From contig NZ_JABMEG010000001.1 of assembly GCF_013179735.1 (NCBI RefSeq), positions 682,001-746,000 of the forward strand: a stretch of 64,000 bases of DNA, written 5' to 3'. The position numbers and the translations under genes are program-made. The number at the start of each line of letters is the position of its first letter. The stretch's first letter is position 1. The stretch comes from Permianibacter fluminis (GTDB lineage Bacteria > Pseudomonadota > Gammaproteobacteria > Enterobacterales > Permianibacteraceae). The notes beneath the pieces are model-generated. The model was not told the DNA's origin. It searched no databases and saw only the letters and a program-made list of their open reading frames with translations. Shown in pieces: positions 1 to 64,000 of this stretch.

Positions 1-724
1 GGTGTGACAACTCGGGAAAATCGAGATAGTCATTGAAATAGGCGTAGCCAACAAAGTGCTGGTAATCCCATTCGCTCCATTCCGCCCGCAGCCAATTGGC
101 ATTGATGCGATGGTCACCCAGCCGCGCCGCCGGGCGCACACCGTTCAGATCATCATAGCGCTGGTCGCTTTCTGACAGGCTACGTCCGGCATCGTCGCCA
201 AAAATGCGGTTGACGTTGTAGACATGAGCGTATTGAAGCAGCGATGACGCGGCTAACCGTGTCTGTACCGTCAGACCATCAAAGGTTTGTTCATTTTGCC
301 AAAAGGCATTGCCACCCACGAAGCGCTGGTTATCAAACTCGATGCGTTGCCGGCCTAACTTCCACGGCGCCATATCATTGTTGCTTTCAAGGTAGAACTG
401 GTTCAGATCAAATCCGTCGGTATCGGGCACCACCGGCTGACCATTGTCGGTTACGCCATCACTGTGTTGGTCTCGCAAAGCACGGCCGACATAGTCCAGC
501 TCAAGCAGAGTGGTCCAGTTGTCTTGCCAATGGCTCCGCAGATTGAGGCGCAGCAATGCCGAAAAGGCGGCACCGGCATTGCCATCCTGATCAATTGCGC
601 TGTAGCGGGTGCGAACCGAGCCGGTCAAATCGGACTCCGCAAACACCAGCGCGGCCTGTGCGAAGACCGCGCACAAACCGACTGCCACCATGCGCGCAGC
701 ACGCCGGCGATAGCGATGCGACAT
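1..724 (-). CDS. Alginate-export-family outer-membrane porin, partial (C-terminus outside window)
   Basis: An open frame runs off the left edge. It starts at the ATG at 724, which overlaps the stop of the upstream gene by one base. An N-terminal hydrophobic stretch ending in FAES looks like a signal peptide. The mature part has beta-barrel style alternation and the segment LGRQRIEFDNQRFVGG followed by FWQNEQTFDGL, which I recognise from alginate-export (PF13372, AlgE-like) porins. About 240 residues are visible of a family usually 400-500 long. It is the last visible gene of an operon with an ECF sigma/anti-sigma pair and so is a likely target of that regulator. The family assignment is fairly safe; the substrate is unknown. 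Confidence 0.75.
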   Translation of the reverse strand, partial: MSHRYRRRAARMVAVGLCAVFAQAALVFAESDLTGSVRTRYSAIDQDGNAGAAFSALLRLNLRSHWQDNWTTLLELDYVGRALRDQHSDGVTDNGQPVVPDTDGFDLNQFYLESNNDMAPWKLGRQRIEFDNQRFVGGNAFWQNEQTFDGLTVQTRLAASSLLQYAHVYNVNRIFGDDAGRSLSESDQRYDDLNGVRPAARLGDHRINANWLRAEWSEWDYQHFVGYAYFNDYLDFPELSH

Positions 725-1401
725 TATTGTTTCCAGTCAGGGGCGTTGCCGTCGTGCAGAAACGTCACGCTTCTCATGCTGTCCATGCGTTGGTAGAGCT
801 CATCGGGCATCGGGTTTTGTCGTACATCCATATAACGTAGCGCCGGGAGATGATCAATATCTATGTCAGGCAGCTTGTTGTTGAACAGATAGATCTTTGC
901 CAAAGCCGGAAGCTGGCGGTAATGAAACGCCGTCAGCTGGTTGGCGTTGCCTTTCAGCAGCGCAAGCTTTGGCATATCAGCCAACTCCAGCAGTGTTAAG
1001 GCATTGTCAAAGATGTACAGCTCCGAGAGTTGCGGAACGTTCTGGAGATGCAGCGCGCTGAGCCGATTTCGGCTCAACGCCAGCCGCTGGAGCTGCGGCA
1101 GGTTCTGAATCGAAACCTCGGTCAACTGATTGTTGTGCAGACTCAGGCTTTCCAGCTGGCTCAGTTGTTCAATACCAGCCAGGGAACGAATGGACTGTGA
1201 GTGGCAACTCAAGGATTTGACATCTGTTGGCTGATGCCAGCCGTTTTCAGCGGCAAGCGTTTTTACGCATTCGGCCAGCGCCGGATCCGGCAGAGTCGAC
1301 CACCATTCGGCTGTTTTATTGGTTGTGCTCTCGCTTGGCCAAGCAGCGCCAGCGGCCGCCCAGAACAACGCCAACGTAGCGAAATGCCGTAGCGCGATCA
1401 C
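724..1401 (-). CDS. Secreted leucine-rich-repeat protein
   Basis: This 225-aa protein has an N-terminal signal peptide (about residues 1-20, ending AAAGAAWPS) and then about six leucine-rich repeats from roughly residue 65 to 200, each of the form LxxLxLxxNxL (for example LESLSLHNNQL, LQRLALSRNRL, LAKIYLFNNKL). The start is GTG at 1401, three bases after the anti-sigma stop, so translation is probably coupled. LRR proteins bind protein partners; position after an anti-sigma factor and before a porin suggests an envelope or extracellular binding role, which is inference. No catalytic domain is visible. Confidence 0.75.
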   Translation of the reverse strand: MIALRHFATLALFWAAAGAAWPSESTTNKTAEWWSTLPDPALAECVKTLAAENGWHQPTDVKSLSCHSQSIRSLAGIEQLSQLESLSLHNNQLTEVSIQNLPQLQRLALSRNRLSALHLQNVPQLSELYIFDNALTLLELADMPKLALLKGNANQLTAFHYRQLPALAKIYLFNNKLPDIDIDHLPALRYMDVRQNPMPDELYQRMDSMRSVTFLHDGNAPDWKQ

Positions 1402-1404
1402 CGT

Positions 1405-2091
1405 TTACACTCGCTTCAGCTGCACGCAAACCCCGCGCGCGATCAGTTGCTCACTGGGTTGATCCAGTGCGGAGCCGCCGGTTTCTTCTTCGGTCAACAG
1501 TAGCTCGGCCGCATCGTGAATCAGTCTGGCGGTGGCTTCGTCCAGCGCGACACCGGTTTGCACTGTGCCGGAAAAAATTGCGACGGATCGCGCTTCGCCG
1601 TCTCGTTTTGATACCGCCCACAGCTGTAGCGAGCGGTTCGGTTTGACCGTTACGGTTTCCCATTGCAACCAGAGCTGCTTGCTGTCGGCTGAGGTCAGTG
1701 CCGTCAGCGATGCGGAGCCTTTCTGGTTGAGCAGGACCGCAGCATAGCTGGCGTTCGGCGCGGTCGGCGGTGCCCGCCAGAACAGCGAGTAACTGGACAG
1801 CCCTACAGCAAACAACAGACTCAAGGCCAGCGCCCAGCGCAACAGCAACAGTTCGCGCAAGGTCTGCCGCGGAACCTCGACGGTCTGATCAATTTTTGCC
1901 GCAATGCGGGCCCAGGTGCTGGCCGCGGTCGGCAACGCTGCCGGTTTTTGCATCGCCATCATGTGCTGCTCCCAGAACGCGACCGCGTTGGCAAACTCAG
2001 GGTCTTCACGCAGGCGCTGCTCAGCGTCCTTGCGCGCTTGGCCACGCAGCGTACCGAGGGCGTATTCGAATGCCAGCTCGCGGTCGTTCAT
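1405..2091 (-). CDS. Anti-sigma factor, RskA-like, single membrane span
   Basis: The 228-aa protein has a cytoplasmic N-terminal part (MNDRELAFEYALGTL, typical of zinc-less anti-sigma domains that hold an ECF sigma factor), one hydrophobic segment near residues 80-105 (LLLLRWALALSLLFAVGLSS), and a periplasmic C-terminal domain resembling the RskA family (LWLQWETV, LQLWAVSKRDGEARSVAIFSG). The ATG at 2091 overlaps the sigma-factor stop as ATGA, which decides the start. It should sequester the adjacent sigma factor at the inner membrane until an envelope signal triggers its release. Confidence 0.85.
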   Translation of the reverse strand: MNDRELAFEYALGTLRGQARKDAEQRLREDPEFANAVAFWEQHMMAMQKPAALPTAASTWARIAAKIDQTVEVPRQTLRELLLLRWALALSLLFAVGLSSYSLFWRAPPTAPNASYAAVLLNQKGSASLTALTSADSKQLWLQWETVTVKPNRSLQLWAVSKRDGEARSVAIFSGTVQTGVALDEATARLIHDAAELLLTEEETGGSALDQPSEQLIARGVCVQLKRV

Positions 2092-2663
2092 TGGTACACC
2101 GCCATGGTGGTGTCGAGACATTGCTTCAGCGCGTCGGCGCCACGGTGCAACCAGGATTTCACGGTGTTGGCATTGGTGTTGAATCGACTGGCGATTTCTT
2201 CCCGCGAATGGCCCTCGAGATATGCCATCTGAATGCTGAGCTTGACCCGCTCGTTCAATTTTTCCAGGCAATGAACCAGCTGATCGCGCAACTGATCATT
2301 TATCGCCAGATGCTCCGGGGTCGCCTGGTCGACAACGTAGCTGCTTTCAATTTCGGCATCCCATTCGATGGTTCGGCTGTTGTGAACATGCTCGTGATCG
2401 CGTCGGTCGATGGCCCGATAACGGACAATGCTGCTCATCCATGTCAGCGCCCTGGCTTGTTCCGGCCGATACGTGGCCGCGTTGCGCCAAATCTGCAAAT
2501 AGGCTTCCTGCAACACATCACTGCTCAGCTCCGGCGACCGGACAATCCGGTAGGCAATCGCGTTCATATAGGCGCTGGTGTTGTCGTACAGCTGCTTCAG
2601 CGCCTTCCTGTCACGCAAGGCGCAGCGCGCAATCAGGGTGATCAGTTCTTCCTCATCCAGCAT
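2088..2663 (-). CDS. ECF-family RNA polymerase sigma factor
   Basis: Region 2 is seen around AYRIVRSPELSSDVLQEAYLQIWRNAATYRP with the core RALTWMSSIVRYRAIDRRD, and region 4 is seen at LNERVKLSIQMAYLEGHSREEIASRFNTNANTVKSWLHRG, a clear helix-turn-helix for the -35 element. The length of 191 aa from ATG 2663 is normal for ECF sigma factors; ATG 2675 is an alternative start. The gene heads a tightly packed operon with its anti-sigma factor, an LRR protein and a porin, and probably regulates that operon and itself. Confidence 0.9.
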   Translation of the reverse strand: MLDEEELITLIARCALRDRKALKQLYDNTSAYMNAIAYRIVRSPELSSDVLQEAYLQIWRNAATYRPEQARALTWMSSIVRYRAIDRRDHEHVHNSRTIEWDAEIESSYVVDQATPEHLAINDQLRDQLVHCLEKLNERVKLSIQMAYLEGHSREEIASRFNTNANTVKSWLHRGADALKQCLDTTMAVYQ

Positions 2664-3090
2664 GGCAGTGCCCATTGATGTGCTGACAAACAGCGTGAAC
2701 GTTGCTGACGATATACGGCGCAGGAGCGGCAAAGTTGCATGACTTGGCGATTTTGCTGTTGGCGAGGCCGGTCAGCACCGGCGGTGCCCGGGCCATCATA
2801 GCCGATCGGGCACGTTTGTCAGACCCGCCGCCACCCCACTCCCTGCCTGACCCAGCCCAGCGCTTTGCCGGCTTTTAGCAACCGCTCCTTACCGACTGCC
2901 AGGCCGTTTTGCCGCACGTTATTCGTTGATTTTGCTCGACAGGGCTGGCCCAGCCCGCTCAACCACATTCGGACCGTGCAACTTTTTTAGCGGTCGCGCC
3001 GTAAGTACTGGCAAGCAGATTGTGAAGGCAGTCCGGTCGGCATCAGCTCCGAAACGTTACGCCGCAATTGCTTGGTACTTGGGGGTTTTT
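2664..3090. other. Divergent intergenic region
   Basis: This is the space between the leftward sigma operon and the rightward glycosyltransferase gene. It should contain both promoters, but I could not pick out convincing -10/-35 pairs. An open frame extends upstream of the glycosyltransferase start, but its residues are low-complexity and unlike the family, so I treat it as non-coding. Confidence 0.4.
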
Positions 3091-4539
3091 GTGCGTCATC
3101 AGCCATTGCATCACCGGACCCACCGCACGCCAGCAAAGGGCTTCTTTGGTTGGGCCTTGTTCCTTGCCATCGGCACCTTGCTGTCGCTGTCGATCTACAG
3201 CGCGAATGCCTTCGGCGGCATTCTGGCCTGGACCGTAGGCTTGCTCTATGTCAGCTACGACACCTGGCTACTGGCCTACGTCGCGTGGAAAACGCGGGCC
3301 ATCACGGCGGTGAAATCGCCGACCGCGCTGGCGCATTCCAACGTGCCAGCCGTCAGCATTGGCGTGCTGGTGCCGGCCCATAACGAAAGCGCGGTTATCG
3401 TCGCGACGCTGCACTACTTGCTGCAACAGCAGCAGGGGCCCGAGCAGATCATCGTGATCAACGACGGCTCCACCGATGACACGTCGACCGTCTTGCAAGC
3501 CGGCTTTCAATTTACCGTTACCGGCCGCGGCATGTTTCGGTCCGCCAGCCACCCGCAATTGTTTTTGCTGGAGAAACATAACAGCGGCAAAGCGGACTCA
3601 CTCAATCTGGCCATGCCACATCTGCAGTGCGATGTGGTGGTCACGGTCGATGCCGACACCCTGCTCGCGCCCGGCGCCATTGCCGAAATTCGCCGCGCGT
3701 TTACCAGCGAGCAGGCGCTGGTGGCGGCCTGCGGCGTGCTGAGCCCGCGCACGCGCGGCGGCTTGGTCAGTCGCTGCTTTGCCTGGTTTCAATACTTTGA
3801 GTATTTGCGCGCGTTTTTGGCGCGCGCCGCATGGATGCAGTCGAATGCGCTGCTGTTGGTGTCTGGCGCTTTTGCCGCTTACCGAAAGTCCGCGCTGGTG
3901 GCCATCGGTGGCTATGACAAGCACAGCCTGGTCGAAGACTACGAGCTCATCCATCGCCTGCACAAATATGCCTGTGATCGCGGCTGTGACTGGACGGTTC
4001 GGGTGTTGCCGGGCGCGCAGGCGGATACCGATGCACCCGCCAGCCTGCGCGCCTTTCTGCAACAGCGAAAACGCTGGTTCACCGGCTTTCTGCGTACCCA
4101 ATTTCAGTATCGCGACTTGATCGGTGCGACGCGCTACAAGCAGGTCGGCAAGCTGATGTTGCCGATCAAAACCGTCGACACCCTGCAGCCGCTGTTCGGT
4201 CTGGTCGCGTTCTCGTTTCTGCTGCGCTTTCTGTTCACCGACATTCAGCTTGCCAGTCAGGTATTGGCCGTCATTTTGATCAAACTGGGCATCGATTTTT
4301 GTTACCACCTGTGGGCGTTGCGTCGCTATCACCAATGGCTGCAACAACCGGTGGCGCCACAGCTGTGGTGGCGTGCGGTGCTGTGCTGTCTGACCGAGCC
4401 GTTCTTTTTCCAGCTGATCCGCCACGTCGGTGCCCTGCTGGGCTGGAGCAGCTTGCTGACCGGCAAGGCCAAATGGAAGCCCATCCGCCATGCCGGGCCC
4501 GATTACTTTCTCTCCGTGAACAACAAGGAACAGATATGA
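3091..4539 (+). CDS. Membrane glycosyltransferase family 2 (PgaC/NfrB/YaiP-like)
   Basis: The protein has two N-terminal membrane spans (WALFLAIGTLLSLSIYSA and GILAWTVGLLYVSYDTWLL), then a GT2 catalytic domain with VLVPAHNES, VINDGSTDDTS, the metal-binding VDADT, the acceptor-site EDYELIHRLHKY, and QQRKRW matching the QxxRW signature of processive GT2 enzymes, followed by C-terminal membrane helices. I chose GTG 3091 because GGGGG lies 5-10 bases upstream and the conserved part begins there; an upstream TTG at 2926 is in frame. ATGA overlap couples it to a YaiO-type protein, as E. coli pairs yaiP with yaiO, so a role in making and exporting a surface polysaccharide is likely. The sugar is unknown. 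Confidence 0.85.
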   Translation: MRHQPLHHRTHRTPAKGFFGWALFLAIGTLLSLSIYSANAFGGILAWTVGLLYVSYDTWLLAYVAWKTRAITAVKSPTALAHSNVPAVSIGVLVPAHNESAVIVATLHYLLQQQQGPEQIIVINDGSTDDTSTVLQAGFQFTVTGRGMFRSASHPQLFLLEKHNSGKADSLNLAMPHLQCDVVVTVDADTLLAPGAIAEIRRAFTSEQALVAACGVLSPRTRGGLVSRCFAWFQYFEYLRAFLARAAWMQSNALLLVSGAFAAYRKSALVAIGGYDKHSLVEDYELIHRLHKYACDRGCDWTVRVLPGAQADTDAPASLRAFLQQRKRWFTGFLRTQFQYRDLIGATRYKQVGKLMLPIKTVDTLQPLFGLVAFSFLLRFLFTDIQLASQVLAVILIKLGIDFCYHLWALRRYHQWLQQPVAPQLWWRAVLCCLTEPFFFQLIRHVGALLGWSSLLTGKAKWKPIRHAGPDYFLSVNNKEQI

Positions 4540-5735
4540 GAATCACCGTGAAGCAAGTGTGTGGACTGCTTTTGCTGCTGCCACTGGTCAGCAACGCGGC
4601 CAGCTTTGATGAAGCCATGCAGCTGAAGAACAATCAACAGCTGGAAGCCTCGGAAGCCGCCTTTAAAAGCGTGTTGGCTGACAATCCTTCTGACACCAGA
4701 GCGCTGGAACAGTTGGCGGTTGTGCAAAGCTGGCAAAACAAATTTGACGCCGCCGTTGCCAGCTTTCGGCACCTGCTGGTGTTAGACCCACAATACCCCA
4801 ATGCGCACGTTGGCCTGGCTCGCGTGCTGTATTGGCAAGGTCAGCGCCAGGAAGCATTAAGCCAACTTGCCATCGCGTTGAACGCCCAACCCAGCGCGGA
4901 CGATATCTGGATCCTGCAAGGCGACGTGTTGCTGGCGGACAATCAACCCGATGCGGCCCGCGAATCCTATCTGAAGGCGAAGGCGCTCCAGGGTGGCAAC
5001 GCCGACCCGGCGCTGGAAAAAAAGATTTCGGCAGCCAAGCCCGCCAGACACTGGCGGCTGGATGCCGGCTATGTCGCCGATCACTTTAGTGAAGTCCGCG
5101 ATAACGAACACAGCGCTTATCTTCAGCTTGGCTATACCACCACCAACAAAACCACGCTGTACGCCAAGTGGGAAGACTATTTCAACTTCGACGAAACCGA
5201 TCGCGGTGCCGGGCTCGGCGTGTACTGGCTGCCAATGGACAGCATTCTGATCAACGCGGAATGGGCACGGACCACCGACGATGCCGATTTTCGGCCCGAC
5301 AGCATCGCGCTGCTGAACACGGAGTTTCTGTTTAGTGCGCAGCTGCAGCCACTGCTGGGCTACCGCCGCTCGCATTACGACTCGGCATTCAGCCAAGGCG
5401 ACGTCACCACCATCATGCCCGGCCTGCGCTGGAATTTCGCCAGCGCCAGCATCGAGCTGCGTCACGGCCGGACCACCAATCTGGATGACTCCACCACCAG
5501 CGTTGATACCGGCAAGCTGACCTTCAACGGCGAAAAATATTCACCCTACCTTTCCTATACAACAGGCAAGGAAGCGACACCGCCGCTCGAGGTTGCCGAC
5601 ATCAGCGTGATCAGCGCCGGCTTGGTGATGCGCTTGAGTGACGGCTGGGGCGCACGTATTGACTATGCCCGCGAAGATCGCAAGGACAGCTACATTCACA
5701 CCGCCATCGGTGTTGGTGTGTCGGCATTTTTCTAG
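4536..5735 (+). CDS. TPR plus YaiO-type outer-membrane beta-barrel protein
   Basis: The ATG at 4536 overlaps the glycosyltransferase stop (ATGA) with AAGGA upstream. Residues 1-20 are a signal peptide ending SNAASF. Residues about 25-165 hold tetratricopeptide repeats (for example EASEAAFKSVLADNPSDTRALEQLAVV and PNAHVGLARVLYWQGQRQEALSQL). The rest is a beta-barrel domain of the YaiO type (YLQLGYTTTNKTTLYAKWEDYF, VISAGLVMRLSDGWGARIDY) ending in phenylalanine, typical for barrel insertion by BAM. The length is 399 aa. It probably provides the periplasmic/outer-membrane part of the export route for the polysaccharide made by the preceding enzyme. Confidence 0.8.
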   Translation: MRITVKQVCGLLLLLPLVSNAASFDEAMQLKNNQQLEASEAAFKSVLADNPSDTRALEQLAVVQSWQNKFDAAVASFRHLLVLDPQYPNAHVGLARVLYWQGQRQEALSQLAIALNAQPSADDIWILQGDVLLADNQPDAARESYLKAKALQGGNADPALEKKISAAKPARHWRLDAGYVADHFSEVRDNEHSAYLQLGYTTTNKTTLYAKWEDYFNFDETDRGAGLGVYWLPMDSILINAEWARTTDDADFRPDSIALLNTEFLFSAQLQPLLGYRRSHYDSAFSQGDVTTIMPGLRWNFASASIELRHGRTTNLDDSTTSVDTGKLTFNGEKYSPYLSYTTGKEATPPLEVADISVISAGLVMRLSDGWGARIDYAREDRKDSYIHTAIGVGVSAFF

Positions 5736-5753
5736 AATTTGATTGGGCTGACT

Positions 5754-6320
5754 ATGCAAACAACTAGCCGATATTCGTCGCTCGCCGTCATCTTGCACTG
5801 GATCGTTGCGGCCGGAATCCTCGTCAACGTGGCGCTGGCGTGGTCGTTCAATTTCATTTCGGACGACAACATTCGCTTTGCCATCGACACCCACAAATCG
5901 CTGGGAATTAGCGTGCTGGGTTTTGTCTTGCTGCGGATTTTCTGGCGCCTCTATCGCCAGCCGCCGGCGTTTCCCTACCCGCAGCCGCCACTTGAGCGCT
6001 TTCTGGCCAACGCCACCCACCTCTTTCTGTATAGCCTGATGCTGCTGCTACCCATTTCTGGATGGTTGCACGATTCGGCCTGGAAAGCGGCCAGCGATCA
6101 TCCAATGCATTTGTTCGGTCTGTTTGAATGGCCGCGCATTGGCGCAATCATGCAGCTGGAACCGGTGCAAAAGGAGCATTGGCATGAAGTGCTTGGCTTG
6201 ATTCATACCAGTTTGTCTTATGCGCTGTATGGACTGTTGCTGCTCCATGTTGCGGCGGCATTGAAACACCATTTTTCTGTCAGCCAGCCGGTTCGTGGCA
6301 GAGGCATGTTACCGGGCTAG
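5754..6320 (+). CDS. Cytochrome b561 family protein
   Basis: This 188-aa protein has four hydrophobic helices and the b561 signature: RYSSLAVILHWIVAAGIL in helix 1, DTHKSLG at the start of helix 2, and the later histidines in HEVLGLIHTSLSYALYGLLLLHVAAALKHHF that would ligate two b hemes. ATG 5754 fits the usual N-terminus better than the in-frame TTG at 5739. It probably shuttles electrons between the quinone pool and a periplasmic acceptor, such as superoxide in the CybB type. It lies 18 bases after the YaiO-type gene and may share its transcript. Confidence 0.88.
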   Translation: MQTTSRYSSLAVILHWIVAAGILVNVALAWSFNFISDDNIRFAIDTHKSLGISVLGFVLLRIFWRLYRQPPAFPYPQPPLERFLANATHLFLYSLMLLLPISGWLHDSAWKAASDHPMHLFGLFEWPRIGAIMQLEPVQKEHWHEVLGLIHTSLSYALYGLLLLHVAAALKHHFSVSQPVRGRGMLPG

Positions 6321-6328
6321 CGCCTGGC

Positions 6329-6366
6329 ACCGGGTCACGCACTGTTGGCGTGACCCGGTATTTTCT
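6329..6366 (+). terminator. Rho-independent terminator after cytochrome b561
   Basis: A 12-bp perfect stem (ACCGGGTCACGC at 6329-6340, GCGTGACCCGGT at 6348-6359) with a 7-base loop is followed by ATTTTCT. It ends the glycosyltransferase/b561 transcript. Confidence 0.75.
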
Positions 6367-6465
6367 CCCCGCACTTGTCGCGAAAGCAGAAGCAAGCCGG
6401 CTTGGCTTGGTCGCGCGCTTGCCGACCGGCGTGTCAAATGATCTGAATCCGTGAAGAGGTTTCCG

Positions 6466-7050
6466 ATGTCCTTCTCAGCTGAATTTACCAGCACGCATTT
6501 GCCGACACCGTATGGCTCATTCCAATTGCATGTCCGCACAGACAGCACCGATGAGCAGGCACCGATTCTGCTCACCATGGGTGACCTGCGCGGTAAACCG
6601 CCGCTGGTCCGTCTGCACTCCGAGTGTTTGACCGGAGACGCCCTGCACTCCCTGCGCTGCGATTGTGGTTTTCAATTGAAAGCCGCGCTGTCTTTCATTG
6701 CCACCGAACAGCGTGGCGCCATTGTCTATTTGCGCCAGGAAGGTCGTGGCATTGGCTTGGTCAATAAACTGCGTGCTTACGCGCTGCAAGATCAGGGGTT
6801 GGATACCGTTGAAGCCAATCTCAAACTCGGATTTGAGCCCGATCAACGTGACTACGGTGAAGCCGTATCGCTGTTGAAGTCGCTGGAACTCAGCGCCGTA
6901 CGGCTGATGACCAATAACCCGGCAAAAGTGCAGGCGCTAAGGCAGGCGGGCATCGCCGTGACAGAACGGGTGCCGATAGACGTCGGCAACAATTCGCACA
7001 ACGTCCGCTATTTGATGGCCAAGAGCCGCAAGCTGGGCCACTTGCTTTGA
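6466..7050 (+). CDS. ribA: GTP cyclohydrolase II
   Basis: RibA opens the imidazole ring of GTP to give 2,5-diamino-6-ribosylamino-4(3H)-pyrimidinone 5'-phosphate, formate and pyrophosphate, the first step of riboflavin synthesis. The zinc ligands are visible as CLTGDALHSLRCDCG, the GTP site as RQEGRGIGL, and the C-terminal motif as RLMTNNPAKVQAL. ATG 6466 is preceded at good distance by GAAGAGG, so I prefer it to the in-frame ATG at 6451. The 194-aa length is that of stand-alone RibA. No FMN riboswitch is visible upstream. Confidence 0.96.
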   Translation: MSFSAEFTSTHLPTPYGSFQLHVRTDSTDEQAPILLTMGDLRGKPPLVRLHSECLTGDALHSLRCDCGFQLKAALSFIATEQRGAIVYLRQEGRGIGLVNKLRAYALQDQGLDTVEANLKLGFEPDQRDYGEAVSLLKSLELSAVRLMTNNPAKVQALRQAGIAVTERVPIDVGNNSHNVRYLMAKSRKLGHLL

Positions 7051-7303
7051 ATTGATGGCCAGCCTGGTCAATCACACCGGACCAGCCCGCTCGCCAGCAT
7101 TGTCGCCGCCGGACCGGTGCCGGTGGGCAACGATACTGCCCACCCCGCCAGCGCTGCGCGGGTGCGGCGTGAAGGGTGCTGATGGCGGCGGAGTAACAGA
7201 CAGCTGGCGCCGCTCTGTTTCACTGCCGCCAGCGGCGCCGGCCGGCGTCAGGGCTATACTGCCAAGCAGCGCTCGCTGTTGTTTCGACAGGATCCTGACC
7301 GGC

Positions 7304-8614
7304 ATGGATATCCGCACCGAAAATCTGACCATTCTGTTTGTCGACATCGCCGGTTTTACCGCCACCACCAGCCGGCAATCGCGCGCTGAAAATGCCCATC
7401 TTCTGCAGACGTTTGAACGCACCTTGCTGCCGCTGATCAAGCGTTTCAAAGGCAATGTGGTCAAGAGCATTGGTGACGCGCTGCTGCTGACGTTTCGCTC
7501 GCCAACCGATGCCATGCTCTGCTCGATGGCGCTGCAGGATGCGATGCACGCGCACAACCTGAATGCGCCGGACGCCGAGAAAATTCACATCCGGGTAGCC
7601 GCCAATCTGGGCGAAGTGCGCGTCACCAAAAAGGATATTTTCGGCGAACCGGTCAACGTCGCCTCACGCATTGAGGGCGTCGCGCCTGCTGACGAAATTT
7701 ATCTCTCCGAAGCCGTGTACATGGCGATGAACAAAGCCGAAGTCCCAGCCCAGGAAGTCGGCTTCAAGGAACTGGCCGGCATCACGCAACCGGTGCGCAT
7801 TTACAGCATTCCGCGCTTCGCGACCCATCGGCTGATTCCGCAAAATATCCAGCCGCCGGAACAGGGCAGCGAATTGCTGTTCCCGTACGGTGGCATGCAC
7901 CAGCGCGCACCACGACCACAATCCAGCTCACGCTTGCACAGCTCGCCCGCGCTGAACCGACTCGCCATGCCCGCATTCATATTGCTCGTCGTTGCCGGTC
8001 TTGGTTGGGCCGGTTATGCCTGGCTGCGAAGCGCAGCGGAGAACAACCGCAATGCGGAACCGGTCGCAGCCAACACGCCTGTGGAAGCCACAAAAACCAA
8101 CACGGTAACCGCGACAGAACCTGCACCGGCAACAAGTAATAGCGATTCCACCGTCGCACCTGCTAAGGCGCCTGCTGAAAACAAACTTGTCGAAACCGCT
8201 CCTACACCCGCCGCCTCAGTGAACCCAGCGCCAACAGCCACAAACAACACAGGCAACAGCGCAACCAAAACCAAAAGCGACACCACCGCGAACAAAGTCG
8301 CCAGCACCAACAAATCAGCAAACACAAAGGTTGCCAATACCGACAACAAGCAACTAGTCACGGCGAAAGCAGAGCCAGCACCAGCACCAACCAAAACACC
8401 ATCGCCAGTCGTCTGGAACGTCACCAGCGCCAAAGCCGCTTACCGCGCCGGCCAAATCAGCAAGCCGGAATACAAACAGATTGTGGTCAAGTTGGAAGAG
8501 ACCTACGAAAACCGTATCCGTGAATTGAAGCTTGCCTACCGCGCCCAAAAAATCAGCCGGGCCGAATACGAGAATTTTGTCCGGGAAGCCAAGCTGGCTT
8601 ACAACGGGCGGTGA
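7304..8614 (+). CDS. Class III adenylate/guanylate cyclase with membrane span and C-terminal repeats
   Basis: The catalytic domain is N-terminal: LFVDIAGFT gives the first metal aspartate, VVKSIGDALLLTF the second, and EPVNVASRIEGVA the Asn/Arg transition-state residues. A single membrane span follows (MPAFILLVVAGLGWAGYAWL, about residues 225-245), then about 120 residues rich in Ala, Pro, Thr and Lys, then two similar motifs, YRAGQISKPEYKQIV and YRAQKISRAEYENFV, that resemble short SHOCT-like helices. With the cyclase first and the linker after the span, the tail would be periplasmic if the cyclase is cytosolic. Product (cAMP or cGMP) is not certain. The 253 bases upstream contain a TATACT but no convincing -35. 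Confidence 0.85.
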   Translation: MDIRTENLTILFVDIAGFTATTSRQSRAENAHLLQTFERTLLPLIKRFKGNVVKSIGDALLLTFRSPTDAMLCSMALQDAMHAHNLNAPDAEKIHIRVAANLGEVRVTKKDIFGEPVNVASRIEGVAPADEIYLSEAVYMAMNKAEVPAQEVGFKELAGITQPVRIYSIPRFATHRLIPQNIQPPEQGSELLFPYGGMHQRAPRPQSSSRLHSSPALNRLAMPAFILLVVAGLGWAGYAWLRSAAENNRNAEPVAANTPVEATKTNTVTATEPAPATSNSDSTVAPAKAPAENKLVETAPTPAASVNPAPTATNNTGNSATKTKSDTTANKVASTNKSANTKVANTDNKQLVTAKAEPAPAPTKTPSPVVWNVTSAKAAYRAGQISKPEYKQIVVKLEETYENRIRELKLAYRAQKISRAEYENFVREAKLAYNGR

Positions 8615-8680
8615 TTGAGTTAGCGTGTTTGAGTAGGCTTGGCTTTCGCAGCTAACCGTACTGACGGAAGATGTTTCGCT

Positions 8681-11131
8681 CTATCGCTCATACAGATACT
8701 TCTGGAACCCGACAAAGGTGCTGCGCACCGAATCGGGTTGGCCAAGATCAGCGAAAGCGTCGGCGATGGCGTTGTTGTATTTGAGTTTGAGCAGAGGGCC
8801 GAGTTTGGTTTCGTCCAGCTCTTCGACACCTGAGTAAACATAGTGTCCCAACACAAAACTCAAAAAGTGCTGTTGCTTTTGGTCGAAGCGTGAGCTTATT
8901 GCTGCCTTGGCTCGTTCGGCTCGCTCTTCTCGGGTCAGTGGCACTTCGGCATAGGCGACGTGGGCGAGAACATCAAACAGGTCGCTGTTTTCGGCGTCGA
9001 GAATTTTCTGCATTTCGGCAAGCTGGTCTTTGCCGAAACCTTTTTCCGCCAGGCCCTCCAGCAATTTGCGACGGGTATCCGGCGCGCTCCAGATGGCGCG
9101 TAACTCGTCTTCGTCATGAAAGAATTCCGGCAGCTTGCCGAATAGCGCTTCCATGAATTGGGCGGCGGACATCGGGGTGCCGTCCGGGTGCCAGAAGCTG
9201 GTCGCCATCATGTGCTGAATCTGGCGCTCTTTGCCGTCGGCAAGCTTGATTTTGACTTTCTTTCGCTTTGCACAGACGCAAGGCCGCTGACCACAGTCCT
9301 CACAGGGCTCTTTCGGACAGGTACAGGGCTGGTTGCCGCATTCGGCACAAGGCGCCTTTGTCTGCTTTTCACAAACACAAGGCTGCTGATTGCATTTGTC
9401 GCAAGCTTCCGGCGCTTGTGGTTCGCCATCCCATTCCGGGTCACTGAAATGCTGGTGGGCTTTTACGAAGTCATAAATCGTGAAGTAGTCTTTGCCATCG
9501 TAGAGCCGGGTGCCACGGCCGATGATTTGTTTGAACTCGATCATCGAGTTGACTGGCCGCATCAGGACGATATTGCGGACATTGCGGGCATCTACACCGG
9601 TTGAGAGTTTCTGGGAGGTCGTCAGGATGGTCGGGATGGTTTTCTCGTTGTCCTGAAAGTCGCGCAGCCATTGCTCACCGAGCGCGCCGTCTTCCGCAGT
9701 GACGCGTTGGCAGTAATGAGGGTCCTGGCTTTTCTTGCTCTGGTTGATCAGATCGCGCACCAGCAACGCGTGTTCCTGCGTGGCGCAGAACACGATGGTT
9801 TTCTCGCGCTGGTCAATGGCGTTCATAAAGATCTCAACGCGCTTTTGCTCGCGCTCGCGGATTTCAATACGGCGGTTGAAATCGGCTTCTTCGTAACGCT
9901 TACCGGCTTCGATTTCGCCGTCGACGACTTTGTCGTCAGCGGTGTAGACGTATTCATCCAGCGTCGTGGCGATTTGCTTGAGCCGGAACGGCGTCAGGAA
10001 GCCGTCGTTGATGCCGTCTTTCAGTGAGTAGATGAACACCGGCTCACCGAAATAGGCGTAGGTGTCGGCATTGTCCTTGCGCTTTGGTGTGGCGGTCAGG
10101 CCGAGCTGAACGGCTGGTGCAAAATACTCAAGAATGCCGCGCCATGTGCTTTCGTCATTGGCGCCGCCACGGTGACATTCGTCGATGATGATGAAGTCAA
10201 AAAAGTCCGGCGGGTATTCACCAAAGTAAAACTGCCGGTCGGTTGGTGGTTCGACAGGCTCACCACGAACGGACTCTATTGGCCGTTCGCCCTGAGCTTG
10301 TCGAAGGGCCGGCCCGCTCATAAACGTCTGGAAAATGGTGAAGAAAATGCTGCCGTTCTTCGGCACCTTGCCTTTCTTGCGGATATCGTCCGGCGCGATA
10401 CGCACCAGCGCATCTTCCGGAAATGCCGAGAACGCGTTGTAGGCTTGGTCGGCCAGAATATTGCGGTCGGCAAGAAACAAAATGCGCGGCCGCCGCGAAG
10501 GTTCATTGTTGGCTTTCCAATCCGACAAATTCCAGCGGCTCTGAAACAGCTTCCACGCCAACTGAAACGCGATAAAGGTTTTGCCGGTACCGGTCGCCAG
10601 CGTCAGCAGAATGCGCTCGCGGCCTTCGGCGATGGCGACCAGCACCCGCTCGATGGCGATGTCCTGGTAGTAACGGCCCTGCCAGTAGCCGCCCTTGTCT
10701 TCGAACGGCACCGCAGCAAAGCGATCACGCCAGGCGTTTTCGCTGGCGAAGGTGGCGGCCCACAAAGCCTCGGGCGACGGAAACGCCGGCAACTCGCCTT
10801 CCGTGCCGGTGTGCATGTCGATGCCGTAAATACCCTGACCATTGCTGGCGTAGGTAAAGCGGATGGCAAGCTTGCCGGCGTAATCCTTGGCTTGACCGAC
10901 GCCTTCGGTCAACGGCTTGGCCCAGGCCTTGGCTTCGACCACCGCCAGCTTGGTGTTGCGGTACTCCAGCACGTAATCGGCCGACAGAGGCTTGCCGCGC
11001 TTGCCCGCCCCTTCCAGCCGGCCCAGCGTAATCGGGTATTCGCGCCGAATACGGCTGCCCTCGACCACGCCCCAGCCGGCGGCGGCAAGGGCGGGGTCGA
11101 TATGATCAGCACGGGTTTCGGCTTCGTTCAT
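8681..11131 (-). CDS. hsdR: Type I restriction enzyme R subunit (EcoEI-like)
   Basis: HsdR translocates DNA with its SF2 motor and cleaves it when bound to HsdM/HsdS. The N-terminal nuclease shows ADYVLEYRNTKLAVVEAKAW (PD-(D/E)xK type). The motor shows LATGTGKTF, IIIDECHRGG and QIIGRGTRL, and the C-terminal EcoEI-type domain follows. ATG 11131 was chosen over a TTG at 11155. Two insertions are odd: a REP-derived peptide between the Walker motifs (DNA 10250-10305) and a cysteine-rich segment (about residues 573-623) with three copies of CxxCxxxPCxC. The gene is separated from the rest of the hsd operon by 660 bases carrying palindrome arrays, so it may have its own promoter. Confidence 0.93.
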   Translation of the reverse strand: MNEAETRADHIDPALAAAGWGVVEGSRIRREYPITLGRLEGAGKRGKPLSADYVLEYRNTKLAVVEAKAWAKPLTEGVGQAKDYAGKLAIRFTYASNGQGIYGIDMHTGTEGELPAFPSPEALWAATFASENAWRDRFAAVPFEDKGGYWQGRYYQDIAIERVLVAIAEGRERILLTLATGTGKTFIAFQLAWKLFQSRWNLSDWKANNEPSRRPRILFLADRNILADQAYNAFSAFPEDALVRIAPDDIRKKGKVPKNGSIFFTIFQTFMSGPALRQAQGERPIESVRGEPVEPPTDRQFYFGEYPPDFFDFIIIDECHRGGANDESTWRGILEYFAPAVQLGLTATPKRKDNADTYAYFGEPVFIYSLKDGINDGFLTPFRLKQIATTLDEYVYTADDKVVDGEIEAGKRYEEADFNRRIEIREREQKRVEIFMNAIDQREKTIVFCATQEHALLVRDLINQSKKSQDPHYCQRVTAEDGALGEQWLRDFQDNEKTIPTILTTSQKLSTGVDARNVRNIVLMRPVNSMIEFKQIIGRGTRLYDGKDYFTIYDFVKAHQHFSDPEWDGEPQAPEACDKCNQQPCVCEKQTKAPCAECGNQPCTCPKEPCEDCGQRPCVCAKRKKVKIKLADGKERQIQHMMATSFWHPDGTPMSAAQFMEALFGKLPEFFHDEDELRAIWSAPDTRRKLLEGLAEKGFGKDQLAEMQKILDAENSDLFDVLAHVAYAEVPLTREERAERAKAAISSRFDQKQQHFLSFVLGHYVYSGVEELDETKLGPLLKLKYNNAIADAFADLGQPDSVRSTFVGFQKYLYER
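10250..10305. repeat. REP-like inverted repeat inserted in frame in hsdR
   Basis: Two 23-bp arms (10250-10272 and 10283-10305) match as an inverted repeat at 19 of 23 positions. The core is TTCGACARGCTCA...CGAACGG, a repeat I recognise as widespread in proteobacterial intergenic DNA. Here it is translated as part of hsdR (RQAQGERPIESVRGEPVE) without breaking the frame. Confidence 0.8.
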
Positions 11132-11135
11132 TTGC

Positions 11136-11195
11136 GTCTCATCGGTGAGACACAAAGCGGGTTGTGTCTCGAAATTCTGAAAAAATGAGACACAA
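11136..11195. promoter_or_regulatory. Palindrome array in front of hsdR
   Basis: GTCTCA-N4-TGAGAC (11136-11151) is followed by TTGTGTCTC-N16-GAGACACAA (11162-11170 and 11187-11195, perfect 9-bp arms). The same pair recurs at 11703-11765. The position just upstream of the hsdR start suggests protein-binding sites controlling hsdR. Confidence 0.55.
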
Positions 11196-11702
11196 CGTGC
11201 CCCATGACATGTGTTCTGCCTAATCGGCGAACCGCTGAGCCCCTATTCCTGCACTCAGGGCGACTCCCTCTCCCCTCGCGGGAGAGGGTTGGGGAGAGGG
11301 GCAGGTGCGCTCAATTCAGCCTATCAAAACCGGATCAAGAAATCTGGCGAAACCTATTTTGGCCTAAGTGGCTGATTTGGCGAGTGTTGTTAGCCAACGC
11401 TTGTGCCAGAGTGACCACTGTCTGTATTCGAAATCAAAACCCAATCAAGAAAGCTGGGGCAAACAACAGCGGACGATGGCCGAACAACATGAGTGCGTCA
11501 GCCCGCTGATCTCACCCTGAGCTTAACCACCCCCAGCCCCTCCTAGCCAAGGAGGGGAGCCGCATGGTCTTGTCCGGGATGGCTCCGGCTTTCTAAAATA
11601 GGCCCAAGTGGACAGGGGGTTCCCGGTCGGCGTTAGGGCCTCGGTGAGTTGCATCGGGGCCTTTCGCTTTTTTGGACGAAAATCCCCTCTTCTCTCACCT
11701 GC
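11196..11702. other. Non-coding gap between hsdR and fic
   Basis: No gene is supported here. The stretch holds a REP-like element with arms CCCTCTCCC (11266-11274) and GGGAGAGGG (11280-11288) plus GGGGAGAGGGG at 11291-11301, and a terminator-like hairpin on the plus strand at 11635-11673. Confidence 0.6.
11635..11673 (+). terminator. Terminator-like hairpin without an obvious gene
   Basis: AGGGCCTCG (11635-11643) pairs with CGGGGCCTT (11655-11663), allowing two G-T pairs, followed by TCGCTTTTTT. It points rightward, against the hsd operon, with no plus-strand gene in front of it; it could end a short RNA. Confidence 0.4.
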
Positions 11703-11795
11703 TGAGTCTCACCCATGAGACTCAATGGCATTTGTGTCTCGTTTTTTCTGAATTATGAGACACAAGTGTATTTGAGTCTCACAAGTGAGATTCAA
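11703..11795. promoter_or_regulatory. Second palindrome array, at the end of fic
   Basis: Three inverted repeats stand in a row: TGAGTCTCA-CCCA-TGAGACTCA (11703-11724), TTGTGTCTC-N16-GAGACACAA (11732-11765) and TTGAGTCTCA-CAAG-TGAGATTCAA (11772-11795). The last overlaps the fic stop codon. The first two repeat the order, arm sequence and 4/16-base spacers of the array in front of hsdR. Confidence 0.55.
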
Positions 11796-12919
11796 AACAC
11801 TTCATAGCCTTCCGCCACATTCAGCAGCTCACGGAAAGCATAGATACCTGCCCTCCGCCCTCGCCCCTCCTCCAGCGTCTTAAGAATGTCGGCCTCCCTC
11901 AGCAGCCCAAGGATTCGGCTAGCCGTTGGCTTGGGAATATCGGCGTGATGAATGAAGGTCGGTGCACTGAAGATCGGAGCCTGAAAAAGAAAGTCCACCG
12001 CCCTGATGGCATGTTGAGAGTGCGTGAGGTCGGCCATTTGTGTTTTGGTTCTGTCGTACAGGTCCAAAATTGCGCGCGCTCGACGTTCGTTATCCGCGGC
12101 CTGCTCACGGACGCCTTGAAGGAAAAAGACGCACCAGCCCGTCCAGTCGCCATCTCGTGAAACCGCCCGTAAACGTTCCTGATACTCGTCTCGGTTCCTT
12201 TCGAGATAGCCGCTCATATAAAAATCGGGGCTTGCCAGCAGCTTGCGCTGAAACAGGAACAACGGGATTAGCATTCGACCCAAACGGCCATTGCCATCCA
12301 TGAAGGGATGGAGGGCCTCGAATTCCACATGGATGATCGCGAGTTGAACCAGTGCATCGGGTTCAGTAACGCTGCCAAAGTAGCGCTCCCACTCGTCCAT
12401 GCCAAAACGCAAATGCTCAGGAGCAATCGGTACGAAGCTCGCCGTGTCGATGGTGCTGCCCTGTGGACCAATCCAGTTCTGGTCGTTCCGATAGTAGCCC
12501 GGGGTCTTGTCGCGCCCACGCACACCATGCATGAGCAACTCGTGCGCACCGCGCAAGATATGTTGGGAAAACGGGCGGTGCTGCATTTCTGCTACGCAGG
12601 CGCGCATGGCGCGGCGATAGTTCAAAACCTCTTCAGCATCCAGTCGTTTCGGTTGAGTAAAGGCCTCCGATTCGCCGCCCGCCTCAATTTCCAGCACTTC
12701 CCCGATGGTGACGTGCGTGCCCTCAATCTTCGATGACAGCACCGCTTCCTGCGTCGTCAGCGGTGAAAGCAAAATCTGGGCATTCGGAATGGCAGACAGC
12801 AATCCATCATAACGTGCCAACCCGGCGTTGGCCGGCCCCACCAGCGGGATCAAGCGAGCCCAGTCGAGATCCACGGGAGGGAACTTGCCGAGATGGTACG
12901 AAACAGGAGGCATGGGCAT
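11792..12919 (-). CDS. Fic-domain protein (class II, with DNA-binding-like C-terminus)
   Basis: Fic enzymes usually transfer AMP from ATP to protein hydroxyls. The active-site motif HPFMDGNGRLGR is intact at residues 204-215. An inhibitory helix motif of the (S/T)xxxE(G/N) type, SSKIEGT, lies upstream at 62-68, defining class II. The N-terminus is the Fic_N type and the C-terminal 80 residues (TFIHHADIPKPTASRILGLLREADILK) look like a winged helix. The length of 375 aa is normal. It lies 5 bases after hsdS and so is part of the hsd operon; it could modify the restriction complex or act as a stand-alone regulator or toxin. Confidence 0.9.
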   Translation of the reverse strand: MPMPPVSYHLGKFPPVDLDWARLIPLVGPANAGLARYDGLLSAIPNAQILLSPLTTQEAVLSSKIEGTHVTIGEVLEIEAGGESEAFTQPKRLDAEEVLNYRRAMRACVAEMQHRPFSQHILRGAHELLMHGVRGRDKTPGYYRNDQNWIGPQGSTIDTASFVPIAPEHLRFGMDEWERYFGSVTEPDALVQLAIIHVEFEALHPFMDGNGRLGRMLIPLFLFQRKLLASPDFYMSGYLERNRDEYQERLRAVSRDGDWTGWCVFFLQGVREQAADNERRARAILDLYDRTKTQMADLTHSQHAIRAVDFLFQAPIFSAPTFIHHADIPKPTASRILGLLREADILKTLEEGRGRRAGIYAFRELLNVAEGYEVF

Positions 12920-12924
12920 TTTTC

Positions 12925-14103
12925 CTAAAGCTGGCCGCTGAAGGCCTGATGCAGCAGCGATTGTTTCAGCTCGTCCAGCGCGGCGAGTTTGCGCTGGTAG
13001 AGGGATTCGAGGCGTTGGGTTTCAATATTCGCGGCATTAAGGCTTGTGACGATACGCTCCTGATCTCCAGCAGGGGGTATGCAGACCCTTACCGTTCTAA
13101 TGCTTTTCATACTGATAGTCGGCTGAGTTGTGCCTTCTGTGAGTCTTTCGAGTTGACCTTTGGCGGGTGGGCTGTTCAAAAAATAGTAAAGTAGGGTCGG
13201 GTTCATTTTTGGAAGAATGAACACCGTATTTTGTCCAAGACAAAATGGCTCATCGGAACTTACTAGTGCTGATACTCCACAAGATCCAACTCTTGAGAAG
13301 ACAATATCGCCGACTTTCGGTGTGTACCTTTTTGAGAACTCGACAAAGGTTTGCTCGTCCACCCTTCTTGCTTTGGATAGATCCAAAAATCCAGGTTTGA
13401 TGTCTGTCACCCTAACCATTGGGAAGCCGATTTCGCAGTAAGTGGGTGTTTTATGTAAGCAATCTAACAAATCAGCGACCTCACCTAGCGGTCTTTCCTC
13501 CCACCGTGCGCCCCGCTGGCTGAAGATGGCGTTGAGGTGGCTTTCGAAGAGGGCGCGGGCGTTTTGGCGGTTTTTCTCTGCGTTGGTGCGGGCCGTGGCA
13601 ATGCCGGCAAACGCCTCATCGAGAACGGAGACAATGCGCTGTTGTTCTGACAAAGATGGTAGCGGAATCGCCACCTCTTTTAGCTTGCCACCGGAAAGCT
13701 CTTTGAACGTAGCGCCAGTTCCAAGGTCGTTCAACAGTTGAACGATGCTGCTCAAATAGTAGTAAAGATACTTGTGGTTCAGATCGGCGCTCGGTACTAA
13801 CCCTTTGCAACCTTGATTTGTTGCCATTGGCTCCGTATTGATCACCAAGTGCCCGATCGGTGCTCGCGATGACAAGATGACCGAGAAAGGTGGTAACAAG
13901 CGCGCGGAGCTATTTTGCAGCCCTGCGTCAGTGATGGTTCTCTCCGTACTGGAGACATAGGGAGTGGATCGCTTACCCATTTCGGCAGGAGTGATCCACT
14001 GATGCAGTCCATCCCAGTACTCAGTCACGCCCGTTTTTGGCGTTCCTCCATTAACAACGCTGCATACGTCGGCAATAGTCTTTTGACTCCAACCGGCCTT
14101 CAT
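12925..14103 (-). CDS. hsdS: Type I restriction specificity subunit
   Basis: HsdS reads the target sequence for the methylase and restriction complexes. Two target-recognition domains (about residues 1-150 and 200-350) are each followed by a conserved helical spacer: LPSLSEQQRIVSVLDEAFAGI and, at the end, AALDELKQSLLHQAFSGQL. The half-site pattern WITPAEMGK and MVRVTDIKPG begins each domain. ATGA overlap with hsdM sets the start. The recognition sequence cannot be derived by eye. Confidence 0.93.
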   Translation of the reverse strand: MKAGWSQKTIADVCSVVNGGTPKTGVTEYWDGLHQWITPAEMGKRSTPYVSSTERTITDAGLQNSSARLLPPFSVILSSRAPIGHLVINTEPMATNQGCKGLVPSADLNHKYLYYYLSSIVQLLNDLGTGATFKELSGGKLKEVAIPLPSLSEQQRIVSVLDEAFAGIATARTNAEKNRQNARALFESHLNAIFSQRGARWEERPLGEVADLLDCLHKTPTYCEIGFPMVRVTDIKPGFLDLSKARRVDEQTFVEFSKRYTPKVGDIVFSRVGSCGVSALVSSDEPFCLGQNTVFILPKMNPTLLYYFLNSPPAKGQLERLTEGTTQPTISMKSIRTVRVCIPPAGDQERIVTSLNAANIETQRLESLYQRKLAALDELKQSLLHQAFSGQL

Positions 14104-15608
14104 ACCATCGCCCTGATCGTTGCCAACACTACTGCACTTTCCACATCCAGCGCCGCGATTTCATCAAGGATGTCCTGCGGGCTGCGGTGCTTCACCTCTT
14201 CTCCACCGCTCGGGTTTTTCACCGACAGGTCATAGGTGGCGGTGTCGATGGCGCTCACATCTAGGCTCCAGCTTTTGGCGGAGTCGGCGAAGGTTTTTTG
14301 CAGGGCGATAAACTCGCTCAGATCGCTGTCATTGAGTGGGTTGGTTTTGCCCATATTGCGACCGGGGTCGAGTTGGTAGTACCAGACCTTGCGGGTCGGC
14401 GCGCCTTTCTCGAAAAACAGCACCACGGTTTTGACGCCGGCGCCTTGGAAGGTGCCGCCGGGGCAGTCGAGCACGGTGTGCAGGTTGCAGCTTTCCAAAA
14501 GGAGTTTGCGCAAGCTCACCGAGGCGTTATCGGAGTTGCTCAGGAAGGTGTTCTTGATGACGATGGCAGCGCGGCCACCGGCTTTGAGCATCTTGATGAA
14601 ATGCTGCAGAAACAGGAAGGCGGTTTCACCGGTGCGGATGGGAAAGTTCTGTTGCACCTCGGCCCGCTCCTTGCCGCCGAATGGCGGGTTGGCGAGGATG
14701 ACGTCCATACGGTCTTTGTCCTGGATGTCGGCAAGGTTCTCGGCCAGCGTGTTGGTGTGCTGAATGTTTGGTGCCTCGATGCCATGCAAAATCATGTTCA
14801 TGATGGCGATGACGTAGGCGAGGCTTTTCTTCTCTTTGCCGTAGAAGGTTTTTTCTTGCAGGGTTTTGAGATCGCTGGTTGAGAGGGTGCGTGTAGCCTG
14901 CCCTTCGACAGGCTCAGAGCCTGTCCCGTGCTCGACACGGGAGCGAACGGTGGTTAAAAAGTCATAGGCTTCGCAGAGGAAGCCGGCGGAGCCGCAGGCG
15001 CCATCATAAATGCGTTCGCCGATTTTCGGCTGGACCACCTGAATCATGGCGCGAATGAGCGGGCGCGGTGTGTAGTACTCGCCGCCGTTGCGGCCGGCAT
15101 TGCCCATGCGTTTGATTTTTTCTTCGTAGAGCATAGACAGCTCGTGCTTCTCGGTTTGCGAGCGGAAGCGCAGTTCGTCGATGTGGTCGATGATGTCGCG
15201 CAGGGTGTAGCCGCTGCGGATCTTGTTTTTGATCTCGCCGAAGATCTCGCCAATTTTGTATTCGATGGTGTTGGGGCCGCTGGCGCGCAGCTTGATTCCA
15301 TGCAGGTAAGGGAAGAGTTTGCGATCGACGAACTCGACCAGATCGTCACCGGTCAGCGCGATGTTGTGATCGAGCTTGCCGTCGGCGCCCTTTGGCGCCG
15401 CCCAGCGTTGCCAGCGGTAGTCCTCGTCGAGAATGTAGCGGTAGGGTTTACCTTCCAGTGCTGCTTCGTTGGCTTTGTCCTGCTCCAGCCCGTCAAGGTA
15501 TTTGAGGAACAAGAGCCAGGACGTCTGCTCGGTGTAATCGAGCTCGGTGGTGCAGCCGCTTTCTTTCCAGAGCGCGTCGTCGATGTTTCTAAAGGCTTGT
15601 TCGAACAT
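14100..15608 (-). CDS. hsdM: Type I restriction-modification methylase subunit
   Basis: HsdM is the N6-adenine methyltransferase. SAM-binding motif I is GACGSAGFL and the catalytic motif is NPPFGG; the N-terminal HsdM_N domain begins MFEQAFRNIDDALW, which places the start at ATG 15608 (502 aa). A peptide of about 16 residues (SRVEHGTGSEPVEGQ) interrupts the region between motif I and the YGKEKKSLAYVIAIMNM segment and is encoded by a REP-like repeat. It heads the operon hsdM-hsdS-fic. Confidence 0.94.
   Translation of the reverse strand: MFEQAFRNIDDALWKESGCTTELDYTEQTSWLLFLKYLDGLEQDKANEAALEGKPYRYILDEDYRWQRWAAPKGADGKLDHNIALTGDDLVEFVDRKLFPYLHGIKLRASGPNTIEYKIGEIFGEIKNKIRSGYTLRDIIDHIDELRFRSQTEKHELSMLYEEKIKRMGNAGRNGGEYYTPRPLIRAMIQVVQPKIGERIYDGACGSAGFLCEAYDFLTTVRSRVEHGTGSEPVEGQATRTLSTSDLKTLQEKTFYGKEKKSLAYVIAIMNMILHGIEAPNIQHTNTLAENLADIQDKDRMDVILANPPFGGKERAEVQQNFPIRTGETAFLFLQHFIKMLKAGGRAAIVIKNTFLSNSDNASVSLRKLLLESCNLHTVLDCPGGTFQGAGVKTVVLFFEKGAPTRKVWYYQLDPGRNMGKTNPLNDSDLSEFIALQKTFADSAKSWSLDVSAIDTATYDLSVKNPSGGEEVKHRSPQDILDEIAALDVESAVVLATIRAMV
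14904..14950. repeat. REP-like repeat inserted in frame in hsdM
   Basis: TTCGACAGGCTCAGAGC at 14904-14920 and GCGAACGG at 14943-14950 are the two parts of the same repeat type as in hsdR, separated here by a small nested hairpin CCCGTG-CTCGA-CACGGG. The reading frame stays open. Confidence 0.7.
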
Positions 15609-15776
15609 GGGATCGGGTTTCTGTGTTGTGGACACGACAGCGAAGGCGGGCAATGTACCTGTTGCGCCGGGTCTGTGCCTATATAGAGGCAGGGGTCTTG
15701 ACCGGGAAAGCTGATTGGGCGAGTTGGTTGGCAGACGTGGCCGAAAACCGTGGCTCAACGCCGGACCCGGTTTGGT

Positions 15777-15873
15777 ATTGGCGCGATTTCGGGTTTATTG
15801 GCTCGATTTGGCGTATCGCGCCAATAAGCCCGATTTGTTCAGTCTCGCTCCGTGTTCACGTTCCGTGAACACG
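15777..15873. promoter_or_regulatory. Inverted repeats upstream of hsdM
   Basis: Two perfect inverted repeats lie in the 290-base gap between higA and hsdM: ATTGGCGCGAT / ATCGCGCCAAT (15777-15787 and 15815-15825), and CGTGTTCACG-TTC-CGTGAACACG (15851-15873). The second looks like an operator; no candidate regulator is obvious other than the adjacent HigA. Confidence 0.5.
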
Positions 15874-15898
15874 CTGGAAAAATGAACAAGCACCAAGC

Positions 15899-16183
15899 TC
15901 AGGCCGCGACACGTCGCAGGTTGGAAGTATCCAAGGTCTGGCGCGCTTGCCAAAGGTCGTAGGCTTCCTGTAGCCGTAGCCAGAACTCCGGCGTGCTGCC
16001 GAACACCGCGGAAAGGCGGAGCGCCATTGCGGCGCTGACGCCCTGCTTTTCGTTTACCAGCGCTGACAGGGTCTTTCTTGATACTCCCAGGTGAGCAGCT
16101 GCGTCCGTGACACTCAATTCCAGTGAAGGTAAAACATCATTGCGCAGCACGGCTCCCGGGTGGGCGGGGTTGTGCATAGCCAT
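15899..16183 (-). CDS. higA: HigA-family antitoxin
   Basis: The 94-aa protein begins HNPAHPGAVLRNDVLP, typical of HigA/VapI antitoxins, and has a helix-turn-helix at LSVTDAAAHLGVSRKTLSALVNEKQGVSAAMALRLS. It neutralises HigB and represses its own operon. As usual for higBA the toxin gene comes first, 51 bases upstream. Confidence 0.93.
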   Translation of the reverse strand: MAMHNPAHPGAVLRNDVLPSLELSVTDAAAHLGVSRKTLSALVNEKQGVSAAMALRLSAVFGSTPEFWLRLQEAYDLWQARQTLDTSNLRRVAA

Positions 16184-16234
16184 AAGTCACTCCGTAAATA
16201 GAAGCCGGATTTCGCCGGTGTAGGCACTACCAAG

Positions 16235-16513
16235 TTAATGGTAGTCCTCGTAGTCCAGAACATAGGCGTCGCCGTCTCGGAATTCGAACGTCAGACGCCA
16301 GTTGCCGTTGACGGTCAGTGACCAGCGGCCTTTCTGATCTCCCTTCAGCGCATGTAAGCGCCAGCCGGGCAGGTCGAGCTCTTTGACGGTGACCGCAACA
16401 TCCAGAGCGGAAAGCTGTGTCCGCAGCCGGTCAACATGATTGGCCTGGACCCCGCTCGAATCCCCTTTGCTATAAAGGGCTTTGAGTCCCTTGTGACGGA
16501 TGGATTTGATCAT
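16235..16513 (-). CDS. higB: HigB-family mRNA-interferase toxin
   Basis: The 92-aa RelE/HigB-fold protein has IRHKGLKALYSKGDSSGVQANHVDRL at the start, LPGWRLHALKGDQKGRWSLTVNGNWRLTFEF in the middle and DYEDYH at the end, all conserved in the plasmid-maintenance killer family. It cleaves mRNA on the ribosome. AGGA lies 7 bases before ATG 16513. The gap to the displaced gyrB terminator holds the promoter. Confidence 0.93.
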   Translation of the reverse strand: MIKSIRHKGLKALYSKGDSSGVQANHVDRLRTQLSALDVAVTVKELDLPGWRLHALKGDQKGRWSLTVNGNWRLTFEFRDGDAYVLDYEDYH

Positions 16514-16635
16514 TCATCGGTCCTCGAATGCTGATGCTCATTTGGCGTTCTCCCCGTCATGTGTTCTGTCGCACACCACCTTGTAACCTGTAACGTATCG
16601 GGTGTCAATTTTAGAACGAATGAATTCATGAAAAG

Positions 16636-16660
16636 AAAAAGGCCCCGCAGGGCCTTTTTT
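16636..16660. terminator. Bidirectional terminator, originally belonging to gyrB
   Basis: AAAAAGGCCC (16636-16645), loop CGCA, GGGCCTTTTTT (16650-16660). On the minus strand it also has a T-run. If the transposon at 16675-54625 and one ATTTT copy are removed, this hairpin lies about 20-45 bases after the gyrB stop codon, the expected place for the gyrB terminator. Confidence 0.85.
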
Positions 16661-16669
16661 GAAACTGAG

Positions 16670-16674
16670 ATTTT
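16670..16674. repeat. Target-site duplication, left copy
   Basis: ATTTT directly precedes the left TGTGGG end of the Tn7-like element. The same five bases directly follow its right end at 54626-54630. Tn7-type transposition makes 5-bp duplications. Confidence 0.85.
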
Positions 16675-16772
16675 TGTGGGATCCCATAATTCCACAGAAC
16701 CGCAAACTATTGTATTCGCAGGTAAATTTGCCATTCTTTGAGACTGGCACCTGCCTTATATTCTCACAATAA
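16675..16772. repeat. Left end of Tn7-like element with dispersed TnsB-type sites
   Basis: The terminal TGTGGGATCCCATAATT (16675-16691) and an inner ATTCTCACAATAA (16760-16772) are the clear copies; a weaker one may be AATCTCATAG near 16790. Dispersed sites at this end and abutting sites at the other end match the known asymmetry of Tn7. Confidence 0.75.
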
Positions 16773-16903
16773 CGGGATTTTTCTCCCTAAATCTCATAGA
16801 AAAGCAAAACACCCGTCATTCTGGCTGGAGGCCTCAGTTAAGCTGCCTCTTCTGGACAGATCCTCATCCTACATATGTCGACCTTTCGCAGGGTCCTAAC
16901 ACT

Positions 16904-16926
16904 GATAGTTGCATAGAAACACTTAT
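16904..16926 (+). promoter_or_regulatory. NrtR-type operator 1, upstream of the SPFH gene
   Basis: GATAGTTGCATAGAAA-CACTTAT, 23 bases, matches the consensus GATAGTTGCATA-N4-CACTATC shared with three other sites in the cluster. It starts 40 bp before the next copy. Confidence 0.75.
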
Positions 16927-16943
16927 TGGCGTATCGTCACCCT

Positions 16944-16966
16944 GTTAGTTGCATAAAGCACCTATC
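16944..16966 (+). promoter_or_regulatory. NrtR-type operator 2, upstream of the SPFH gene
   Basis: GTTAGTTGCATAAAGC-ACCTATC, 23 bases, one of the tandem pair in front of the SPFH/NAD-kinase-like operon. It ends 17 bases before the start codon, so a bound regulator would block transcription. Confidence 0.75.
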
Positions 16967-16983
16967 TAACAAAGGAGACCGCC

Positions 16984-18006
16984 ATGTTTGGCTTCCGCTA
17001 CATCAAGACCCTGCCCACCAGCTACCTCATCCAATACCGGAATGGCAGCATCCGCCGCGAGGGCCAGGGTCTATCGTTCTTCTATTTCGCCCCTACGAGC
17101 TCCCTAGTTTCGATACCCGTCGCCAGCCGGGACGAGCCCTTCATGTTTCAAGAGACCACCCATGACTATCAAGAAGTCACGCTCCAGGGTCGGGTGACGT
17201 GGCGGGTGAAGGATGCCCCTCGCCTCGCCAGCATGATGAATTTCACCCTCGATGCTAGCGGCACTAAGTACGTTTCGGATGACCCGGAGAAGCTGCCAGC
17301 CCGCGTGCTGCAACAGGTGCAGGTTGCGATGCGTGCCCAACTCAATGCACTTGAGTTGCAGGTTGCACTTGCCTCCTCCGCTCAGCTAGTGGAAACCGTG
17401 CAGAAATCGCTGAGCCACAATCGCGAACTCGAAGCGCTCGGCCTGGAACTGCTCGGCCTTTCAGTACTTGCCATTAAACCAAAGCCGGAAACCGGCAAAG
17501 CACTTGAGGCACGAGTTCGCGAAAGTATTCTGCGCGAAGCCGATGAAGCAGCCTATGCTCGGCGCAATGCCGCCGTCGAACAAGAACGAACCATCAAGGA
17601 AAATGAACTTAACACCGAAGTGGCGATTGAAAAGAAGAAGCGTGAAGTTCAAGAAGAGCGGATCGAGGCCGAGCGAATTTTCAAACAGAAAAAGAACGCC
17701 ATTGCAGAGGAAGATCTGGCTGCCCAGGTCGACCGTGAAGAGAAGCGCAAGGCGCTGGTCGCTAAGGCTGCCGAGAATACCCGTGCCGAAGCAGACGCCA
17801 AGGCCTATCACTTGGCCGCGATGCTCAATACTGTCAAAGGCGTGGACGTGAAAACCCTAGAAGCGCTCGCACTCAACGGTATGGATGCTTCGCGGATGGT
17901 TGCGCTCGGCTTCCGCGGTTTAGCGGAAGGCGCAAGCAAAATTGGCCAGCTGAATGTCAGCCCCGATCTGCTGCGTGAACTGATTACCAGCGAGGCCAAG
18001 GCATGA
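16984..18006 (+). CDS. SPFH/Band-7 domain membrane-scaffold protein
   Basis: The 340-aa protein has an SPFH domain (about residues 15-160; YLIQYRNGSIRREGQGLSFFYF, SIPVASRDEPFMFQETTHDYQEVTLQGRVTWRV), then a long charged coiled coil (about 185-265; READEAAYARRNAAVEQERTIKENELNTEV onward) and a C-terminal helical part. No clear membrane span is present, so it may bind the membrane by its N-terminus or be soluble. AAAGGAG lies 7-13 bases upstream of the ATG. It is the first gene behind two NrtR-type operators and overlaps the NAD-kinase-like gene by four bases. SPFH proteins form membrane-associated rings; here it probably scaffolds the neighbouring NAD+-related enzymes, which is inference. Confidence 0.85.
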   Translation: MFGFRYIKTLPTSYLIQYRNGSIRREGQGLSFFYFAPTSSLVSIPVASRDEPFMFQETTHDYQEVTLQGRVTWRVKDAPRLASMMNFTLDASGTKYVSDDPEKLPARVLQQVQVAMRAQLNALELQVALASSAQLVETVQKSLSHNRELEALGLELLGLSVLAIKPKPETGKALEARVRESILREADEAAYARRNAAVEQERTIKENELNTEVAIEKKKREVQEERIEAERIFKQKKNAIAEEDLAAQVDREEKRKALVAKAAENTRAEADAKAYHLAAMLNTVKGVDVKTLEALALNGMDASRMVALGFRGLAEGASKIGQLNVSPDLLRELITSEAKA

Positions 18007-18920
18007 GCAGCGACCGCAAGGTTGTACTGGTGACTCGACGCACCCGGCTAGAGGAGCTCGTGGTGCGTCACAATTCGGTCGGCCAAGCAAAATTTTACAT
18101 TGAGCACTTGGGCGCGGATTTCGCTGACTATGTACTCGAGCACGACACCTACCGTCGCGCTTTGGATAGCTGCCTACAGCGGGTAGAACCCATGGTTCGT
18201 ATCCAGCAGCTGGACCGCAGCTTCCTACCCAACTTTATATTTGCTCCAGACGATATCATTGTGACGCTTGGCCAGGATGGACTGGTTGCCAACACACTCA
18301 AATACCTGGATACGCAACCTGTAGTAGCCATCAATCCAGATCCTACACGCTGGGACGGTGTGCTGTTGCCATTTCAAGTGCAGGACACAGCGGCAATCGT
18401 TGCTGAGGCATTGGCAAACAAGCGGCAATGTAAACGCATCACAATGGCCGAAGTCACACTGAATGACGGTCAGCGCCTGCGCGCCGTAAACGATCTATTC
18501 ATCGGCCAAAGAACGCATGTCTCGGCCCGGTATGCCATTCAACACGGCCAGCTGAAAGAACGGCAGTCATCGAGTGGCGTCATCGTTTCTACCGGGCTCG
18601 GCTCTACCGGCTGGTTACGCAGTGTGCTGACCACCGCGCGTAGGCTTGAGCACCCTGACGATGTGCCGCATTACGAGCCGCTACCATGGGATAAAAAGCA
18701 GCTGCGATTTGTAGTGCGAGAGGCTTTCCCTTCGCGCGCGACAGGTACTGAGTTGATCATGGGTCAGGTTGATAAGGCGATGCCACTGCGTATCGCCTCG
18801 GAGATGCCTGAAGGTGGCGTGATTTTCGCTGATGGCATGGAGGTCGATGCGCTGCAGTTTGGTGCCGGCTTTACCGCACATATCCAGCCTGCAGCGCATC
18901 AAGCCGTATTGGTGGTTTGA
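18003..18920 (+). CDS. Divergent NAD-kinase-like protein
   Basis: The 305-aa protein follows the NAD kinase fold motif by motif. The GGDG loop appears as TLGQDGL, the motif after it as INPDPTRWDGVLLPF, the Asn-Asp motif as VNDLFIGQ, and the STPTGSTAY-type loop as SSSGVIVSTGLGSTGW. Catalytic Asp is kept but the first Gly of GGDG is replaced by Gln. Known NAD kinases phosphorylate the 2'-OH of NAD+ to NADP+; the changed loop could mean a different nucleotide or altered activity. ATGA overlap with the SPFH gene couples translation. It converges with the nadR-like gene. Confidence 0.75.
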   Translation: MSSDRKVVLVTRRTRLEELVVRHNSVGQAKFYIEHLGADFADYVLEHDTYRRALDSCLQRVEPMVRIQQLDRSFLPNFIFAPDDIIVTLGQDGLVANTLKYLDTQPVVAINPDPTRWDGVLLPFQVQDTAAIVAEALANKRQCKRITMAEVTLNDGQRLRAVNDLFIGQRTHVSARYAIQHGQLKERQSSSGVIVSTGLGSTGWLRSVLTTARRLEHPDDVPHYEPLPWDKKQLRFVVREAFPSRATGTELIMGQVDKAMPLRIASEMPEGGVIFADGMEVDALQFGAGFTAHIQPAAHQAVLVV

Positions 18921-18945
18921 AGCTCCACCTGTCCTATCAATGGCG

Positions 18946-19911
18946 TTACAACCCGCTCAATACCTTGCGGACTATGGCCGCTCGATCTGCAATCGTGCCT
19001 AGAGTCGATTGATAGGAAATGCCTCGACGGTCCAGATCGTAACGCACCAAGCCTTGCAGGCGGCTGCGCCAGAGCACATTGTCGCGCCAGCCATCCTGCT
19101 CGAACGGAATGTCGTCCCCGCACAAGAATGCAATGGAATAGCGTGCAATGCACTCATCGGCCAAGGCATGCAGCCGCGGTAGCCCACCACCGTTGTAGTA
19201 ATAGCTAAAGAACAACGTTGTCAGCGCATTGGTATCAACGAAAAGGTATCGGTTAGCTTGCAGGATTGCCTCATCCTCCAGTTGGCGATGCCGCTCCGCA
19301 ATCTCAACATAGTCTTCGAGCACGAGCCGCCCATTTCGGGTCTGCCAGACCTCACGCCCATACTCCGGCACAAAACACGTATTCATTACGGAAGCCATGT
19401 GCGCAGCTAACGTTGATTTGCCGGTTGACTCCGCACCTAGAAATACCACTCTTCGAACAAAGTGTGCATAAACAGTGGCCGGTAGCATGCTACGGTGAGC
19501 ATGGACATCCTTACGAATCTCACTACCGGAAATGGGCACCCGCTGGCGCCCAACATCCACCGATACATGCTGGCATCCAATAACCTGTGCAAATCCAGGC
19601 CCGTAGGTCTCACTGCTGTAGACCACGTCAGGGAACAATCCGCGATGCTGCAACCACTGTTTTACAAATTGACGGTGCTCATCATCCGGAGCATTGTTTG
19701 CGGGAGCATCCAATGGTGTCAGGACTTCAAAAGCCGGGAATAACTTCTGAACCCAGCCAGCCCTTACCGGCGCGCGCATGTCCGGGAAGTCTGGGTTGGA
19801 CCAGACCAATACAGTTACTCGCTTCGCGCCAGCACGTGCTGCCTCAAGCAGTAGCATGTGGCCGCAATGAAGCGGCGCAAACTTACCTACTACCAAAGCA
19901 TGCTTATGCAT
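18946..19911 (-). CDS. nadR: NadR-like NMN adenylyltransferase / ribosylnicotinamide kinase
   Basis: The protein is bifunctional. The nucleotidyltransferase part has VVGKFAPLHCGHMLLLEAA (GxFxPxHxGH) and ISGSEIRKD, and the kinase part has the P-loop FLGAESTGKST (about residue 165) and a following EYGREVW motif. It converts nicotinamide riboside to NMN and NMN to NAD+. At 321 aa it lacks the N-terminal helix-turn-helix of E. coli NadR, so it is enzyme only, and regulation is left to NrtR. ATG 19911 overlaps the pnuC stop. It is the last gene of the leftward operon nrtR-ARH-NADAR-pnuC-nadR. Confidence 0.92.
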   Translation of the reverse strand: MHKHALVVGKFAPLHCGHMLLLEAARAGAKRVTVLVWSNPDFPDMRAPVRAGWVQKLFPAFEVLTPLDAPANNAPDDEHRQFVKQWLQHRGLFPDVVYSSETYGPGFAQVIGCQHVSVDVGRQRVPISGSEIRKDVHAHRSMLPATVYAHFVRRVVFLGAESTGKSTLAAHMASVMNTCFVPEYGREVWQTRNGRLVLEDYVEIAERHRQLEDEAILQANRYLFVDTNALTTLFFSYYYNGGGLPRLHALADECIARYSIAFLCGDDIPFEQDGWRDNVLWRSRLQGLVRYDLDRRGISYQSTLGTIADRAAIVRKVLSGL

Positions 19912-20476
19912 GAATCTCCCGCTCCCGACGCCAGACAACAAGCCCGCGCAGTGATAGGCTGAACAGTACAAACTGAAGCAGAAACAATGCTAGGTATTCG
20001 TAGTGCCAAAAGTACACTGATTGCAACAGATTAACCGGCAACCAAACGTACCAACTCCACACCCACTTCCGGGTCGTTGCCCAGTTTGCTAGCAAAGACA
20101 GTGACACGATGGCGAATTGCAACCAGGCCCAGGTATTGGAAAAACCGGTTATGTAGGCCGTATAGGCAAAGATTAGTAGCGTCAGCACCCAACCAAGGTT
20201 GTACCAAAACAGCTCGTTAAAGGGATGTTGCTGCTGGTCACGACGTTGCTCCAGATGCCATAACCAGTAGCCATGAATGCCGAAGATCAGATATGCCAAC
20301 TGAAGCCCAGCCAACATAAACTGCTCACCCGCCAAGAAAAGAATGAAGTACGGCAACAAGCTTGCATTTGAAAAATGCCAATACGCAAGTTTCTTCGGTA
20401 TGAGATACAGCAATGAAACCCCGACGAGGATCGATCCTGTCCAGTCAAAGACCCATGCCGGGACTATCTCATTCAT
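19904..20476 (-). CDS. pnuC: PnuC-type nicotinamide riboside transporter
   Basis: The 190-aa protein has about seven hydrophobic helices and PnuC signatures (DWTGSILVGVSLLYLIPKKLAYWHF; YGWHLEQRR-like as YWLWHLEQRR; TRKWVWSWYVWLPVNLLQSVYFWHYEYLALFLLQFVLFSL). PnuC takes up nicotinamide riboside by facilitated diffusion; trapping needs the ribosylnicotinamide kinase encoded next. The ATG at 20476 overlaps the NADAR stop as ATGA. Confidence 0.92.
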   Translation of the reverse strand: MNEIVPAWVFDWTGSILVGVSLLYLIPKKLAYWHFSNASLLPYFILFLAGEQFMLAGLQLAYLIFGIHGYWLWHLEQRRDQQQHPFNELFWYNLGWVLTLLIFAYTAYITGFSNTWAWLQFAIVSLSLLANWATTRKWVWSWYVWLPVNLLQSVYFWHYEYLALFLLQFVLFSLSLRGLVVWRREREIHA

Positions 20477-21045
20477 GCTGACTTCGCCTGCAGGTTCGCT
20501 CGAACAACCATCAGTGCAAATCCAAGTAGATTCAGACCCTGCCATTGTTTAGGGTTACGTGCAGCCAAATCGGCCTCAGCAAGACCAATGCCCCAGACCC
20601 GATCTACTGGCGACGCTTCAACCAATACCTTGTTGCCAGTAGCTAGCAGGTATTCAGCTAGCTGCGCATTTTGTTCGAACTTGTGCTGATTGGCGGCAAC
20701 GACAATCTCAAAGCGCTGGGCCTGCCACAGGACTTCGTTAAATCCCTTTACTTCGCGACCGAATGCTTTCGCAGCACCAGGTGTTTTCGCCTCAATAACC
20801 TTTGCGCGAATCGCCTCATCAACAAACAATCGCGCCTTTTCGGCCATCATGTAATGCTCTGCCGATGGATACCGCACCTCCTCCACGAAAAACGGCGCCT
20901 CATACCACTGACTCAAACATGACTTGCCGATCTGAACACCCTTGCCTTGATGGCCCCAGAAGAATAGGTAGTTCACCTCACCACCTAGGCGCAGATAGTC
21001 TTCGAGTTCGCTCAGGTTTTTGATCATGCTTTCTGCCACGTTCAT
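20473..21045 (-). CDS. NADAR-family (YbiA-like) protein
   Basis: The 190-aa protein carries the whole NADAR domain: VNYLFFWGHQ, LSQWYEAPFFVE, YPSAEHYMMAEKARLF, FNEVLWQAQRFEIVVAANQHKFEQN, ASPVDRVWGIGL and WQGLNLLGFALM. Members of this family are N-glycosidases acting on riboflavin intermediates (YbiA) or on ADP-ribose-type conjugates, including ADP-ribosylated DNA bases. In this setting, between an ADP-ribosylglycohydrolase and NAD+ salvage genes, an ADP-ribose-derivative substrate is more likely than a riboflavin one; that is inference. Confidence 0.9.
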   Translation of the reverse strand: MNVAESMIKNLSELEDYLRLGGEVNYLFFWGHQGKGVQIGKSCLSQWYEAPFFVEEVRYPSAEHYMMAEKARLFVDEAIRAKVIEAKTPGAAKAFGREVKGFNEVLWQAQRFEIVVAANQHKFEQNAQLAEYLLATGNKVLVEASPVDRVWGIGLAEADLAARNPKQWQGLNLLGFALMVVRANLQAKSA

Positions 21046-21063
21046 TTCTTGGCTCGTTATTAG

Positions 21064-21984
21064 TTAGGGCATGGCATTCGCGGCGTCATACAGGGCGCTG
21101 GCCTTGCTGGCAATTAGCTCACGGTCTACCAGTCGGCTAAGCCAACGCTCGGGAATCGCAGATACACCATGCAACGCACCCGCCAGTTGCCCAGTGATAG
21201 CTGCGGTTGTGTCGGTATCATCACCAAGCCTTATCGCTGTCAGGATGGCCTCTTCGAAACTGCTGGTGCCATGAACACACCACAATGCCGCTTCGATCGA
21301 ATGCACGACATAGCCCGAACTGGCGATCTGCTCTACAGTTTTGTGCTGCCATTCACCACTAGCGATGCGTTGCAGCGATGGTGAGCTCGGTACATATTTC
21401 GGCGTAGCGAACAGAGTAGTCTTCGGTGTTCCTTTCAGCGCTCGAATGAGGTATTCAGCATATAGTTGACAGGCTTCGATGCACTCAACGGCACCATGCG
21501 TGGTCTTTGAACTCAGGCCTGCCTGAGTAATCGCTTGATCCAAATCGTTTAGCCAGAACATTGCGACAGGTGCCAGGCGCATCAAGCTGCCGTTGCCGGC
21601 CGAGTTGGGATTAGTGCTACCGGCGAACGCTTCACCGGTTGCGATGTATTGCCGCAGCGCCACCGAGGTTGTCACGCCGATGTCAAAGCAACTTCCATTA
21701 CTGCTCAGGTAGCCGTAGTTCATCCAATTGCAGTAGCGATTCATCTGATCGACGGCATCGAAGCCACGGCAATGCAGCAAGCTTTCGGCTAGACAAAGCG
21801 CCATGGAGGTATCGTCAGTCCATTCACCGGGTCCGAGCTCAAACGGACCCCCACCTAACATTTCGGTGGGGGTTTCAAATGCGCCGCGCTCGCGAAACTC
21901 CACCTGAGCGCCGAGTGCGTCACCGCAAGCCAATCCGAGCAAGCAGCCTTCAAAGCGTTCTTGTTGTTCCATTTTGCTGCTCAC
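21064..21984 (-). CDS. ADP-ribosylglycohydrolase (DraG/ARH type)
   Basis: The 306-aa protein shows the ARH fold signatures: GCLLGLACGDALGAQVEF at the start, GPGEWTDDTSMALCLAESL with the metal-binding Thr-Asp-Asp, NGSLMRLAPVA, and LGDDTDTTAAITGQLAGAL with the second metal site. Such enzymes remove ADP-ribose from Arg, Ser, DNA ends or small molecules using two Mg2+ ions. The start overlaps the nrtR stop by four bases. It could recycle ADP-ribose conjugates into the salvage pathway encoded around it. Confidence 0.92.
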   Translation of the reverse strand: MSSKMEQQERFEGCLLGLACGDALGAQVEFRERGAFETPTEMLGGGPFELGPGEWTDDTSMALCLAESLLHCRGFDAVDQMNRYCNWMNYGYLSSNGSCFDIGVTTSVALRQYIATGEAFAGSTNPNSAGNGSLMRLAPVAMFWLNDLDQAITQAGLSSKTTHGAVECIEACQLYAEYLIRALKGTPKTTLFATPKYVPSSPSLQRIASGEWQHKTVEQIASSGYVVHSIEAALWCVHGTSSFEEAILTAIRLGDDTDTTAAITGQLAGALHGVSAIPERWLSRLVDRELIASKASALYDAANAMP

Positions 21985-22721
21985 GCCCCGCTGGTAATGA
22001 TGCGCGGGAAGAAATGCTGCCGCGTACCGTCTTTCAATCTATACAGCTGTGCCGGTCGATTAGCGCCGCCGCGAAACACTCCATCGATCTCCTCCAGGAT
22101 GTCGGCGTCATTGATGCGTCGGCGGAAGGCGCTTTTATCGATGGGTCGGCCAAGCAAGGTTTCGAATGTCCGCTGCAAATCAGTCAGCGTGAATTGCTCC
22201 GGCAGCAGATGCACCGGCAAGGCTGTGTACTCAGCCTTCGCCCGCAAACGCTCGACGGCCTGTTGCAGTAACTGGGCGTGATCGAAAGCCAATGACTCAC
22301 TCACCGACTCGCCGTGTATCGGAAACCAGGCAACATCATCGGCGTTGCCACCCTTGCTGAGTTCAATCGCTTCGCTGTTGATCAACGCAAAGTAGACGAC
22401 GGTGACCGACCAACCGCGCGGGTCTCGTTTGCTATTGCCCACCGTCAGCAACTGCTCAACGTAGGGACTGGCAACCCCAGTCTTGGCCTTCAGGATGCGC
22501 AGCGCTGCCTGTTCCAGGTCACGGTCTTCGTCCAGTCGCAGAAAGCCGCCAGGGATCGCCCACAACCCTTGGGCCGGATGGTCACTACGACGGACCAGCA
22601 AAACCTGCAGCTGGCCATCCTTGAGCGTGAAGATCACGGTATCGACCGTGGTCAGCGGCGCATCAAAGGCCTTGGCGTCATAGCCCTTCAGGTAATCGGC
22701 TTCGCTAATTGCCTTGCTCAT
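21981..22721 (-). CDS. nrtR: NrtR Nudix-type transcriptional regulator of NAD metabolism
   Basis: The N-terminal Nudix domain (about residues 20-165; VDTVIFTLKDGQLQVLLVRR, GLWAIPGGFLRLDEDRDL) has a degraded Nudix box: the REUxEE residues are replaced in AALRILKAKTG, so it should bind but not hydrolyse. The C-terminal part (FTLTDLQRTFETLLGRPIDKSAFRRRI) is the winged helix of the NrtR family. NrtR proteins repress NAD+ synthesis and salvage genes and release DNA when they bind ADP-ribose or related NAD+ products. Four matching operator-like sites at the two promoters of this cluster fit that role. Confidence 0.92.
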   Translation of the reverse strand: MSKAISEADYLKGYDAKAFDAPLTTVDTVIFTLKDGQLQVLLVRRSDHPAQGLWAIPGGFLRLDEDRDLEQAALRILKAKTGVASPYVEQLLTVGNSKRDPRGWSVTVVYFALINSEAIELSKGGNADDVAWFPIHGESVSESLAFDHAQLLQQAVERLRAKAEYTALPVHLLPEQFTLTDLQRTFETLLGRPIDKSAFRRRINDADILEEIDGVFRGGANRPAQLYRLKDGTRQHFFPRIITSGA

Positions 22722-22765
22722 AGCCTTTCCTCATGCTGCCCGACGCGATCGGGCTTCCTTCAAAA

Positions 22766-22788
22766 GATAGTTGCATATTGCCACTATC
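22766..22788. promoter_or_regulatory. NrtR-type operator 3, divergent nrtR/pncA region
   Basis: GATAGT-TGCATATTGCC-ACTATC is a 23-bp site with perfect 6-bp inverted arms. It lies in the shared promoter region of the leftward nrtR operon and the rightward pncA operon, 39 bp (start to start) from the next copy. Confidence 0.85.
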
Positions 22789-22804
22789 ATGGATAGAGTA
22801 CAAC

Positions 22805-22827
22805 CATAGTTTCGTAGAGCCACTATC
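22805..22827. promoter_or_regulatory. NrtR-type operator 4, divergent nrtR/pncA region
   Basis: CATAGT-TTCGTAGAGCC-ACTATC matches operator 3 in arms and spacing. With operators 1 and 2 it defines a GATAGT-N11-ACTATC consensus with TTGCATA in the left half of three copies. Confidence 0.8.
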
Positions 22828-22873
22828 TAATGGCTAAACAGTAGTAGCCAGGCAGTAAAAAAAGAGGGAAACC

Positions 22874-23539
22874 ATGGACCATCTCGTTATCGACCGCATC
22901 GAACAGGTCGCCAGCTTTGATGTCGACCCGCAGTACACCTTCACGCCGGTCTGCCCGAATGAGTTGCCGGTTCTCGGCGGCGATGAGATCGCGGCCGAAT
23001 TGAACTCACAGGCTCGGTTTGCCTCGGTCCGCATCGGCTCAAAAGATGCCCACTCACCGGCCGCCGCCTGGGTCGCCGATACCGATCACCCCCAGTTTTC
23101 CCCAGTTGAAGGTCGGGACATGGACATCCGCTGGGCCGCTCACGCCGTGCCGGGCACCAAGGGATTTGAATTGCTTGAAGGCTTGCCGAAACCGGCTGAC
23201 TACGACTTCTTTGTCTGGAAAGGCGTTGAGTTAGACATGCACCCCTACGGTGCCTGCTACCACGACCTGGCTGACCGGCTTAGCACTGGTGTAATCGAGT
23301 TCCTAAGAGCCAAGCAGATCCGCACCGTCATCGTCGGCGGCCTCGCCACCGACTACTGTGTCAAAACGACGGTGATGCAGCTGTGCCGCGCGGGTTTCAA
23401 TGTTGTGGTCAACCTCGGAGCCTGCCGCGGTATCGCCGCCGAAACTATCACAGCGGCCATTACCGAAATGAAAGCAGCTGGTGTTCGCTTTGTGAACCGT
23501 GCGGATGAATTGAACAACAACGGCATCGCTGCCGCCTAA
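22874..23539 (+). CDS. pncA: Nicotinamidase
   Basis: PncA hydrolyses nicotinamide to nicotinate and ammonia. The isochorismatase-like fold shows the catalytic triad Asp16 (SFDVDPQYTF), Lys116 (VWKGVEL) and Cys162 (LATDYCVKTT), and the metal site GSKDAHSP at 56-62. The length is 221 aa. It is the first gene of the rightward salvage operon and lies directly behind two NrtR-type operators; GAGGGAAA precedes the ATG. Confidence 0.95.
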   Translation: MDHLVIDRIEQVASFDVDPQYTFTPVCPNELPVLGGDEIAAELNSQARFASVRIGSKDAHSPAAAWVADTDHPQFSPVEGRDMDIRWAAHAVPGTKGFELLEGLPKPADYDFFVWKGVELDMHPYGACYHDLADRLSTGVIEFLRAKQIRTVIVGGLATDYCVKTTVMQLCRAGFNVVVNLGACRGIAAETITAAITEMKAAGVRFVNRADELNNNGIAAA

Positions 23540-23571
23540 GAACTATCTAAGAACAACAAGGTATTTCCATC

Positions 23572-24741
23572 ATGATTATCGAATCGCTGCTTGATACCGA
23601 CCTCTACAAATTCACGATGATGCAAACCGTACTGCATCAGTTTCCTGCAGCCCAAGTTGAGTACCGCTTCAAATGTCGGAACAAGGGGGTCGACTTGCGA
23701 CCGCTGGTCGAAACCATACAACAAGAAATCGATCATCTCTGCACGCTGCGCTTCCAACCCGACGAACTGGATTACCTGAGCAAGCTACGTTTTCTGAAGC
23801 CGGACTTCATTGATTTCCTGCGGCTATTTCAATTGAACCCGCGCTTCGTGACCATCACTACCGATCCGGAATTCGATATCGTAGTTCGCGGTCCCTGGGT
23901 GCACACAATTCTGTTTGAGATCCCGCTGCTGGCCATCGTCAACGAGATCTATTTCCGGCACAGCCAACCAACTCCTAACTACGAGGAAGGCCGGCGCCGA
24001 CTCAACGAGAAAATCGGGCAAGTCAAAGCGCTGCAACCGTACGACCGCTTTCTGTTCTCGGACTTTGGCACTCGCCGCCGCTTCAACCGTGACTGGCATT
24101 ATGAGGTGGTGGACAAGCTGATCCAGGAACTACCGAATCAATTGACCGGCACCAGCAATGTGCACCTGGCGCGTACTCGCGGGATCCGACCGATTGGCAC
24201 CATGGCACATGAGTTTCTACAGGCCTGCCAAGCTCTCGGGGTCCGCTTGGTCGATAGCCAAAAATTTGCGCTGGAAGCCTGGGTCAAGGAGTACCGCGGC
24301 GACCTTGGTATTGCACTAAGCGATGTTTGTGGTGTCGATGCGTTCCTGCGCGATTTCGATTTGTATTTCTGCAAGCTGTTTGATGGTGTTCGCCACGACT
24401 CTGGCGACCCCTTCCTGTGGGGGGAGAAAGTGTTAGCGCACTATCAGAAATTTCGTATCGATGCCCGTAGCAAGACCTTGGTGTTTAGCGACGGCCTGAC
24501 CTTCCCGCGAGCACTAGAGCTGTATCAGCGCTTCAAAGACCGTGCCAATACCGGTTTTGGCATCGGTACCAATTTGACCAATGACTTGGGTTACGAACCA
24601 CTCAACATCGTGATCAAAATGACCGAATGCAACGGCCAACCAGTCGCCAAACTGAGCGACTCACCCGGCAAAACGATGTGCCGCGACGAAACTTACCTGG
24701 CTTACCTCCGTAAGGTTTTCCAAGTAGGCGACGCTGCGTAA
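23572..24741 (+). CDS. pncB: Nicotinate phosphoribosyltransferase
   Basis: PncB makes nicotinate mononucleotide from nicotinate and PRPP, using ATP. The family start [16 protein letters not shown], the segment [13 protein letters not shown], the phosphorylated-His region [12 protein letters not shown] and the phosphate-binding [10 protein letters not shown] are all present. The 389-aa length is typical of the bacterial PncB type. It lies 32 bases after pncA and 10 bases before nadE. Confidence 0.96.
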
Positions 24742-24751
24742 GGACTGAACC

Positions 24752-26449
24752 ATGAAAATTTTGATGGCCCAATGCAATTTTACGGTTGGCGATTTTTCCG
24801 GCAACAAACAGAAGATTCTCGATCTGGTCTGGCGCCATGGTCACGACCACGACCTTATTGTGTTCTCGGAACTCTGCCTATCCGGCTATTACCCAATGGA
24901 CCTGGTGCACCAACCGGGATTTCTCCAGGCTCAGGAAGAGGCGATAGAAGCTGTACGTGAAGCCACTCGCTCGTTTGGGGCTGCCGTGGTGCTGGGTTTT
25001 ATCGACCGTAACCATTGGACGGGCAAGCCGTTTCACAATGGCCTGATGGTACTGGCAAAAGGTGTGACACAGCTTGTCTATCACAAGAGACTGCTGCCCA
25101 CCTACAACATCTTCGATGAAGCCCGTCACTTCGAACCAGGCAATTTGCCTGGCATGCTGATGCTGAATGGATATCGCATCGGCTTCGCCATTTGTGAGGA
25201 TCTGTGGAATGACGATGAAGACGGTGACTACGCCACGATGCCAATCAAGTTGCTGGCTCGGGAGAAGCCTGACTTCATTGTCAGCATCAATGCGTCGCCA
25301 TCGAATCTGGGCAAGCAAGCCGAACGCTTGATTCGGTTTCGTAAGCTCAGCGCCAAGTACCGGCTACCGCTGATCTATGTGAACCAAGTCGGCGGCAATG
25401 ATGAGATCGTGTTTGACGGCAACAGCTTTGTGACCAATGCCAACGGAGAGCTGATTGCGCAGCTACCAGCCTTTGCTGAGCACACCGCTTCGTTGATGCT
25501 CGATGAAAACGATGAGCTGTCCTGCACGGTGCATCCGCGCTGCAACGAACCCAGCGATGTTGAGTTTTACTACCAGCAAATCGTCATGGGCTTGCGCGAC
25601 TACGTGAGCAAATGCGGTTTTCGTGGCGTTGTGGTCGGTTCTAGCGGCGGCATCGATAGCGCCGTAACACTGGCCTTGGCCCATGATGCTCTCGGTGCCG
25701 AGAACGTGGTTGCGGTAACCATGCCATCCCGGTTTTCGTCTGAAGGCAGCGTTACCGACTCGGTGGCGCTCTGCACCAACCTAGGGATCAAGCTGTATCG
25801 GGCTCCCATTGAAGCGCAATTCAAGCAAGCGGTGGCCGACTTCACGGAGGCATTCGGCGAGGCGCCGTCGCGCTTAACGCAGGAAAACATGCAGGCACGC
25901 ATCCGTGGCCGCATCCTGATGGAGTATTCCAACCATCACGGCAACCTGGTGCTATCAACTGGTAACAAGAGTGAGATGTCGGTTGGCTACGCCACACTGT
26001 ACGGCGACATGAATGGCGGTCTGAACCTTATCGGCGATCTGTACAAAATGGAGGTATATGCGCTGGCTCGCTACCTCAACGAGCACCACGGCCGCGAAAT
26101 CATCCCGCAGGCCATTATCGATAAAGCGCCGTCAGCAGAATTGTTTGAAGGCCAGAAGGATCAGGACTCGTTGCCACCCTACCCGGTGCTCGATGCCATT
26201 CTGCGGCTGTATATCGAACGCGATCTGCTGACCGAAGCGGAAATCGCTGAGAACAATGCTTTGGTTGTGCGCTACGCGGATTTCGATGTGAACCGCGTGC
26301 TGCGCATGGTCGATGCCGCTGAGTTTAAACGCCGGCAGGCGCCACCCATCATTCGCGTACATCGGCGCTCGTTCGGCACCGGTCGCCGGATGCCTATCGC
26401 CAAGCGCTGGACCAGCCCTGCTGAAACGGTGGTAACCCAACATGACTGA
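24752..26449 (+). CDS. nadE: Glutamine-dependent NAD+ synthetase
   Basis: NadE amidates deamido-NAD+ with glutamine as nitrogen donor. The N-terminal nitrilase-type glutaminase domain (about 1-250) shows the Glu (VFSELCLSGYYP), Lys (YHKRLLPTYNIFDEARHF) and Cys (FAICEDLWNDD) triad; the C-terminal synthetase domain has the PP-loop VGSSGGIDSAVT and LSTGNKSEMSVGYATLYGDMNGG. The 565-aa length fits the two-domain enzyme. With pncA and pncB it completes deamidating salvage except for an adenylyltransferase step; NadR-type enzymes mainly use NMN, so NaMN adenylation may rely on a chromosomal NadD. Confidence 0.96.
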   Translation: MKILMAQCNFTVGDFSGNKQKILDLVWRHGHDHDLIVFSELCLSGYYPMDLVHQPGFLQAQEEAIEAVREATRSFGAAVVLGFIDRNHWTGKPFHNGLMVLAKGVTQLVYHKRLLPTYNIFDEARHFEPGNLPGMLMLNGYRIGFAICEDLWNDDEDGDYATMPIKLLAREKPDFIVSINASPSNLGKQAERLIRFRKLSAKYRLPLIYVNQVGGNDEIVFDGNSFVTNANGELIAQLPAFAEHTASLMLDENDELSCTVHPRCNEPSDVEFYYQQIVMGLRDYVSKCGFRGVVVGSSGGIDSAVTLALAHDALGAENVVAVTMPSRFSSEGSVTDSVALCTNLGIKLYRAPIEAQFKQAVADFTEAFGEAPSRLTQENMQARIRGRILMEYSNHHGNLVLSTGNKSEMSVGYATLYGDMNGGLNLIGDLYKMEVYALARYLNEHHGREIIPQAIIDKAPSAELFEGQKDQDSLPPYPVLDAILRLYIERDLLTEAEIAENNALVVRYADFDVNRVLRMVDAAEFKRRQAPPIIRVHRRSFGTGRRMPIAKRWTSPAETVVTQHD

Positions 26450-26798
26450 AGAAACGGTCACGCTGTACCGTCCCACCGGCCCGAGGGAACTGGAATTGGT
26501 TGCACAAAGTGAATACCGCCGTTGGCCACCGCGATTGCCGGATCAACCGATTTTCTATCCGGTAACCAATGAGCAATATGCAGCGGAAATTGCCAGCCAA
26601 TGGAATGTGAAAGACAGCGGTGTGGGCTATGTCGCCCGCTTCATGGTCAAGAAGACCTTTATGGACCGCTATCCGGTTCAGCAAGTCGGTACTTCACACC
26701 ACACCGAATGGTGGGTACCCGCCGAAGAGCTAGAAGCACTAAATGACAATATCGTCGGACGGATCGAAGTGATCCGAGAATTCCGGCGACCTGAATAG
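26442..26798 (+). CDS. 118-aa protein of the type annotated ADP-ribosylation/crystallin J1
   Basis: The start overlaps the nadE stop by 8 bases, so it is coupled to NAD+ synthetase. The sequence has VTLYRPTGPRELELV near the N-terminus, PIFYPVTNEQYAAEIASQWNV in the middle and HTEWWVPAEELEALNDNIVGRIEVI at the end. I recognise this pattern from short bacterial proteins named ADP-ribosylation/crystallin J1; I know of no proven activity. LYRPTG and the closing WVPAEEL segment recall small ADP-ribosyltransferase-like folds, which is only a suggestion. Its conserved place among NAD+ genes argues for a substrate related to NAD+ or ADP-ribose. Confidence 0.65.
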   Translation: MTEETVTLYRPTGPRELELVAQSEYRRWPPRLPDQPIFYPVTNEQYAAEIASQWNVKDSGVGYVARFMVKKTFMDRYPVQQVGTSHHTEWWVPAEELEALNDNIVGRIEVIREFRRPE

Positions 26799-26809
26799 AA
26801 GTAGAAAAA

Positions 26810-27358
26810 ATGAGTGACGAAAAAACAAGTAAATTTCTGAGTTACGTGCTGCGGCACAAACCAGATTCCATCGGGCTGAACCTGGACAGCAATGGCTGGG
26901 CACAGGTCAGCGAGCTGATCGACTGTGCGGCACGCGCTGGAACGCCAATCGATCTCGGTACCTTGACCCGAATTGTCCGGGAAAGCGACAAACAGCGTTT
27001 TGCACTTTCGACTGATGGCCAGCGCATTCGGGCCAACCAAGGTCATTCGATTACCGTGGAACTGGCGTTGCCGAACCGTGAACCGCCTGAATTCCTCTTT
27101 CACGGTACCGCTACACGCTTCTTGGATGACATCTCTGGCTTTGGGTTGCAACCCAAAGCCCGGCATGACGTGCACCTGTCAGAGAACTACGAAACCGCCC
27201 TCGCGGTAGGGAAGCGTCATGGCAAGGTGATTGTGCTCAAGGTGTTGGCACGAAAGATGTACGAAGCCGGGCACTCGTTTCAGTGCTCTGCGAACGGAGT
27301 ATGGCTGACTAAGCAGGTGCCGCCCCAGTTCTTTACTATTGAGTCAGAACGACTCTGA
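26810..27358 (+). CDS. kptA: RNA 2'-phosphotransferase (Tpt1/KptA family)
   Basis: KptA removes an RNA 2'-phosphate by transferring it to NAD+, giving nicotinamide and ADP-ribose 1'',2''-cyclic phosphate. The family signatures are KFLSYVLRHKPDSIGLNLDSNGWA at the start, IRANQGHS (His for the 2'-phosphate), LFHGTATRFLDDI and HVHLS-type DVHLSENYETALAVGKRHG. The 182-aa length is normal. The nicotinamide it releases is the substrate of PncA in the same operon. It suggests RNA repair, or use of the fold on other ADP-ribose chemistry. Confidence 0.92.
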   Translation: MSDEKTSKFLSYVLRHKPDSIGLNLDSNGWAQVSELIDCAARAGTPIDLGTLTRIVRESDKQRFALSTDGQRIRANQGHSITVELALPNREPPEFLFHGTATRFLDDISGFGLQPKARHDVHLSENYETALAVGKRHGKVIVLKVLARKMYEAGHSFQCSANGVWLTKQVPPQFFTIESERL

Positions 27359-27378
27359 TTTTTGTTTGGAGAAACTTT

Positions 27379-28047
27379 ATTAAGCATTTAATCAAATCGC
27401 CGTACCTGCAACAACAAGCCCATTGGCCTGAGACAGGGCGGCATATTCTCGCCCAGTTCGATGATGATTCGGTGGTGGTTTACCAAGCCTACCGACCTGC
27501 TATCGCCGACTACGCGGTCAACCATCAGCGTTTCGGTGGTGAGTTCAGCTTCACTAGAATGAGCTGGGTAAAGCCAAACTTTCTTTGGATGATGTACCGG
27601 TCTGGCTGGGCCACCAAGGAGGGTCAGGAGCGCATTCTCGCTTTATGGCTCCAGCGTGATTTTTTTGATGAATTGTTGGCATCGGCGGTGGCCTCTTCGT
27701 TTGACAGTAATCGGTATGCAACCCGGGACGACTGGGCAACGGCAATAGAGACCTCCGATGTTCGGCTGCAGTGGGATCCGGATCATGATCCACACGGGAA
27801 ACCGCTAGCCCGTCGTGCCGTTCAGCTTGGTCTGAGGGGGCCATCGTTGCGACGCTTCTCCGACGAGGCGATTGTGAAAGTTGAAGACATAACACCATTT
27901 GTACAACAGCAAAGGGATTTGTTGGAACAAGGTGTCGATTCGCTGTTCACTCCTTTGGAGTTGGTTTACTGGCCAGCCAATTCAAACACAGCAAATTCCG
28001 TTGGGCTGGATGCCCCGCTAAGTTACGCGCCGACTCACACCACGTGA
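27379..28047 (+). CDS. DUF4291 family protein, probable ATT start
   Basis: The family core is clear: VVVYQAYRPAIADYAVNHQRFGGEFSFTRMSWVKPNFLWMMYRSGWATKEGQERILALWL. Conserved sequence of this family continues upstream of the first standard start (GTG 27472) as HWPETGRHILAQFDDDS. No ATG, GTG or TTG lies in frame between the stop at 27340 and that GTG, but ATT at 27379 has GGAGA 7 bases before it, so I give ATT as the start (222 aa). Function is not known to me. Its position directly after kptA suggests a part in the same NAD+/RNA-repair process. Confidence 0.75.
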   Translation: MKHLIKSPYLQQQAHWPETGRHILAQFDDDSVVVYQAYRPAIADYAVNHQRFGGEFSFTRMSWVKPNFLWMMYRSGWATKEGQERILALWLQRDFFDELLASAVASSFDSNRYATRDDWATAIETSDVRLQWDPDHDPHGKPLARRAVQLGLRGPSLRRFSDEAIVKVEDITPFVQQQRDLLEQGVDSLFTPLELVYWPANSNTANSVGLDAPLSYAPTHTT

Positions 28048-28133
28048 AAGCCTGACGGGGTGCTCCTCAGCTATTTCTCGGCATTTTTTTCGTTTGGGAG
28101 TAATCAGATTCGGAGCGATGGCAACTACTGGGG

Positions 28134-28391
28134 ATGCAGGACGAGCAAACTTTCCAAAGCAGGGTCCAGACTGAAGAGGCTGTGTCGAGCACCATCCTGG
28201 AGCGCATCAGTCTGTTGACTGGGATACAGCAAGCGTTGCTTGCACTCGTTCCGGCGGACCATGCTGGGGCTTGGGTTCGTCAAGACAATCCAGTATTCCA
28301 TGGCCAGCAAGTCATTCAGGTCATGATCTCCGAAGGTAATTCAGGAATGATTCGGGTCCGACGTTATCTGGAAGCCCAATTAAACAGTTAG
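28134..28391 (+). CDS. MbcA/ParS/Xre-type antitoxin, short and without a partner toxin
   Basis: The 85-aa product matches the C-terminal toxin-binding part (DUF2384): GIQQALLALVPADHAGAWVRQDNPVFHGQQVIQVMISEGNSGMIRVRRYLEAQL. The usual N-terminal helix-turn-helix region is shortened. No RES-type toxin gene follows; the next gene is a transposase. Known partners of such antitoxins (RES/MbcT) destroy NAD+, which is notable beside an NAD+ salvage operon. It may be a decaying remnant or a protective orphan. Confidence 0.6.
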   Translation: MQDEQTFQSRVQTEEAVSSTILERISLLTGIQQALLALVPADHAGAWVRQDNPVFHGQQVIQVMISEGNSGMIRVRRYLEAQLNS

Positions 28392-28567
28392 TTGCCCCCC
28401 TCATAAAGCTTCGGCAGGACCCATCGGCTAGGCGCACTGTTGGCGAGTTTAAATACTGAATTACGCCCATCTTGCGGCGAATCAGGACTTCCAAACACAG
28501 AGCTGATGGAGTCGCAAAGGCTGGTGGATGTTAAGGTATTTCATCGAGCTTCCACTCTCTTCGCGCA
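28392..28567. other. Gap before the transposase
   Basis: I see no gene or strong structure here, and no clear terminal inverted repeat for the following transposase. Confidence 0.4.
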
Positions 28568-29467
28568 ATGCTCTTGCTCTTGCTCTTGCTTCTGTTCACA
28601 ATCGTTGCGGTCGTTTGCTGGCAATTCAAACCCACCCAGCAGCGACGCTATCTCCACAGGGTTGTGACAGCACAGCCACCAGCGCTCAATCGAACAAAAC
28701 CAAAATGGGTAACTCAGGAGGTGATTCGCCTTGCGGCTCATATGCCCGAAGCAGGCTGTCGTCGCATCGCCCTCACATTCAATCGCTTGCATGCTCGCGC
28801 GACACCAATGACTGTGGGCAAGACCTTTGTCGCCAATACGCTGCGCCGGCACCATTCCGAGATCTATGAGTTGCGTTGTCGCTGGAAACGGGCAATTCCG
28901 AGTGCACTGCCAAACAACACCATCTGGGCAATGGATTTTACGGGCAGAATGGACGAGAGCGGCTGCCAGCACTCAATAGTGGGCGTTATCGACCACGGCA
29001 GTCGCAAGGCGCTGGCATTGAGGACGCTGCCGTCCCGCACCAGCATCATGGCTTTGCGGGTGCTGCTCGACTGTATCGAACAGTTCGGCAAACCGCGTGT
29101 ACTTCGAACCGATAACGATCTCGCATTTACTTCACGGTGGTTTACCTTGGCTCTGCGCATGCTGGCCATCCGGCATCAACGCTCCGCGCTGCATTGCCCG
29201 TCGCAGAACGGGCGCATCGAACGCCTGTTTGGCACGCTCAAAGAACGGCTGGGTAAGCTCGTCGTTGCTGATGGAGCACAACTGATAGATGCGCTGGCGG
29301 AGTTTCGGTTCTGGTACAACCGGGTGCGACCGCATCAGCATCTCACCGGCCGGACACCGGATGAATGCTGGCAAGGCATCGACCCTTACCTCAATGCGCC
29401 GATTCAATCCCGGCATTTTTGTGGTTGGCACGGTTTGTTGACGGGCTACTGCATAAACGACTCGTAG
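28568..29467 (+). CDS. DDE integrase-core transposase with hydrophobic N-terminus
   Basis: The rve-type catalytic core shows AMDFTGRMDESG (first Asp), RTDNDLAFTS (second Asp) and PSQNGRIERLFGTLKERLG (Glu), followed by FRFWYNRVRPHQHLTGRTPDECW. Before it lies a helix-turn-helix-like region (VTQEVIRLAAHMPEAGCRRIALTFNRLH). The N-terminus is a run of about eight leucines and a hydrophobic helix (LLLLLLLLFTIVAVVCWQF), encoded partly by a three-copy GCTCTT repeat. The start may lie further downstream. All catalytic residues are present, so it may be active, but no element ends were found. Confidence 0.75.
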   Translation: MLLLLLLLLFTIVAVVCWQFKPTQQRRYLHRVVTAQPPALNRTKPKWVTQEVIRLAAHMPEAGCRRIALTFNRLHARATPMTVGKTFVANTLRRHHSEIYELRCRWKRAIPSALPNNTIWAMDFTGRMDESGCQHSIVGVIDHGSRKALALRTLPSRTSIMALRVLLDCIEQFGKPRVLRTDNDLAFTSRWFTLALRMLAIRHQRSALHCPSQNGRIERLFGTLKERLGKLVVADGAQLIDALAEFRFWYNRVRPHQHLTGRTPDECWQGIDPYLNAPIQSRHFCGWHGLLTGYCINDS

Positions 29468-29830
29468 CTCGGCTCGGTGGTTTCGTGGAGAACGCGTTCG
29501 GAGCAAGTGTCCGCACCGGCGCACGTCTCCCGCACGGTGAGTGAACAAAATGCCAATAGTTCGGCGGAGGAAACAAGAAGATCTGGCTGTTGATTGGGTA
29601 TGCAATCAGGCATTCAGCCTGAATGCGACCGCATTGCGCAGCTAAAAGCACCGTAGTTCGACGGTGTTTTTACGCTTCGGACACGCGGACGGGGCACCAA
29701 ACAGAAGTTTGTGATCGAGATGCTCGACGCCATGCTGCAACAGCAAGGCTGACGGCGGCTAAAACGGAACCCATTAAAAACCCCGGCGCGGCAGCCGGGG
29801 TTGGTGAGGGTTTTCAGCTAAGAAGGCCGA
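29468..29830. other. Gap between transposase and RHS locus with hairpins and a possible gene scrap
   Basis: A plus-strand terminator-like hairpin CACCGT-AGTTCG-ACGGTG-TTTTT lies at 29649-29671. A short open stretch ending at 29752 (TKQKFVIEMLDAMLQQQG) may be the tail of a lost gene. The minus-strand terminator of the RHS locus closes the region. Confidence 0.45.
29776..29802 (-). terminator. Terminator of the RHS/immunity locus
   Basis: AACCCCGGC (29779-29787) and GCCGGGGTT (29794-29802) form a 9-bp GC-rich stem; read on the minus strand it is followed by TTTTTAA. It lies just after the leftward membrane-protein gene. Confidence 0.75.
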
Positions 29831-30256
29831 TCAAATAGATCGGTCACCTTTTTCCGCTTTCGTCCGCAGTAACAATAGGAGTAAAACGGCCTGAACGACT
29901 CCGCCAAACAGCAATGAGGAATAGGCAACAAACCAGATGTAGCTCGACAGGACATTTAGCTGATACCGCTCTATCCAAACGTGCCAGTAGCTAGGGACAA
30001 AGAGCAAGCTCATAATTTGATGAGCAAAAATGCTTGCTAACCATCCAGCCAACACAGCTGTTGCGATACCCAACGCAAGAGTTTTTATCCTCCTGCTGCT
30101 CCAAGTAACTAGCGTCGCCACTAGAACAGTCTGAATCATGACAACCAACACGCTCGAATAGCTTCTGAGCCAGCTGTCAATCCAGAGCCAAGCCAGAGCT
30201 ATCGAAATGCCAAAAATGGCAGCTCTCGTTTTATTAAGGGCCATTGATGGTTGCAT
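29831..30256 (-). CDS. Small membrane protein, candidate immunity to the orphan RHS tip
   Basis: The 141-aa protein has four hydrophobic helices ([75 protein letters not shown]). It overlaps the end of the orphan RHS tip gene; ATG 30256 or 30244 could be the start. Gene order (toxin tip, then small protein) suggests immunity. An inner-membrane immunity protein would fit a tip acting on the membrane or in the periplasm; I recognise no family. Confidence 0.55.
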
Positions 30257-30824
30257 TTCCGAAATCCCTTGATAAGTTTCCAGGAAAAAATCGACTTTGA
30301 ATACCTGAGAAAACGCCCGACTGCATCAGGACATTTGATACCGCAGTGGCGCACTCCAGAGGGGCGGCCGTGGGCGAAATTGTGATTTGGTTGGAGATCT
30401 TCTCCTCCTGGGCCGCTGTTGTGTCTTTGCACTGCACATCAACCGTATCACCCAGACCTTCATGGTATTTTTTGAAATCATCAATACTTGCCTGCGTAAC
30501 TTCCCCGGAGTTTCTGCTTTGCGTGAACCCCCCAGCTGGATCATAGAGTGGCCCATCTGTCGAGGTGTGAAGTGCAGAGTGCACGCCGAATCCGCCCGAA
30601 TTTCTTACAGTCAGAAGGCAAGACTTCAACCCGGTCTCATCAATGTTATGAGTAGGTGAATTTAAAGCGTAGCTATACGTATTAAGTCCTCCGTACAACC
30701 CAATCGGATCAGACTGAATATACCGCCCGATACTCGCATCGTAATACCGATGCCAGTTGTACCAAAGCCCACTTTCACTATCGAAATACTGGCCGGGAAA
30801 TGTTTTGATCTGCATCGTAAGCAT
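30234..30824 (-). CDS. Orphan RHS C-terminal tip (fragment of RHS core plus toxin candidate)
   Basis: The first 60 residues repeat the end of the RHS core ([35 protein letters not shown]), but the rest of the core is missing. After the core end the sequence differs from the neighbouring full RHS protein: [32 protein letters not shown], then a polar region. Such orphan tips sit downstream of full rhs genes and can replace the active tip by recombination through the shared core DNA. The toxin type is not recognised; the [19 protein letters not shown] segment resembles hydrolase-like tips but I cannot assign it. Confidence 0.75.
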
Positions 30825-30867
30825 GTCCCGGCCTAACCGTTGTTGGGCTTCGCAAACTCAGCCCAAC

Positions 30868-31248
30868 CTACCGCGCTGAGTTTTCCACTCTCCTTGCCGA
30901 ACCGAGTCTGCCGTCAACCAAGTAAAGGCAGGCGATTGTGAATACCGCAGTCCACGCCAAATACACATACGACAAATTTCCGTACTCTCTCGGCTCTAGC
31001 TGCTCCGGGTCTCCAAGGGTAATTACGCAGAGCGCAATAAAGTTAAACCAGATCAGAAGCTTCACTAACCATCGCCTCACGGACAGCTTGATAAGGTATG
31101 CAATGCCAAGCAATCCAAACGAAATGGTTAAAACATACTTAACTGCTCCACGTAACTCCGCATAAGGAGAAACAGGCAGAATTGAAATCAGAGCGCTGAC
31201 AATTAGAAGTGCCCCGAGAATTTTGTGTCTATTTTCGACTGAAATCAT
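30868..31248 (-). CDS. Small membrane protein, candidate immunity to the RHS tip
   Basis: The 126-aa protein has about four hydrophobic helices ([69 protein letters not shown]). ATG 31248 overlaps the RHS stop as ATGA, the usual coupling of toxin and immunity genes; ATG 31263 is an alternative. No family recognised. Confidence 0.55.
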
Positions 31249-34200
31249 TGCGAGCACCCACATTTCGAACTTGGATTCGTGCCTGCTTTAGCGTCTTGCA
31301 CTCCCTCCATTCCTGCTGCATGAGCAGATAAAGAGTATGGCGACGTCTTAACTCCAAATAACCTCCCTAGCGGCTTCAGCGCAGCATGGAAATTCACCCC
31401 CATCTCAACAACCGCTGGATTGTCACCATAGGCCGCTACCGCCGAGTAGGCATACAAATAGTTTTCGGCATCCCGCAATGACGGATTATTCCAACTTTCA
31501 GCACCATTTTCCTTTCTGGCGCTATTTGCATAACCAAAAGCCACAAACGCATCGCCATTTGCTTTATCCATGAAGCCACACATTGCAGACGTGGCACCCT
31601 CTTCAAGCAGCCCAAGAGGGTCGATGAAACTTATCGGGTTGTTACTTACATAAGCATACGTATTCAGACCGCCCGCAAGTCCAATCGGATCACTCTGGAT
31701 GTACCTTCCAATGGATGCATCGTAATACCGATGCCAGTTGTACCAGAGGCCGCTTTCTTGATCGAAGTACTGCCCGGGAAAGCCAATATTCAATCCACCA
31801 ATCGTATCGGTCGTCACCGTCCGGTCAAACGCATAGTTACTGGCCCGCCATTTCACTGTCTTGGCGCTATCCGTCACCACTTCCGGCCGGCCTAGGTGGT
31901 CATTGTGAACATAGTACAGCACGTTATTACGAATGAGCCCGACCACTTCACCGCCGAAGCGCACGTAGATAGTGTTCAGCGTACTGGTGCCGTTGCCGGT
32001 TTCTGCAGCCAGGTTACCTGCTGGGTCATACAGGTAGCGATAGGTTCCGCTGCCGTTGCTCTTGTAAACCCGCTGGTTCAATGCATTGGTCAGGTAGCTG
32101 GTGCTGACCCCGTTACGGCTTACGGCTGATACATGATTGAACCCGCTGTAGGTCATCGCCAAGCTTGCGCCATCGGCATCAGTCATATTCGTAATATTGC
32201 CGCGTCCGTCGGAAGTGAAACTCCTGGCAAGTCCAGTCCGAGCCACGCTAGTCAGTTTGTTGCTAGTACTGTCTGTACCGTAGTTATAGCTATAGCCACC
32301 TGAGGTCGACGTGGTGCGGTTACCGTTGGCGTCATAGCCGATGGTCTGGGCACCACCACCCGTGACGGTCTTAACACGAGACAAACCATCGTAGCCAAAG
32401 GTTTGAGTCAGCCCGCCATTGATGCCATTGGTAACTTTGTAAAGATTGTTGTTAAACAGGTATTGATAGCTCAGGCTCTGAACATTGGCGCTGCTGATGC
32501 TGGTTAATCGCCAATCCGTATCGAAGTTGAGCGCCCGCGCCAAACCATTGCCAAAACTCCATCCGGCAACGGGGCCGAATGGCTGATAGCCGATGCCACT
32601 TACTATTGTTTTCCAGACGCCACCCACATAGGCCTTGATGGCGCTGATACTGTCGTTTTCTACGTTGTACTCATAGCGAACGATGACACCTCCGGGATAA
32701 ACAATGTCCTGCAATCTACCCTTGCTATCGTAGTTGTAATCAAGCAGGAAACTCATCCCGTTAATAACTTGAGTATGGGTATCCAATGCGCCCCAGCTGG
32801 TGTAAGCATAACTGTTGCTGCCAGAGACATCCGTAAAACCGCACAACTTGCCGTTGCCATAACTACAGGAATCGTAGAGCAGATTTTGGCTTTGCCCGCT
32901 TGCGCTGATGCCGCTCAGCCGACCGATGCTGTCGTAGCCTAGGCTGGCCGTCGACCCATCTTGACGGGTAAAACTGCTCAATCGGCCGCCAGCTAGCACC
33001 GTCGCTGTGCTGTTGCCGGTATCGGGGCTGTTGGTATTCCAGGTATAGCCGAATGAATCCTTGCTATAGGCCGTCAATTTTCCGCGCGGATCGGTCACTG
33101 AGACCAGGTTGTCAAACGCATCATAGCCCAGGCTCGTTATGCCATTAGCTGGGTCGGTGACCTTCACCAATCGATTTAACGGATCGTAGTCTCGCGTTGT
33201 CGTGTTGCCGTAATAATCCTTGCTGGTTTTGAGGTTCCCGTTGCTATCGTAACTGAACTCAGTAACCTGCCCATTGTTGCCCCGGATTTTGAGCAATCGA
33301 CTGCGACTGTCGTAATCTCGACTCTCGGAAAATTTCGTGTCGAAAGCCTGACTCACTACCCATTCACCATTTTGATACGTTTCGGTTGTGGTGATGCGTT
33401 TGCTTTCTCTCTTTGTCAGGTTCGACAGCAAATCATAGGTGTATACGGTTTCGAAATCAGTCCATTGGTGGTCACTGATCCCGCCCTCATATTGCGACTG
33501 TTCAATCAATCGCCCTGCTGCATCGTATTGATAGCTGATTGAAGTGCCACCGCCGGGTTTTGAAATTGAGGCCAGCTTACCCAACGCCGTATAACCATAA
33601 CTTGTCGTAGTGGCTACGCCATTAATGTAACGAGTCTCAGATTTGATAAGGCCGTTGTCGTAATAGGTATAGTCAACATAGCTTCCGTCAGGCTGCGTTA
33701 CACGCCCAACCCACCCCATGGCGTTGTAATTGCTGTAAACGGTTTTTTGGCCCAAACCATTACTTTCTTCTAGAAGGTTGCCGGCCGTGTCGTATTTGAT
33801 TACTACCGTATCGTTGATATCGGTGGCAGGCCCATCAATGGTGACTTGGGTTAATAGCGAACCCGTGTAACCGTACGCGTAGGTTGTCACCTCTTGGCTC
33901 ATTGTGCCGGTGCCGGTGTAGTCTGTTCGTGTAACAGACTGAATTCGCCCTTTGGACAGGCCGGACTGGAGATAAGCATAAATCGTTCGACTCTTTACCC
34001 CACCGGAGCGGTCACGGACCTCTGTACTTGTCAGCCAGTTTTCGACCGGGTCCCACGTGTTGAAAGTCCTACGTTCGTAATCACTACCGTAAACGTATTC
34101 ACCTTCTCGGGTTTCCTGAAGCAACCCTTTGTCATCGTAGACATATCGGGTCCAATTCCCGTTCCAGTCTTTCGTCCCATCCAGAAAACCCCTACTATCG

Positions 34201-35447
34201 TAAGAGTTGCCGGCGCTAGCGTGAGGGCAAGTCACAGTGGCTGCCTGATTCACCGTCGAAAGCTTATCGACGCCATTGACTGGTGTGTAAACATAGGTAG
34301 CGGCCTGTCCCAATGCATCGGTCACGGTTGTCTGACGGTAACCTGCAGCATTTGTTCCATACACAAAAGTGGACTTTTCTACACCGTTCGCCAGCCCGCT
34401 TTCCTTGACCTTTCCGTTACTGTAGTAACTGTAAGTCGAATAGCGAACACCGTTTACGGAAATGCCGGTCAATCTGTGTCGACCACTTGAATCTTCGTAG
34501 TGATAGCTGCGAGTAACGGAGGGTATTCCGGGATATTTGACGCTGGCAAGATAGCCATAACTGTTGTAAGTGTAGGTGTAAACTTTACCTGCGGGATCGG
34601 TAATGGTGCTGACTTTGTTTCCGGACATGCTGAATTGCAGGTATTTGCCGTTAGTGTGCGTTACACGGTTGAGAAGGTTCACCCCCGAATAGGCAAAATC
34701 GTATCCCACTCCGCTTTCGTCCTTCAGCGACAAAATGAAACCAGAGCTGTTATAGCGCTCAGTTACGTTGTCTTCTGTCTTATGTGTCCATGTCCCGTCT
34801 GTTTCTTGTTTGAGTGAGGCGATGGAATTCGGCTTGCTATCATCCCAAACACCGCGCGCTGCATTCCACGTGTACATATATAAGGAGCCATCGGGCCGAG
34901 CGAGCAGAACACCAGCCATGGTGTTTATGCCGTTGCATGTGTCTGGTACACCAGGTTCAGGTCGACAGGTGATGTTGGTATAGACAAAATTCAATCTATA
35001 GTCGTAGGTACTCAGCCAATTTGCGCCAAAGATCCCTACATTGACAAGGTCTGATCGGTACTCGCGGGTCATAGCTAACGAGTACGCACCCAACGTCGCG
35101 AAATCAGGCTCTGTTTGTCGCTTTACACCCGAGGAAATCACTACAGGTCGTTTTGACGTTGGGTTTTTTTTATCGCACGGACCAGAGGTTTCGCTACTCT
35201 GTTCAGAGTCCGGGCTCTGCGGCTTGCCTCTACTTCCTGCATCCAAAAAGTAGGAAACATCTGGGCCTCCCGACCCGAATCGCGTGATCGTACAAATGGA
35301 ATTGCCATGAACGGTGAAGGGTATTCCGTCTCCCGGCGGCTTTCCGTTGCTTTGGATTTTCGGACAACGAATTATGTAGGAATCCGCTGACGCTACTGGC
35401 AAAAACTGCGCTGCAAGCATTAAAGCAAAAAAAACAAAACGGACCAT
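31245..35447 (-). CDS. RHS/YD-repeat protein with Sec signal and variable C-terminal tip
   Basis: ATG 35447 has GGGAG upstream and opens a signal peptide ([22 protein letters not shown]). Residues about 90-1250 contain dozens of YD repeats (YDxxGRLxxxxDxxG style, for example [36 protein letters not shown]), which form a large beta shell. The core ends with [40 protein letters not shown] and about 120 variable residues follow, ending CGCSQ. The 1400-aa length is normal. No VgrG, PAAR or type VI genes are nearby, so export probably uses Sec. The tip is the presumed toxin; I cannot name its activity. Confidence 0.88.
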
Positions 35448-35797
35448 GTACTCAACTCCCAAAGTTATTTTTCTGTTAATCCGACATACCTGTTGAGTGC
35501 CACTAAAATTTGAACCACTAGTATGTGGCCGCAGCGTTAGCCGATGCCTACTAAGGAAATACTTGCTGTTCCCAAAGTTTTGGAGCATCGCTTTAGGAGT
35601 GCTGGTAAACGCATTGCAGAGATGTCCTTTTTGGGAGCGGTTTCATCTTCCGCCGTTCATCAGTGATCCACCCAACTCACTGGACTCGCTAACCCCGCAC
35701 GGGTCACTCAGTACAGGGCCCGTCTTGGCTTGGAGCACCACATCACTACTGACATAGCCGACGTGCAAACTCCAGTTGAGCCCAAATGCCCATCGTG

Positions 35798-36031
35798 TCA
35801 GCTCTGCGCTGCAGCGGCCTCAATCCCATTGACCACCACGTTGTGTTCTGCATTCGACAGGCCTTGATCGAGGACATCGATGTGGATATTGCCATTGAAG
35901 CTATCGACAATTTGCCAAGTACCGTTGGCACTCGAGGTATCGAGTGAAGTTGGATGGCCAATACAGGCCATCAAAACTGCACTAACAGATAACGCAGACA
36001 GACCTTTCGGGTCGCAGGTGGGCAACTTCAT
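35798..36031 (-). CDS. Short putative lipoprotein
   Basis: The 77-aa product from ATG 36031 has a lipobox-like LSVSAVLMAC near residue 20, followed by a short polar part. It lies 350 bases upstream of the RHS gene on the same strand. Support is limited to the signal-like start and placement; it may not be real. Confidence 0.35.
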   Translation of the reverse strand: MKLPTCDPKGLSALSVSAVLMACIGHPTSLDTSSANGTWQIVDSFNGNIHIDVLDQGLSNAEHNVVVNGIEAAAAQS

Positions 36032-36268
36032 TTGGGAACTTCCTTGTTTCTTGTTTATTTGTGGTTTTTTTGACCGACACAATAACGGACGACTGTCGGT
36101 AACGTCGTGACGCTAAAGGCCAGCCCGCAGACTGTCAAGCTGGCGTTCTATGATCTTCGGCAAGCATCCCATTTACTGCATGCACCTTTCTGGCTTGGCA
36201 ACGGCGTCCTCACAGAGGGCTGCGGGCAAAGGCGACCATCTGACCAGTTTCGCTAGCGAAACTGGCCG
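36032..36268. other. Gap with a perfect palindrome
   Basis: CCAGTTTCGC-TA-GCGAAACTGG (36244-36265) is a perfect inverted repeat at the end of the following leftward gene. It has no T-run, so it is either a factor-dependent stop or a protein site. Nothing else is visible. Confidence 0.45.
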
Positions 36269-36808
36269 TCACCATGTCTTGCTGTAAGGTGCGAAAAGCT
36301 GATTGACGAAATCGGCGCATACGCTGAGGTATATGGCGCTATCAGGCGTCAAGGTTGCACCGCCGTGGGCAAAGTTATTTCGGAGTCGTCGCAGGCTCTC
36401 GAAAAGGCGAATGCAATAAACGTTCTCCAGTGATGGGCTTGCAATATGTCGAAACCCGCTATCAGCAAGCCACCCTTCCGTTTCAGCTCGGTCAAGAATG
36501 CTTTTCAAGGAGTCCCTTGCCGAGGCGTTCGCCCGGATACGTAGTGCCTGTTCGATTATTCGGAACGTCTTAAACTGGACCTCAGGCGCCAGCGTCATCA
36601 TGAAGTAGGTGTATAGCGCCATGTTTCTGGCGATATTGAATTGCTCACGCACTGCTTGCGGCACGCCATCGTGCATGCGAATTTCGCTGACAATGAAGTG
36701 GAGCCGCTCCAGAGTGGGGACGCCGTCTATCACCTGACCAAGCAGATGGTGGCGCTCATCCATTCGCAGGACCTCATTCAGGGTCTTTAATTCTTCCAGT
36801 AGTGCCAT
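36269..36808 (-). CDS. HEPN-like protein with RxxxxH motif
   Basis: The all-helical 179-aa protein has LRRLRNNFAHGGATL near the C-terminus; R143 and H148 form the Rx4H motif of HEPN ribonucleases. The N-terminal part (LLEELKTLNEVLRMDERHHLLGQVIDGVPTLERL) is not recognised. HEPN proteins often act as RNases in toxin or phage-defence systems. It lies in the cargo behind the tns operon next to another helical protein with a similar motif. Confidence 0.5.
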   Translation of the reverse strand: MALLEELKTLNEVLRMDERHHLLGQVIDGVPTLERLHFIVSEIRMHDGVPQAVREQFNIARNMALYTYFMMTLAPEVQFKTFRIIEQALRIRANASARDSLKSILDRAETEGWLADSGFRHIASPSLENVYCIRLFESLRRLRNNFAHGGATLTPDSAIYLSVCADFVNQLFAPYSKTW

Positions 36809-36999
36809 CGTTAATTCTTGGGCTTAGTCAGTCGGTGCCTACATGTATTCATCTAGTTCTCGCCATTGCTTGACAGGGCCCCAGCCCAGATCAGCCAAGG
36901 CGGTCTCCACCGGCAGTATCGCCAAGGTCGGCTGTGCATCTTGTAAAACAAAGAATGTATCTGGCAACAGTTGGTCGCCATGGAAAGGTGCTGTTTGAG

Positions 37000-37668
37000 T
37001 TAAGAGCTTTCCTGTTTGGATGTGGCCAGAATTTCTGGCGGCAAACACTCCCGAAAGTCACGTTGTATCGCAGGGACGCTTCCGTACAGCCTCGAATCGC
37101 GCGAAAGGACGACCATCACGATGCCAACCATGATCAGAAGTCCATTCGACATTTTGATGGCCTCTTCCAGAAGTGGACGTGGCAACCCGTTCTCTGAGCG
37201 CCTAATGGCATGTATTCCGCCATGGGCGAAAGAGCTCAATTGTTTCCAAGCAGAGCGCTTGAACTCGTCTAGCATTCGGAGCAGTTCTTTTATGAGCTCG
37301 TTGTTTCCTGCTACGCCTGGAAGCGCATTCAACATCTTTTGAAGGGATGGAAGCTTGTTTGCCTCTTCGTCGGATTCTTGTGTCAAATCGCTGTTGAGAA
37401 GGTCAACCCAGTGTTCTGCCGCGGCGTATAGTACCCAGACTGCCCGTGCGATGGACTCGTACTGCAATCGGATGAGCGCGATAGCCGAGATCAGGTTCTG
37501 ATGCGCTATCAGCAACCGCGTGCTGTTGCCATGCTCAAATGACAACTTGCAAAGATTGCGAACAACCACCGCCCGCTTGTTCGTCGCAGGCGGTACTGTC
37601 TCGATTAAATTCACCAGCGCTCGCTCTAGTTCAAGCGAGCGCTGAAGCATGGTCTCGATATCCATCAA
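37000..37668 (-). CDS. Helical protein with FAHGG motif (DUF6988-like)
   Basis: The 222-aa protein contains LISAIALIRLQYESIARAVWVLYAA and KQLSSFAHGGIHAIRR. I associate the pattern with an uncharacterised family in defence contexts; the SFAHGG segment matches that of the neighbouring HEPN-like protein but the preceding Arg of Rx4H is not clear. The 190 bases between the two genes hold a short open stretch (ETALADLGWGPVKQW) that may be a remnant. Confidence 0.5.
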   Translation of the reverse strand: MMDIETMLQRSLELERALVNLIETVPPATNKRAVVVRNLCKLSFEHGNSTRLLIAHQNLISAIALIRLQYESIARAVWVLYAAAEHWVDLLNSDLTQESDEEANKLPSLQKMLNALPGVAGNNELIKELLRMLDEFKRSAWKQLSSFAHGGIHAIRRSENGLPRPLLEEAIKMSNGLLIMVGIVMVVLSRDSRLYGSVPAIQRDFRECLPPEILATSKQESS

Positions 37669-37749
37669 GTTTCGTCCGTATTGATGCTTTTATCGGCAAT
37701 GCCCTTGGCCGGACCGCAGTCAACCTAGGTGCCTGCGTTTATCACTGTA

Positions 37750-38511
37750 TCAATAATCCAGCAGCTCATTGCCCGCTCGTGCGGCATTAACCACTGCGCT
37801 GGAGTCAACAGATAGGTGCTCGTAAGGGCGAGCACCACTCAAGTAGCCATTGGGCGCATGAAACCAGAACGCAATTGCCCACGCGCTGGTGCCGTTCGCA
37901 AAGGACGCCATGATCTGTTTGATCTCAGGGCGCGGGGTGCCATGGACGGGGTCAAACTGATAAGCAGGAAATATTTCCACATTGCCAACGGTGACGGAAA
38001 ATATTTCCTGCCCGGCAGTTAGCTCCGCAATGACTTCGCCAGCACACTCAGCCGAAAGCCCCATCCGTTTGGCTACTCCTTGGTAATCCAAATGCTCAAC
38101 GCTGGAGATAATGTCGTAGCGCAGCTCAGCACCAAGCAGCCGCTGTCTTGTCGTGCCCTCCTGCAGCAACTCTGGCTGGGTAATCAACTCGAATGCCTCT
38201 CTTTGCTGTGACGCTTCATCCTTATTCATGTTTTCGCCATCCCTGATGGCAGGCCCCCAGCCTATGGCCGTCAGCGCCACCTCAAGCGCCTCGACAGCTT
38301 GTCGCCTTGAAGCGTCTCTGGCGAGAGCGAAGTCCTGTTGCGGAACCACACATTTGCCGGTCGTCGAGGTCATGCCATCGATAACGAAGATACCCCTGCC
38401 GCCCGGGTCAGTCGCCAGCAACACATAAATGCCTCGCCCCTCGTAACCTTTGATATCCCAACCCCAGCCGCCGTCATCCCGGCGCCAAACCCGATCCACC
38501 CTGACAGTCAT
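37750..38511 (-). CDS. ParS/MbcA-like protein coupled to tniQ
   Basis: The start overlaps the upstream tniQ stop as ATGA, making it the sixth gene of the tns operon. The last 70 residues (PRPEIKQIMASFANGTSAWAIAFWFHAPNGYLSGARPYEHLSVDSSAVVNAARAGNELL) match the toxin-binding domain of MbcA/ParS antitoxins. The first 90 residues (VWRRDDGGWGWDIKGYEGRGIYVLLATDPGGRGIFVIDGM) are not recognised. No toxin gene follows. It may be a regulator of transposition or an addiction/anti-toxin device; function unknown. Confidence 0.6.
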   Translation of the reverse strand: MTVRVDRVWRRDDGGWGWDIKGYEGRGIYVLLATDPGGRGIFVIDGMTSTTGKCVVPQQDFALARDASRRQAVEALEVALTAIGWGPAIRDGENMNKDEASQQREAFELITQPELLQEGTTRQRLLGAELRYDIISSVEHLDYQGVAKRMGLSAECAGEVIAELTAGQEIFSVTVGNVEIFPAYQFDPVHGTPRPEIKQIMASFANGTSAWAIAFWFHAPNGYLSGARPYEHLSVDSSAVVNAARAGNELLDY

Positions 38512-40223
38512 GATGTAGCACCTCGAAGCAGGCTTTCGGGGATATCAAGGCGACGGTAGATATTCATCCGACAGCCGTCGACTGCCGGCCCATGCACTGG
38601 GGTAATGCCTTTCTTCGCGAGCCGCGCTGCCAACCAGCGCGGAGACTGCTGGTTCCGTTTGGCCAATGACGATGCCAGCACATACTCCTGCCGAAAGGCC
38701 GCAATAGCTCGGTCGGCTTCACTATGCGACAGCGGTGTCCGCGGGCATGAAAGCGCCTTATTTGCGATCAAGTGCTGAGCGACCTCGGGCTTGATGTGCA
38801 GCCGTGCAGCCAAGCCTGTCGGATACACCCACTGCTGAGACCGATGAATTCTGGCCCAGTCTCGTACCTCTGCCTTTGAGAAACAAAAACGCTGGATACC
38901 GGGTTCACTTGTTGGATGGCGGTAGATTGCCAACTCTCCAGCCATAACGGCCCGAACCAAGATCGCCGTGAGGCCGCGCTCAAGCAGCAGCGCATGCTTG
39001 GTTGCACGGTTGAACGACAATGCGTCCACCGGCAGCCCCGGCAACACGCGTGCTTCCCATCGAGACAGTAATTGCGCGAGCGCTGCGCCAGAGAAGTACG
39101 AAGCCATGCCGGCTTTGGTCGCTGGCAATACCGGTTGCAGGAAACCGGCGTGGACAACCGACCGAAACTGGGCCTTGTTGAGGCCAAGTCGATTCGCTGC
39201 CGCAGTTCCATCGAACAGGCCTTGCAGTTCGGCTTTCAGATGCACTACGGATGCCTGCTCGATGACCGTCAACGTTCGACCCCGTTCAGACGGTCGCTCC
39301 AGTGCATTGAGTTTGCCGATGTCAGTCAACCGACTGAGTACTGCCGGTGCAACCTCCAACTCCTGGGCCGCTGCCGATACGGTAAGCCAGCGATTTTGCT
39401 CACGGACGCGTTCAGTCGCTAGCCGATGGCGCCCGTTCAACGCTCTTCGCGCATGCAGGTCCTGCTTTAACTCAAAACGGACTCGAACCGGATCACGCGG
39501 GAGATGTTTGCAAAGCTGGCGAAGCTGACGGCCGAACGCCGTGAACAGCAGAGACTCTCTCGACTTGGGCAGGGCGCAGACGCTGCGCCAGTACAGGTCA
39601 TCGAGAAAACCGTCGAAGGCGTGAGGCCAACTCTTCAACTGCGCCAGTCCTGCCAACAGAAGCGATTTGCGCGTCTCCACGGTGCGGCCATGGCGCTTGT
39701 GCAATGGTGTGTCACGGCCATTGGTGCAGGAGTAGGCGCCGATCAATATGGCCAACTTCAAGCGATGTGCCTTGCCAATTCGAGGCAACCCTGGCGCCCG
39801 TTTGCGTTCACTGGTCAGCCACTGAAATGTCTTCTCATCAAGCTCGGTGACCGAATTTTCAGGAACTTGGTCGAGGCGCATGCCACAGTCACAACGCAAT
39901 AACTGTTCACGTTGCCAGCGAAGCGGTGTTTGGCAACCGGGACAAGTATCGAGAAGCCAAGTTTGGTGTTGCTGGCACCAGAGTGAATCATCGCGATCCC
40001 ACTCGCGAAGAAAATGTCCGCCCTCCTTCAAACACCTGCTACAGCACTTCGACAAACCATGTCGCAGTGCGGCCCTCGCATGATTCAGCAGTACTCGGCC
40101 TGGCAATCCATTCTGGTTGGCCTTGCGGACGAGATGTCCGGTCACGGACTCACCGGCAGCGCGCACCGGCCGCCGTGGCATCGGCACCGACCGAGCCGTC
40201 TCATGCACAGAGTGGAATGACAT
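38508..40223 (-). CDS. tniQ: TniQ/TnsD-like target-selection protein 2
   Basis: The 571-aa protein starts at ATG 40223, preceded by GGAGG. A zinc-finger module CCSRCLKEGGHFL... WCQQHQTWLLDTCPGCQTPL plus RCDCG near residues 60-120 is the TniQ signature; the long C-terminal part has repeated helix-turn-helix-like segments (WLTVSAAAQELEVAPAVLSRLTDIGKL; TAAANRLGLNKAQFRSVVHAGFL). TnsD proteins of this design bind a specific chromosomal site. With insertion next to gyrB, this is a candidate reader of the gyrB 3' end. Confidence 0.82.
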   Translation of the reverse strand: MSFHSVHETARSVPMPRRPVRAAGESVTGHLVRKANQNGLPGRVLLNHARAALRHGLSKCCSRCLKEGGHFLREWDRDDSLWCQQHQTWLLDTCPGCQTPLRWQREQLLRCDCGMRLDQVPENSVTELDEKTFQWLTSERKRAPGLPRIGKAHRLKLAILIGAYSCTNGRDTPLHKRHGRTVETRKSLLLAGLAQLKSWPHAFDGFLDDLYWRSVCALPKSRESLLFTAFGRQLRQLCKHLPRDPVRVRFELKQDLHARRALNGRHRLATERVREQNRWLTVSAAAQELEVAPAVLSRLTDIGKLNALERPSERGRTLTVIEQASVVHLKAELQGLFDGTAAANRLGLNKAQFRSVVHAGFLQPVLPATKAGMASYFSGAALAQLLSRWEARVLPGLPVDALSFNRATKHALLLERGLTAILVRAVMAGELAIYRHPTSEPGIQRFCFSKAEVRDWARIHRSQQWVYPTGLAARLHIKPEVAQHLIANKALSCPRTPLSHSEADRAIAAFRQEYVLASSLAKRNQQSPRWLAARLAKKGITPVHGPAVDGCRMNIYRRLDIPESLLRGATS

Positions 40224-41619
40224 ATTGACCTCCTTCCTGCTTTGCTTGCCACGTCGCCAAAGCCTGACGAGTGACGCCAATGTCGTTGCGATAGTTGCCC
40301 GTCTTGTCGATGAGATAGCAACGAATTAGCTGATTCGCGATGGCAGTTTCTGCGTGCATAAGCTGACGTTCCGGCAAAGCATGCTCAATCTCGCCCAACG
40401 ATATGTAGTGCTCACTTTTTTCACGGCTACCGACAACCAAGCGGCGAACCAAGAGTTCAAACGCATCGAGCGATTGTTGGCGGTGCGTTTGAAACTGGAA
40501 GCGCTTTGCACGTGCACTCCGCTGTACCGGCACTTGCTCGGATGAATGCCGTACCTTCTTCGGCCTTGCGCGATTCAGCCGACGTAGCGAGACCACAGCC
40601 TTTTGCGATTGGTAATAGCCTGGCAATTTCAAAGACCACTGACAGGTACAACTGCTGAGCTTGGGTCGCCTGATCGCATGGACTGTTGGCAACCGAACAT
40701 CACCTGGTTCATGGCTGGAGTGAGTTCGGGCTCGGTCGACAAGCACCAGAAAATCCTCGGCCAGCAATGCCGGCAACCACCTGAAACTGTCGGTGGGTAC
40801 CGGAAGTGGCCATGTCGACGCGACTTCGCCTTGGTTGAGCGCTCGCCCCAACCATCGGCAAGCCGCCAGAAATCCGGTGTCGTTTCGTGGTGGCGGAAAG
40901 CGCTGCGCCAACGCTGCTATGAGAACAAACCGCCAATTGGCGGCATTGCTGAGCAGCCAGTCGCGACATGCAGTGAAATAGCACTGCTGCTCGGCAAAGG
41001 ACGGATCTTTGGGCCGTGGTAGCGCTGTGGAAACCAACGAACGCAGCACGGAAGGTCGCTGCGTTAACGGCACCGACCAGAGTCCCGCCAGGATATCGAC
41101 GGTCGGGCTCTCGCTGGCACCTGACAGCCAGGCATGCACCGCTTGCGCGGTGCATGCCTCGGCTTCATTGCAGGGAAGTTTCGAAAAATGGATGATTGCT
41201 GTTCGGCAGGTTTGACACCGCTGATGCACAAGCCATGTCCACGAGGTTGGCGTTCGACAGTTCGGGCAATACGCGTGCAACTTGATCCCGTGGCGCACAC
41301 AAACCGCGAAATAAGGATGTGCCGCGATCATTGACAGCTTGCTACCCTCGGCAATACAGGCCGTACACAGGGCACCGGCGAGCCACGTGTCGTCCTCTTG
41401 CTCGGATCGGCGTGAGAACATCATCGCGGCACAGAGCTGCTGCTGTTTGATGATGTCGAGATAGCCGTTAACCGGATTTTCGACTACTGCTGCAGTAATG
41501 ACTTTGCGATTCGGCCGCGAAGCCGTGTAGCCATTGGCGCGCAAAGCTCGGTTTACCAGTGATGCCGGAAACTCATCAGCTCCCGTTGCGGGTCGGCGGA
41601 CCAAACGAAGTGTCATCAA
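40201..41619 (-). CDS. tniQ: TniQ/TnsD-like target-selection protein 1
   Basis: The 472-aa protein shares the TniQ zinc-binding pattern: LCTACIAEGSKLSMIAAHPYFAVCVRHGIKLHAYCPNCRTPTSWTW followed by CQTC. Its ATG overlaps the tnsC stop (ATGA), and its end overlaps the next tniQ by 23 bases. TniQ links TnsC to the target-site reader. Two successive tniQ genes without cas genes suggest two protein-directed targeting routes or a division between adaptor and DNA reader. Confidence 0.8.
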   Translation of the reverse strand: MMTLRLVRRPATGADEFPASLVNRALRANGYTASRPNRKVITAAVVENPVNGYLDIIKQQQLCAAMMFSRRSEQEDDTWLAGALCTACIAEGSKLSMIAAHPYFAVCVRHGIKLHAYCPNCRTPTSWTWLVHQRCQTCRTAIIHFSKLPCNEAEACTAQAVHAWLSGASESPTVDILAGLWSVPLTQRPSVLRSLVSTALPRPKDPSFAEQQCYFTACRDWLLSNAANWRFVLIAALAQRFPPPRNDTGFLAACRWLGRALNQGEVASTWPLPVPTDSFRWLPALLAEDFLVLVDRARTHSSHEPGDVRLPTVHAIRRPKLSSCTCQWSLKLPGYYQSQKAVVSLRRLNRARPKKVRHSSEQVPVQRSARAKRFQFQTHRQQSLDAFELLVRRLVVGSREKSEHYISLGEIEHALPERQLMHAETAIANQLIRCYLIDKTGNYRNDIGVTRQALATWQAKQEGGQYVIPLCA

Positions 41620-42566
41620 GCGGCCCTCCGTGTGACGTGAGCGACATTCACCGGCGCGAACGGCTCATACACACCGACCAAGGCGCGCATCCGAAAATCG
41701 GGGTGAAACGGGTTGTCTTCATTCTTGGCGCCAGGCCAGACATAGCGCTGAAACGACAGCTCCAAGTGCTCACGGCTGATGAAATCAGCACCATTTTCGA
41801 GCGCGATATCGCCGGCCAGGCCCACCACTTTGTTGAGGTAATCGATCAAGCCATTTGAGGCAAACCACAACGGCAACAACAGGTTTTCGGTTGAGATGCG
41901 CTGAGTTTGCTCAAACGGCAGCATCGCCTCCAACTTGCGGAGGTAGCGAAAGAACTCCTGCTGATCTGTGGCAGTCTCGACCGAGAACGGCTTGATGACA
42001 TGGTCCAGATTGAAGCGCCGGCGGAACTGTTCGTTGGATTGGCGAATCAACCCCGTACGCGGCAGGCCAACCAGCACAAGAGACACTGGTAGGTCTTCGA
42101 GCAAAACTTTCAGCCAATCACCCATTTCGGCAACAGCATCTTGACCGCGGCGGTCAATGAAGTGCTGGAACTCATCAAGCACGATCACTTTCGTCTTGCA
42201 GCCCTGCAACAGTGTACGTAGCTGTTTGGTGAGCTGGTCCTGGTCGGGTCGGCCCAACACCACGGCGCCCATCGCGCCAATGACATTTCGGGCGACCGAT
42301 TTGGCGGTGGGTCGAGACGGTAAGGTGGCGCATACCACCGGAATTTCGTCGCCTTCGGGGCCATTACTAATCGGATGGTTCTGTCGAAATATTCGGCAAA
42401 GCGTCGACTTGCCGGTACCGGACTCCCCGCACAGCGTGGCGTTAAGCGTCCCGTTCGACTGATAAATCATTTCGAGAGTATCCAGCGCGCGCGCGAATCC
42501 TCTATGGAGAACAGGCGTGTGCGAAACAGCGGCTTCAATGTGCTTGTAACAATTAACCGAACTCAT
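41616..42566 (-). CDS. tnsC: Transposition AAA+ ATPase (TnsC/TniB)
   Basis: The 316-aa AAA+ protein has Walker A GESGTGKS (47-54) and Walker B VIVLDEFQHF (Asp131-Glu132), then GLPRTGLI (sensor region) and RRRFNLDHV. TnsC forms filaments on target DNA and signals from TniQ to TnsA/TnsB. It lies 16 bases after tnsB. Confidence 0.93.
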   Translation of the reverse strand: MSSVNCYKHIEAAVSHTPVLHRGFARALDTLEMIYQSNGTLNATLCGESGTGKSTLCRIFRQNHPISNGPEGDEIPVVCATLPSRPTAKSVARNVIGAMGAVVLGRPDQDQLTKQLRTLLQGCKTKVIVLDEFQHFIDRRGQDAVAEMGDWLKVLLEDLPVSLVLVGLPRTGLIRQSNEQFRRRFNLDHVIKPFSVETATDQQEFFRYLRKLEAMLPFEQTQRISTENLLLPLWFASNGLIDYLNKVVGLAGDIALENGADFISREHLELSFQRYVWPGAKNEDNPFHPDFRMRALVGVYEPFAPVNVAHVTRRAA

Positions 42567-42582
42567 GATTACACCCCCTCGC

Positions 42583-44505
42583 TTAGTTTGCTTCGCAATC
42601 GATAAGGACTTTTGGGGCCTGTGCGGCAGCGACCTGCTGCTGCGTCAAGCCTTTGCGATTCCGTGCGGCCTTACGCTCACCTTCGAGTTTGGCCTTCTGA
42701 GTGCGCTGGCTAAGCTTGGTTTGTGCGGCCATGTCATCGATCGTGTCGACCAGACGAGCGGTTGCATGCGCCTCTTCCATATCAGAACCCTTACGCTTTG
42801 CTTTCAGACGCAATTTGTGTTCGTACAGGCTGAGGCCGACATACTGTTCATGGTGTACGGCTTGAACCAGGACAAAGTCCTTTGAACCGGTCGGCGCGAC
42901 AAATACAGAGGTCAGATCATCCGGGTAGTACCGGACGTCAACGACGATCGTTTCGCCGTACCGCTTGCGTATTTCCTGTAGCTCTGGACTGTTGTATTGG
43001 ATGGAATGAAGTTCAACGCCTTTGTGGCTGAGGGTGCGCGTCGTGAATTCGGACAAGGCGAACTCAAGCGCTTCTGCAGATGCGGGCAGTAAGGGTGGAA
43101 TGATTTCGGCACGGTGATTCCAGCGCTCGATCGGCGGTTCGCCCGTGGTCGAATGCACACGCGGGTGGTACACCTCGATGATCCACTGATGCAGCAGCTC
43201 CTCGAACTGGCTGATCGTGATACAGGCTTCCTTGATCGATTCGTAGTCTTGGCGTTCACTGGCCTTGTAGAAGGAACGACCGGGCAACAGATCACTCACG
43301 CCGCGATTGATGGATTGATTGAACCGCTCAATAACGCCATGCATGTGGGGTTGACGACGCGGAATGAAGATGACATCCGCGCCGAGGTCGAACAGGCTGG
43401 CACGAAGTGACTCGGAATGAAACTCTGAACCATTGTCCAACCAGTACTGCAGCCCAATTCCATAACATGGCCACCGCCAATTTTTTCCAGGGTATTTTAG
43501 GTCCAGGTACTTCTTGGGCATGATCGCGTGATAGAGCGCGCGCTTGACACTCCATGCCGGCGTGCCACCAATGCTGATGGCGTAGCCAAGAATGGCTCGG
43601 GAATAGACGTCGATGATGAGTGTGAGGATGGCCCGCTTGATGACTTTCTCGGTCAGGTCGTCAATCAGAAAGGCATCAATCGGTGTGTGGTCGATCTCGA
43701 CCCGCTCAAGGATGGTGCTGACTTCGACGCCAGCGCCCGACATCCGAAATTTCTTGTCCGCGATCCGACGGCCGTGCCTGGCTCTCTCGACATTATATGA
43801 GGGCAGAGCTCGTAAACGCCGATAAAAGGTTGCACGTGAGGGTAGTGGAATATCGTCGTTATGTTGTTGGTTGTGGCGCGCGATTTGGGAACGTACAACG
43901 TTGAACGCTACTTTGGCAGCCTTGCGCTGTTTTGACAGATATTGCGGCAGCCCAGCTTCTTGAATGAAATGGTCTGTGCGCTTGTCGATTCGGGACCCAA
44001 TTCGGCCGCGCAGGCACTCGCGCCCAATTAAAGCTACTGGATTGTCACCCGACTTCCTGTACTTCCTCGCCCAATACGTTATGGTTCCTGGGGCCGGAAT
44101 CTCCTGTTCTGGGAATCGGATTTTCAGCTCCGTCGTCACGTCTTCCGTGATATCGCTTGTGACGAACTTCTCCTTGCCAACAAACTCTTTCGTGCTCAGG
44201 ACAAGTGCCTGGCGAAACATCGCTTCTGCACGTTGTTTTTCACTGACATGAAGAAGTGATGTCGGTTGGAAGCGCTTTGCGGCCCCCGTTTTTTCGTCGT
44301 ACTGCGGTTTGCTCGCATCCTCGCAGGCAATACGGAGCTTCTTTTCGGAATAGAGGTCGATCAGCTCGGAACGGCTTTTTTGTTGGATGCCGCCGTTCTG
44401 TTCATTCTTGAGCAGATAGGTCTCGTTCTCGTCAATGTTGACGATCTTCCATGGCTTGCCACGGACCGTCAGTTGGGTGCCAACCGTCAAAGTGAGGTGG
44501 TTCAT
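42583..44505 (-). CDS. tnsB: DDE transposase (TnsB)
   Basis: The Mu/Tn7-type transposase of about 640 aa has DDE residues Asp272 (VEIDHTPIDAF), Asp357 (YWLDNGSEFHSE) and Glu393 (HGVIERFNQSI). N-terminal helix-turn-helix domains precede (SDITEDVTTELKIRFPEQEIPAPGTITYWARKY) for end binding, and a Mu-transposase C-terminal beta domain follows. ATG 44505 has GGAGG upstream; the start lies inside tnsA, giving a 74-base overlap. It cuts the 3' ends and joins them to the target. Confidence 0.93.
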   Translation of the reverse strand: MNHLTLTVGTQLTVRGKPWKIVNIDENETYLLKNEQNGGIQQKSRSELIDLYSEKKLRIACEDASKPQYDEKTGAAKRFQPTSLLHVSEKQRAEAMFRQALVLSTKEFVGKEKFVTSDITEDVTTELKIRFPEQEIPAPGTITYWARKYRKSGDNPVALIGRECLRGRIGSRIDKRTDHFIQEAGLPQYLSKQRKAAKVAFNVVRSQIARHNQQHNDDIPLPSRATFYRRLRALPSYNVERARHGRRIADKKFRMSGAGVEVSTILERVEIDHTPIDAFLIDDLTEKVIKRAILTLIIDVYSRAILGYAISIGGTPAWSVKRALYHAIMPKKYLDLKYPGKNWRWPCYGIGLQYWLDNGSEFHSESLRASLFDLGADVIFIPRRQPHMHGVIERFNQSINRGVSDLLPGRSFYKASERQDYESIKEACITISQFEELLHQWIIEVYHPRVHSTTGEPPIERWNHRAEIIPPLLPASAEALEFALSEFTTRTLSHKGVELHSIQYNSPELQEIRKRYGETIVVDVRYYPDDLTSVFVAPTGSKDFVLVQAVHHEQYVGLSLYEHKLRLKAKRKGSDMEEAHATARLVDTIDDMAAQTKLSQRTQKAKLEGERKAARNRKGLTQQQVAAAQAPKVLIDCEAN

Positions 44506-45190
44506 CGTGTCCTCCGGGTGAGATGGGTGTTTCATCAACGAGCGGGGACTGCAAACTCGCGCTCACGTACTTTTGGGCGATCAACGCTAACGCCACCTGC
44601 CTGTCGCCGGTGACGGCAGCGAGCTGCCCAAAATTGGCTGGGGAGTGTCGATAGACAGCATCAACAATCGTTGGAAGCTGAGGCACTGCGTAGCTGAGAT
44701 ACGGCTTGAGCTGAATGAGATTGGAAAGGTGGTAGGCAGCGCTGAAATCGTGTTCGGTTACCACCGAATACAGCAGCCCATGCTCGGCGAGAGCATGGGC
44801 CACGCGAGTCAGGCGCCGTCGAAGCGACTCGTCTTCAGCTAGGCGTTCAGCCGCTTTGATTTCGATTACGAGTTTCCGGCCGGACTTTAGCGTCAGCAGA
44901 AAATCCGGAAAGGCGGAGAACGGTTCTGGTCCCGGCACCCTCACCTCAAGCGCCTGCTCTTGTATCGCGGCCGCAACTGACCAATAAAGGACGGACAAAA
45001 CAAACCGCCGCTCAATCCCAGACTCCGTCGCAATAAAGCGGCGAGCTTTGGGGTCATTCATCCAAGCTCTGACGGTTTCCTTGGACCGGCTCATTGGGTC
45101 ACGGACAGTCGGGTTACCCCAGCGAATTGCTGAGGTGGGCGGTTTTTCGGGCGTGATCAGCCCCCCGCCGGCAAACAGGTCAACCAGCAT
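44432..45190 (-). CDS. tnsA: Transposon endonuclease (TnsA)
   Basis: TnsA cuts the 5' strands at the ends so that the element moves by cut and paste. The restriction-enzyme-like active site is visible as TESGIERRF (Glu60), AFPDFLLTL (Asp96) and LVIEIKAAE (Glu110-x-Lys112). The 252-aa length is near that of TnsA. ATG 45190 has GGAG 8 bases upstream. It is the first gene of the leftward tns operon. Confidence 0.92.
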   Translation of the reverse strand: MLVDLFAGGGLITPEKPPTSAIRWGNPTVRDPMSRSKETVRAWMNDPKARRFIATESGIERRFVLSVLYWSVAAAIQEQALEVRVPGPEPFSAFPDFLLTLKSGRKLVIEIKAAERLAEDESLRRRLTRVAHALAEHGLLYSVVTEHDFSAAYHLSNLIQLKPYLSYAVPQLPTIVDAVYRHSPANFGQLAAVTGDRQVALALIAQKYVSASLQSPLVDETPISPGGHDEPPHFDGWHPTDGPWQAMEDRQH

Positions 45191-45341
45191 TTCTCAATCT
45201 CCAGGCAAAGCTATCCCTGCAGCAGAACGCTGATGGCTTTCCTCAAGGGCGAGTGCCACTACAGCAAGATCCGCTGTTTTCTTTCGCAGCCTTGGTTGGG
45301 GAAAAGACGTCCTGGGAGCCTTGACGCTCAGGGAGGTGATT
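45191..45341. other. Upstream region of the tns operon
   Basis: The promoter of tnsABC must lie here or further right. I see no Tn7-type end repeats in it, in line with the right end lying 9.4 kb away. Confidence 0.4.
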
Positions 45342-45424
45342 CAGATACTTGCACGGCCAGGTGTGGTATCTGATACCCACTCAGAGCGGGACGGCTTCTC
45401 AGGAGGTCGTCCCGTTTTGCTTTT
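45342..45424 (+). ncRNA. Candidate small RNA with two hairpins and terminator
   Basis: CAGATAC (45342-45348) pairs with GTATCTG (45366-45372) with an inner CAC/GTG helix. A second stem CGGGACG / CGTCCCG (45387-45393 and 45408-45414) is followed by TTTTGCTTTT, a good intrinsic terminator on the plus strand. No plus-strand gene precedes it. TTGACG at 45320 could be a -35 element but no good -10 is seen. It lies opposite to and upstream of tnsA. Confidence 0.35.
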
Positions 45425-45806
45425 ATGGGTCCATAGAACCTTCAGTCGAGTTAGCGGTGTTCGTCAGGATGACAAACCGCATCGCATTAATCTGATTGCT
45501 GCCAAGGCGGCCTAGTGCCTCCCACAACGCATCCACCAGTTCGTATTCCTCAGGTGAAGCATTTGTCGGCACCGTTCTGTGCCGTAGCGAAATGCGCGCA
45601 GCTTTCTCTAAAGCTTTGCGCTCGCCTTCTGAAAGCGACAACTCCACAGCCATTCGCTCAATGAACCGTTCCGGCATTCGCCGTGCGCCGGTTTCCAATT
45701 GGCTTAAATAGCTCGCGCCGATCCCCAGCCTCTCAGCTAATTCTGCTTGTCGTATTTTTCGGCGTCGGCGGATATCCGCGAGCACTGCTGAAGCAGGTGT
45801 TGGCAT
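45423..45806 (-). CDS. Xre-family HTH regulator
   Basis: The 127-aa protein has a clear helix-turn-helix: VLADIRRRRKIRQAELAERLGIGASYLSQLETGARRMPERFIERMAVELSL. The C-terminal half is helical and not recognised. It is divergent from the 502-aa gene starting at 45937 and likely regulates it. Confidence 0.85.
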   Translation of the reverse strand: MPTPASAVLADIRRRRKIRQAELAERLGIGASYLSQLETGARRMPERFIERMAVELSLSEGERKALEKAARISLRHRTVPTNASPEEYELVDALWEALGRLGSNQINAMRFVILTNTANSTEGSMDP

Positions 45807-45936
45807 GTCACATCAGGTAGCCGTTATTCGTAGCATCGGAAATTTAGCTCTTCGGCTACCCGCTCGCAACAATTTGATTTATAAAGACAATTTACCCACA
45901 AAACGTGGTTTTACGGTCTTAAAAAGGGCGATTTCT

Positions 45937-47445
45937 ATGGAACAGATTCCACGTATTGAAGCGTTTCCTGAACTGGCATCGCTGTTGGCGCCGATTCCAG
46001 CTTGGTATCCAAATCCGAAAGCCGTGGAGTCCTTTGTGTTGGTCATGTCGTTGCAACCAGAAGACCTGCGTTTGGCTGATGAAGACCAGCCACCGGAAAA
46101 GCATCCACTGTCATTCGTTCTGTGCCATCACCCGATTGGTAAGCTGATATGCCTTTCTGAAGCAGCCGAGGAACGAGAGCAGGCGTTCCGAGCATGGGTG
46201 AAAGGAACTCATCATCTGGAGGTTGAGTTTGTTCGCGTTGTACCTGGCGAGCATCGATTTCAGGCAGCATTCGACACCTTTTCTCGCTCCATAAAGGAAG
46301 AGGAGCGCCATCGATACATCTACTTTCTTCGCCCTCATTACATTGATATTCAGCCCTTCGAGTTTTTTCCAAAGAGTCGCTCTCTGCCCAGAGGAATGAG
46401 GGTTCTTGTCGATGGATCTCGAATGAGGTACTCAAGCGAGCTGGTCAAAAATCAAAGTGTCGGAATTGTATTGCCGAAAGCCGTTCTCAGAACTGAGGAG
46501 GACGGAAAGTGGCGATTGGGATTTTGTGGGCTCACCACGATTCTCTTTGACGACCCGCGTTGGTCGACATTAGTGGACCAGCTCAGCCATGAGTCCACTG
46601 CTCACGTCATGCTGTTGGCCCACAACATTTCAGACATGGAGCAAGCGCTTTCGGTTTTCGCCCATTTCGAACCACAGACCTACATTTCTGTTTCGATGGA
46701 TTTCCATTATGAGAAAGGAAAAGAGGTCGTTTTTACCAGCCCGATCTCAACTTATCATCGTGATATTGATCTTCTCCGTGAGGTTGGCGAAGAGCCAGTG
46801 GTCTTCTTTAATCCTGACTTTGCCGATCCAAACAGTATTGTTTGGAATGAACAGTTGCTTGGCAAAGCGTTTCATCGCTATCTCTTATCAAGGTCGGTTG
46901 ATCGACGCTTCTGTACGGCATTTGTCGTTGGGCGGCGCACTACCAAGGAAGTACGGAAGAGCCTATCGAAGGTTTCCGGACGAGTGATTGAAATTTGCGA
47001 GCACGTGGATTCTGACCGTGGAAATCTTGCGATGGTGTCACATGCAATTGCAGAGGCCTTTCATAACCAGCGTGTCAAACGTGGCTTTGAACTGGTACCT
47101 TTCGAAAGCTTCGAAAAAGCCAGAAACGTGTTGAGAGATGGCGGTACAGATGACCTTAAAGCATTCGCTCGGGCGGCTGTGGCGACCGTCCTAGCAAAGC
47201 CAGAGACAGACGAAAAGATGCCTCGTGGCCAAGCGCTCATGGAGCAATTGCAGGAAATCGCAGCCGGCCACTGGCCAGAAAACGTTTGCCCATTGGACCG
47301 ATTGAGGGATGCTTTTGTCACGCTTCTAGCTGTATTGGCCAAGGACAAGTACGGTGATCAGGATGATGCTGGCCATGTTTTGGGGTTTGCTGATGGAAGA
47401 GGCTTAGACCGATACTTAAAAAGACGAGATGAGTTTGGGTTCTGA
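45937..47445 (+). CDS. Unrecognised 502-aa protein, divergent from an Xre regulator
   Basis: I do not recognise this protein. The start at ATG 45937 has AAGGG 8-12 bases upstream; an in-frame ATG at 45805 would lie over the regulator's own start. It has no signal peptide or membrane span. Parts with regular secondary structure are HVMLLAHNISDMEQALSVFAHFEPQTYISVSMDF and EVRKSLSKVSGRVIEICEHV, and the C-terminus is helical (PENVCPLDRLRDAFVTLLAVLAKDKYG). The paired Xre repressor in defence-rich cargo suggests a controlled effector; that is inference. Confidence 0.7.
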   Translation: MEQIPRIEAFPELASLLAPIPAWYPNPKAVESFVLVMSLQPEDLRLADEDQPPEKHPLSFVLCHHPIGKLICLSEAAEEREQAFRAWVKGTHHLEVEFVRVVPGEHRFQAAFDTFSRSIKEEERHRYIYFLRPHYIDIQPFEFFPKSRSLPRGMRVLVDGSRMRYSSELVKNQSVGIVLPKAVLRTEEDGKWRLGFCGLTTILFDDPRWSTLVDQLSHESTAHVMLLAHNISDMEQALSVFAHFEPQTYISVSMDFHYEKGKEVVFTSPISTYHRDIDLLREVGEEPVVFFNPDFADPNSIVWNEQLLGKAFHRYLLSRSVDRRFCTAFVVGRRTTKEVRKSLSKVSGRVIEICEHVDSDRGNLAMVSHAIAEAFHNQRVKRGFELVPFESFEKARNVLRDGGTDDLKAFARAAVATVLAKPETDEKMPRGQALMEQLQEIAAGHWPENVCPLDRLRDAFVTLLAVLAKDKYGDQDDAGHVLGFADGRGLDRYLKRRDEFGF

Positions 47446-47466
47446 GGTATGCACACAAGCAGTTAG

Positions 47467-47530
47467 TTGCCGGCTCAGTATTCATGCGCGTTAGCAACAT
47501 AGACAGTATGTCGGTCTATTGAGCCGGCAA
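47467..47530. other. Long inverted repeat after the 502-aa gene
   Basis: TTGCCGGCTCA (47467-47477) and TGAGCCGGCAA (47520-47530) are perfect arms with a nested ATAGAC/GTCTAT pair in the loop. It could fold as one RNA hairpin ending the transcript, or be a site for a DNA-binding or recombination protein. Confidence 0.4.
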
Positions 47531-47660
47531 TTCAGTTGAGGCTGACTTATGACTGGTTTCGACCCAAAGCAGACGGAGCAAAAAGTGGCGTTGGCTTTCT
47601 AATGCTGTGAGTTGCCACAAAACGAGAACCCAATGACTCAGCGATACAAATGGGGCACAA

Positions 47661-47670
47661 TGTAGCTACA
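47661..47670. promoter_or_regulatory. Palindrome upstream of the relB-like gene
   Basis: TGTAGCTACA is a perfect 10-bp palindrome 19 bases before the antitoxin start, a plausible autoregulatory operator for a ribbon-helix-helix antitoxin. Confidence 0.35.
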
Positions 47671-47689
47671 AACTACCTTGGGGCATACA

Positions 47690-47884
47690 ATGGCAAGCAG
47701 TAGTGATGTCGTTCGCGCCCGGATTGACGGGCATATCAAAGAGGAAGCAACGAACGTGTTGGCCGGAATGGGCCTGTCTGTTTCGGATGCAATTCGGATG
47801 CTGCTCACTCGCATTGCGGCCGATAAAGCACTTCCCTTTGATATCAATCGTGCTCCGTCCCAATCGGATACCAAGAAGCCATGA
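47690..47884 (+). CDS. RelB/DinJ-family antitoxin without toxin
   Basis: The 64-aa protein ASSSDVVRARIDGHIKEEATNVLAGMGLSVSDAIRMLLTRIAADKALPFDI is a typical RelB/DinJ ribbon-helix-helix antitoxin. ATG 47690 fits the family start better than ATG 47678. The expected RelE/YafQ toxin is missing; the next gene, 48 bases on, belongs to an ABC-three-component system. It is an orphan, or it serves as regulator of the following operon. Confidence 0.8.
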   Translation: MASSSDVVRARIDGHIKEEATNVLAGMGLSVSDAIRMLLTRIAADKALPFDINRAPSQSDTKKP

Positions 47885-47932
47885 GGTCTAGCCTGAAGGA
47901 TTCCAAGAACATTAAGTCACGGGTTTGAATCC

Positions 47933-48853
47933 ATGGATCGCATACAGCAGCTCAACTACGAAAAGGACTTCCGTATTGCCTTCTTGGAATCCAAGGGGGA
48001 CGGGTTTCAACGCCTGTTTGAGAAGCTGATGTCGAAGGCTCACCCCAACGATTTCATGGCTTGCCGTCCCTGGGGTAGTGTTGGAGACCGGAAAAACGAT
48101 GGGTATCTGCCTTCCGCGCGAATCCTGTTCCAGAGCTATGCCCCCAATGAATTGAGCGCAGCCGAGGCCATCAAGAAGATCAACGAAGATTTCGAGGGGG
48201 CCAAAGAGCACTGGGAAGACTATTTCGATGAATGGACTTTTGTTCACAACGCACCCGATGGTCGCTTGGGTCCTCACATCATCGAAGTCCTAGCCAAACT
48301 TGGGCAAGAAAATCCAAAGATCAAAATCGGCCACTGCGGATACGAGGAAATGCTGGCGAAGTTCCGCCAGTTGAGCTTGCAGGATATTGAATCCTGGTTT
48401 GGGCCCTCGCTAACGATGGAAGCGAATGTCAATCTCGGGTACAGCGACCTGATCGCTGTGCTCACCCACATCAGCATCGCTCCTGTGCCTACGGCCAGCG
48501 AAGTGAAGGACGTGTCTCGCGGGAAGATCGAGGCAAACCTCCTGTCCCAAGCTGTAGCTGACTTTCTGAAGATTGGCATGCAGAAGTCGCCACTCGTTGC
48601 GCAGTTCTTCAATAACTGGAAGAACCCTACCTACGGTGAACAAATCGCGCAGGCGTTCAAGAGTGAATACTTGAAGCTGCGGGACGAAATTCCCCAACTC
48701 CATCCCGATGAAATATTCGGCCGCCTCGAAGCATGGGCCGGGGGCACGGCGAATACTACGCCCACGCATAAAGCGGCGGTGTTGGCTGTTATGGCATACC
48801 TATTCGATAAGTGCGAGATTTTTGAAGACGCTCAAGCGGTGGGGGCTGCATGA
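47933..48853 (+). CDS. ABC-three-component system effector-like protein
   Basis: The 306-aa first gene of an overlapping three-gene set. The N-terminal part FQRLFEKLMSKAHPNDFMACRPWGSVGDRKNDGYL followed by ARILFQSYAP resembles PD-(D/E)xK nuclease-like domains, with Asp in RKNDG and a QSY in place of the usual QxK. The C-terminal 150 residues are helical and match the ABC-3C C-terminal type. Its stop overlaps the start of the middle component by four bases. It may be the nuclease or effector arm of the system. Confidence 0.65.
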   Translation: MDRIQQLNYEKDFRIAFLESKGDGFQRLFEKLMSKAHPNDFMACRPWGSVGDRKNDGYLPSARILFQSYAPNELSAAEAIKKINEDFEGAKEHWEDYFDEWTFVHNAPDGRLGPHIIEVLAKLGQENPKIKIGHCGYEEMLAKFRQLSLQDIESWFGPSLTMEANVNLGYSDLIAVLTHISIAPVPTASEVKDVSRGKIEANLLSQAVADFLKIGMQKSPLVAQFFNNWKNPTYGEQIAQAFKSEYLKLRDEIPQLHPDEIFGRLEAWAGGTANTTPTHKAAVLAVMAYLFDKCEIFEDAQAVGAA

Positions 48854-49098
48854 TCCTGCCGTCGAAACATCTGCCGCAGGACCGCGCGCTATTGACCGTC
48901 GGCGCGCATGTTCTGACTTTTCTCGAACTGCCAAAGACTGTCTCCGCACTTTGGGATGAATTGAACAGGCATGAGGCAGGCCTGGCTGCAATGCCTCGGC
49001 GAATTACTTACGACTGGTTCCTGCTCGCCCTCGATCTCCTGTACGCCCTTGGGACCATCGAACTTGAGAGCGGCCTTGTGGCACGGAGGACAGCTTGA
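48850..49098 (+). CDS. ABC-three-component system middle component
   Basis: The 82-aa protein (LTVGAHVLTFLELPKTVSALWDELNRHEA... ITYDWFLLALDLLYALGTIELESGLVAR) looks like a small winged helix and matches the middle-component family I know as ABC-MC6. It overlaps both neighbours by four bases, so all three genes are translated together. Confidence 0.75.
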   Translation: MILPSKHLPQDRALLTVGAHVLTFLELPKTVSALWDELNRHEAGLAAMPRRITYDWFLLALDLLYALGTIELESGLVARRTA

Positions 49099-50816
49099 TT
49101 CATCACATTTTCAGCACGCTGCCCAGTTTCAAGAGCCTTGGAGATCTGAAGCCCGGCCTGAATGTGCTGCTTGCTCAAAAAACCGAGGGTGCGACCAGCA
49201 AGCAAACGCGCAATCGCGCCGGCAAGACCAGTTTCGTTGAGCTTGTGCATTTTCTGCTTGGTTCCGACGCTGGTCCGGACTCGATATTCCGCACCCCGGA
49301 GTTGGCGGAGCACACCTTCGGCATGGACTTCGACCTGAAGTCAGAACGCACGGTCGTCGAGCGCAGCGGTGGTTCCAAAGCCAAAGTCTTCATGGCAGCC
49401 CCGCCAGCAGCGAAGGTCAAGTTTTCGGCCACCGATTGGTGTACGTTCCTCGGCGAACAAATGTTTGGTCTGAGCAGCCTTGAAGCTGCAGGCAGCAAGC
49501 CTCCTTCGTTCCGGTCGCTGTTTGCCTACTTTGTGCGCCGACAGTCGAGCGGTGCCTTTACGACGCCGGAAAAGCAGGCCGCTATGCAGGGTACTGGCGA
49601 CATGCAGATGGCGCTGATGTTCCTGCTCGGATTGGACTGGCAGATTGCCCGGGATTGGCAAGCTGTTCGCGATCGGGAAAAGACCCTCGAAGAGCTGAAG
49701 AAGGCAGCTGGGAACGGCGCATTCGGTTCAATCATCGGTAAGGCCGCTGACTTGCGCACGGAGCTGACCATTCAGGAAGCTCGTCTCAAGAAGCTTCACG
49801 CAGAAGTTGAGACTTTTCATGTCTTGCCGGAATACCGAGAACTGGAAGTTGAAAGCGCCATGTTGACACGCCAGCTCAATGAGTTGGCCAACGCCAACAC
49901 CATCGACTTCACGGCTATTCGTGATCTGGAAAGCGCACTTGCCTCCGAGGTTCCTCCAGACCATGAAGACCTCCAAGCGGTCTATCAAGAAGCAGGCGTC
50001 GTACTTCCTGGACTGGTCAAGCGCCGCTATGAGGACGTGAAGAGCTTTCACGAATCGGTGGTGCGCAATCGCAAAGACTATCTGTCCAGTGAACTTGAAG
50101 CTGCCAAGCTGCGTATCGAGCTGCGTGATAGTAAGAAGGCGCAGCTCGATCGGCGGCGCGGTGAAATCCTGGGCATTCTCAAGAGCCACGGTGCGCTCGA
50201 ACAGTTCCTTAAACTGCAAGGCGAACTGGGACGGCTGGAATCAGAAGTGGAATCGTTGCGACAACGCTTCGAGGCTGCCGAGCAGCTCGAAGGCACCAAG
50301 AACGAGTTGGAGATCGAGCGCAACCGCCTCACGATCCGCCTTCGGCGTGATTTCGCCGAGCAGAAGGAGCGATTGGCCGAAGCCATCGTCGCCTTCGAGG
50401 AAACTTCACAACGCTTGTATGAATCGGCCGGCAGCATGACTGTCGATGAAACTTCCAATGGGCCGATATTCAAATTTCCGATGCAGGGCGAACGCAGCAA
50501 GGGCATCAAAAACATGCAGATCTTCTGCTTCGACATGATGCTGATGCGTTTATGCGTCAAGCGGAAAATCGGGCCGGGATTCCTGATCCATGACAGCCAT
50601 CTGTTTGATGGTGTTGACGGGCGCCAGGTTATCAGTGCATTGCGACTTGGCTCAGAGATCGCGCAGGAGCTTGGTTTTCAGTACATCGTGACGATGAATG
50701 AGGACGATGCCTTCAAGGAGACCATCGATGGCTTCGACCTTAACGACTATGTGCTGCCTAAACGTTTAACTGATGCCACTGAAGATGGTGGGCTGTTTGG
50801 CATCAGATTTGGATGA
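49095..50816 (+). CDS. ABC-three-component system ATPase (DUF2326)
   Basis: The 573-aa SMC/RecN-like ATPase has a P-loop in QTRNRAGKTSFVEL (near residue 40), a long coiled coil (about 230-440), and an end domain with FDMMLMRLCVKRKIGPGFLIHDSHLFDGVDGRQ, which holds the signature and Walker B-like Asp, closing in GGLFGIRFG as DUF2326 proteins do. Such proteins form membrane-free ABC ATPase dimers in predicted phage-defence systems. A methionine or leucine start is not in doubt: the start is the ATT/TTG-adjacent codon at 49095 (TTG) overlapping the previous stop. Confidence 0.8.
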   Translation: MIHHIFSTLPSFKSLGDLKPGLNVLLAQKTEGATSKQTRNRAGKTSFVELVHFLLGSDAGPDSIFRTPELAEHTFGMDFDLKSERTVVERSGGSKAKVFMAAPPAAKVKFSATDWCTFLGEQMFGLSSLEAAGSKPPSFRSLFAYFVRRQSSGAFTTPEKQAAMQGTGDMQMALMFLLGLDWQIARDWQAVRDREKTLEELKKAAGNGAFGSIIGKAADLRTELTIQEARLKKLHAEVETFHVLPEYRELEVESAMLTRQLNELANANTIDFTAIRDLESALASEVPPDHEDLQAVYQEAGVVLPGLVKRRYEDVKSFHESVVRNRKDYLSSELEAAKLRIELRDSKKAQLDRRRGEILGILKSHGALEQFLKLQGELGRLESEVESLRQRFEAAEQLEGTKNELEIERNRLTIRLRRDFAEQKERLAEAIVAFEETSQRLYESAGSMTVDETSNGPIFKFPMQGERSKGIKNMQIFCFDMMLMRLCVKRKIGPGFLIHDSHLFDGVDGRQVISALRLGSEIAQELGFQYIVTMNEDDAFKETIDGFDLNDYVLPKRLTDATEDGGLFGIRFG

Positions 50817-50938
50817 ATGCAAGATTGATGGCGGTTGAAATATTGGAGTGTGCCTGAATTCCAGGAGTTCCATGGGCATCGGCAATCGGGGCAAGTAAGG
50901 CCACACCATTCACCTGAGATCTGCGAGAGATAAGAAGC

Positions 50939-51712
50939 ATGATTGGGCAAAGAACCCGCTATTCGTTCGCGCAATTCCTGGAGCTTCAAGAGCCCATGAA
51001 TTCAATCGTGCTCTTGGGCAAATACGGCGTGCAACATTTGTCGCTGCTGCACGGACAACTGTTGCACGGTTTACTGAACACGCTGCGCGGTCTCGATGAC
51101 CGCACGCTCATGCTGGCGCTGACCGAGGTCGTTGCGACTGCGGGCGATCTGCGGGCCAGGGTCAATCCGAAATATCGGTTCGACGAGCGCCTGCACGACC
51201 TGGCGCAATGCCTGCTGCTGGACGGTTACATCATCCAGGGCAAGAAGCTGGTTCAAACCGATCCGTCGATTGCCGATGCTGCGCCCTTGGAAGACGACCT
51301 GATCGACGCATTACAGAACTCGGGAGCTCCTCGTGCGCAGGAAATTATCGCTAAGGTCAACGACTCGGCTGGCGCGTTCCGGGCGACACCGCCCGACTAC
51401 AACGCCTCGCTTGTGAACGCCCGTGTCGCGCTTGAGACGTTGGCTGGTGACGTAGCCGCAAATGTCGCCTCACAGCAGCAGATACCCCCCACCTACAACT
51501 CATCGAAGTGGGGTGAGGTGCTTGCATTCCTGCGCAGCAGCGGCGAGATCACGGTCGAGGAGGAAAAAGGATTGGCTGGCGTGTTCGGTTTTCTGAGTCC
51601 TGGCGCTCACCGTCCGGTGGGCATCCCGGAAGATCAGATGACGCGACTCGGCCGCTCCTTCGCGCTCAATATGTGCTGGTTTCTGCTAAAGAACCACCTC
51701 GCGCGAAACTAA
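50939..51712 (+). CDS. Abortive-infection-like helical protein (HEPN-like C-terminus)
   Basis: In the 257-aa protein the last 120 residues contain YNASLVNARVALETLAGDVA and EVLAFLRSSGEITVEEEKGLAGVFGFLSPGAHRPVG, a layout like the C-terminal domains of AbiJ-type and other HEPN-like proteins. The N-terminal 110 residues are helical and not recognised. It lies 41 bases before the SIR2-like gene on the same strand and may form a two-gene system with it. Confidence 0.55.
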   Translation: MIGQRTRYSFAQFLELQEPMNSIVLLGKYGVQHLSLLHGQLLHGLLNTLRGLDDRTLMLALTEVVATAGDLRARVNPKYRFDERLHDLAQCLLLDGYIIQGKKLVQTDPSIADAAPLEDDLIDALQNSGAPRAQEIIAKVNDSAGAFRATPPDYNASLVNARVALETLAGDVAANVASQQQIPPTYNSSKWGEVLAFLRSSGEITVEEEKGLAGVFGFLSPGAHRPVGIPEDQMTRLGRSFALNMCWFLLKNHLARN

Positions 51713-51753
51713 CAGCCTTGACCGCCCCGACTTGAATACGCAAGGACCGACGC

Positions 51754-52758
51754 ATGCCGTTTGAGATCAAACCTTGGGAAGCGATTGCTGAGGACTACGG
51801 GTGCACAATTCTGCTGGGCAACGGAGCTAGCATTTCTGTGAACCCGAGCTTCTCTTACGGCTCGTTACTCCAACATGCCGCTGAGAATAACCTCCTTCCC
51901 GGGGATGCTCAGCGGCTGTTTGATTTCTTTCAGACCAACGACTTCGAGCTAATTCTTCGGATCGTCTGGCAGGCATCGAACGTCAATCAGTCGCTGCGCA
52001 TACCGGACGAACGAACCCATGCTGCCTATGTGAGTCTCCGGGACTGCCTCATACAAACAGTCCGCGACATTCACCCGGAGCACGATGCTGTTAGCGCACA
52101 CTTGCCGAGCATTTATCAGTTCCTGAAGCGGTTCAGAACCGTCATCTCACTCAACTACGACTTGGTGCTGTACTGGGCCATGACCTATGGGCTGGATGTC
52201 GAAGACCAGCATGCTTTCAAGGACTGCTTCGTGGACGGTGGCGCCTTCGATGATGACTGGCAACGTTTCAGACAGCCGATCCGAGGGGACCGTTCAACCA
52301 CGCTTGTGTTTTATGCCCATGGCAGTCTGGTGCTGTGCCGAAACTTGGTGGAGCAGGAGCGCAAGATCCACAATGTTCAGGACGGGTTGCTGGAGGCGAT
52401 CCTGCAACGCTGGCAAAACGGAGAAGTCGTGCCTTTGTTCGTGAGCGAGGGAACATGGCAGCAGAAAGTTGCTTCCATCCAAAACAGCTACTACCTCTCC
52501 ACGGTCTACAGAGAGGTCCTGAAATCGCGGCAGGACACGCTTGTGGTCTACGGCTGGGGCTTCGCCGACCAAGACATCCATCTCCTGCAGCGTATGCGAG
52601 ACACGGGCATCAATCGTGTAGCGGTTTCTGTATTCCGAGGGGATCAGGCGTACTGCAACCGGATATTCCAGATGATCCACGACATCTTGGGCGCGCATGT
52701 CGAAGTGGAGTTCTTCGGCAGCGAGAGTCCCGGTTGCTGGATTCACCCAACTCACTGA
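51754..52758 (+). CDS. SIR2-like protein (DUF4917)
   Basis: The 334-aa protein has the marks of a SIR2-type NAD+-binding fold: CTILLGNGASISVN (residues 17-30) in place of GAGxS, TVISLNYDLVLYW with the Asn-Asp pair, FYAHGSL with the catalytic-type His, and LVVYGWGFADQDIHLL near the end. DUF4917 proteins are described as SIR2-like and other SIR2-like defence proteins destroy NAD+ on phage infection. NADase activity here is inference. It shares the transposon with a full NAD+ rebuilding cluster. Confidence 0.75.
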   Translation: MPFEIKPWEAIAEDYGCTILLGNGASISVNPSFSYGSLLQHAAENNLLPGDAQRLFDFFQTNDFELILRIVWQASNVNQSLRIPDERTHAAYVSLRDCLIQTVRDIHPEHDAVSAHLPSIYQFLKRFRTVISLNYDLVLYWAMTYGLDVEDQHAFKDCFVDGGAFDDDWQRFRQPIRGDRSTTLVFYAHGSLVLCRNLVEQERKIHNVQDGLLEAILQRWQNGEVVPLFVSEGTWQQKVASIQNSYYLSTVYREVLKSRQDTLVVYGWGFADQDIHLLQRMRDTGINRVAVSVFRGDQAYCNRIFQMIHDILGAHVEVEFFGSESPGCWIHPTH

Positions 52759-52940
52759 GCTCATTCTTCGAATGCGTAAACCGACTAATGGGTTTCGCTT
52801 AGGTTCTACCCATTCTGCGAACTCATTTCGACCGTCCGCTTCTGGCCGAAAGCGACCAATAGCAACCGCTCATTTCACAACTTCTGAGTCACTGCATTGC
52901 GACAGCTGTTTTTCGTAGATGTGCAAAATAAAGCGTAGGC

Positions 52941-53825
52941 TCATAGGCGGTGGAGACGGATAAGTTCTTGGGCCTCATGTAAGGCAGCCGAGTACAGGTC
53001 GTTACTGTTGTGGCAAAGCCTAGCTACAACCGAACGATGCGCCTCCTCGCTCGTCGAAAATTCTATGACGCCGAATCGCCCAGCAATCTCGCTCAGTGGA
53101 GCCTTTCCCCACGAGTCCTCTGCCATACCATCAGGGTGGATCACTACACTGTGCACATATCCACTAGCAGCTCTCTTAGTCCCTTCGAATCGAGGCGAGA
53201 ATCGCTTTGCAATTAGTCCCACAGGGGTCAGCCCGGTTAGCTCCTTCATCGCCTCTGCATAAGGTGCGCACCGGCCGTATGTGAATGTCGCCGCTCTATC
53301 TGCCGGCAAACTTGGCGAGTTTCTCTGTGGGATGGAGGCAAGGAAGTGGAAATTCAAAGCGATCGCTTCTGACGCTCGCTTGATATTTGCCTCGTTAGGC
53401 TGAACACGTAAGGGCTGGCGTGTAAGACCCTCCTCACTATAATAACGCGTGTAAACCCCACCACCACTCAATTGCATCTTGGTAGCGAGTGGTTGAATAA
53501 TGCGCTCGTTGTATTCAAAAAATGACCGTACACCTCGAACATCGAAGACCAGCTCGCTATTGTCTGCAACGTGGACGCGTAGAGGCCGGAGCTTGTCGGT
53601 GGTGATACTTTCTTGATGTTCCACTGAGTTGGACAACCAGTCCACTTGCAATAGCCATCCCGTTATTCGTGCGAGTGCGACAGCAAAGTCCACGCAGTCG
53701 TTGGTTTCCCACTCCTCAATCAAATTCGGAGCGAAAGCCGCTCTCTGCTTTATCCGGGCTTGTCCCATACGGCACATATCTCCAGCGAGTCCTGCAATGG
53801 CGTTGAAAAATTGGCTGTTCATCAA
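52941..53825 (-). CDS. Protein with two papain-like Cys-His-Asp units
   Basis: I find no named family, but the 294-aa protein appears to contain two copies of a papain-like pattern. Unit 1: Cys44 (NDCVDFAVALARITGW), His85 and Asp95 (LRVHVADNSELVFDVRG). Unit 2: Cys187 (GRCAPYAEAMKELTG), His226 and Asp238 (YVHSVVIHPDGMAEDSWG). The Cys-to-His distances are 41 and 39. Such folds occur in peptidase, amidase and deamidase toxins. A ribbon-helix-helix gene lies upstream on the same strand, so a toxin role is possible. Confidence 0.5.
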   Translation of the reverse strand: MMNSQFFNAIAGLAGDMCRMGQARIKQRAAFAPNLIEEWETNDCVDFAVALARITGWLLQVDWLSNSVEHQESITTDKLRPLRVHVADNSELVFDVRGVRSFFEYNERIIQPLATKMQLSGGGVYTRYYSEEGLTRQPLRVQPNEANIKRASEAIALNFHFLASIPQRNSPSLPADRAATFTYGRCAPYAEAMKELTGLTPVGLIAKRFSPRFEGTKRAASGYVHSVVIHPDGMAEDSWGKAPLSEIAGRFGVIEFSTSEEAHRSVVARLCHNSNDLYSAALHEAQELIRLHRL

Positions 53826-53936
53826 CCATTGCGCAAGGTTGAAGAGACGAACGCTACGTACCGCTTTGGTTTCCTCACGCTCAACCGTGACTTTGAAATT
53901 GCGGTTCGGTGGTTGGATTGTTTAGATCATTCTGAC

Positions 53937-54146
53937 TCACAGCCCCACAATTTCCGTTTCGAGTTGTTTGGTTTGTGGGTTGGCCAAACCGAGCTTCAAG
54001 CCCCGCTGCTTTCCCTCACGAGCAGCGAGATATAGTTGGAGGGCTTTCCGCAAAATTTCACTTTTGTTGGTTTCGGCTTCCGCTACCACACGGTCGAGTT
54101 CATTGTTAAGGTCATCAGAGAGGACCACGTTGAAACGGACGCTCAT
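53937..54146 (-). CDS. Ribbon-helix-helix (CopG-type) regulator/antitoxin
   Basis: The 69-aa protein SVRFNVVLSDDLNNELDRVVAEAETNKSEILRKALQLYLAAREG is a classic ribbon-helix-helix; the C-terminal tail GLKLGLANPQTKQLETEIVGL is of the kind that binds a partner. No standard toxin gene is adjacent; the papain-like gene follows after 111 bases. Two 19-bp direct repeats stand in front of it. Confidence 0.85.
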   Translation of the reverse strand: MSVRFNVVLSDDLNNELDRVVAEAETNKSEILRKALQLYLAAREGKQRGLKLGLANPQTKQLETEIVGL

Positions 54147-54159
54147 GGCAATTACTTCC

Positions 54160-54200
54160 TATGCACAATTAATGCGTAAAATATGCACATAAATTGCGTA
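54160..54200. promoter_or_regulatory. Direct-repeat operator of the ribbon-helix-helix gene
   Basis: TATGCACAATTAATGCGTA (54160-54178) and TATGCACATAAATTGCGTA (54182-54200) are two near-identical repeats 22 bp apart, right before the start codon; ribbon-helix-helix proteins often bind such paired sites to repress their own gene. Confidence 0.6.
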
Positions 54201-54541
54201 TCTCGCAATGAGCCGCAGAATAATAGTCTTTGGAAAAGTGGCCCTTTTTTTCAACGCAATATGCTGACGTGGCCGAGCCTCCAATCCCAATCGGTGGCTC
54301 GGCCTTACAGTCGGTACCAACGTGCAGTTCGCTGTGCTGGTGCCCGTTCGGTGATTCGAGCCGGCTGGACCCGGCCCACAAGCAGAACGGTCGGGTCACC
54401 TCATTGAATGGCCGCCCTGTCGAGGTGGGCCGGTTTGGCCGGAAATTCGGTCCGGTACCTACACTTACAGACACTGTTCCCGGTAAATAATGAAGAAATC
54501 GCCACCAACTACTCATTTAAGTAACACGTTGATATTAAAGA
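54201..54541. other. Gap near the right transposon end
   Basis: No convincing gene. A perfect 9-bp stem GGCCGAGCC / GGCTCGGCC lies at 54271-54304 with a 16-base loop and no T-run. Confidence 0.45.
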
Positions 54542-54563
54542 AAAAGGCCCTTTCGGGCCTTTT
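54542..54563. terminator. Terminator just inside the right transposon end
   Basis: AAAAGGCCC-TTTC-GGGCCTTTT is a compact hairpin with T-runs in both directions. It can stop gyrB read-through into the element, in place of the displaced native terminator at 16636-16660. Confidence 0.8.
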
Positions 54564-54585
54564 CTGTTTGGACGTCTATTCGGTC

Positions 54586-54625
54586 TTATTGTGAGAATTC
54601 GAACGCCTTATTGTGAGATCCCACA
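54586..54625. repeat. Right end of Tn7-like element with abutting TnsB-type sites
   Basis: TTATTGTGAGAAT (54586-54598) and TTATTGTGAGATCCCACA (54608-54625) repeat TTATTGTGAGA at a distance of exactly 22 bp. The end is ...CCCACA, the complement of the left TGTGGG. Abutting 22-bp TnsB sites are the hallmark of the right end of Tn7. Confidence 0.8.
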
Positions 54626-54630
54626 ATTTT
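54626..54630. repeat. Target-site duplication, right copy
   Basis: ATTTT follows the right end directly and equals the five bases before the left end (16670-16674). Four bases separate it from the gyrB stop codon. Confidence 0.85.
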
Positions 54631-54634
54631 TTTA

Positions 54635-57211
<2,577 letters not shown>

Positions 57212-58288
57212 TCACTGTAGTGCCGAGACCACGCCATGTTCCACGTGAAACATGGCGCCATTATACCGCGCCAGCAGGTCCTCCGGCCCCTTTTGTGTGG
57301 CCGTGACAAACACCTGCCAGCCCGGCAACGCCAGCACCGACGCCAGTAATTCCGCCTGTCGGGCCGCATCCAGCTCGGTGCTGATGTCATCCAGCAACAA
57401 CAGCCCGCCCCGCTCATTCTGCTCGGCAACTTTACGCAGCTGGGCCAGATGCAAGGCCTGGACGACCAGCTTGCACTGGCCGCGGGAGAGCTTCTCGTCT
57501 GCAGCGATGCGGCCGATACGGACACGGAGGTCGGCCTTGTGGGGGCCGTAGCCGGTCGCGCCATTGATGCGGTCGCGTTCGAGGCCCGTCTCCAGCAACT
57601 CTGCCAGCTGGCCTTCGGGCCAGCCACGGTACCAATCGAAGCTGACACCGGCATCCGGCAGGAAGCCAGCCACGGCCGCTTCGACGTCAGGTGCCAGCAT
57701 CTGCCAGTAGTGCAGGCGAAGTCGGTGCAAAATGTCCGCAGCTTCAACGAGTTGGCTGGTCCATGGCGCCAGCTCCTTGCTACCGGCCTTTGCCTTCAAC
57801 AAGGCATTGCGTTGTTGCAGCAGCCGGGCATAACGCTGGGCGATGCCGGCGTAACCATGTTCCACGTGGAACACGCCCCAATCGAGGAAGCGCCGGCGCT
57901 CGCGCGGGCTGGCCGACAACAGGGAATAGCTATCAGGGGTGAGTACCTGAACCGGCATCAAAGTCGCGACAGCCGACAGCTTGCGCTCACTCTGCCCGTC
58001 CAGCCGAAGTTCGAAGCCGCTCTGGCGGTCGCGCCGAACACCAATCCGGTGTTCCTGTGCCCCACTCTGCCAACGGCCGAACACCGTCAGTTCGGCCTTG
58101 CCGTCCTGGATGACCCGCTCAATCTGGCTGCTACGAAAGGATCGGCCGGTGGCCAACAGGCCAATGGCTTCCAGAAGTGAAGTCTTGCCGGCGCCATTGC
58201 CACCAAAGACCCAATTGAGATGGGGCGCCGGTAAGAGCGCCCCATCGGTCAAATTGCGTATGTGCTGAAAGCGAAGCTCGGTCAGCAT
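57212..58288 (-). CDS. recF: DNA repair/replication protein RecF
   Basis: RecF loads RecA at gaps together with RecO and RecR. Walker A is WVFGGNGAGKTSLLEAIGLL, the signature is LSRGQCKLVVQALHLAQL and Walker B is LLLLDDISTELDA. The length of 358 aa is usual. Two FHVEH peptides in it are encoded by parS-like sequences. It lies between dnaN and gyrB as in many gammaproteobacteria. Confidence 0.97.
   Translation of the reverse strand: MLTELRFQHIRNLTDGALLPAPHLNWVFGGNGAGKTSLLEAIGLLATGRSFRSSQIERVIQDGKAELTVFGRWQSGAQEHRIGVRRDRQSGFELRLDGQSERKLSAVATLMPVQVLTPDSYSLLSASPRERRRFLDWGVFHVEHGYAGIAQRYARLLQQRNALLKAKAGSKELAPWTSQLVEAADILHRLRLHYWQMLAPDVEAAVAGFLPDAGVSFDWYRGWPEGQLAELLETGLERDRINGATGYGPHKADLRVRIGRIAADEKLSRGQCKLVVQALHLAQLRKVAEQNERGGLLLLDDISTELDAARQAELLASVLALPGWQVFVTATQKGPEDLLARYNGAMFHVEHGVVSALQ
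57237..57252. promoter_or_regulatory. parS-like site 1 (inside recF)
   Basis: TGTTCCACGTGAAACA matches the chromosomal parS consensus TGTTNCACGTGNAACA. It lies at the 3' end of recF, where it encodes MFHVEH. ParB bound here would mark the origin for segregation. Confidence 0.85.
57858..57873. promoter_or_regulatory. parS-like site 2 (inside recF)
   Basis: TGTTCCACGTGGAACA is a perfect 16-bp palindrome matching the parS consensus, 621 bp from the first site. It encodes VFHVEHG in recF. Confidence 0.9.
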
Positions 58289-58315
58289 GCAGCTTGCAGG
58301 CTCATTACAACAACA

Positions 58316-59416
58316 TCACAGCCGCATCGGCATGACCAGATACAGCGTGCCGCTGCCTCCGTGCTCTTCAGCCAGGGCCGGGCTGGCCGCATCGCTGAAC
58401 ATGAACCGGAGTTTCTCCCACTTCACGGCATTGACGATGTCCATCAGGTAGTTAACGTTGAAGCCGACTTCCAGATCCGAGCTGGTGTAATCGACGTCGA
58501 CTTCAATCTCCGCCTCTTCCTGCTCGGGGTTGTTGGCAACCAGCACCAGCTGGCCAGTCTTCAGATTCAGCCGAACACCGCGGAATTTCTCGTTGCACAG
58601 GATGGCGGCGCGGCCCAAGGCCTCCTTCAAGGATTCGCGAGCGATGACCATGATCTTGTCGCCGCTTCGCGGAATGACCTTCTCGTATTCCGGAAACTTG
58701 CCATCGACCAACTTGGACACGAAGTGATAACTATCAGTCTGGACCCGAATATGATTGGTACCGACCGTGACTTTGACGGTCTGATCAGACGGTTCCAGCA
58801 GCCGCAACAGCTCCATGATGCCCTTGCGCGGCACGATGACGCCAAAGTCGCCCTGCGCTTCAACCGGGCTGCGCGCCTCGGCCAAGGCCAAGCGGTGGCC
58901 ATCGGTGGCAACGGCACGAAGCCGGCCGGACTTCAGCTCGACGAACAGACCATTCATGTAATAGCGAACATCGCCCTGGGCAATCGCGAACTGGCTGCGT
59001 TCAAACAGCGAGCGCAATTCCACCTGCGGCAAATCAAAGCTGACCGCGCCCGGACCCTCTTCCAGCGACGGAAACTCCGAGGCCGGCAAGGTCGTCAGGG
59101 TAAACCGGTTGCTGCCAGAGCGAACCGTGACACGGCCATCGCCCAACTGAAAGGTCACGGTCTGTTTGTCCGGCAGGGCTTTGACGATGTCGAGAAACTT
59201 GCGCGCCGGCACCGTGATATCGCCAGGCTCACCTTTCTCCAGCGCAACTTCAGCGCGCAATTCCACTTCCAGATCGGTGCCGGTCAGACTCAATTTGCCT
59301 TCCTCGACACTGACCAACACGTTGGCCAGAATTGGCAAATTATTGCGACGCTCCACCGCGCCACAAACCATGTTCAAAGCCGGAAGCAAATTTTCGCGCG
59401 CTATCGTGAATTTCAT
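58316..59416 (-). CDS. dnaN: DNA polymerase III beta sliding clamp
   Basis: The 366-aa clamp begins MKFTIARENLLPALNMVCGAVERRNNLPILANVL and ends with TLYLVMPMRL, the conserved C-terminus. Three clamp domains of about 120 residues are visible. It lies 50 bases after dnaA and 27 before recF, and is probably transcribed with both. Confidence 0.98.
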   Translation of the reverse strand: MKFTIARENLLPALNMVCGAVERRNNLPILANVLVSVEEGKLSLTGTDLEVELRAEVALEKGEPGDITVPARKFLDIVKALPDKQTVTFQLGDGRVTVRSGSNRFTLTTLPASEFPSLEEGPGAVSFDLPQVELRSLFERSQFAIAQGDVRYYMNGLFVELKSGRLRAVATDGHRLALAEARSPVEAQGDFGVIVPRKGIMELLRLLEPSDQTVKVTVGTNHIRVQTDSYHFVSKLVDGKFPEYEKVIPRSGDKIMVIARESLKEALGRAAILCNEKFRGVRLNLKTGQLVLVANNPEQEEAEIEVDVDYTSSDLEVGFNVNYLMDIVNAVKWEKLRFMFSDAASPALAEEHGGSGTLYLVMPMRL

Positions 59417-59466
59417 GTTGGGCTCGAGATCACAAGATATTGTGTTTTAGTTATACACCGATCACA

Positions 59467-60858
59467 TCAGCTGGAAAGCGTACGCAACAAGTTCGCGTAA
59501 TCTTCTTCCATGCTGCGATCACTTTCTTTCAATTCCTTGACCTTGCGACAAGCGTGCAACACCGTCGTATGGTCCTTTCCACCAAACGCTTCACCAATTT
59601 CCGGCAGTGAATGGTTGGTTAATTCTTTCGACAAGGCCATCGCGACTTGTCGTGGCCGCGCTACCGAACGCGAACGCCGCTTCGACAACAGATCCGACAG
59701 CTTGATGCGGTAATACTCGGCGACCACTTTCTGAATGTTCTCGATGGTAACCATTTTTTCTTGCGCGGCAATCAAATCCCGCAAGGCTTCCCGCACCATG
59801 TCGACCGAAATCTGGCGGCCGGTGAAATGGGCATAGGCAATGACCTTGGTCAGCGCCCCTTCCAGCTCGCGCACGTTCGAGCGAATCCGTTTGGCAATGA
59901 AGAACGCGACTTCCTGTTGCAGGCCAACGTGCGCATTCTCGGCTTTTGCCATCAAGATCGCGACACGTGTCTCCAGATCCGGCGGTTCAATCGCAACGGT
60001 GAGTCCCCAACCGAAACGGGATTTCAGTCGGTCTTCCAGGCCTTCCACTTCCTTGGGATAGCGATCACAGGTGATCACGATCTGCCGGTTGGTCTCGAAC
60101 AAAGTATTGAAGTTGTGAAAAAACTCTTCCTGCGAGCGGTCCTTGCCGGCAAAGAATTGGATGTCGTCAATCAACAAGGCATCAAGTGAACGGTAATAAC
60201 GCTTCCATTGCTCGATGCTGTTGGTCTGCAAGGCTTTGACCATGTCCTGGACATAGCGCTCAGACCGCACGTACACCACTTTGGCGCCCGGCTTCTGTTG
60301 CTCGATGGCATTGCCGACCGCGTGCATGAGGTGGGTCTTTCCCAGACCGGTTGCGCCATAAATAAACAAGGGGTTGTAGGCCCGACCTGAATTGAGCGCA
60401 GCCTGTAGTGCTGCCGCTTTGGCGACCTGGTTTGATTTGCCCTCGACAAAGTTATCGAAGACAAAGGTCGGATTCAGATTGCTGCGATGACTGGGTGCCG
60501 CCGGAACTGGCGTTGCCACCGATTCCTCGGGCTTGCGCTCCGGCATCACCTCGACTCGGCTCGTTGCCGGTGCCGGACTTGTTGCAGCGGGTTTGGCGGC
60601 TTCATTGAGACGACGCTCGCCAACGGCCAATTGCACCATCGGCGCTTTGTCACCGGCCAGTTCAACCAGAAAATCACGGATTCTTGGCAAATAGCGGTCG
60701 CGCACCCACTCCAGAACAAACCGGTTCGGGGCAAACAGTTGGACTTCCTGTTCCGTTTCATGGGCTTGCAGCGGCCGAATCCACATGCTGAATTCGTCCG
60801 GCTTCAGTTCATCTTGTAAACGGGCTTGGCAATGCGGCCAAAACGATCCCTGGCTCAT
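59467..60858 (-). CDS. dnaA: Chromosomal replication initiator DnaA
   Basis: Domain I is [26 protein letters not shown]; the linker is about residues 85-130; the AAA+ domain starts [19 protein letters not shown] with Walker [15 protein letters not shown] and Walker [13 protein letters not shown]; domain IV ends with the box-binding signature [18 protein letters not shown] 60858 gives 463 aa. An in-frame upstream extension lacks family similarity. A near-consensus DnaA box lies 70 bases upstream, consistent with autoregulation. Confidence 0.98.
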
Positions 60859-60924
60859 TTCTACCGTTCTGATTTTTGGGGCGGCGGGAAAGCAAGCGGC
60901 AGAGTGTAAGGACGAGCGCAAAAA

Positions 60925-61348
60925 TAATCCACAGGGCTTGGTCAAATTTGTTTCCCTTGACAAGCTTTTACCGGATCGGATCTTGCAAAACTGGCTGGTT
61001 CTCGGCAGAAAAAAGGAAAACCTCTGTAAATCTGTTGATAAATATTATCGATTCAAAAAAAAGCTACTTTTATCAACAGAAACAAGTCATCTATACCGTT
61101 CAGTATTACCGGTTTATCACAGCATAACAAAGCAAATTAATTAAATAAAAACAATCACTTAAATATCTTACTAACAGAAAATTTCGACATAATAGTTATT
61201 AACAGTAAGAAAAGATCTTCTTTCACCAAAAGAACTTATTAGGGTTTTGCCAAACCGGAAAGACATCGCTTTCGGGTCAAAAGACGTGCAACGGCCGACC
61301 AAATTGTGTATATCTCTGCAGCCCGAAAACGGACAAAAGTTATACACA
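60925..61348. other. Probable replication origin (oriC) between dnaA and rpmH
   Basis: DnaA-box-like sequences are TAATCCACA (60925-60933), TGTTGATAA (61033-61041, complement of TTATCAACA), TTATCAACA (61070-61078), TGTGTATAT (61305-61313) and TTATACACA (61340-61348). A perfect 12-bp inverted repeat TCTGTTGATAAA / TTTATCAACAGA spans 61031-61080. The stretch about 61128-61215 is very AT-rich and fits the unwinding element. The place between dnaA and rpmH is the standard one in pseudomonad-like genomes. Confidence 0.75.
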
Positions 61349-61482
61349 AATTCGACCAAAATGAGAGCCGTGAAAATGAGCAAGATCACAATATCTAGTG
61401 GTCCGAGAGCAAACCAACGCCAAGCGATAGTGAATTGGCCTGGTACGCCAACGCTAAGTGGCCGTTTTTCCTTGGTTTTTTC

Positions 61483-61512
61483 TTGACCCGAACAAAAGCC
61501 GCACAGTAGAAT
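61483..61512 (+). promoter_or_regulatory. Promoter of rpmH
   Basis: TTGACC (61483-61488) and TAGAAT (61507-61512) are spaced by 18 bases, 60 bases before the rpmH start. Confidence 0.6.
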
Positions 61513-61572
61513 GCGCGCCCTTTTCCGACCCAGTGGCAGCCCGCCATTGCGTCTTGTTTGTGCAGGTGTGTC

Positions 61573-61710
61573 ATGAAACGTACTTTCCAACCCAGCAACC
61601 TGAAGAAAAAGCGCGACCACGGTTTCCGTGCCCGCATGGCGACCAAGAACGGCCGTCTGGTGCTGAAGCGCCGCCGCGCCAAAGGCCGCAAGCGTCTGAC
61701 GGTAGTCTAA
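61573..61710 (+). CDS. rpmH: Ribosomal protein bL34
   Basis: The 45-aa protein [20 protein letters not shown]... [19 protein letters not shown] is the complete bL34, rich in Arg and Lys. It starts the conserved rpmH-rnpA-yidC-mnmE block. Confidence 0.98.
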
Positions 61711-61729
61711 GACTTTACGGTTTCCGTCC

Positions 61730-62119
61730 GTGCCGGTGGCGGGGTTTGCCTTTACCCGGGCGCTTCGCCTCACCGAGCCGGCGGCGTTCCAGCAGGTGTT
61801 TGCCGAGAATGAGCGTTTCCACGCGACCGGCCTGACACTGCTGGCACGACCGAGCCCGCTGGGCCATGCCCGGCTGGGTCTGGCGATAGCCAAAAAGCAC
61901 GTCCGTCTTGCTTCCGACCGCAACGCCATCAAGCGGGCGGTACGCGAAGCCTTCCGGTTGGCGCAGCCAGCGCTGCCGGCCCGTGACGTGATCGTACTGG
62001 CCAAACCCGGTGTCGACCGGCTTGCGCCGCCAGAACTCCGCCGTCAGGTCCAACTGTTGTTGACCCGGCTGGCCCGTTCGCCCTCCGCTGCTCCCCCATC
62101 CGATCGCACTCAAGGCTGA
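61730..62119 (+). CDS. rnpA: Ribonuclease P protein component
   Basis: RnpA supports the RNase P RNA in 5' maturation of tRNA. The RNA-binding signature LASDRNAIKRAVREAFRLAQ is present, and GHARLGLAIAKKHVRLA precedes it. The start is GTG 61730, 19 bases after rpmH; the 129-aa length is normal. Confidence 0.95.
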   Translation: MPVAGFAFTRALRLTEPAAFQQVFAENERFHATGLTLLARPSPLGHARLGLAIAKKHVRLASDRNAIKRAVREAFRLAQPALPARDVIVLAKPGVDRLAPPELRRQVQLLLTRLARSPSAAPPSDRTQG

Positions 62120-62126
62120 TCCTCAC

Positions 62127-63821
62127 ATGCTCGAATCGCAACGCGGTTTTCTGCTGCTGGCGTTTGCCGCTGTCAGCGCCCTGCTGTTCATCAACTGGAA
62201 AGATGACCAGAACGCCAAGCAACAGGCAGCGATGCGGCCGGCAACCGAGCTCAGCACGCCGGTGACAACGCCGGTGGCCGATTCGGGTCCCGATGTTGTT
62301 GCCAGTAGCGGTACCGATGTACCGACCGCACCGTCGATCAGCCCGACCGAGCCGGCCCCGGCAGCAACCGAAGCCGACCGCTATGTCGAACTGCGCACCG
62401 ACGTCCTGCGGGTCGTGATTGACCGGGTCGGCGGCGATGTGGTCGAAGCCGACCTGCTGAAATACCGGAAAGAATTGAGCGCCGACAGCGACCCCATCCA
62501 TCTGCTGCAGTACCGCGACAACCGTACCTATGTCGCTCAGAGTGGTTTGTCAGGCACCGGCGGTCCAGATAGCGATACGGGCCGGGCGACCTACAGCATC
62601 GAGCCGGGCGCGACCGTGCTGGCCGACGGTAACGAAGCACTCACTGTCAAACTCGACTGGACCAGCCCGGAAGGCCTGAGCGTCAGCAAGCGTTTTACGC
62701 TGGCCCGTGCCGAACACCTGATCAAGCTGGATGTCGACGTCAAGAATGGCACTGCCGCTCCATTTGCTGGCCGGCTTTTCACCCAGTTGAAGCGTGACCG
62801 CTTCGTCGAGGCCAAAGCCAACTCGATGGGACTTTCCGCCTACACCGGCGCCGCCTTCAACACGGCCGACAAGCGTTACGAGAAGTACAAGTTCGAAGCG
62901 ATGGACGAAGCGCCGCTGAACATCGACACCACCGGCGGCTGGGTGTCCTATCTGCAACACTATTTCATCGCGGCCTGGGTGCCGGCCGACAAGACCGCCA
63001 ACAACATCTATACCCGGGTCCGCGCCGACAAGCAGTCGATCATCGGTATCCAACAAGCGCCGGTCAGCATTGCCCCGGGCGAAAGCATGACCCTTTCGGC
63101 TTCGCTGTATCTTGGCCCGAAGATCCAGGACGATCTGGCCAAAGTTGCCCCCGGTCTCGACCTGACGGTCGACTATGGTTTCCTCTGGTGGATCGGCCAG
63201 CCGCTGTTTATCGCCTTGACCGCCATCCATGCCATTGTCGGCAACTGGGGCGTCGCCATCATTCTAGTGACCATGCTGGTCAAGCTGCTGCTCTATCCAG
63301 TCGCCAGCGCCCAGTACCGCAGCTTTGCCAAGATGCGGATGATGGCGCCGAAACTGGCGGCGCTGAAAGAGCGTTATGGCGACGACCGTCAGGCCTTTTC
63401 GCAGGCCATGATGGAGCTATATAAGAAGGAAAAGGTCAATCCGCTCGGCGGCTGCCTGCCACTGCTGATCACCATGCCGATTTTCATGGCGCTGTACTGG
63501 GTGCTGATGGAGTCGGTCGAGCTGCGCCACGCCGGCTTTATCCTGTGGATCAAAGACTTGTCGGTCATGGACCCGTACTACGTGCTGCCGATTCTGATGG
63601 GCATCTCGATGTGGGTCATGCAGAAGATGCAGCCGGCCAGCCCGACCATGGACCCGATGCAGCAGAAAATCATGCAGTACATGCCGGTCATCATGAGCGT
63701 GTTCTTCCTGTGGTTCCCGGCCGGTCTGGTGCTGTACTGGCTGGTCAACAACCTGCTGTCGATCGCCCAGCAAACCTATATCACCAAGAAGATCGAGCAC
63801 GAACAGGCCCGCAAGAGCTGA
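62127..63821 (+). CDS. yidC: Membrane protein insertase YidC
   Basis: The 564-aa protein has an N-terminal span (GFLLLAFAAVSALLFINW), a large periplasmic domain, and the insertase core with GNWGVAIILVTMLVKLLLYPVASAQYRSFAKMRMMAPKL, PLGGCLPLLITMPIFMALYWVL and the last spans. It inserts inner-membrane proteins alone or with SecYEG. It starts 7 bases after rnpA; the yidD gene that usually lies between the two is absent. Confidence 0.97.
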   Translation: MLESQRGFLLLAFAAVSALLFINWKDDQNAKQQAAMRPATELSTPVTTPVADSGPDVVASSGTDVPTAPSISPTEPAPAATEADRYVELRTDVLRVVIDRVGGDVVEADLLKYRKELSADSDPIHLLQYRDNRTYVAQSGLSGTGGPDSDTGRATYSIEPGATVLADGNEALTVKLDWTSPEGLSVSKRFTLARAEHLIKLDVDVKNGTAAPFAGRLFTQLKRDRFVEAKANSMGLSAYTGAAFNTADKRYEKYKFEAMDEAPLNIDTTGGWVSYLQHYFIAAWVPADKTANNIYTRVRADKQSIIGIQQAPVSIAPGESMTLSASLYLGPKIQDDLAKVAPGLDLTVDYGFLWWIGQPLFIALTAIHAIVGNWGVAIILVTMLVKLLLYPVASAQYRSFAKMRMMAPKLAALKERYGDDRQAFSQAMMELYKKEKVNPLGGCLPLLITMPIFMALYWVLMESVELRHAGFILWIKDLSVMDPYYVLPILMGISMWVMQKMQPASPTMDPMQQKIMQYMPVIMSVFFLWFPAGLVLYWLVNNLLSIAQQTYITKKIEHEQARKS

Positions 63822-63935
63822 GTTAGCCTCCGATCGAAGACTATCGGCCCCGCCCGCCCTGTTCCGCTAAGATGGACCGGGCGCCGGGGCCGAGTTGTTT
63901 CTGCCCGGCCTGAAACCCGCCGACCGCGAGTCGCC

Positions 63936-64000
63936 ATGAAAGCCAGCACCGACACCATTGCAGCGATAGCCACCGCGGCCGGCCGTGCCGGGGTCGGCGT
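63936..64000 (+). CDS. mnmE: tRNA modification GTPase MnmE, N-terminal start only
   Basis: The visible 21 residues (STDTIAAIATAAGRAGVG) are the conserved start of MnmE, which with MnmG modifies wobble uridines of tRNA. The rest lies beyond the window. A GC-rich inverted repeat (CGGCCCCG / CGGGGCCG, about 63845-63891) lies between yidC and this gene and may be a terminator. Confidence 0.9.
   Translation, partial: MKASTDTIAAIATAAGRAGVG

What the first reader, a model, noticed from the sequence alone, without database searches (positions are those of the whole stretch)
16904..22827. Four copies of one 23-bp operator tie the cluster into a single regulon
Sites at 16904, 16944, 22766 and 22805 share GATAGT-N11-ACTATC with TTGCATA in three copies. 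They occur as pairs 40 and 39 bp apart, about four helix turns, before SPFH and between nrtR and pncA. So the SPFH/NAD-kinase-like pair, 4 kb away, is under the same control as the salvage genes. NrtR repressors are known to let go of DNA on binding ADP-ribose.
Basis: partly seen in the sequence, partly recalled or inferred. Interest (0 to 1): 0.75.

Follow-up and report, generated by a model that had tools for sequence, protein, structure and literature searches.

The report
NrtR operators controlling an NAD-repair gene cluster
Four short DNA switches, probably bound by a repressor that lets go when it senses ADP-ribose, sit only at the two promoter regions of one gene cluster and tie NAD-rebuilding enzymes, ADP-ribose-removing enzymes and a little-known SPFH/NAD-kinase-like pair into one control unit; that pair lies beside the same type of repressor gene in many unrelated bacteria.

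Summary
All four 23-bp sites exist, but only 22766 carries both GATAGT/ACTATC arms; 22805, 16944 and 16904 have 1, 2 and 3 arm mismatches, which alone would be weak (about 10 matches with up to 3 mismatches expected per 64 kb). Three tests make them convincing. (1) In the 4.36-Mb genome, pattern and profile searches return essentially only these sites. (2) A matrix trained only on nrtR/SPFH intergenic regions of other bacteria ranks 16904 first and 16944 second among 64,000 positions; 22766 is 4th and 22805 7th. (3) The sites have the 8-N7-8 layout published for M. smegmatis NrtR, and the window's NrtR shares the recognition helix of NrtRs whose operators read TAGTTG-N7-CAACT(T)A. The SPFH/NAD-kinase-like link is not a quirk of this genome: 63 of 94 loci with the kinase-like gene have an NrtR gene within 600 bp, in several phyla. 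Best reading: one local, auto-regulated, probably ADP-ribose-induced NrtR regulon combining NAD salvage, ADP-ribose removal and the SPFH/kinase-like module. Binding and ligand response are inferred. Spacing is 3.7-3.8 turns, not four. No paper found links NrtR with SPFH, but key regulon papers were not readable here.

The parts
16904..16926 (+). NrtR operator O1 upstream of SPFH (GATAGTTGCATAGAAACACTTAT)
   Evidence: Top of 64,000 positions with a matrix trained on other genomes; 0 expected in shuffles. Its 'degenerate' right arm ACACTTA recurs in Bradyrhizobium second operators, e.g. CTTAGTTGCCCAGACACACTTAT in L117.
16944..16966 (+). NrtR operator O2 upstream of SPFH (GTTAGTTGCATAAAGCACCTATC), ends 17 bp before the SPFH ATG
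   Evidence: Second-best position in the window with the independent matrix; genome-wide pattern hit.
22766..22788 (+). NrtR operator O1 of the nrtR/pncA intergenic region; perfect arms (GATAGTTGCATATTGCCACTATC)
   Evidence: 0 mismatches; only perfect copy in the genome; 4th position in the window with the independent matrix.
22805..22827 (+). NrtR operator O2 of the nrtR/pncA intergenic region (CATAGTTTCGTAGAGCCACTATC)
   Evidence: 1 arm mismatch; genome-wide pattern hit; weakest with the independent matrix, 7th position.
16984..18006 (+). SPFH protein, 340 aa, no strong hydrophobic segment, one long helix (168-284)
   Evidence: Pfam Band_7 6.6e-17; model pLDDT 82.7; Foldseek best hit 7vhq SPFH family, E 3e-11; hydropathy.
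18003..18920 (+). NAD-kinase-like protein, 305 aa; overlaps SPFH by 4 bp; GQDG in place of GGDG
   Evidence: AlphaFold pLDDT 93.2; Foldseek best hit human mitochondrial NAD kinase 7r4j, E 6.9e-21, TM 0.76; Q91 at least 90% and G90, D92, G93 invariant in the family; no Pfam hit.
18946..19911 (-). NadR-like (NMN adenylyltransferase + ribosylnicotinamide kinase, no HTH); last gene of the nrtR operon
   Evidence: TIGR01526 1.7e-49, below the curated cut-off; AAA_28; gene gaps.
19904..20476 (-). PnuC-type nicotinamide riboside/NMN transporter
   Evidence: PF04973 3.1e-20.
20473..21045 (-). NADAR-domain protein (ADP-ribose hydrolase family)
   Evidence: PF08719 5.1e-52.
21064..21984 (-). ADP-ribosylglycohydrolase (DraG/ARH family)
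   Evidence: PF03747 1.9e-80; NF041672 1.3e-100, below the curated cut-off.
21981..22721 (-). NrtR repressor: Nudix domain with degenerate Nudix box plus NrtR winged helix; only NrtR_WHD protein in the genome
   Evidence: PF21906 8.9e-24, NUDIX 1.2e-14; 3gz5/3gz6 E 1.3e-66; single genome match; Nudix box GGFLRLDEDRDLEQAALRILKAKTGV.
22874..23539 (+). PncA-like nicotinamidase (isochorismatase fold)
   Evidence: PF00857 1.7e-14; PRK11609 1e-18, below the curated cut-off.
23572..24741 (+). Nicotinate phosphoribosyltransferase (pncB)
   Evidence: PF04095 6.2e-78.
24752..26449 (+). Glutamine-dependent NAD synthase (nadE); a second copy lies elsewhere in the genome
   Evidence: PRK13981 1.1e-191; second full match at C2:650108.
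26442..26798 (+). 118-aa protein of unknown family, overlaps nadE; recurs beside SPFH/NAD-kinase-like elsewhere
   Evidence: No Pfam, NCBIfam or PHROGs hit; found in L101, L130, L141, L154.
26810..27358 (+). Tpt1/KptA RNA 2'-phosphotransferase
   Evidence: PF01885 2e-46; PRK00819.1-4 over cut-off.
27472..28047 (+). DUF4291 protein, possibly the last gene of the salvage operon (113-bp gap)
   Evidence: PF14124 2.7e-62; gap.

Best explanation
The four sites are operators of the NrtR encoded at 21981-22721. NrtR dimers bind TAGTTG-N7-CAACTA-type palindromes in pairs and repress three transcription units: nrtR-ARH-NADAR-pnuC-nadR (autoregulation), pncA-pncB-nadE-ORF118-tpt1 (perhaps DUF4291), and SPFH-NAD-kinase-like. 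When NAD+ is broken down or ADP-ribose is cleaved off macromolecules, ADP-ribose builds up, binds the catalytically degenerate Nudix domain and releases NrtR. The cell then makes a second, inducible set of NAD salvage enzymes, two ADP-ribose hydrolases, Tpt1 and the SPFH/kinase-like pair: an NAD-loss or ADP-ribosylation recovery response. Shown here: sites, genome-wide restriction to this cluster, one NrtR gene, conserved nrtR-SPFH-kinase adjacency, matching operators in other bacteria. Inferred: binding, repression, ADP-ribose release, operon extents. Least certain: what the SPFH/kinase-like pair does; I favour an SPFH oligomer scaffolding an NAD(H)-binding kinase.
For: Genome-wide searches find essentially only these sites. 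A matrix from other genomes ranks 16904 1st and 16944 2nd of 64,000 positions. Single NrtR_WHD gene in the genome. 90 of 94 kinase-like loci have SPFH adjacent; 63 of 94 have nrtR within 600 bp, 51 of 71 where both flanks are at least 2.5 kb. In 36 divergent nrtR/SPFH regions a pair of 23-bp sites is found 22-25 bp apart; nrtR-SPFH-kinase operons of gammaproteobacteria have TTAGTGT-N7-ACACTAA pairs. Recognition-helix type goes with operator type. The M. smegmatis NrtR operator is a 23-bp GTTTTCGA-N7-TCGAAAAC palindrome and is released by ADP-ribose (PMC6800001). Full-length match to 3gz5/3gz6. Duplicate nadE elsewhere.
Against: No binding or expression data. 22805 is weak with the independent matrix (3.75 such scores expected per 64 kb). 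Pair spacing 39-40 bp differs from 22-26 bp in relatives. No sigma-70-like promoter passes the scan at either region, so how the operators block transcription is unresolved. Some SPFH/kinase pairs have no nrtR nearby (L019, L021, L112, L116, L157 and others), and three gammaproteobacterial genomes with the kinase-like gene (G116, G177, G240) have no NrtR match. One NrtR (C. glutamicum NdnR) is reported to bind DNA better with NAD+ instead (PMC6800001), so the ligand response cannot be assumed.
Confidence: 0.8

Rival explanations
1. Only the nrtR/pncA pair is an NrtR operator; the SPFH-upstream sites are decayed remnants or chance look-alikes and SPFH/kinase is controlled otherwise.
For: By arm palindromy 16904 and 16944 are weaker (3 and 2 mismatches); 16904 is missed by pattern searches.
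Against: The matrix from other genomes ranks exactly these two highest; the right arm of 16904 recurs in Bradyrhizobium operators; nrtR adjacency to SPFH/kinase is widespread.
Confidence: 0.07
2. The sites bind NrtR but the effector is NAD+ or another nucleotide, acting as co-repressor, so the regulon answers NAD sufficiency rather than ADP-ribose accumulation.
For: C. glutamicum NrtR/NdnR is reported to bind DNA more tightly with NAD+ (PMC6800001); the cluster holds NAD salvage genes.
Against: The closest solved relative is Shewanella NrtR, described as ADP-ribose-dependent (title of Huang 2009, cited in PMC6800001); two ADP-ribose hydrolases sit in the nrtR operon.
Confidence: 0.15
3. The sites are operators of a different, unlinked regulator and NrtR proximity is incidental.
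For: No direct binding data; one pair lies 4 kb from nrtR.
Against: Same motif architecture flanks nrtR in other phyla; motif type tracks NrtR recognition helix; sites are confined to the nrtR cluster in the genome.
Confidence: 0.03

Closest known systems
NrtR regulons (Rodionov 2008; Huang 2009; M. smegmatis NrtR, PMC6800001; P. aeruginosa nrtR with pncA-pncB1-nadE, PMC6363681)
   Same: Nudix plus winged-helix repressor, divergent from NAD genes, 23-bp palindrome with N7 spacer (as in M. smegmatis), degenerate Nudix box.
   Different: Adds ADP-ribose hydrolases, Tpt1, pnuC-nadR and an SPFH/NAD-kinase-like pair; two operator pairs at 39-40 bp; different half-site TAGTTG. Whether the 2008 paper or RegPrecise already lists SPFH or kinase targets could not be checked.
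ARG-centred systems with Nudix or WYL repressors (PMC9503650, section 3.8)
   Same: ADP-ribose-removing enzymes under a Nudix-HTH repressor, predicted to be off until ADP-ribose accumulates; NADAR sometimes present.
   Different: Built around (poly)ADP-ribosylglycohydrolase ARG with phosphatases and chaperones; the paper's main text has no mention of SPFH/band-7 or NAD kinase. Here the hydrolase is DraG/ARH-type and NAD salvage genes are included.
NAD kinase family (human NADK2, 7r4j)
   Same: Fold and D of the GGDG motif, ND/NE and TGxGSxxW motifs.
   Different: GGDGT is GQDG(L/V) throughout the family, below Pfam and NCBIfam thresholds; partnered with SPFH.
SPFH proteins (HflK/C, stomatin, flotillin; vault MVP)
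   Same: SPFH domain followed by a very long helix.
   Different: No strong hydrophobic anchor in the window protein; partner is a kinase-like protein rather than NfeD or FtsH.

Membership tests
NrtR repressor | N-terminal Nudix domain plus NrtR winged helix | tested here: met
   PF00293 and PF21906 over cut-off; full-length match to 3gz5/3gz6.
NrtR repressor | Over the curated NCBIfam equivalog cut-off (NF050029); a narrow sub-family test, not needed for the family as a whole | tested here: not met
   275 bits against a cut-off of 400: family member, not the narrow equivalog.
NrtR repressor | Gene next to NAD metabolism genes | tested here: met
   Divergent from pncA-pncB-nadE.
NrtR repressor | Palindromic operator of about 21-23 bp with central spacer near its own promoter | tested here: met
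   22766 and 22805 between nrtR and pncA; 8-N7-8 layout as in PMC6800001.
NrtR repressor | ADP-ribose lowers DNA binding | not testable with these tools
   Inferred from family members only.
NrtR regulon member: SPFH/NAD-kinase-like | NrtR-type operator before the unit | tested here: met
   16904 and 16944 rank 1st and 2nd in the window with a matrix from other genomes.
NrtR regulon member: SPFH/NAD-kinase-like | Conserved link to nrtR in other genomes | tested here: met
   63 of 94 loci within 600 bp.
NrtR regulon member: SPFH/NAD-kinase-like | Derepressed without NrtR | not testable with these tools
   No expression data.
NAD kinase | NAD kinase fold | tested here: met
   Foldseek 7r4j E 6.9e-21.
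NAD kinase | GGDGT motif | tested here: not met
   GQDGL; Q at least 90% across the family, G, D, G invariant. So 'NAD-kinase-like', not filed as NAD kinase.
ARG-centred anti-ADP-ribosylation system (PMC9503650) | ARG-type glycohydrolase plus rhodanese-type phosphatase or chaperone | tested here: not met
   Hydrolase is PF03747 DraG/ARH type and no phosphatase or chaperone gene was identified among the cluster genes scanned.

The most novel reading that the evidence does not exclude
SPFH plus the GQDG kinase-like protein is a widespread, so far undescribed core branch of NrtR regulons: an SPFH cage or ring that holds an NAD(H)- or ADP-ribose-binding kinase, made on demand when ADP-ribose signals NAD loss, either to lock NAD as NADP or to phosphorylate ADP-ribose or its derivatives.
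Probability: 0.3. Interest if true: 0.75.

Novelty: new variant of a known kind. Interest (0 to 1): 0.5.

Why it matters
NrtR regulons are known as simple switches for NAD synthesis. Here one local NrtR switch appears to join NAD rebuilding, removal of ADP-ribose marks, an NAD-using RNA end-repair enzyme and an SPFH/kinase-like pair, which points to a response to NAD destruction or ADP-ribosylation attack. The recurrence of nrtR-SPFH-kinase-like across several phyla gives an uncharacterised gene pair a testable inducer and pathway.

Tried and rejected
The palindrome-only test (12 arm bases, up to 3 mismatches) does not separate the sites from chance and was replaced by a matrix trained on other genomes. 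A promoter reading, TTGCAT-N17-TATCGT before SPFH and TTGCAT-N17-TAGAGT before pncA, would explain why TTGCATA is conserved, but it matches only 7 of 12 consensus bases and the scans found nothing, so it is left open. A third site between each pair at the 22-bp register was looked for by eye and not found. Matrix hits at 1160 (score 11.7) and 19954 (7.5) are within chance expectation (0.33 per 64 kb for 11.7) and were not taken as regulon members. Viral origin: no NrtR found in viral contigs, no kinase-like gene in phages, so a phage NAD-rebuilding cassette is unlikely. PADLOC gave only a candidate family (PDC-M42C) for the NADAR gene. The original NrtR papers (PMC2330246, PMC2896262) could not be read and RegPrecise was not available, so earlier listing of SPFH or a kinase as an NrtR target there cannot be ruled out; full-text searches for NrtR with SPFH or with sugar kinase found no paper.
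Full report
What is in the sequence. The four 23-bp sites are at the stated coordinates. Only 22766 has both arms GATAGT and ACTATC; 22805, 16944 and 16904 carry 1, 2 and 3 arm mismatches. TTGCATA is in three. The pairs are 40 and 39 bp apart, 3.7-3.8 turns. By arm palindromy alone the set is not remarkable: about 10 matches with up to three mismatches are expected per window and 15 are seen.

Why they are nevertheless real. Whole-genome searches (4.36 Mb, window at C1:682001-746000) with two consensus patterns and a profile return the cluster's sites and only one other place in total. The profile contains the window sites, so it is not independent, and its prefilter scored 150 of 554 candidates. 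For an independent test I took 36 loci from other bacteria where nrtR and SPFH diverge. Each contains a pair of 23-bp sites, 22-25 bp apart, of the type TTAGTTG-N7-CAACTTA. A matrix from the 51 distinct sites, with no window sequence in it, ranks 16904 first and 16944 second among 64,000 window positions, 22766 fourth and 22805 seventh. Two divergent regions with other motif types (L153, L162) were left out of the training set by eye. Shuffled windows reach the score of 16904 zero times, that of 16944 0.07 times, 22766 0.5 times and 22805 3.75 times per 64 kb; the last two gain weight from lying in the nrtR/pncA interval and from the genome-wide search. The apparently broken right arm of 16904 (ACACTTA) also occurs in Bradyrhizobium second operators. 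In R. etli p42f, not used in training, the top position of the 12.9-kb locus is again in the nrtR/SPFH interval, with a second site 22 bp on, though with low scores.

Who binds. The genome has one NrtR_WHD protein, encoded at 21981-22721 between the two operon groups. It matches Shewanella NrtR 3gz5/3gz6 over its full length. Its Nudix box lacks the usual glutamates (RILKAKTGV in place of REUXEEXGU), as in regulators that sense but do not cleave. Its recognition helix (DKSAFRRR) is of the type found in NrtRs with TAGTTG operators, whereas DKRNFRK goes with TTAGTGT-N7-ACACTAA operators. The 8-N7-8 layout equals the published M. smegmatis NrtR operator GTTTTCGA-N7-TCGAAAAC, which ADP-ribose releases (PMC6800001). 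Binding here is inferred, not measured.

What is controlled. Gene gaps suggest nrtR-ARH-NADAR-pnuC-nadR on the minus strand, pncA-pncB-nadE-ORF118-tpt1 (DUF4291 after a 113-bp gap) on the plus strand, and SPFH/kinase-like on the plus strand (4-bp overlap), converging with the nadR end. Families. A second full nadE elsewhere makes the cluster's salvage arm look like an accessory, inducible set.

The SPFH/kinase-like pair. Of 94 loci with the kinase-like gene, 90 have SPFH adjacent and 63 have nrtR within 600 bp; among loci with at least 2.5 kb on both sides, 51 of 71. These include Ralstonia, Burkholderia relatives, Bradyrhizobium, Clostridia, a Spirochaeta and a Nitrospirae genome; Rhizobium plasmids show the same order. 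The sample leans to close relatives and to Bradyrhizobium. In class-wide samples 13 of 369 genomes, the window's own included, carry a clear kinase-like gene (a 14th, weak match is left out) while full-length NrtR matches are a minority of genomes, so the adjacency is far beyond chance. Other genes of this cluster (nadE, pncB, tpt1, NADAR, DUF4291, ORF118) recur beside the pair in L101, L103, L130, L141, L143 and L154. The kinase-like protein has the NAD kinase fold (model pLDDT 93.2; best match human mitochondrial NAD kinase) but GQDG instead of GGDG nearly throughout the family. The SPFH protein resembles HflK/C, stomatin, flotillin and vault proteins and lacks a strong hydrophobic segment.

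Mechanism. NrtR represses the three units; ADP-ribose, from NAD breakdown or removal of ADP-ribose marks, releases it; the cell rebuilds NAD, strips ADP-ribose from macromolecules and makes the SPFH/kinase-like pair. Steps shown: sites, their confinement, the single regulator, conserved association. Steps inferred: binding, repression, ligand. The function of the pair is open; the promoters could not be placed.

Compared with the known. It works like, and by domain tests is, an NrtR regulon, though the regulator scores below the narrow NCBIfam equivalog cut-off. It resembles in logic the ARG-centred systems with Nudix repressors predicted in PMC9503650 but lacks their defining parts. I found no paper joining NrtR with SPFH or a sugar kinase, but the founding NrtR papers were not available.

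Noticed in passing
26442-26798: 118-aa protein without Pfam, NCBIfam or PHROGs match, 70-76% identical in Telluria and Pelomonas and about 46% in Clostridia, repeatedly beside SPFH/kinase-like, Tpt1, DUF4291 or NADAR: an uncharacterised NAD/ADP-ribose-linked family.
   Followed up: partly
L024, L027-L030, L032, L023: nrtR-SPFH-kinase-like operons in gammaproteobacteria carry a different operator, TTAGTGT-N7-ACACTAA, in pairs 23-26 bp apart, and a different NrtR recognition helix (KRNFRK): a natural specificity switch.
   Followed up: partly
L095, L099, L100, L109, L112, L116, L151, L157, L158, L160, L019, L021: SPFH/kinase-like pairs without a recognisable nrtR nearby; their regulator is unknown.
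   Followed up: no
8681-16513 and 28134-29467: The cluster is flanked by type I restriction-modification genes, a Fic protein and a HigBA-type toxin-antitoxin pair on one side and an Xre/ParS-type antitoxin fragment and an integrase-core transposase on the other, so it may sit in a mobile or defence island.
   Followed up: no
G000:C2:650108-650854 (L173), same genome, outside the window: A second full-length nadE outside the cluster, so NAD synthase is duplicated.
   Followed up: partly
L078:5080-10201: DUF4291-Tpt1-NADAR genes near an nrtR without the SPFH/kinase-like pair in a genome of the same order: parts of the cluster travel separately with nrtR.
   Followed up: no
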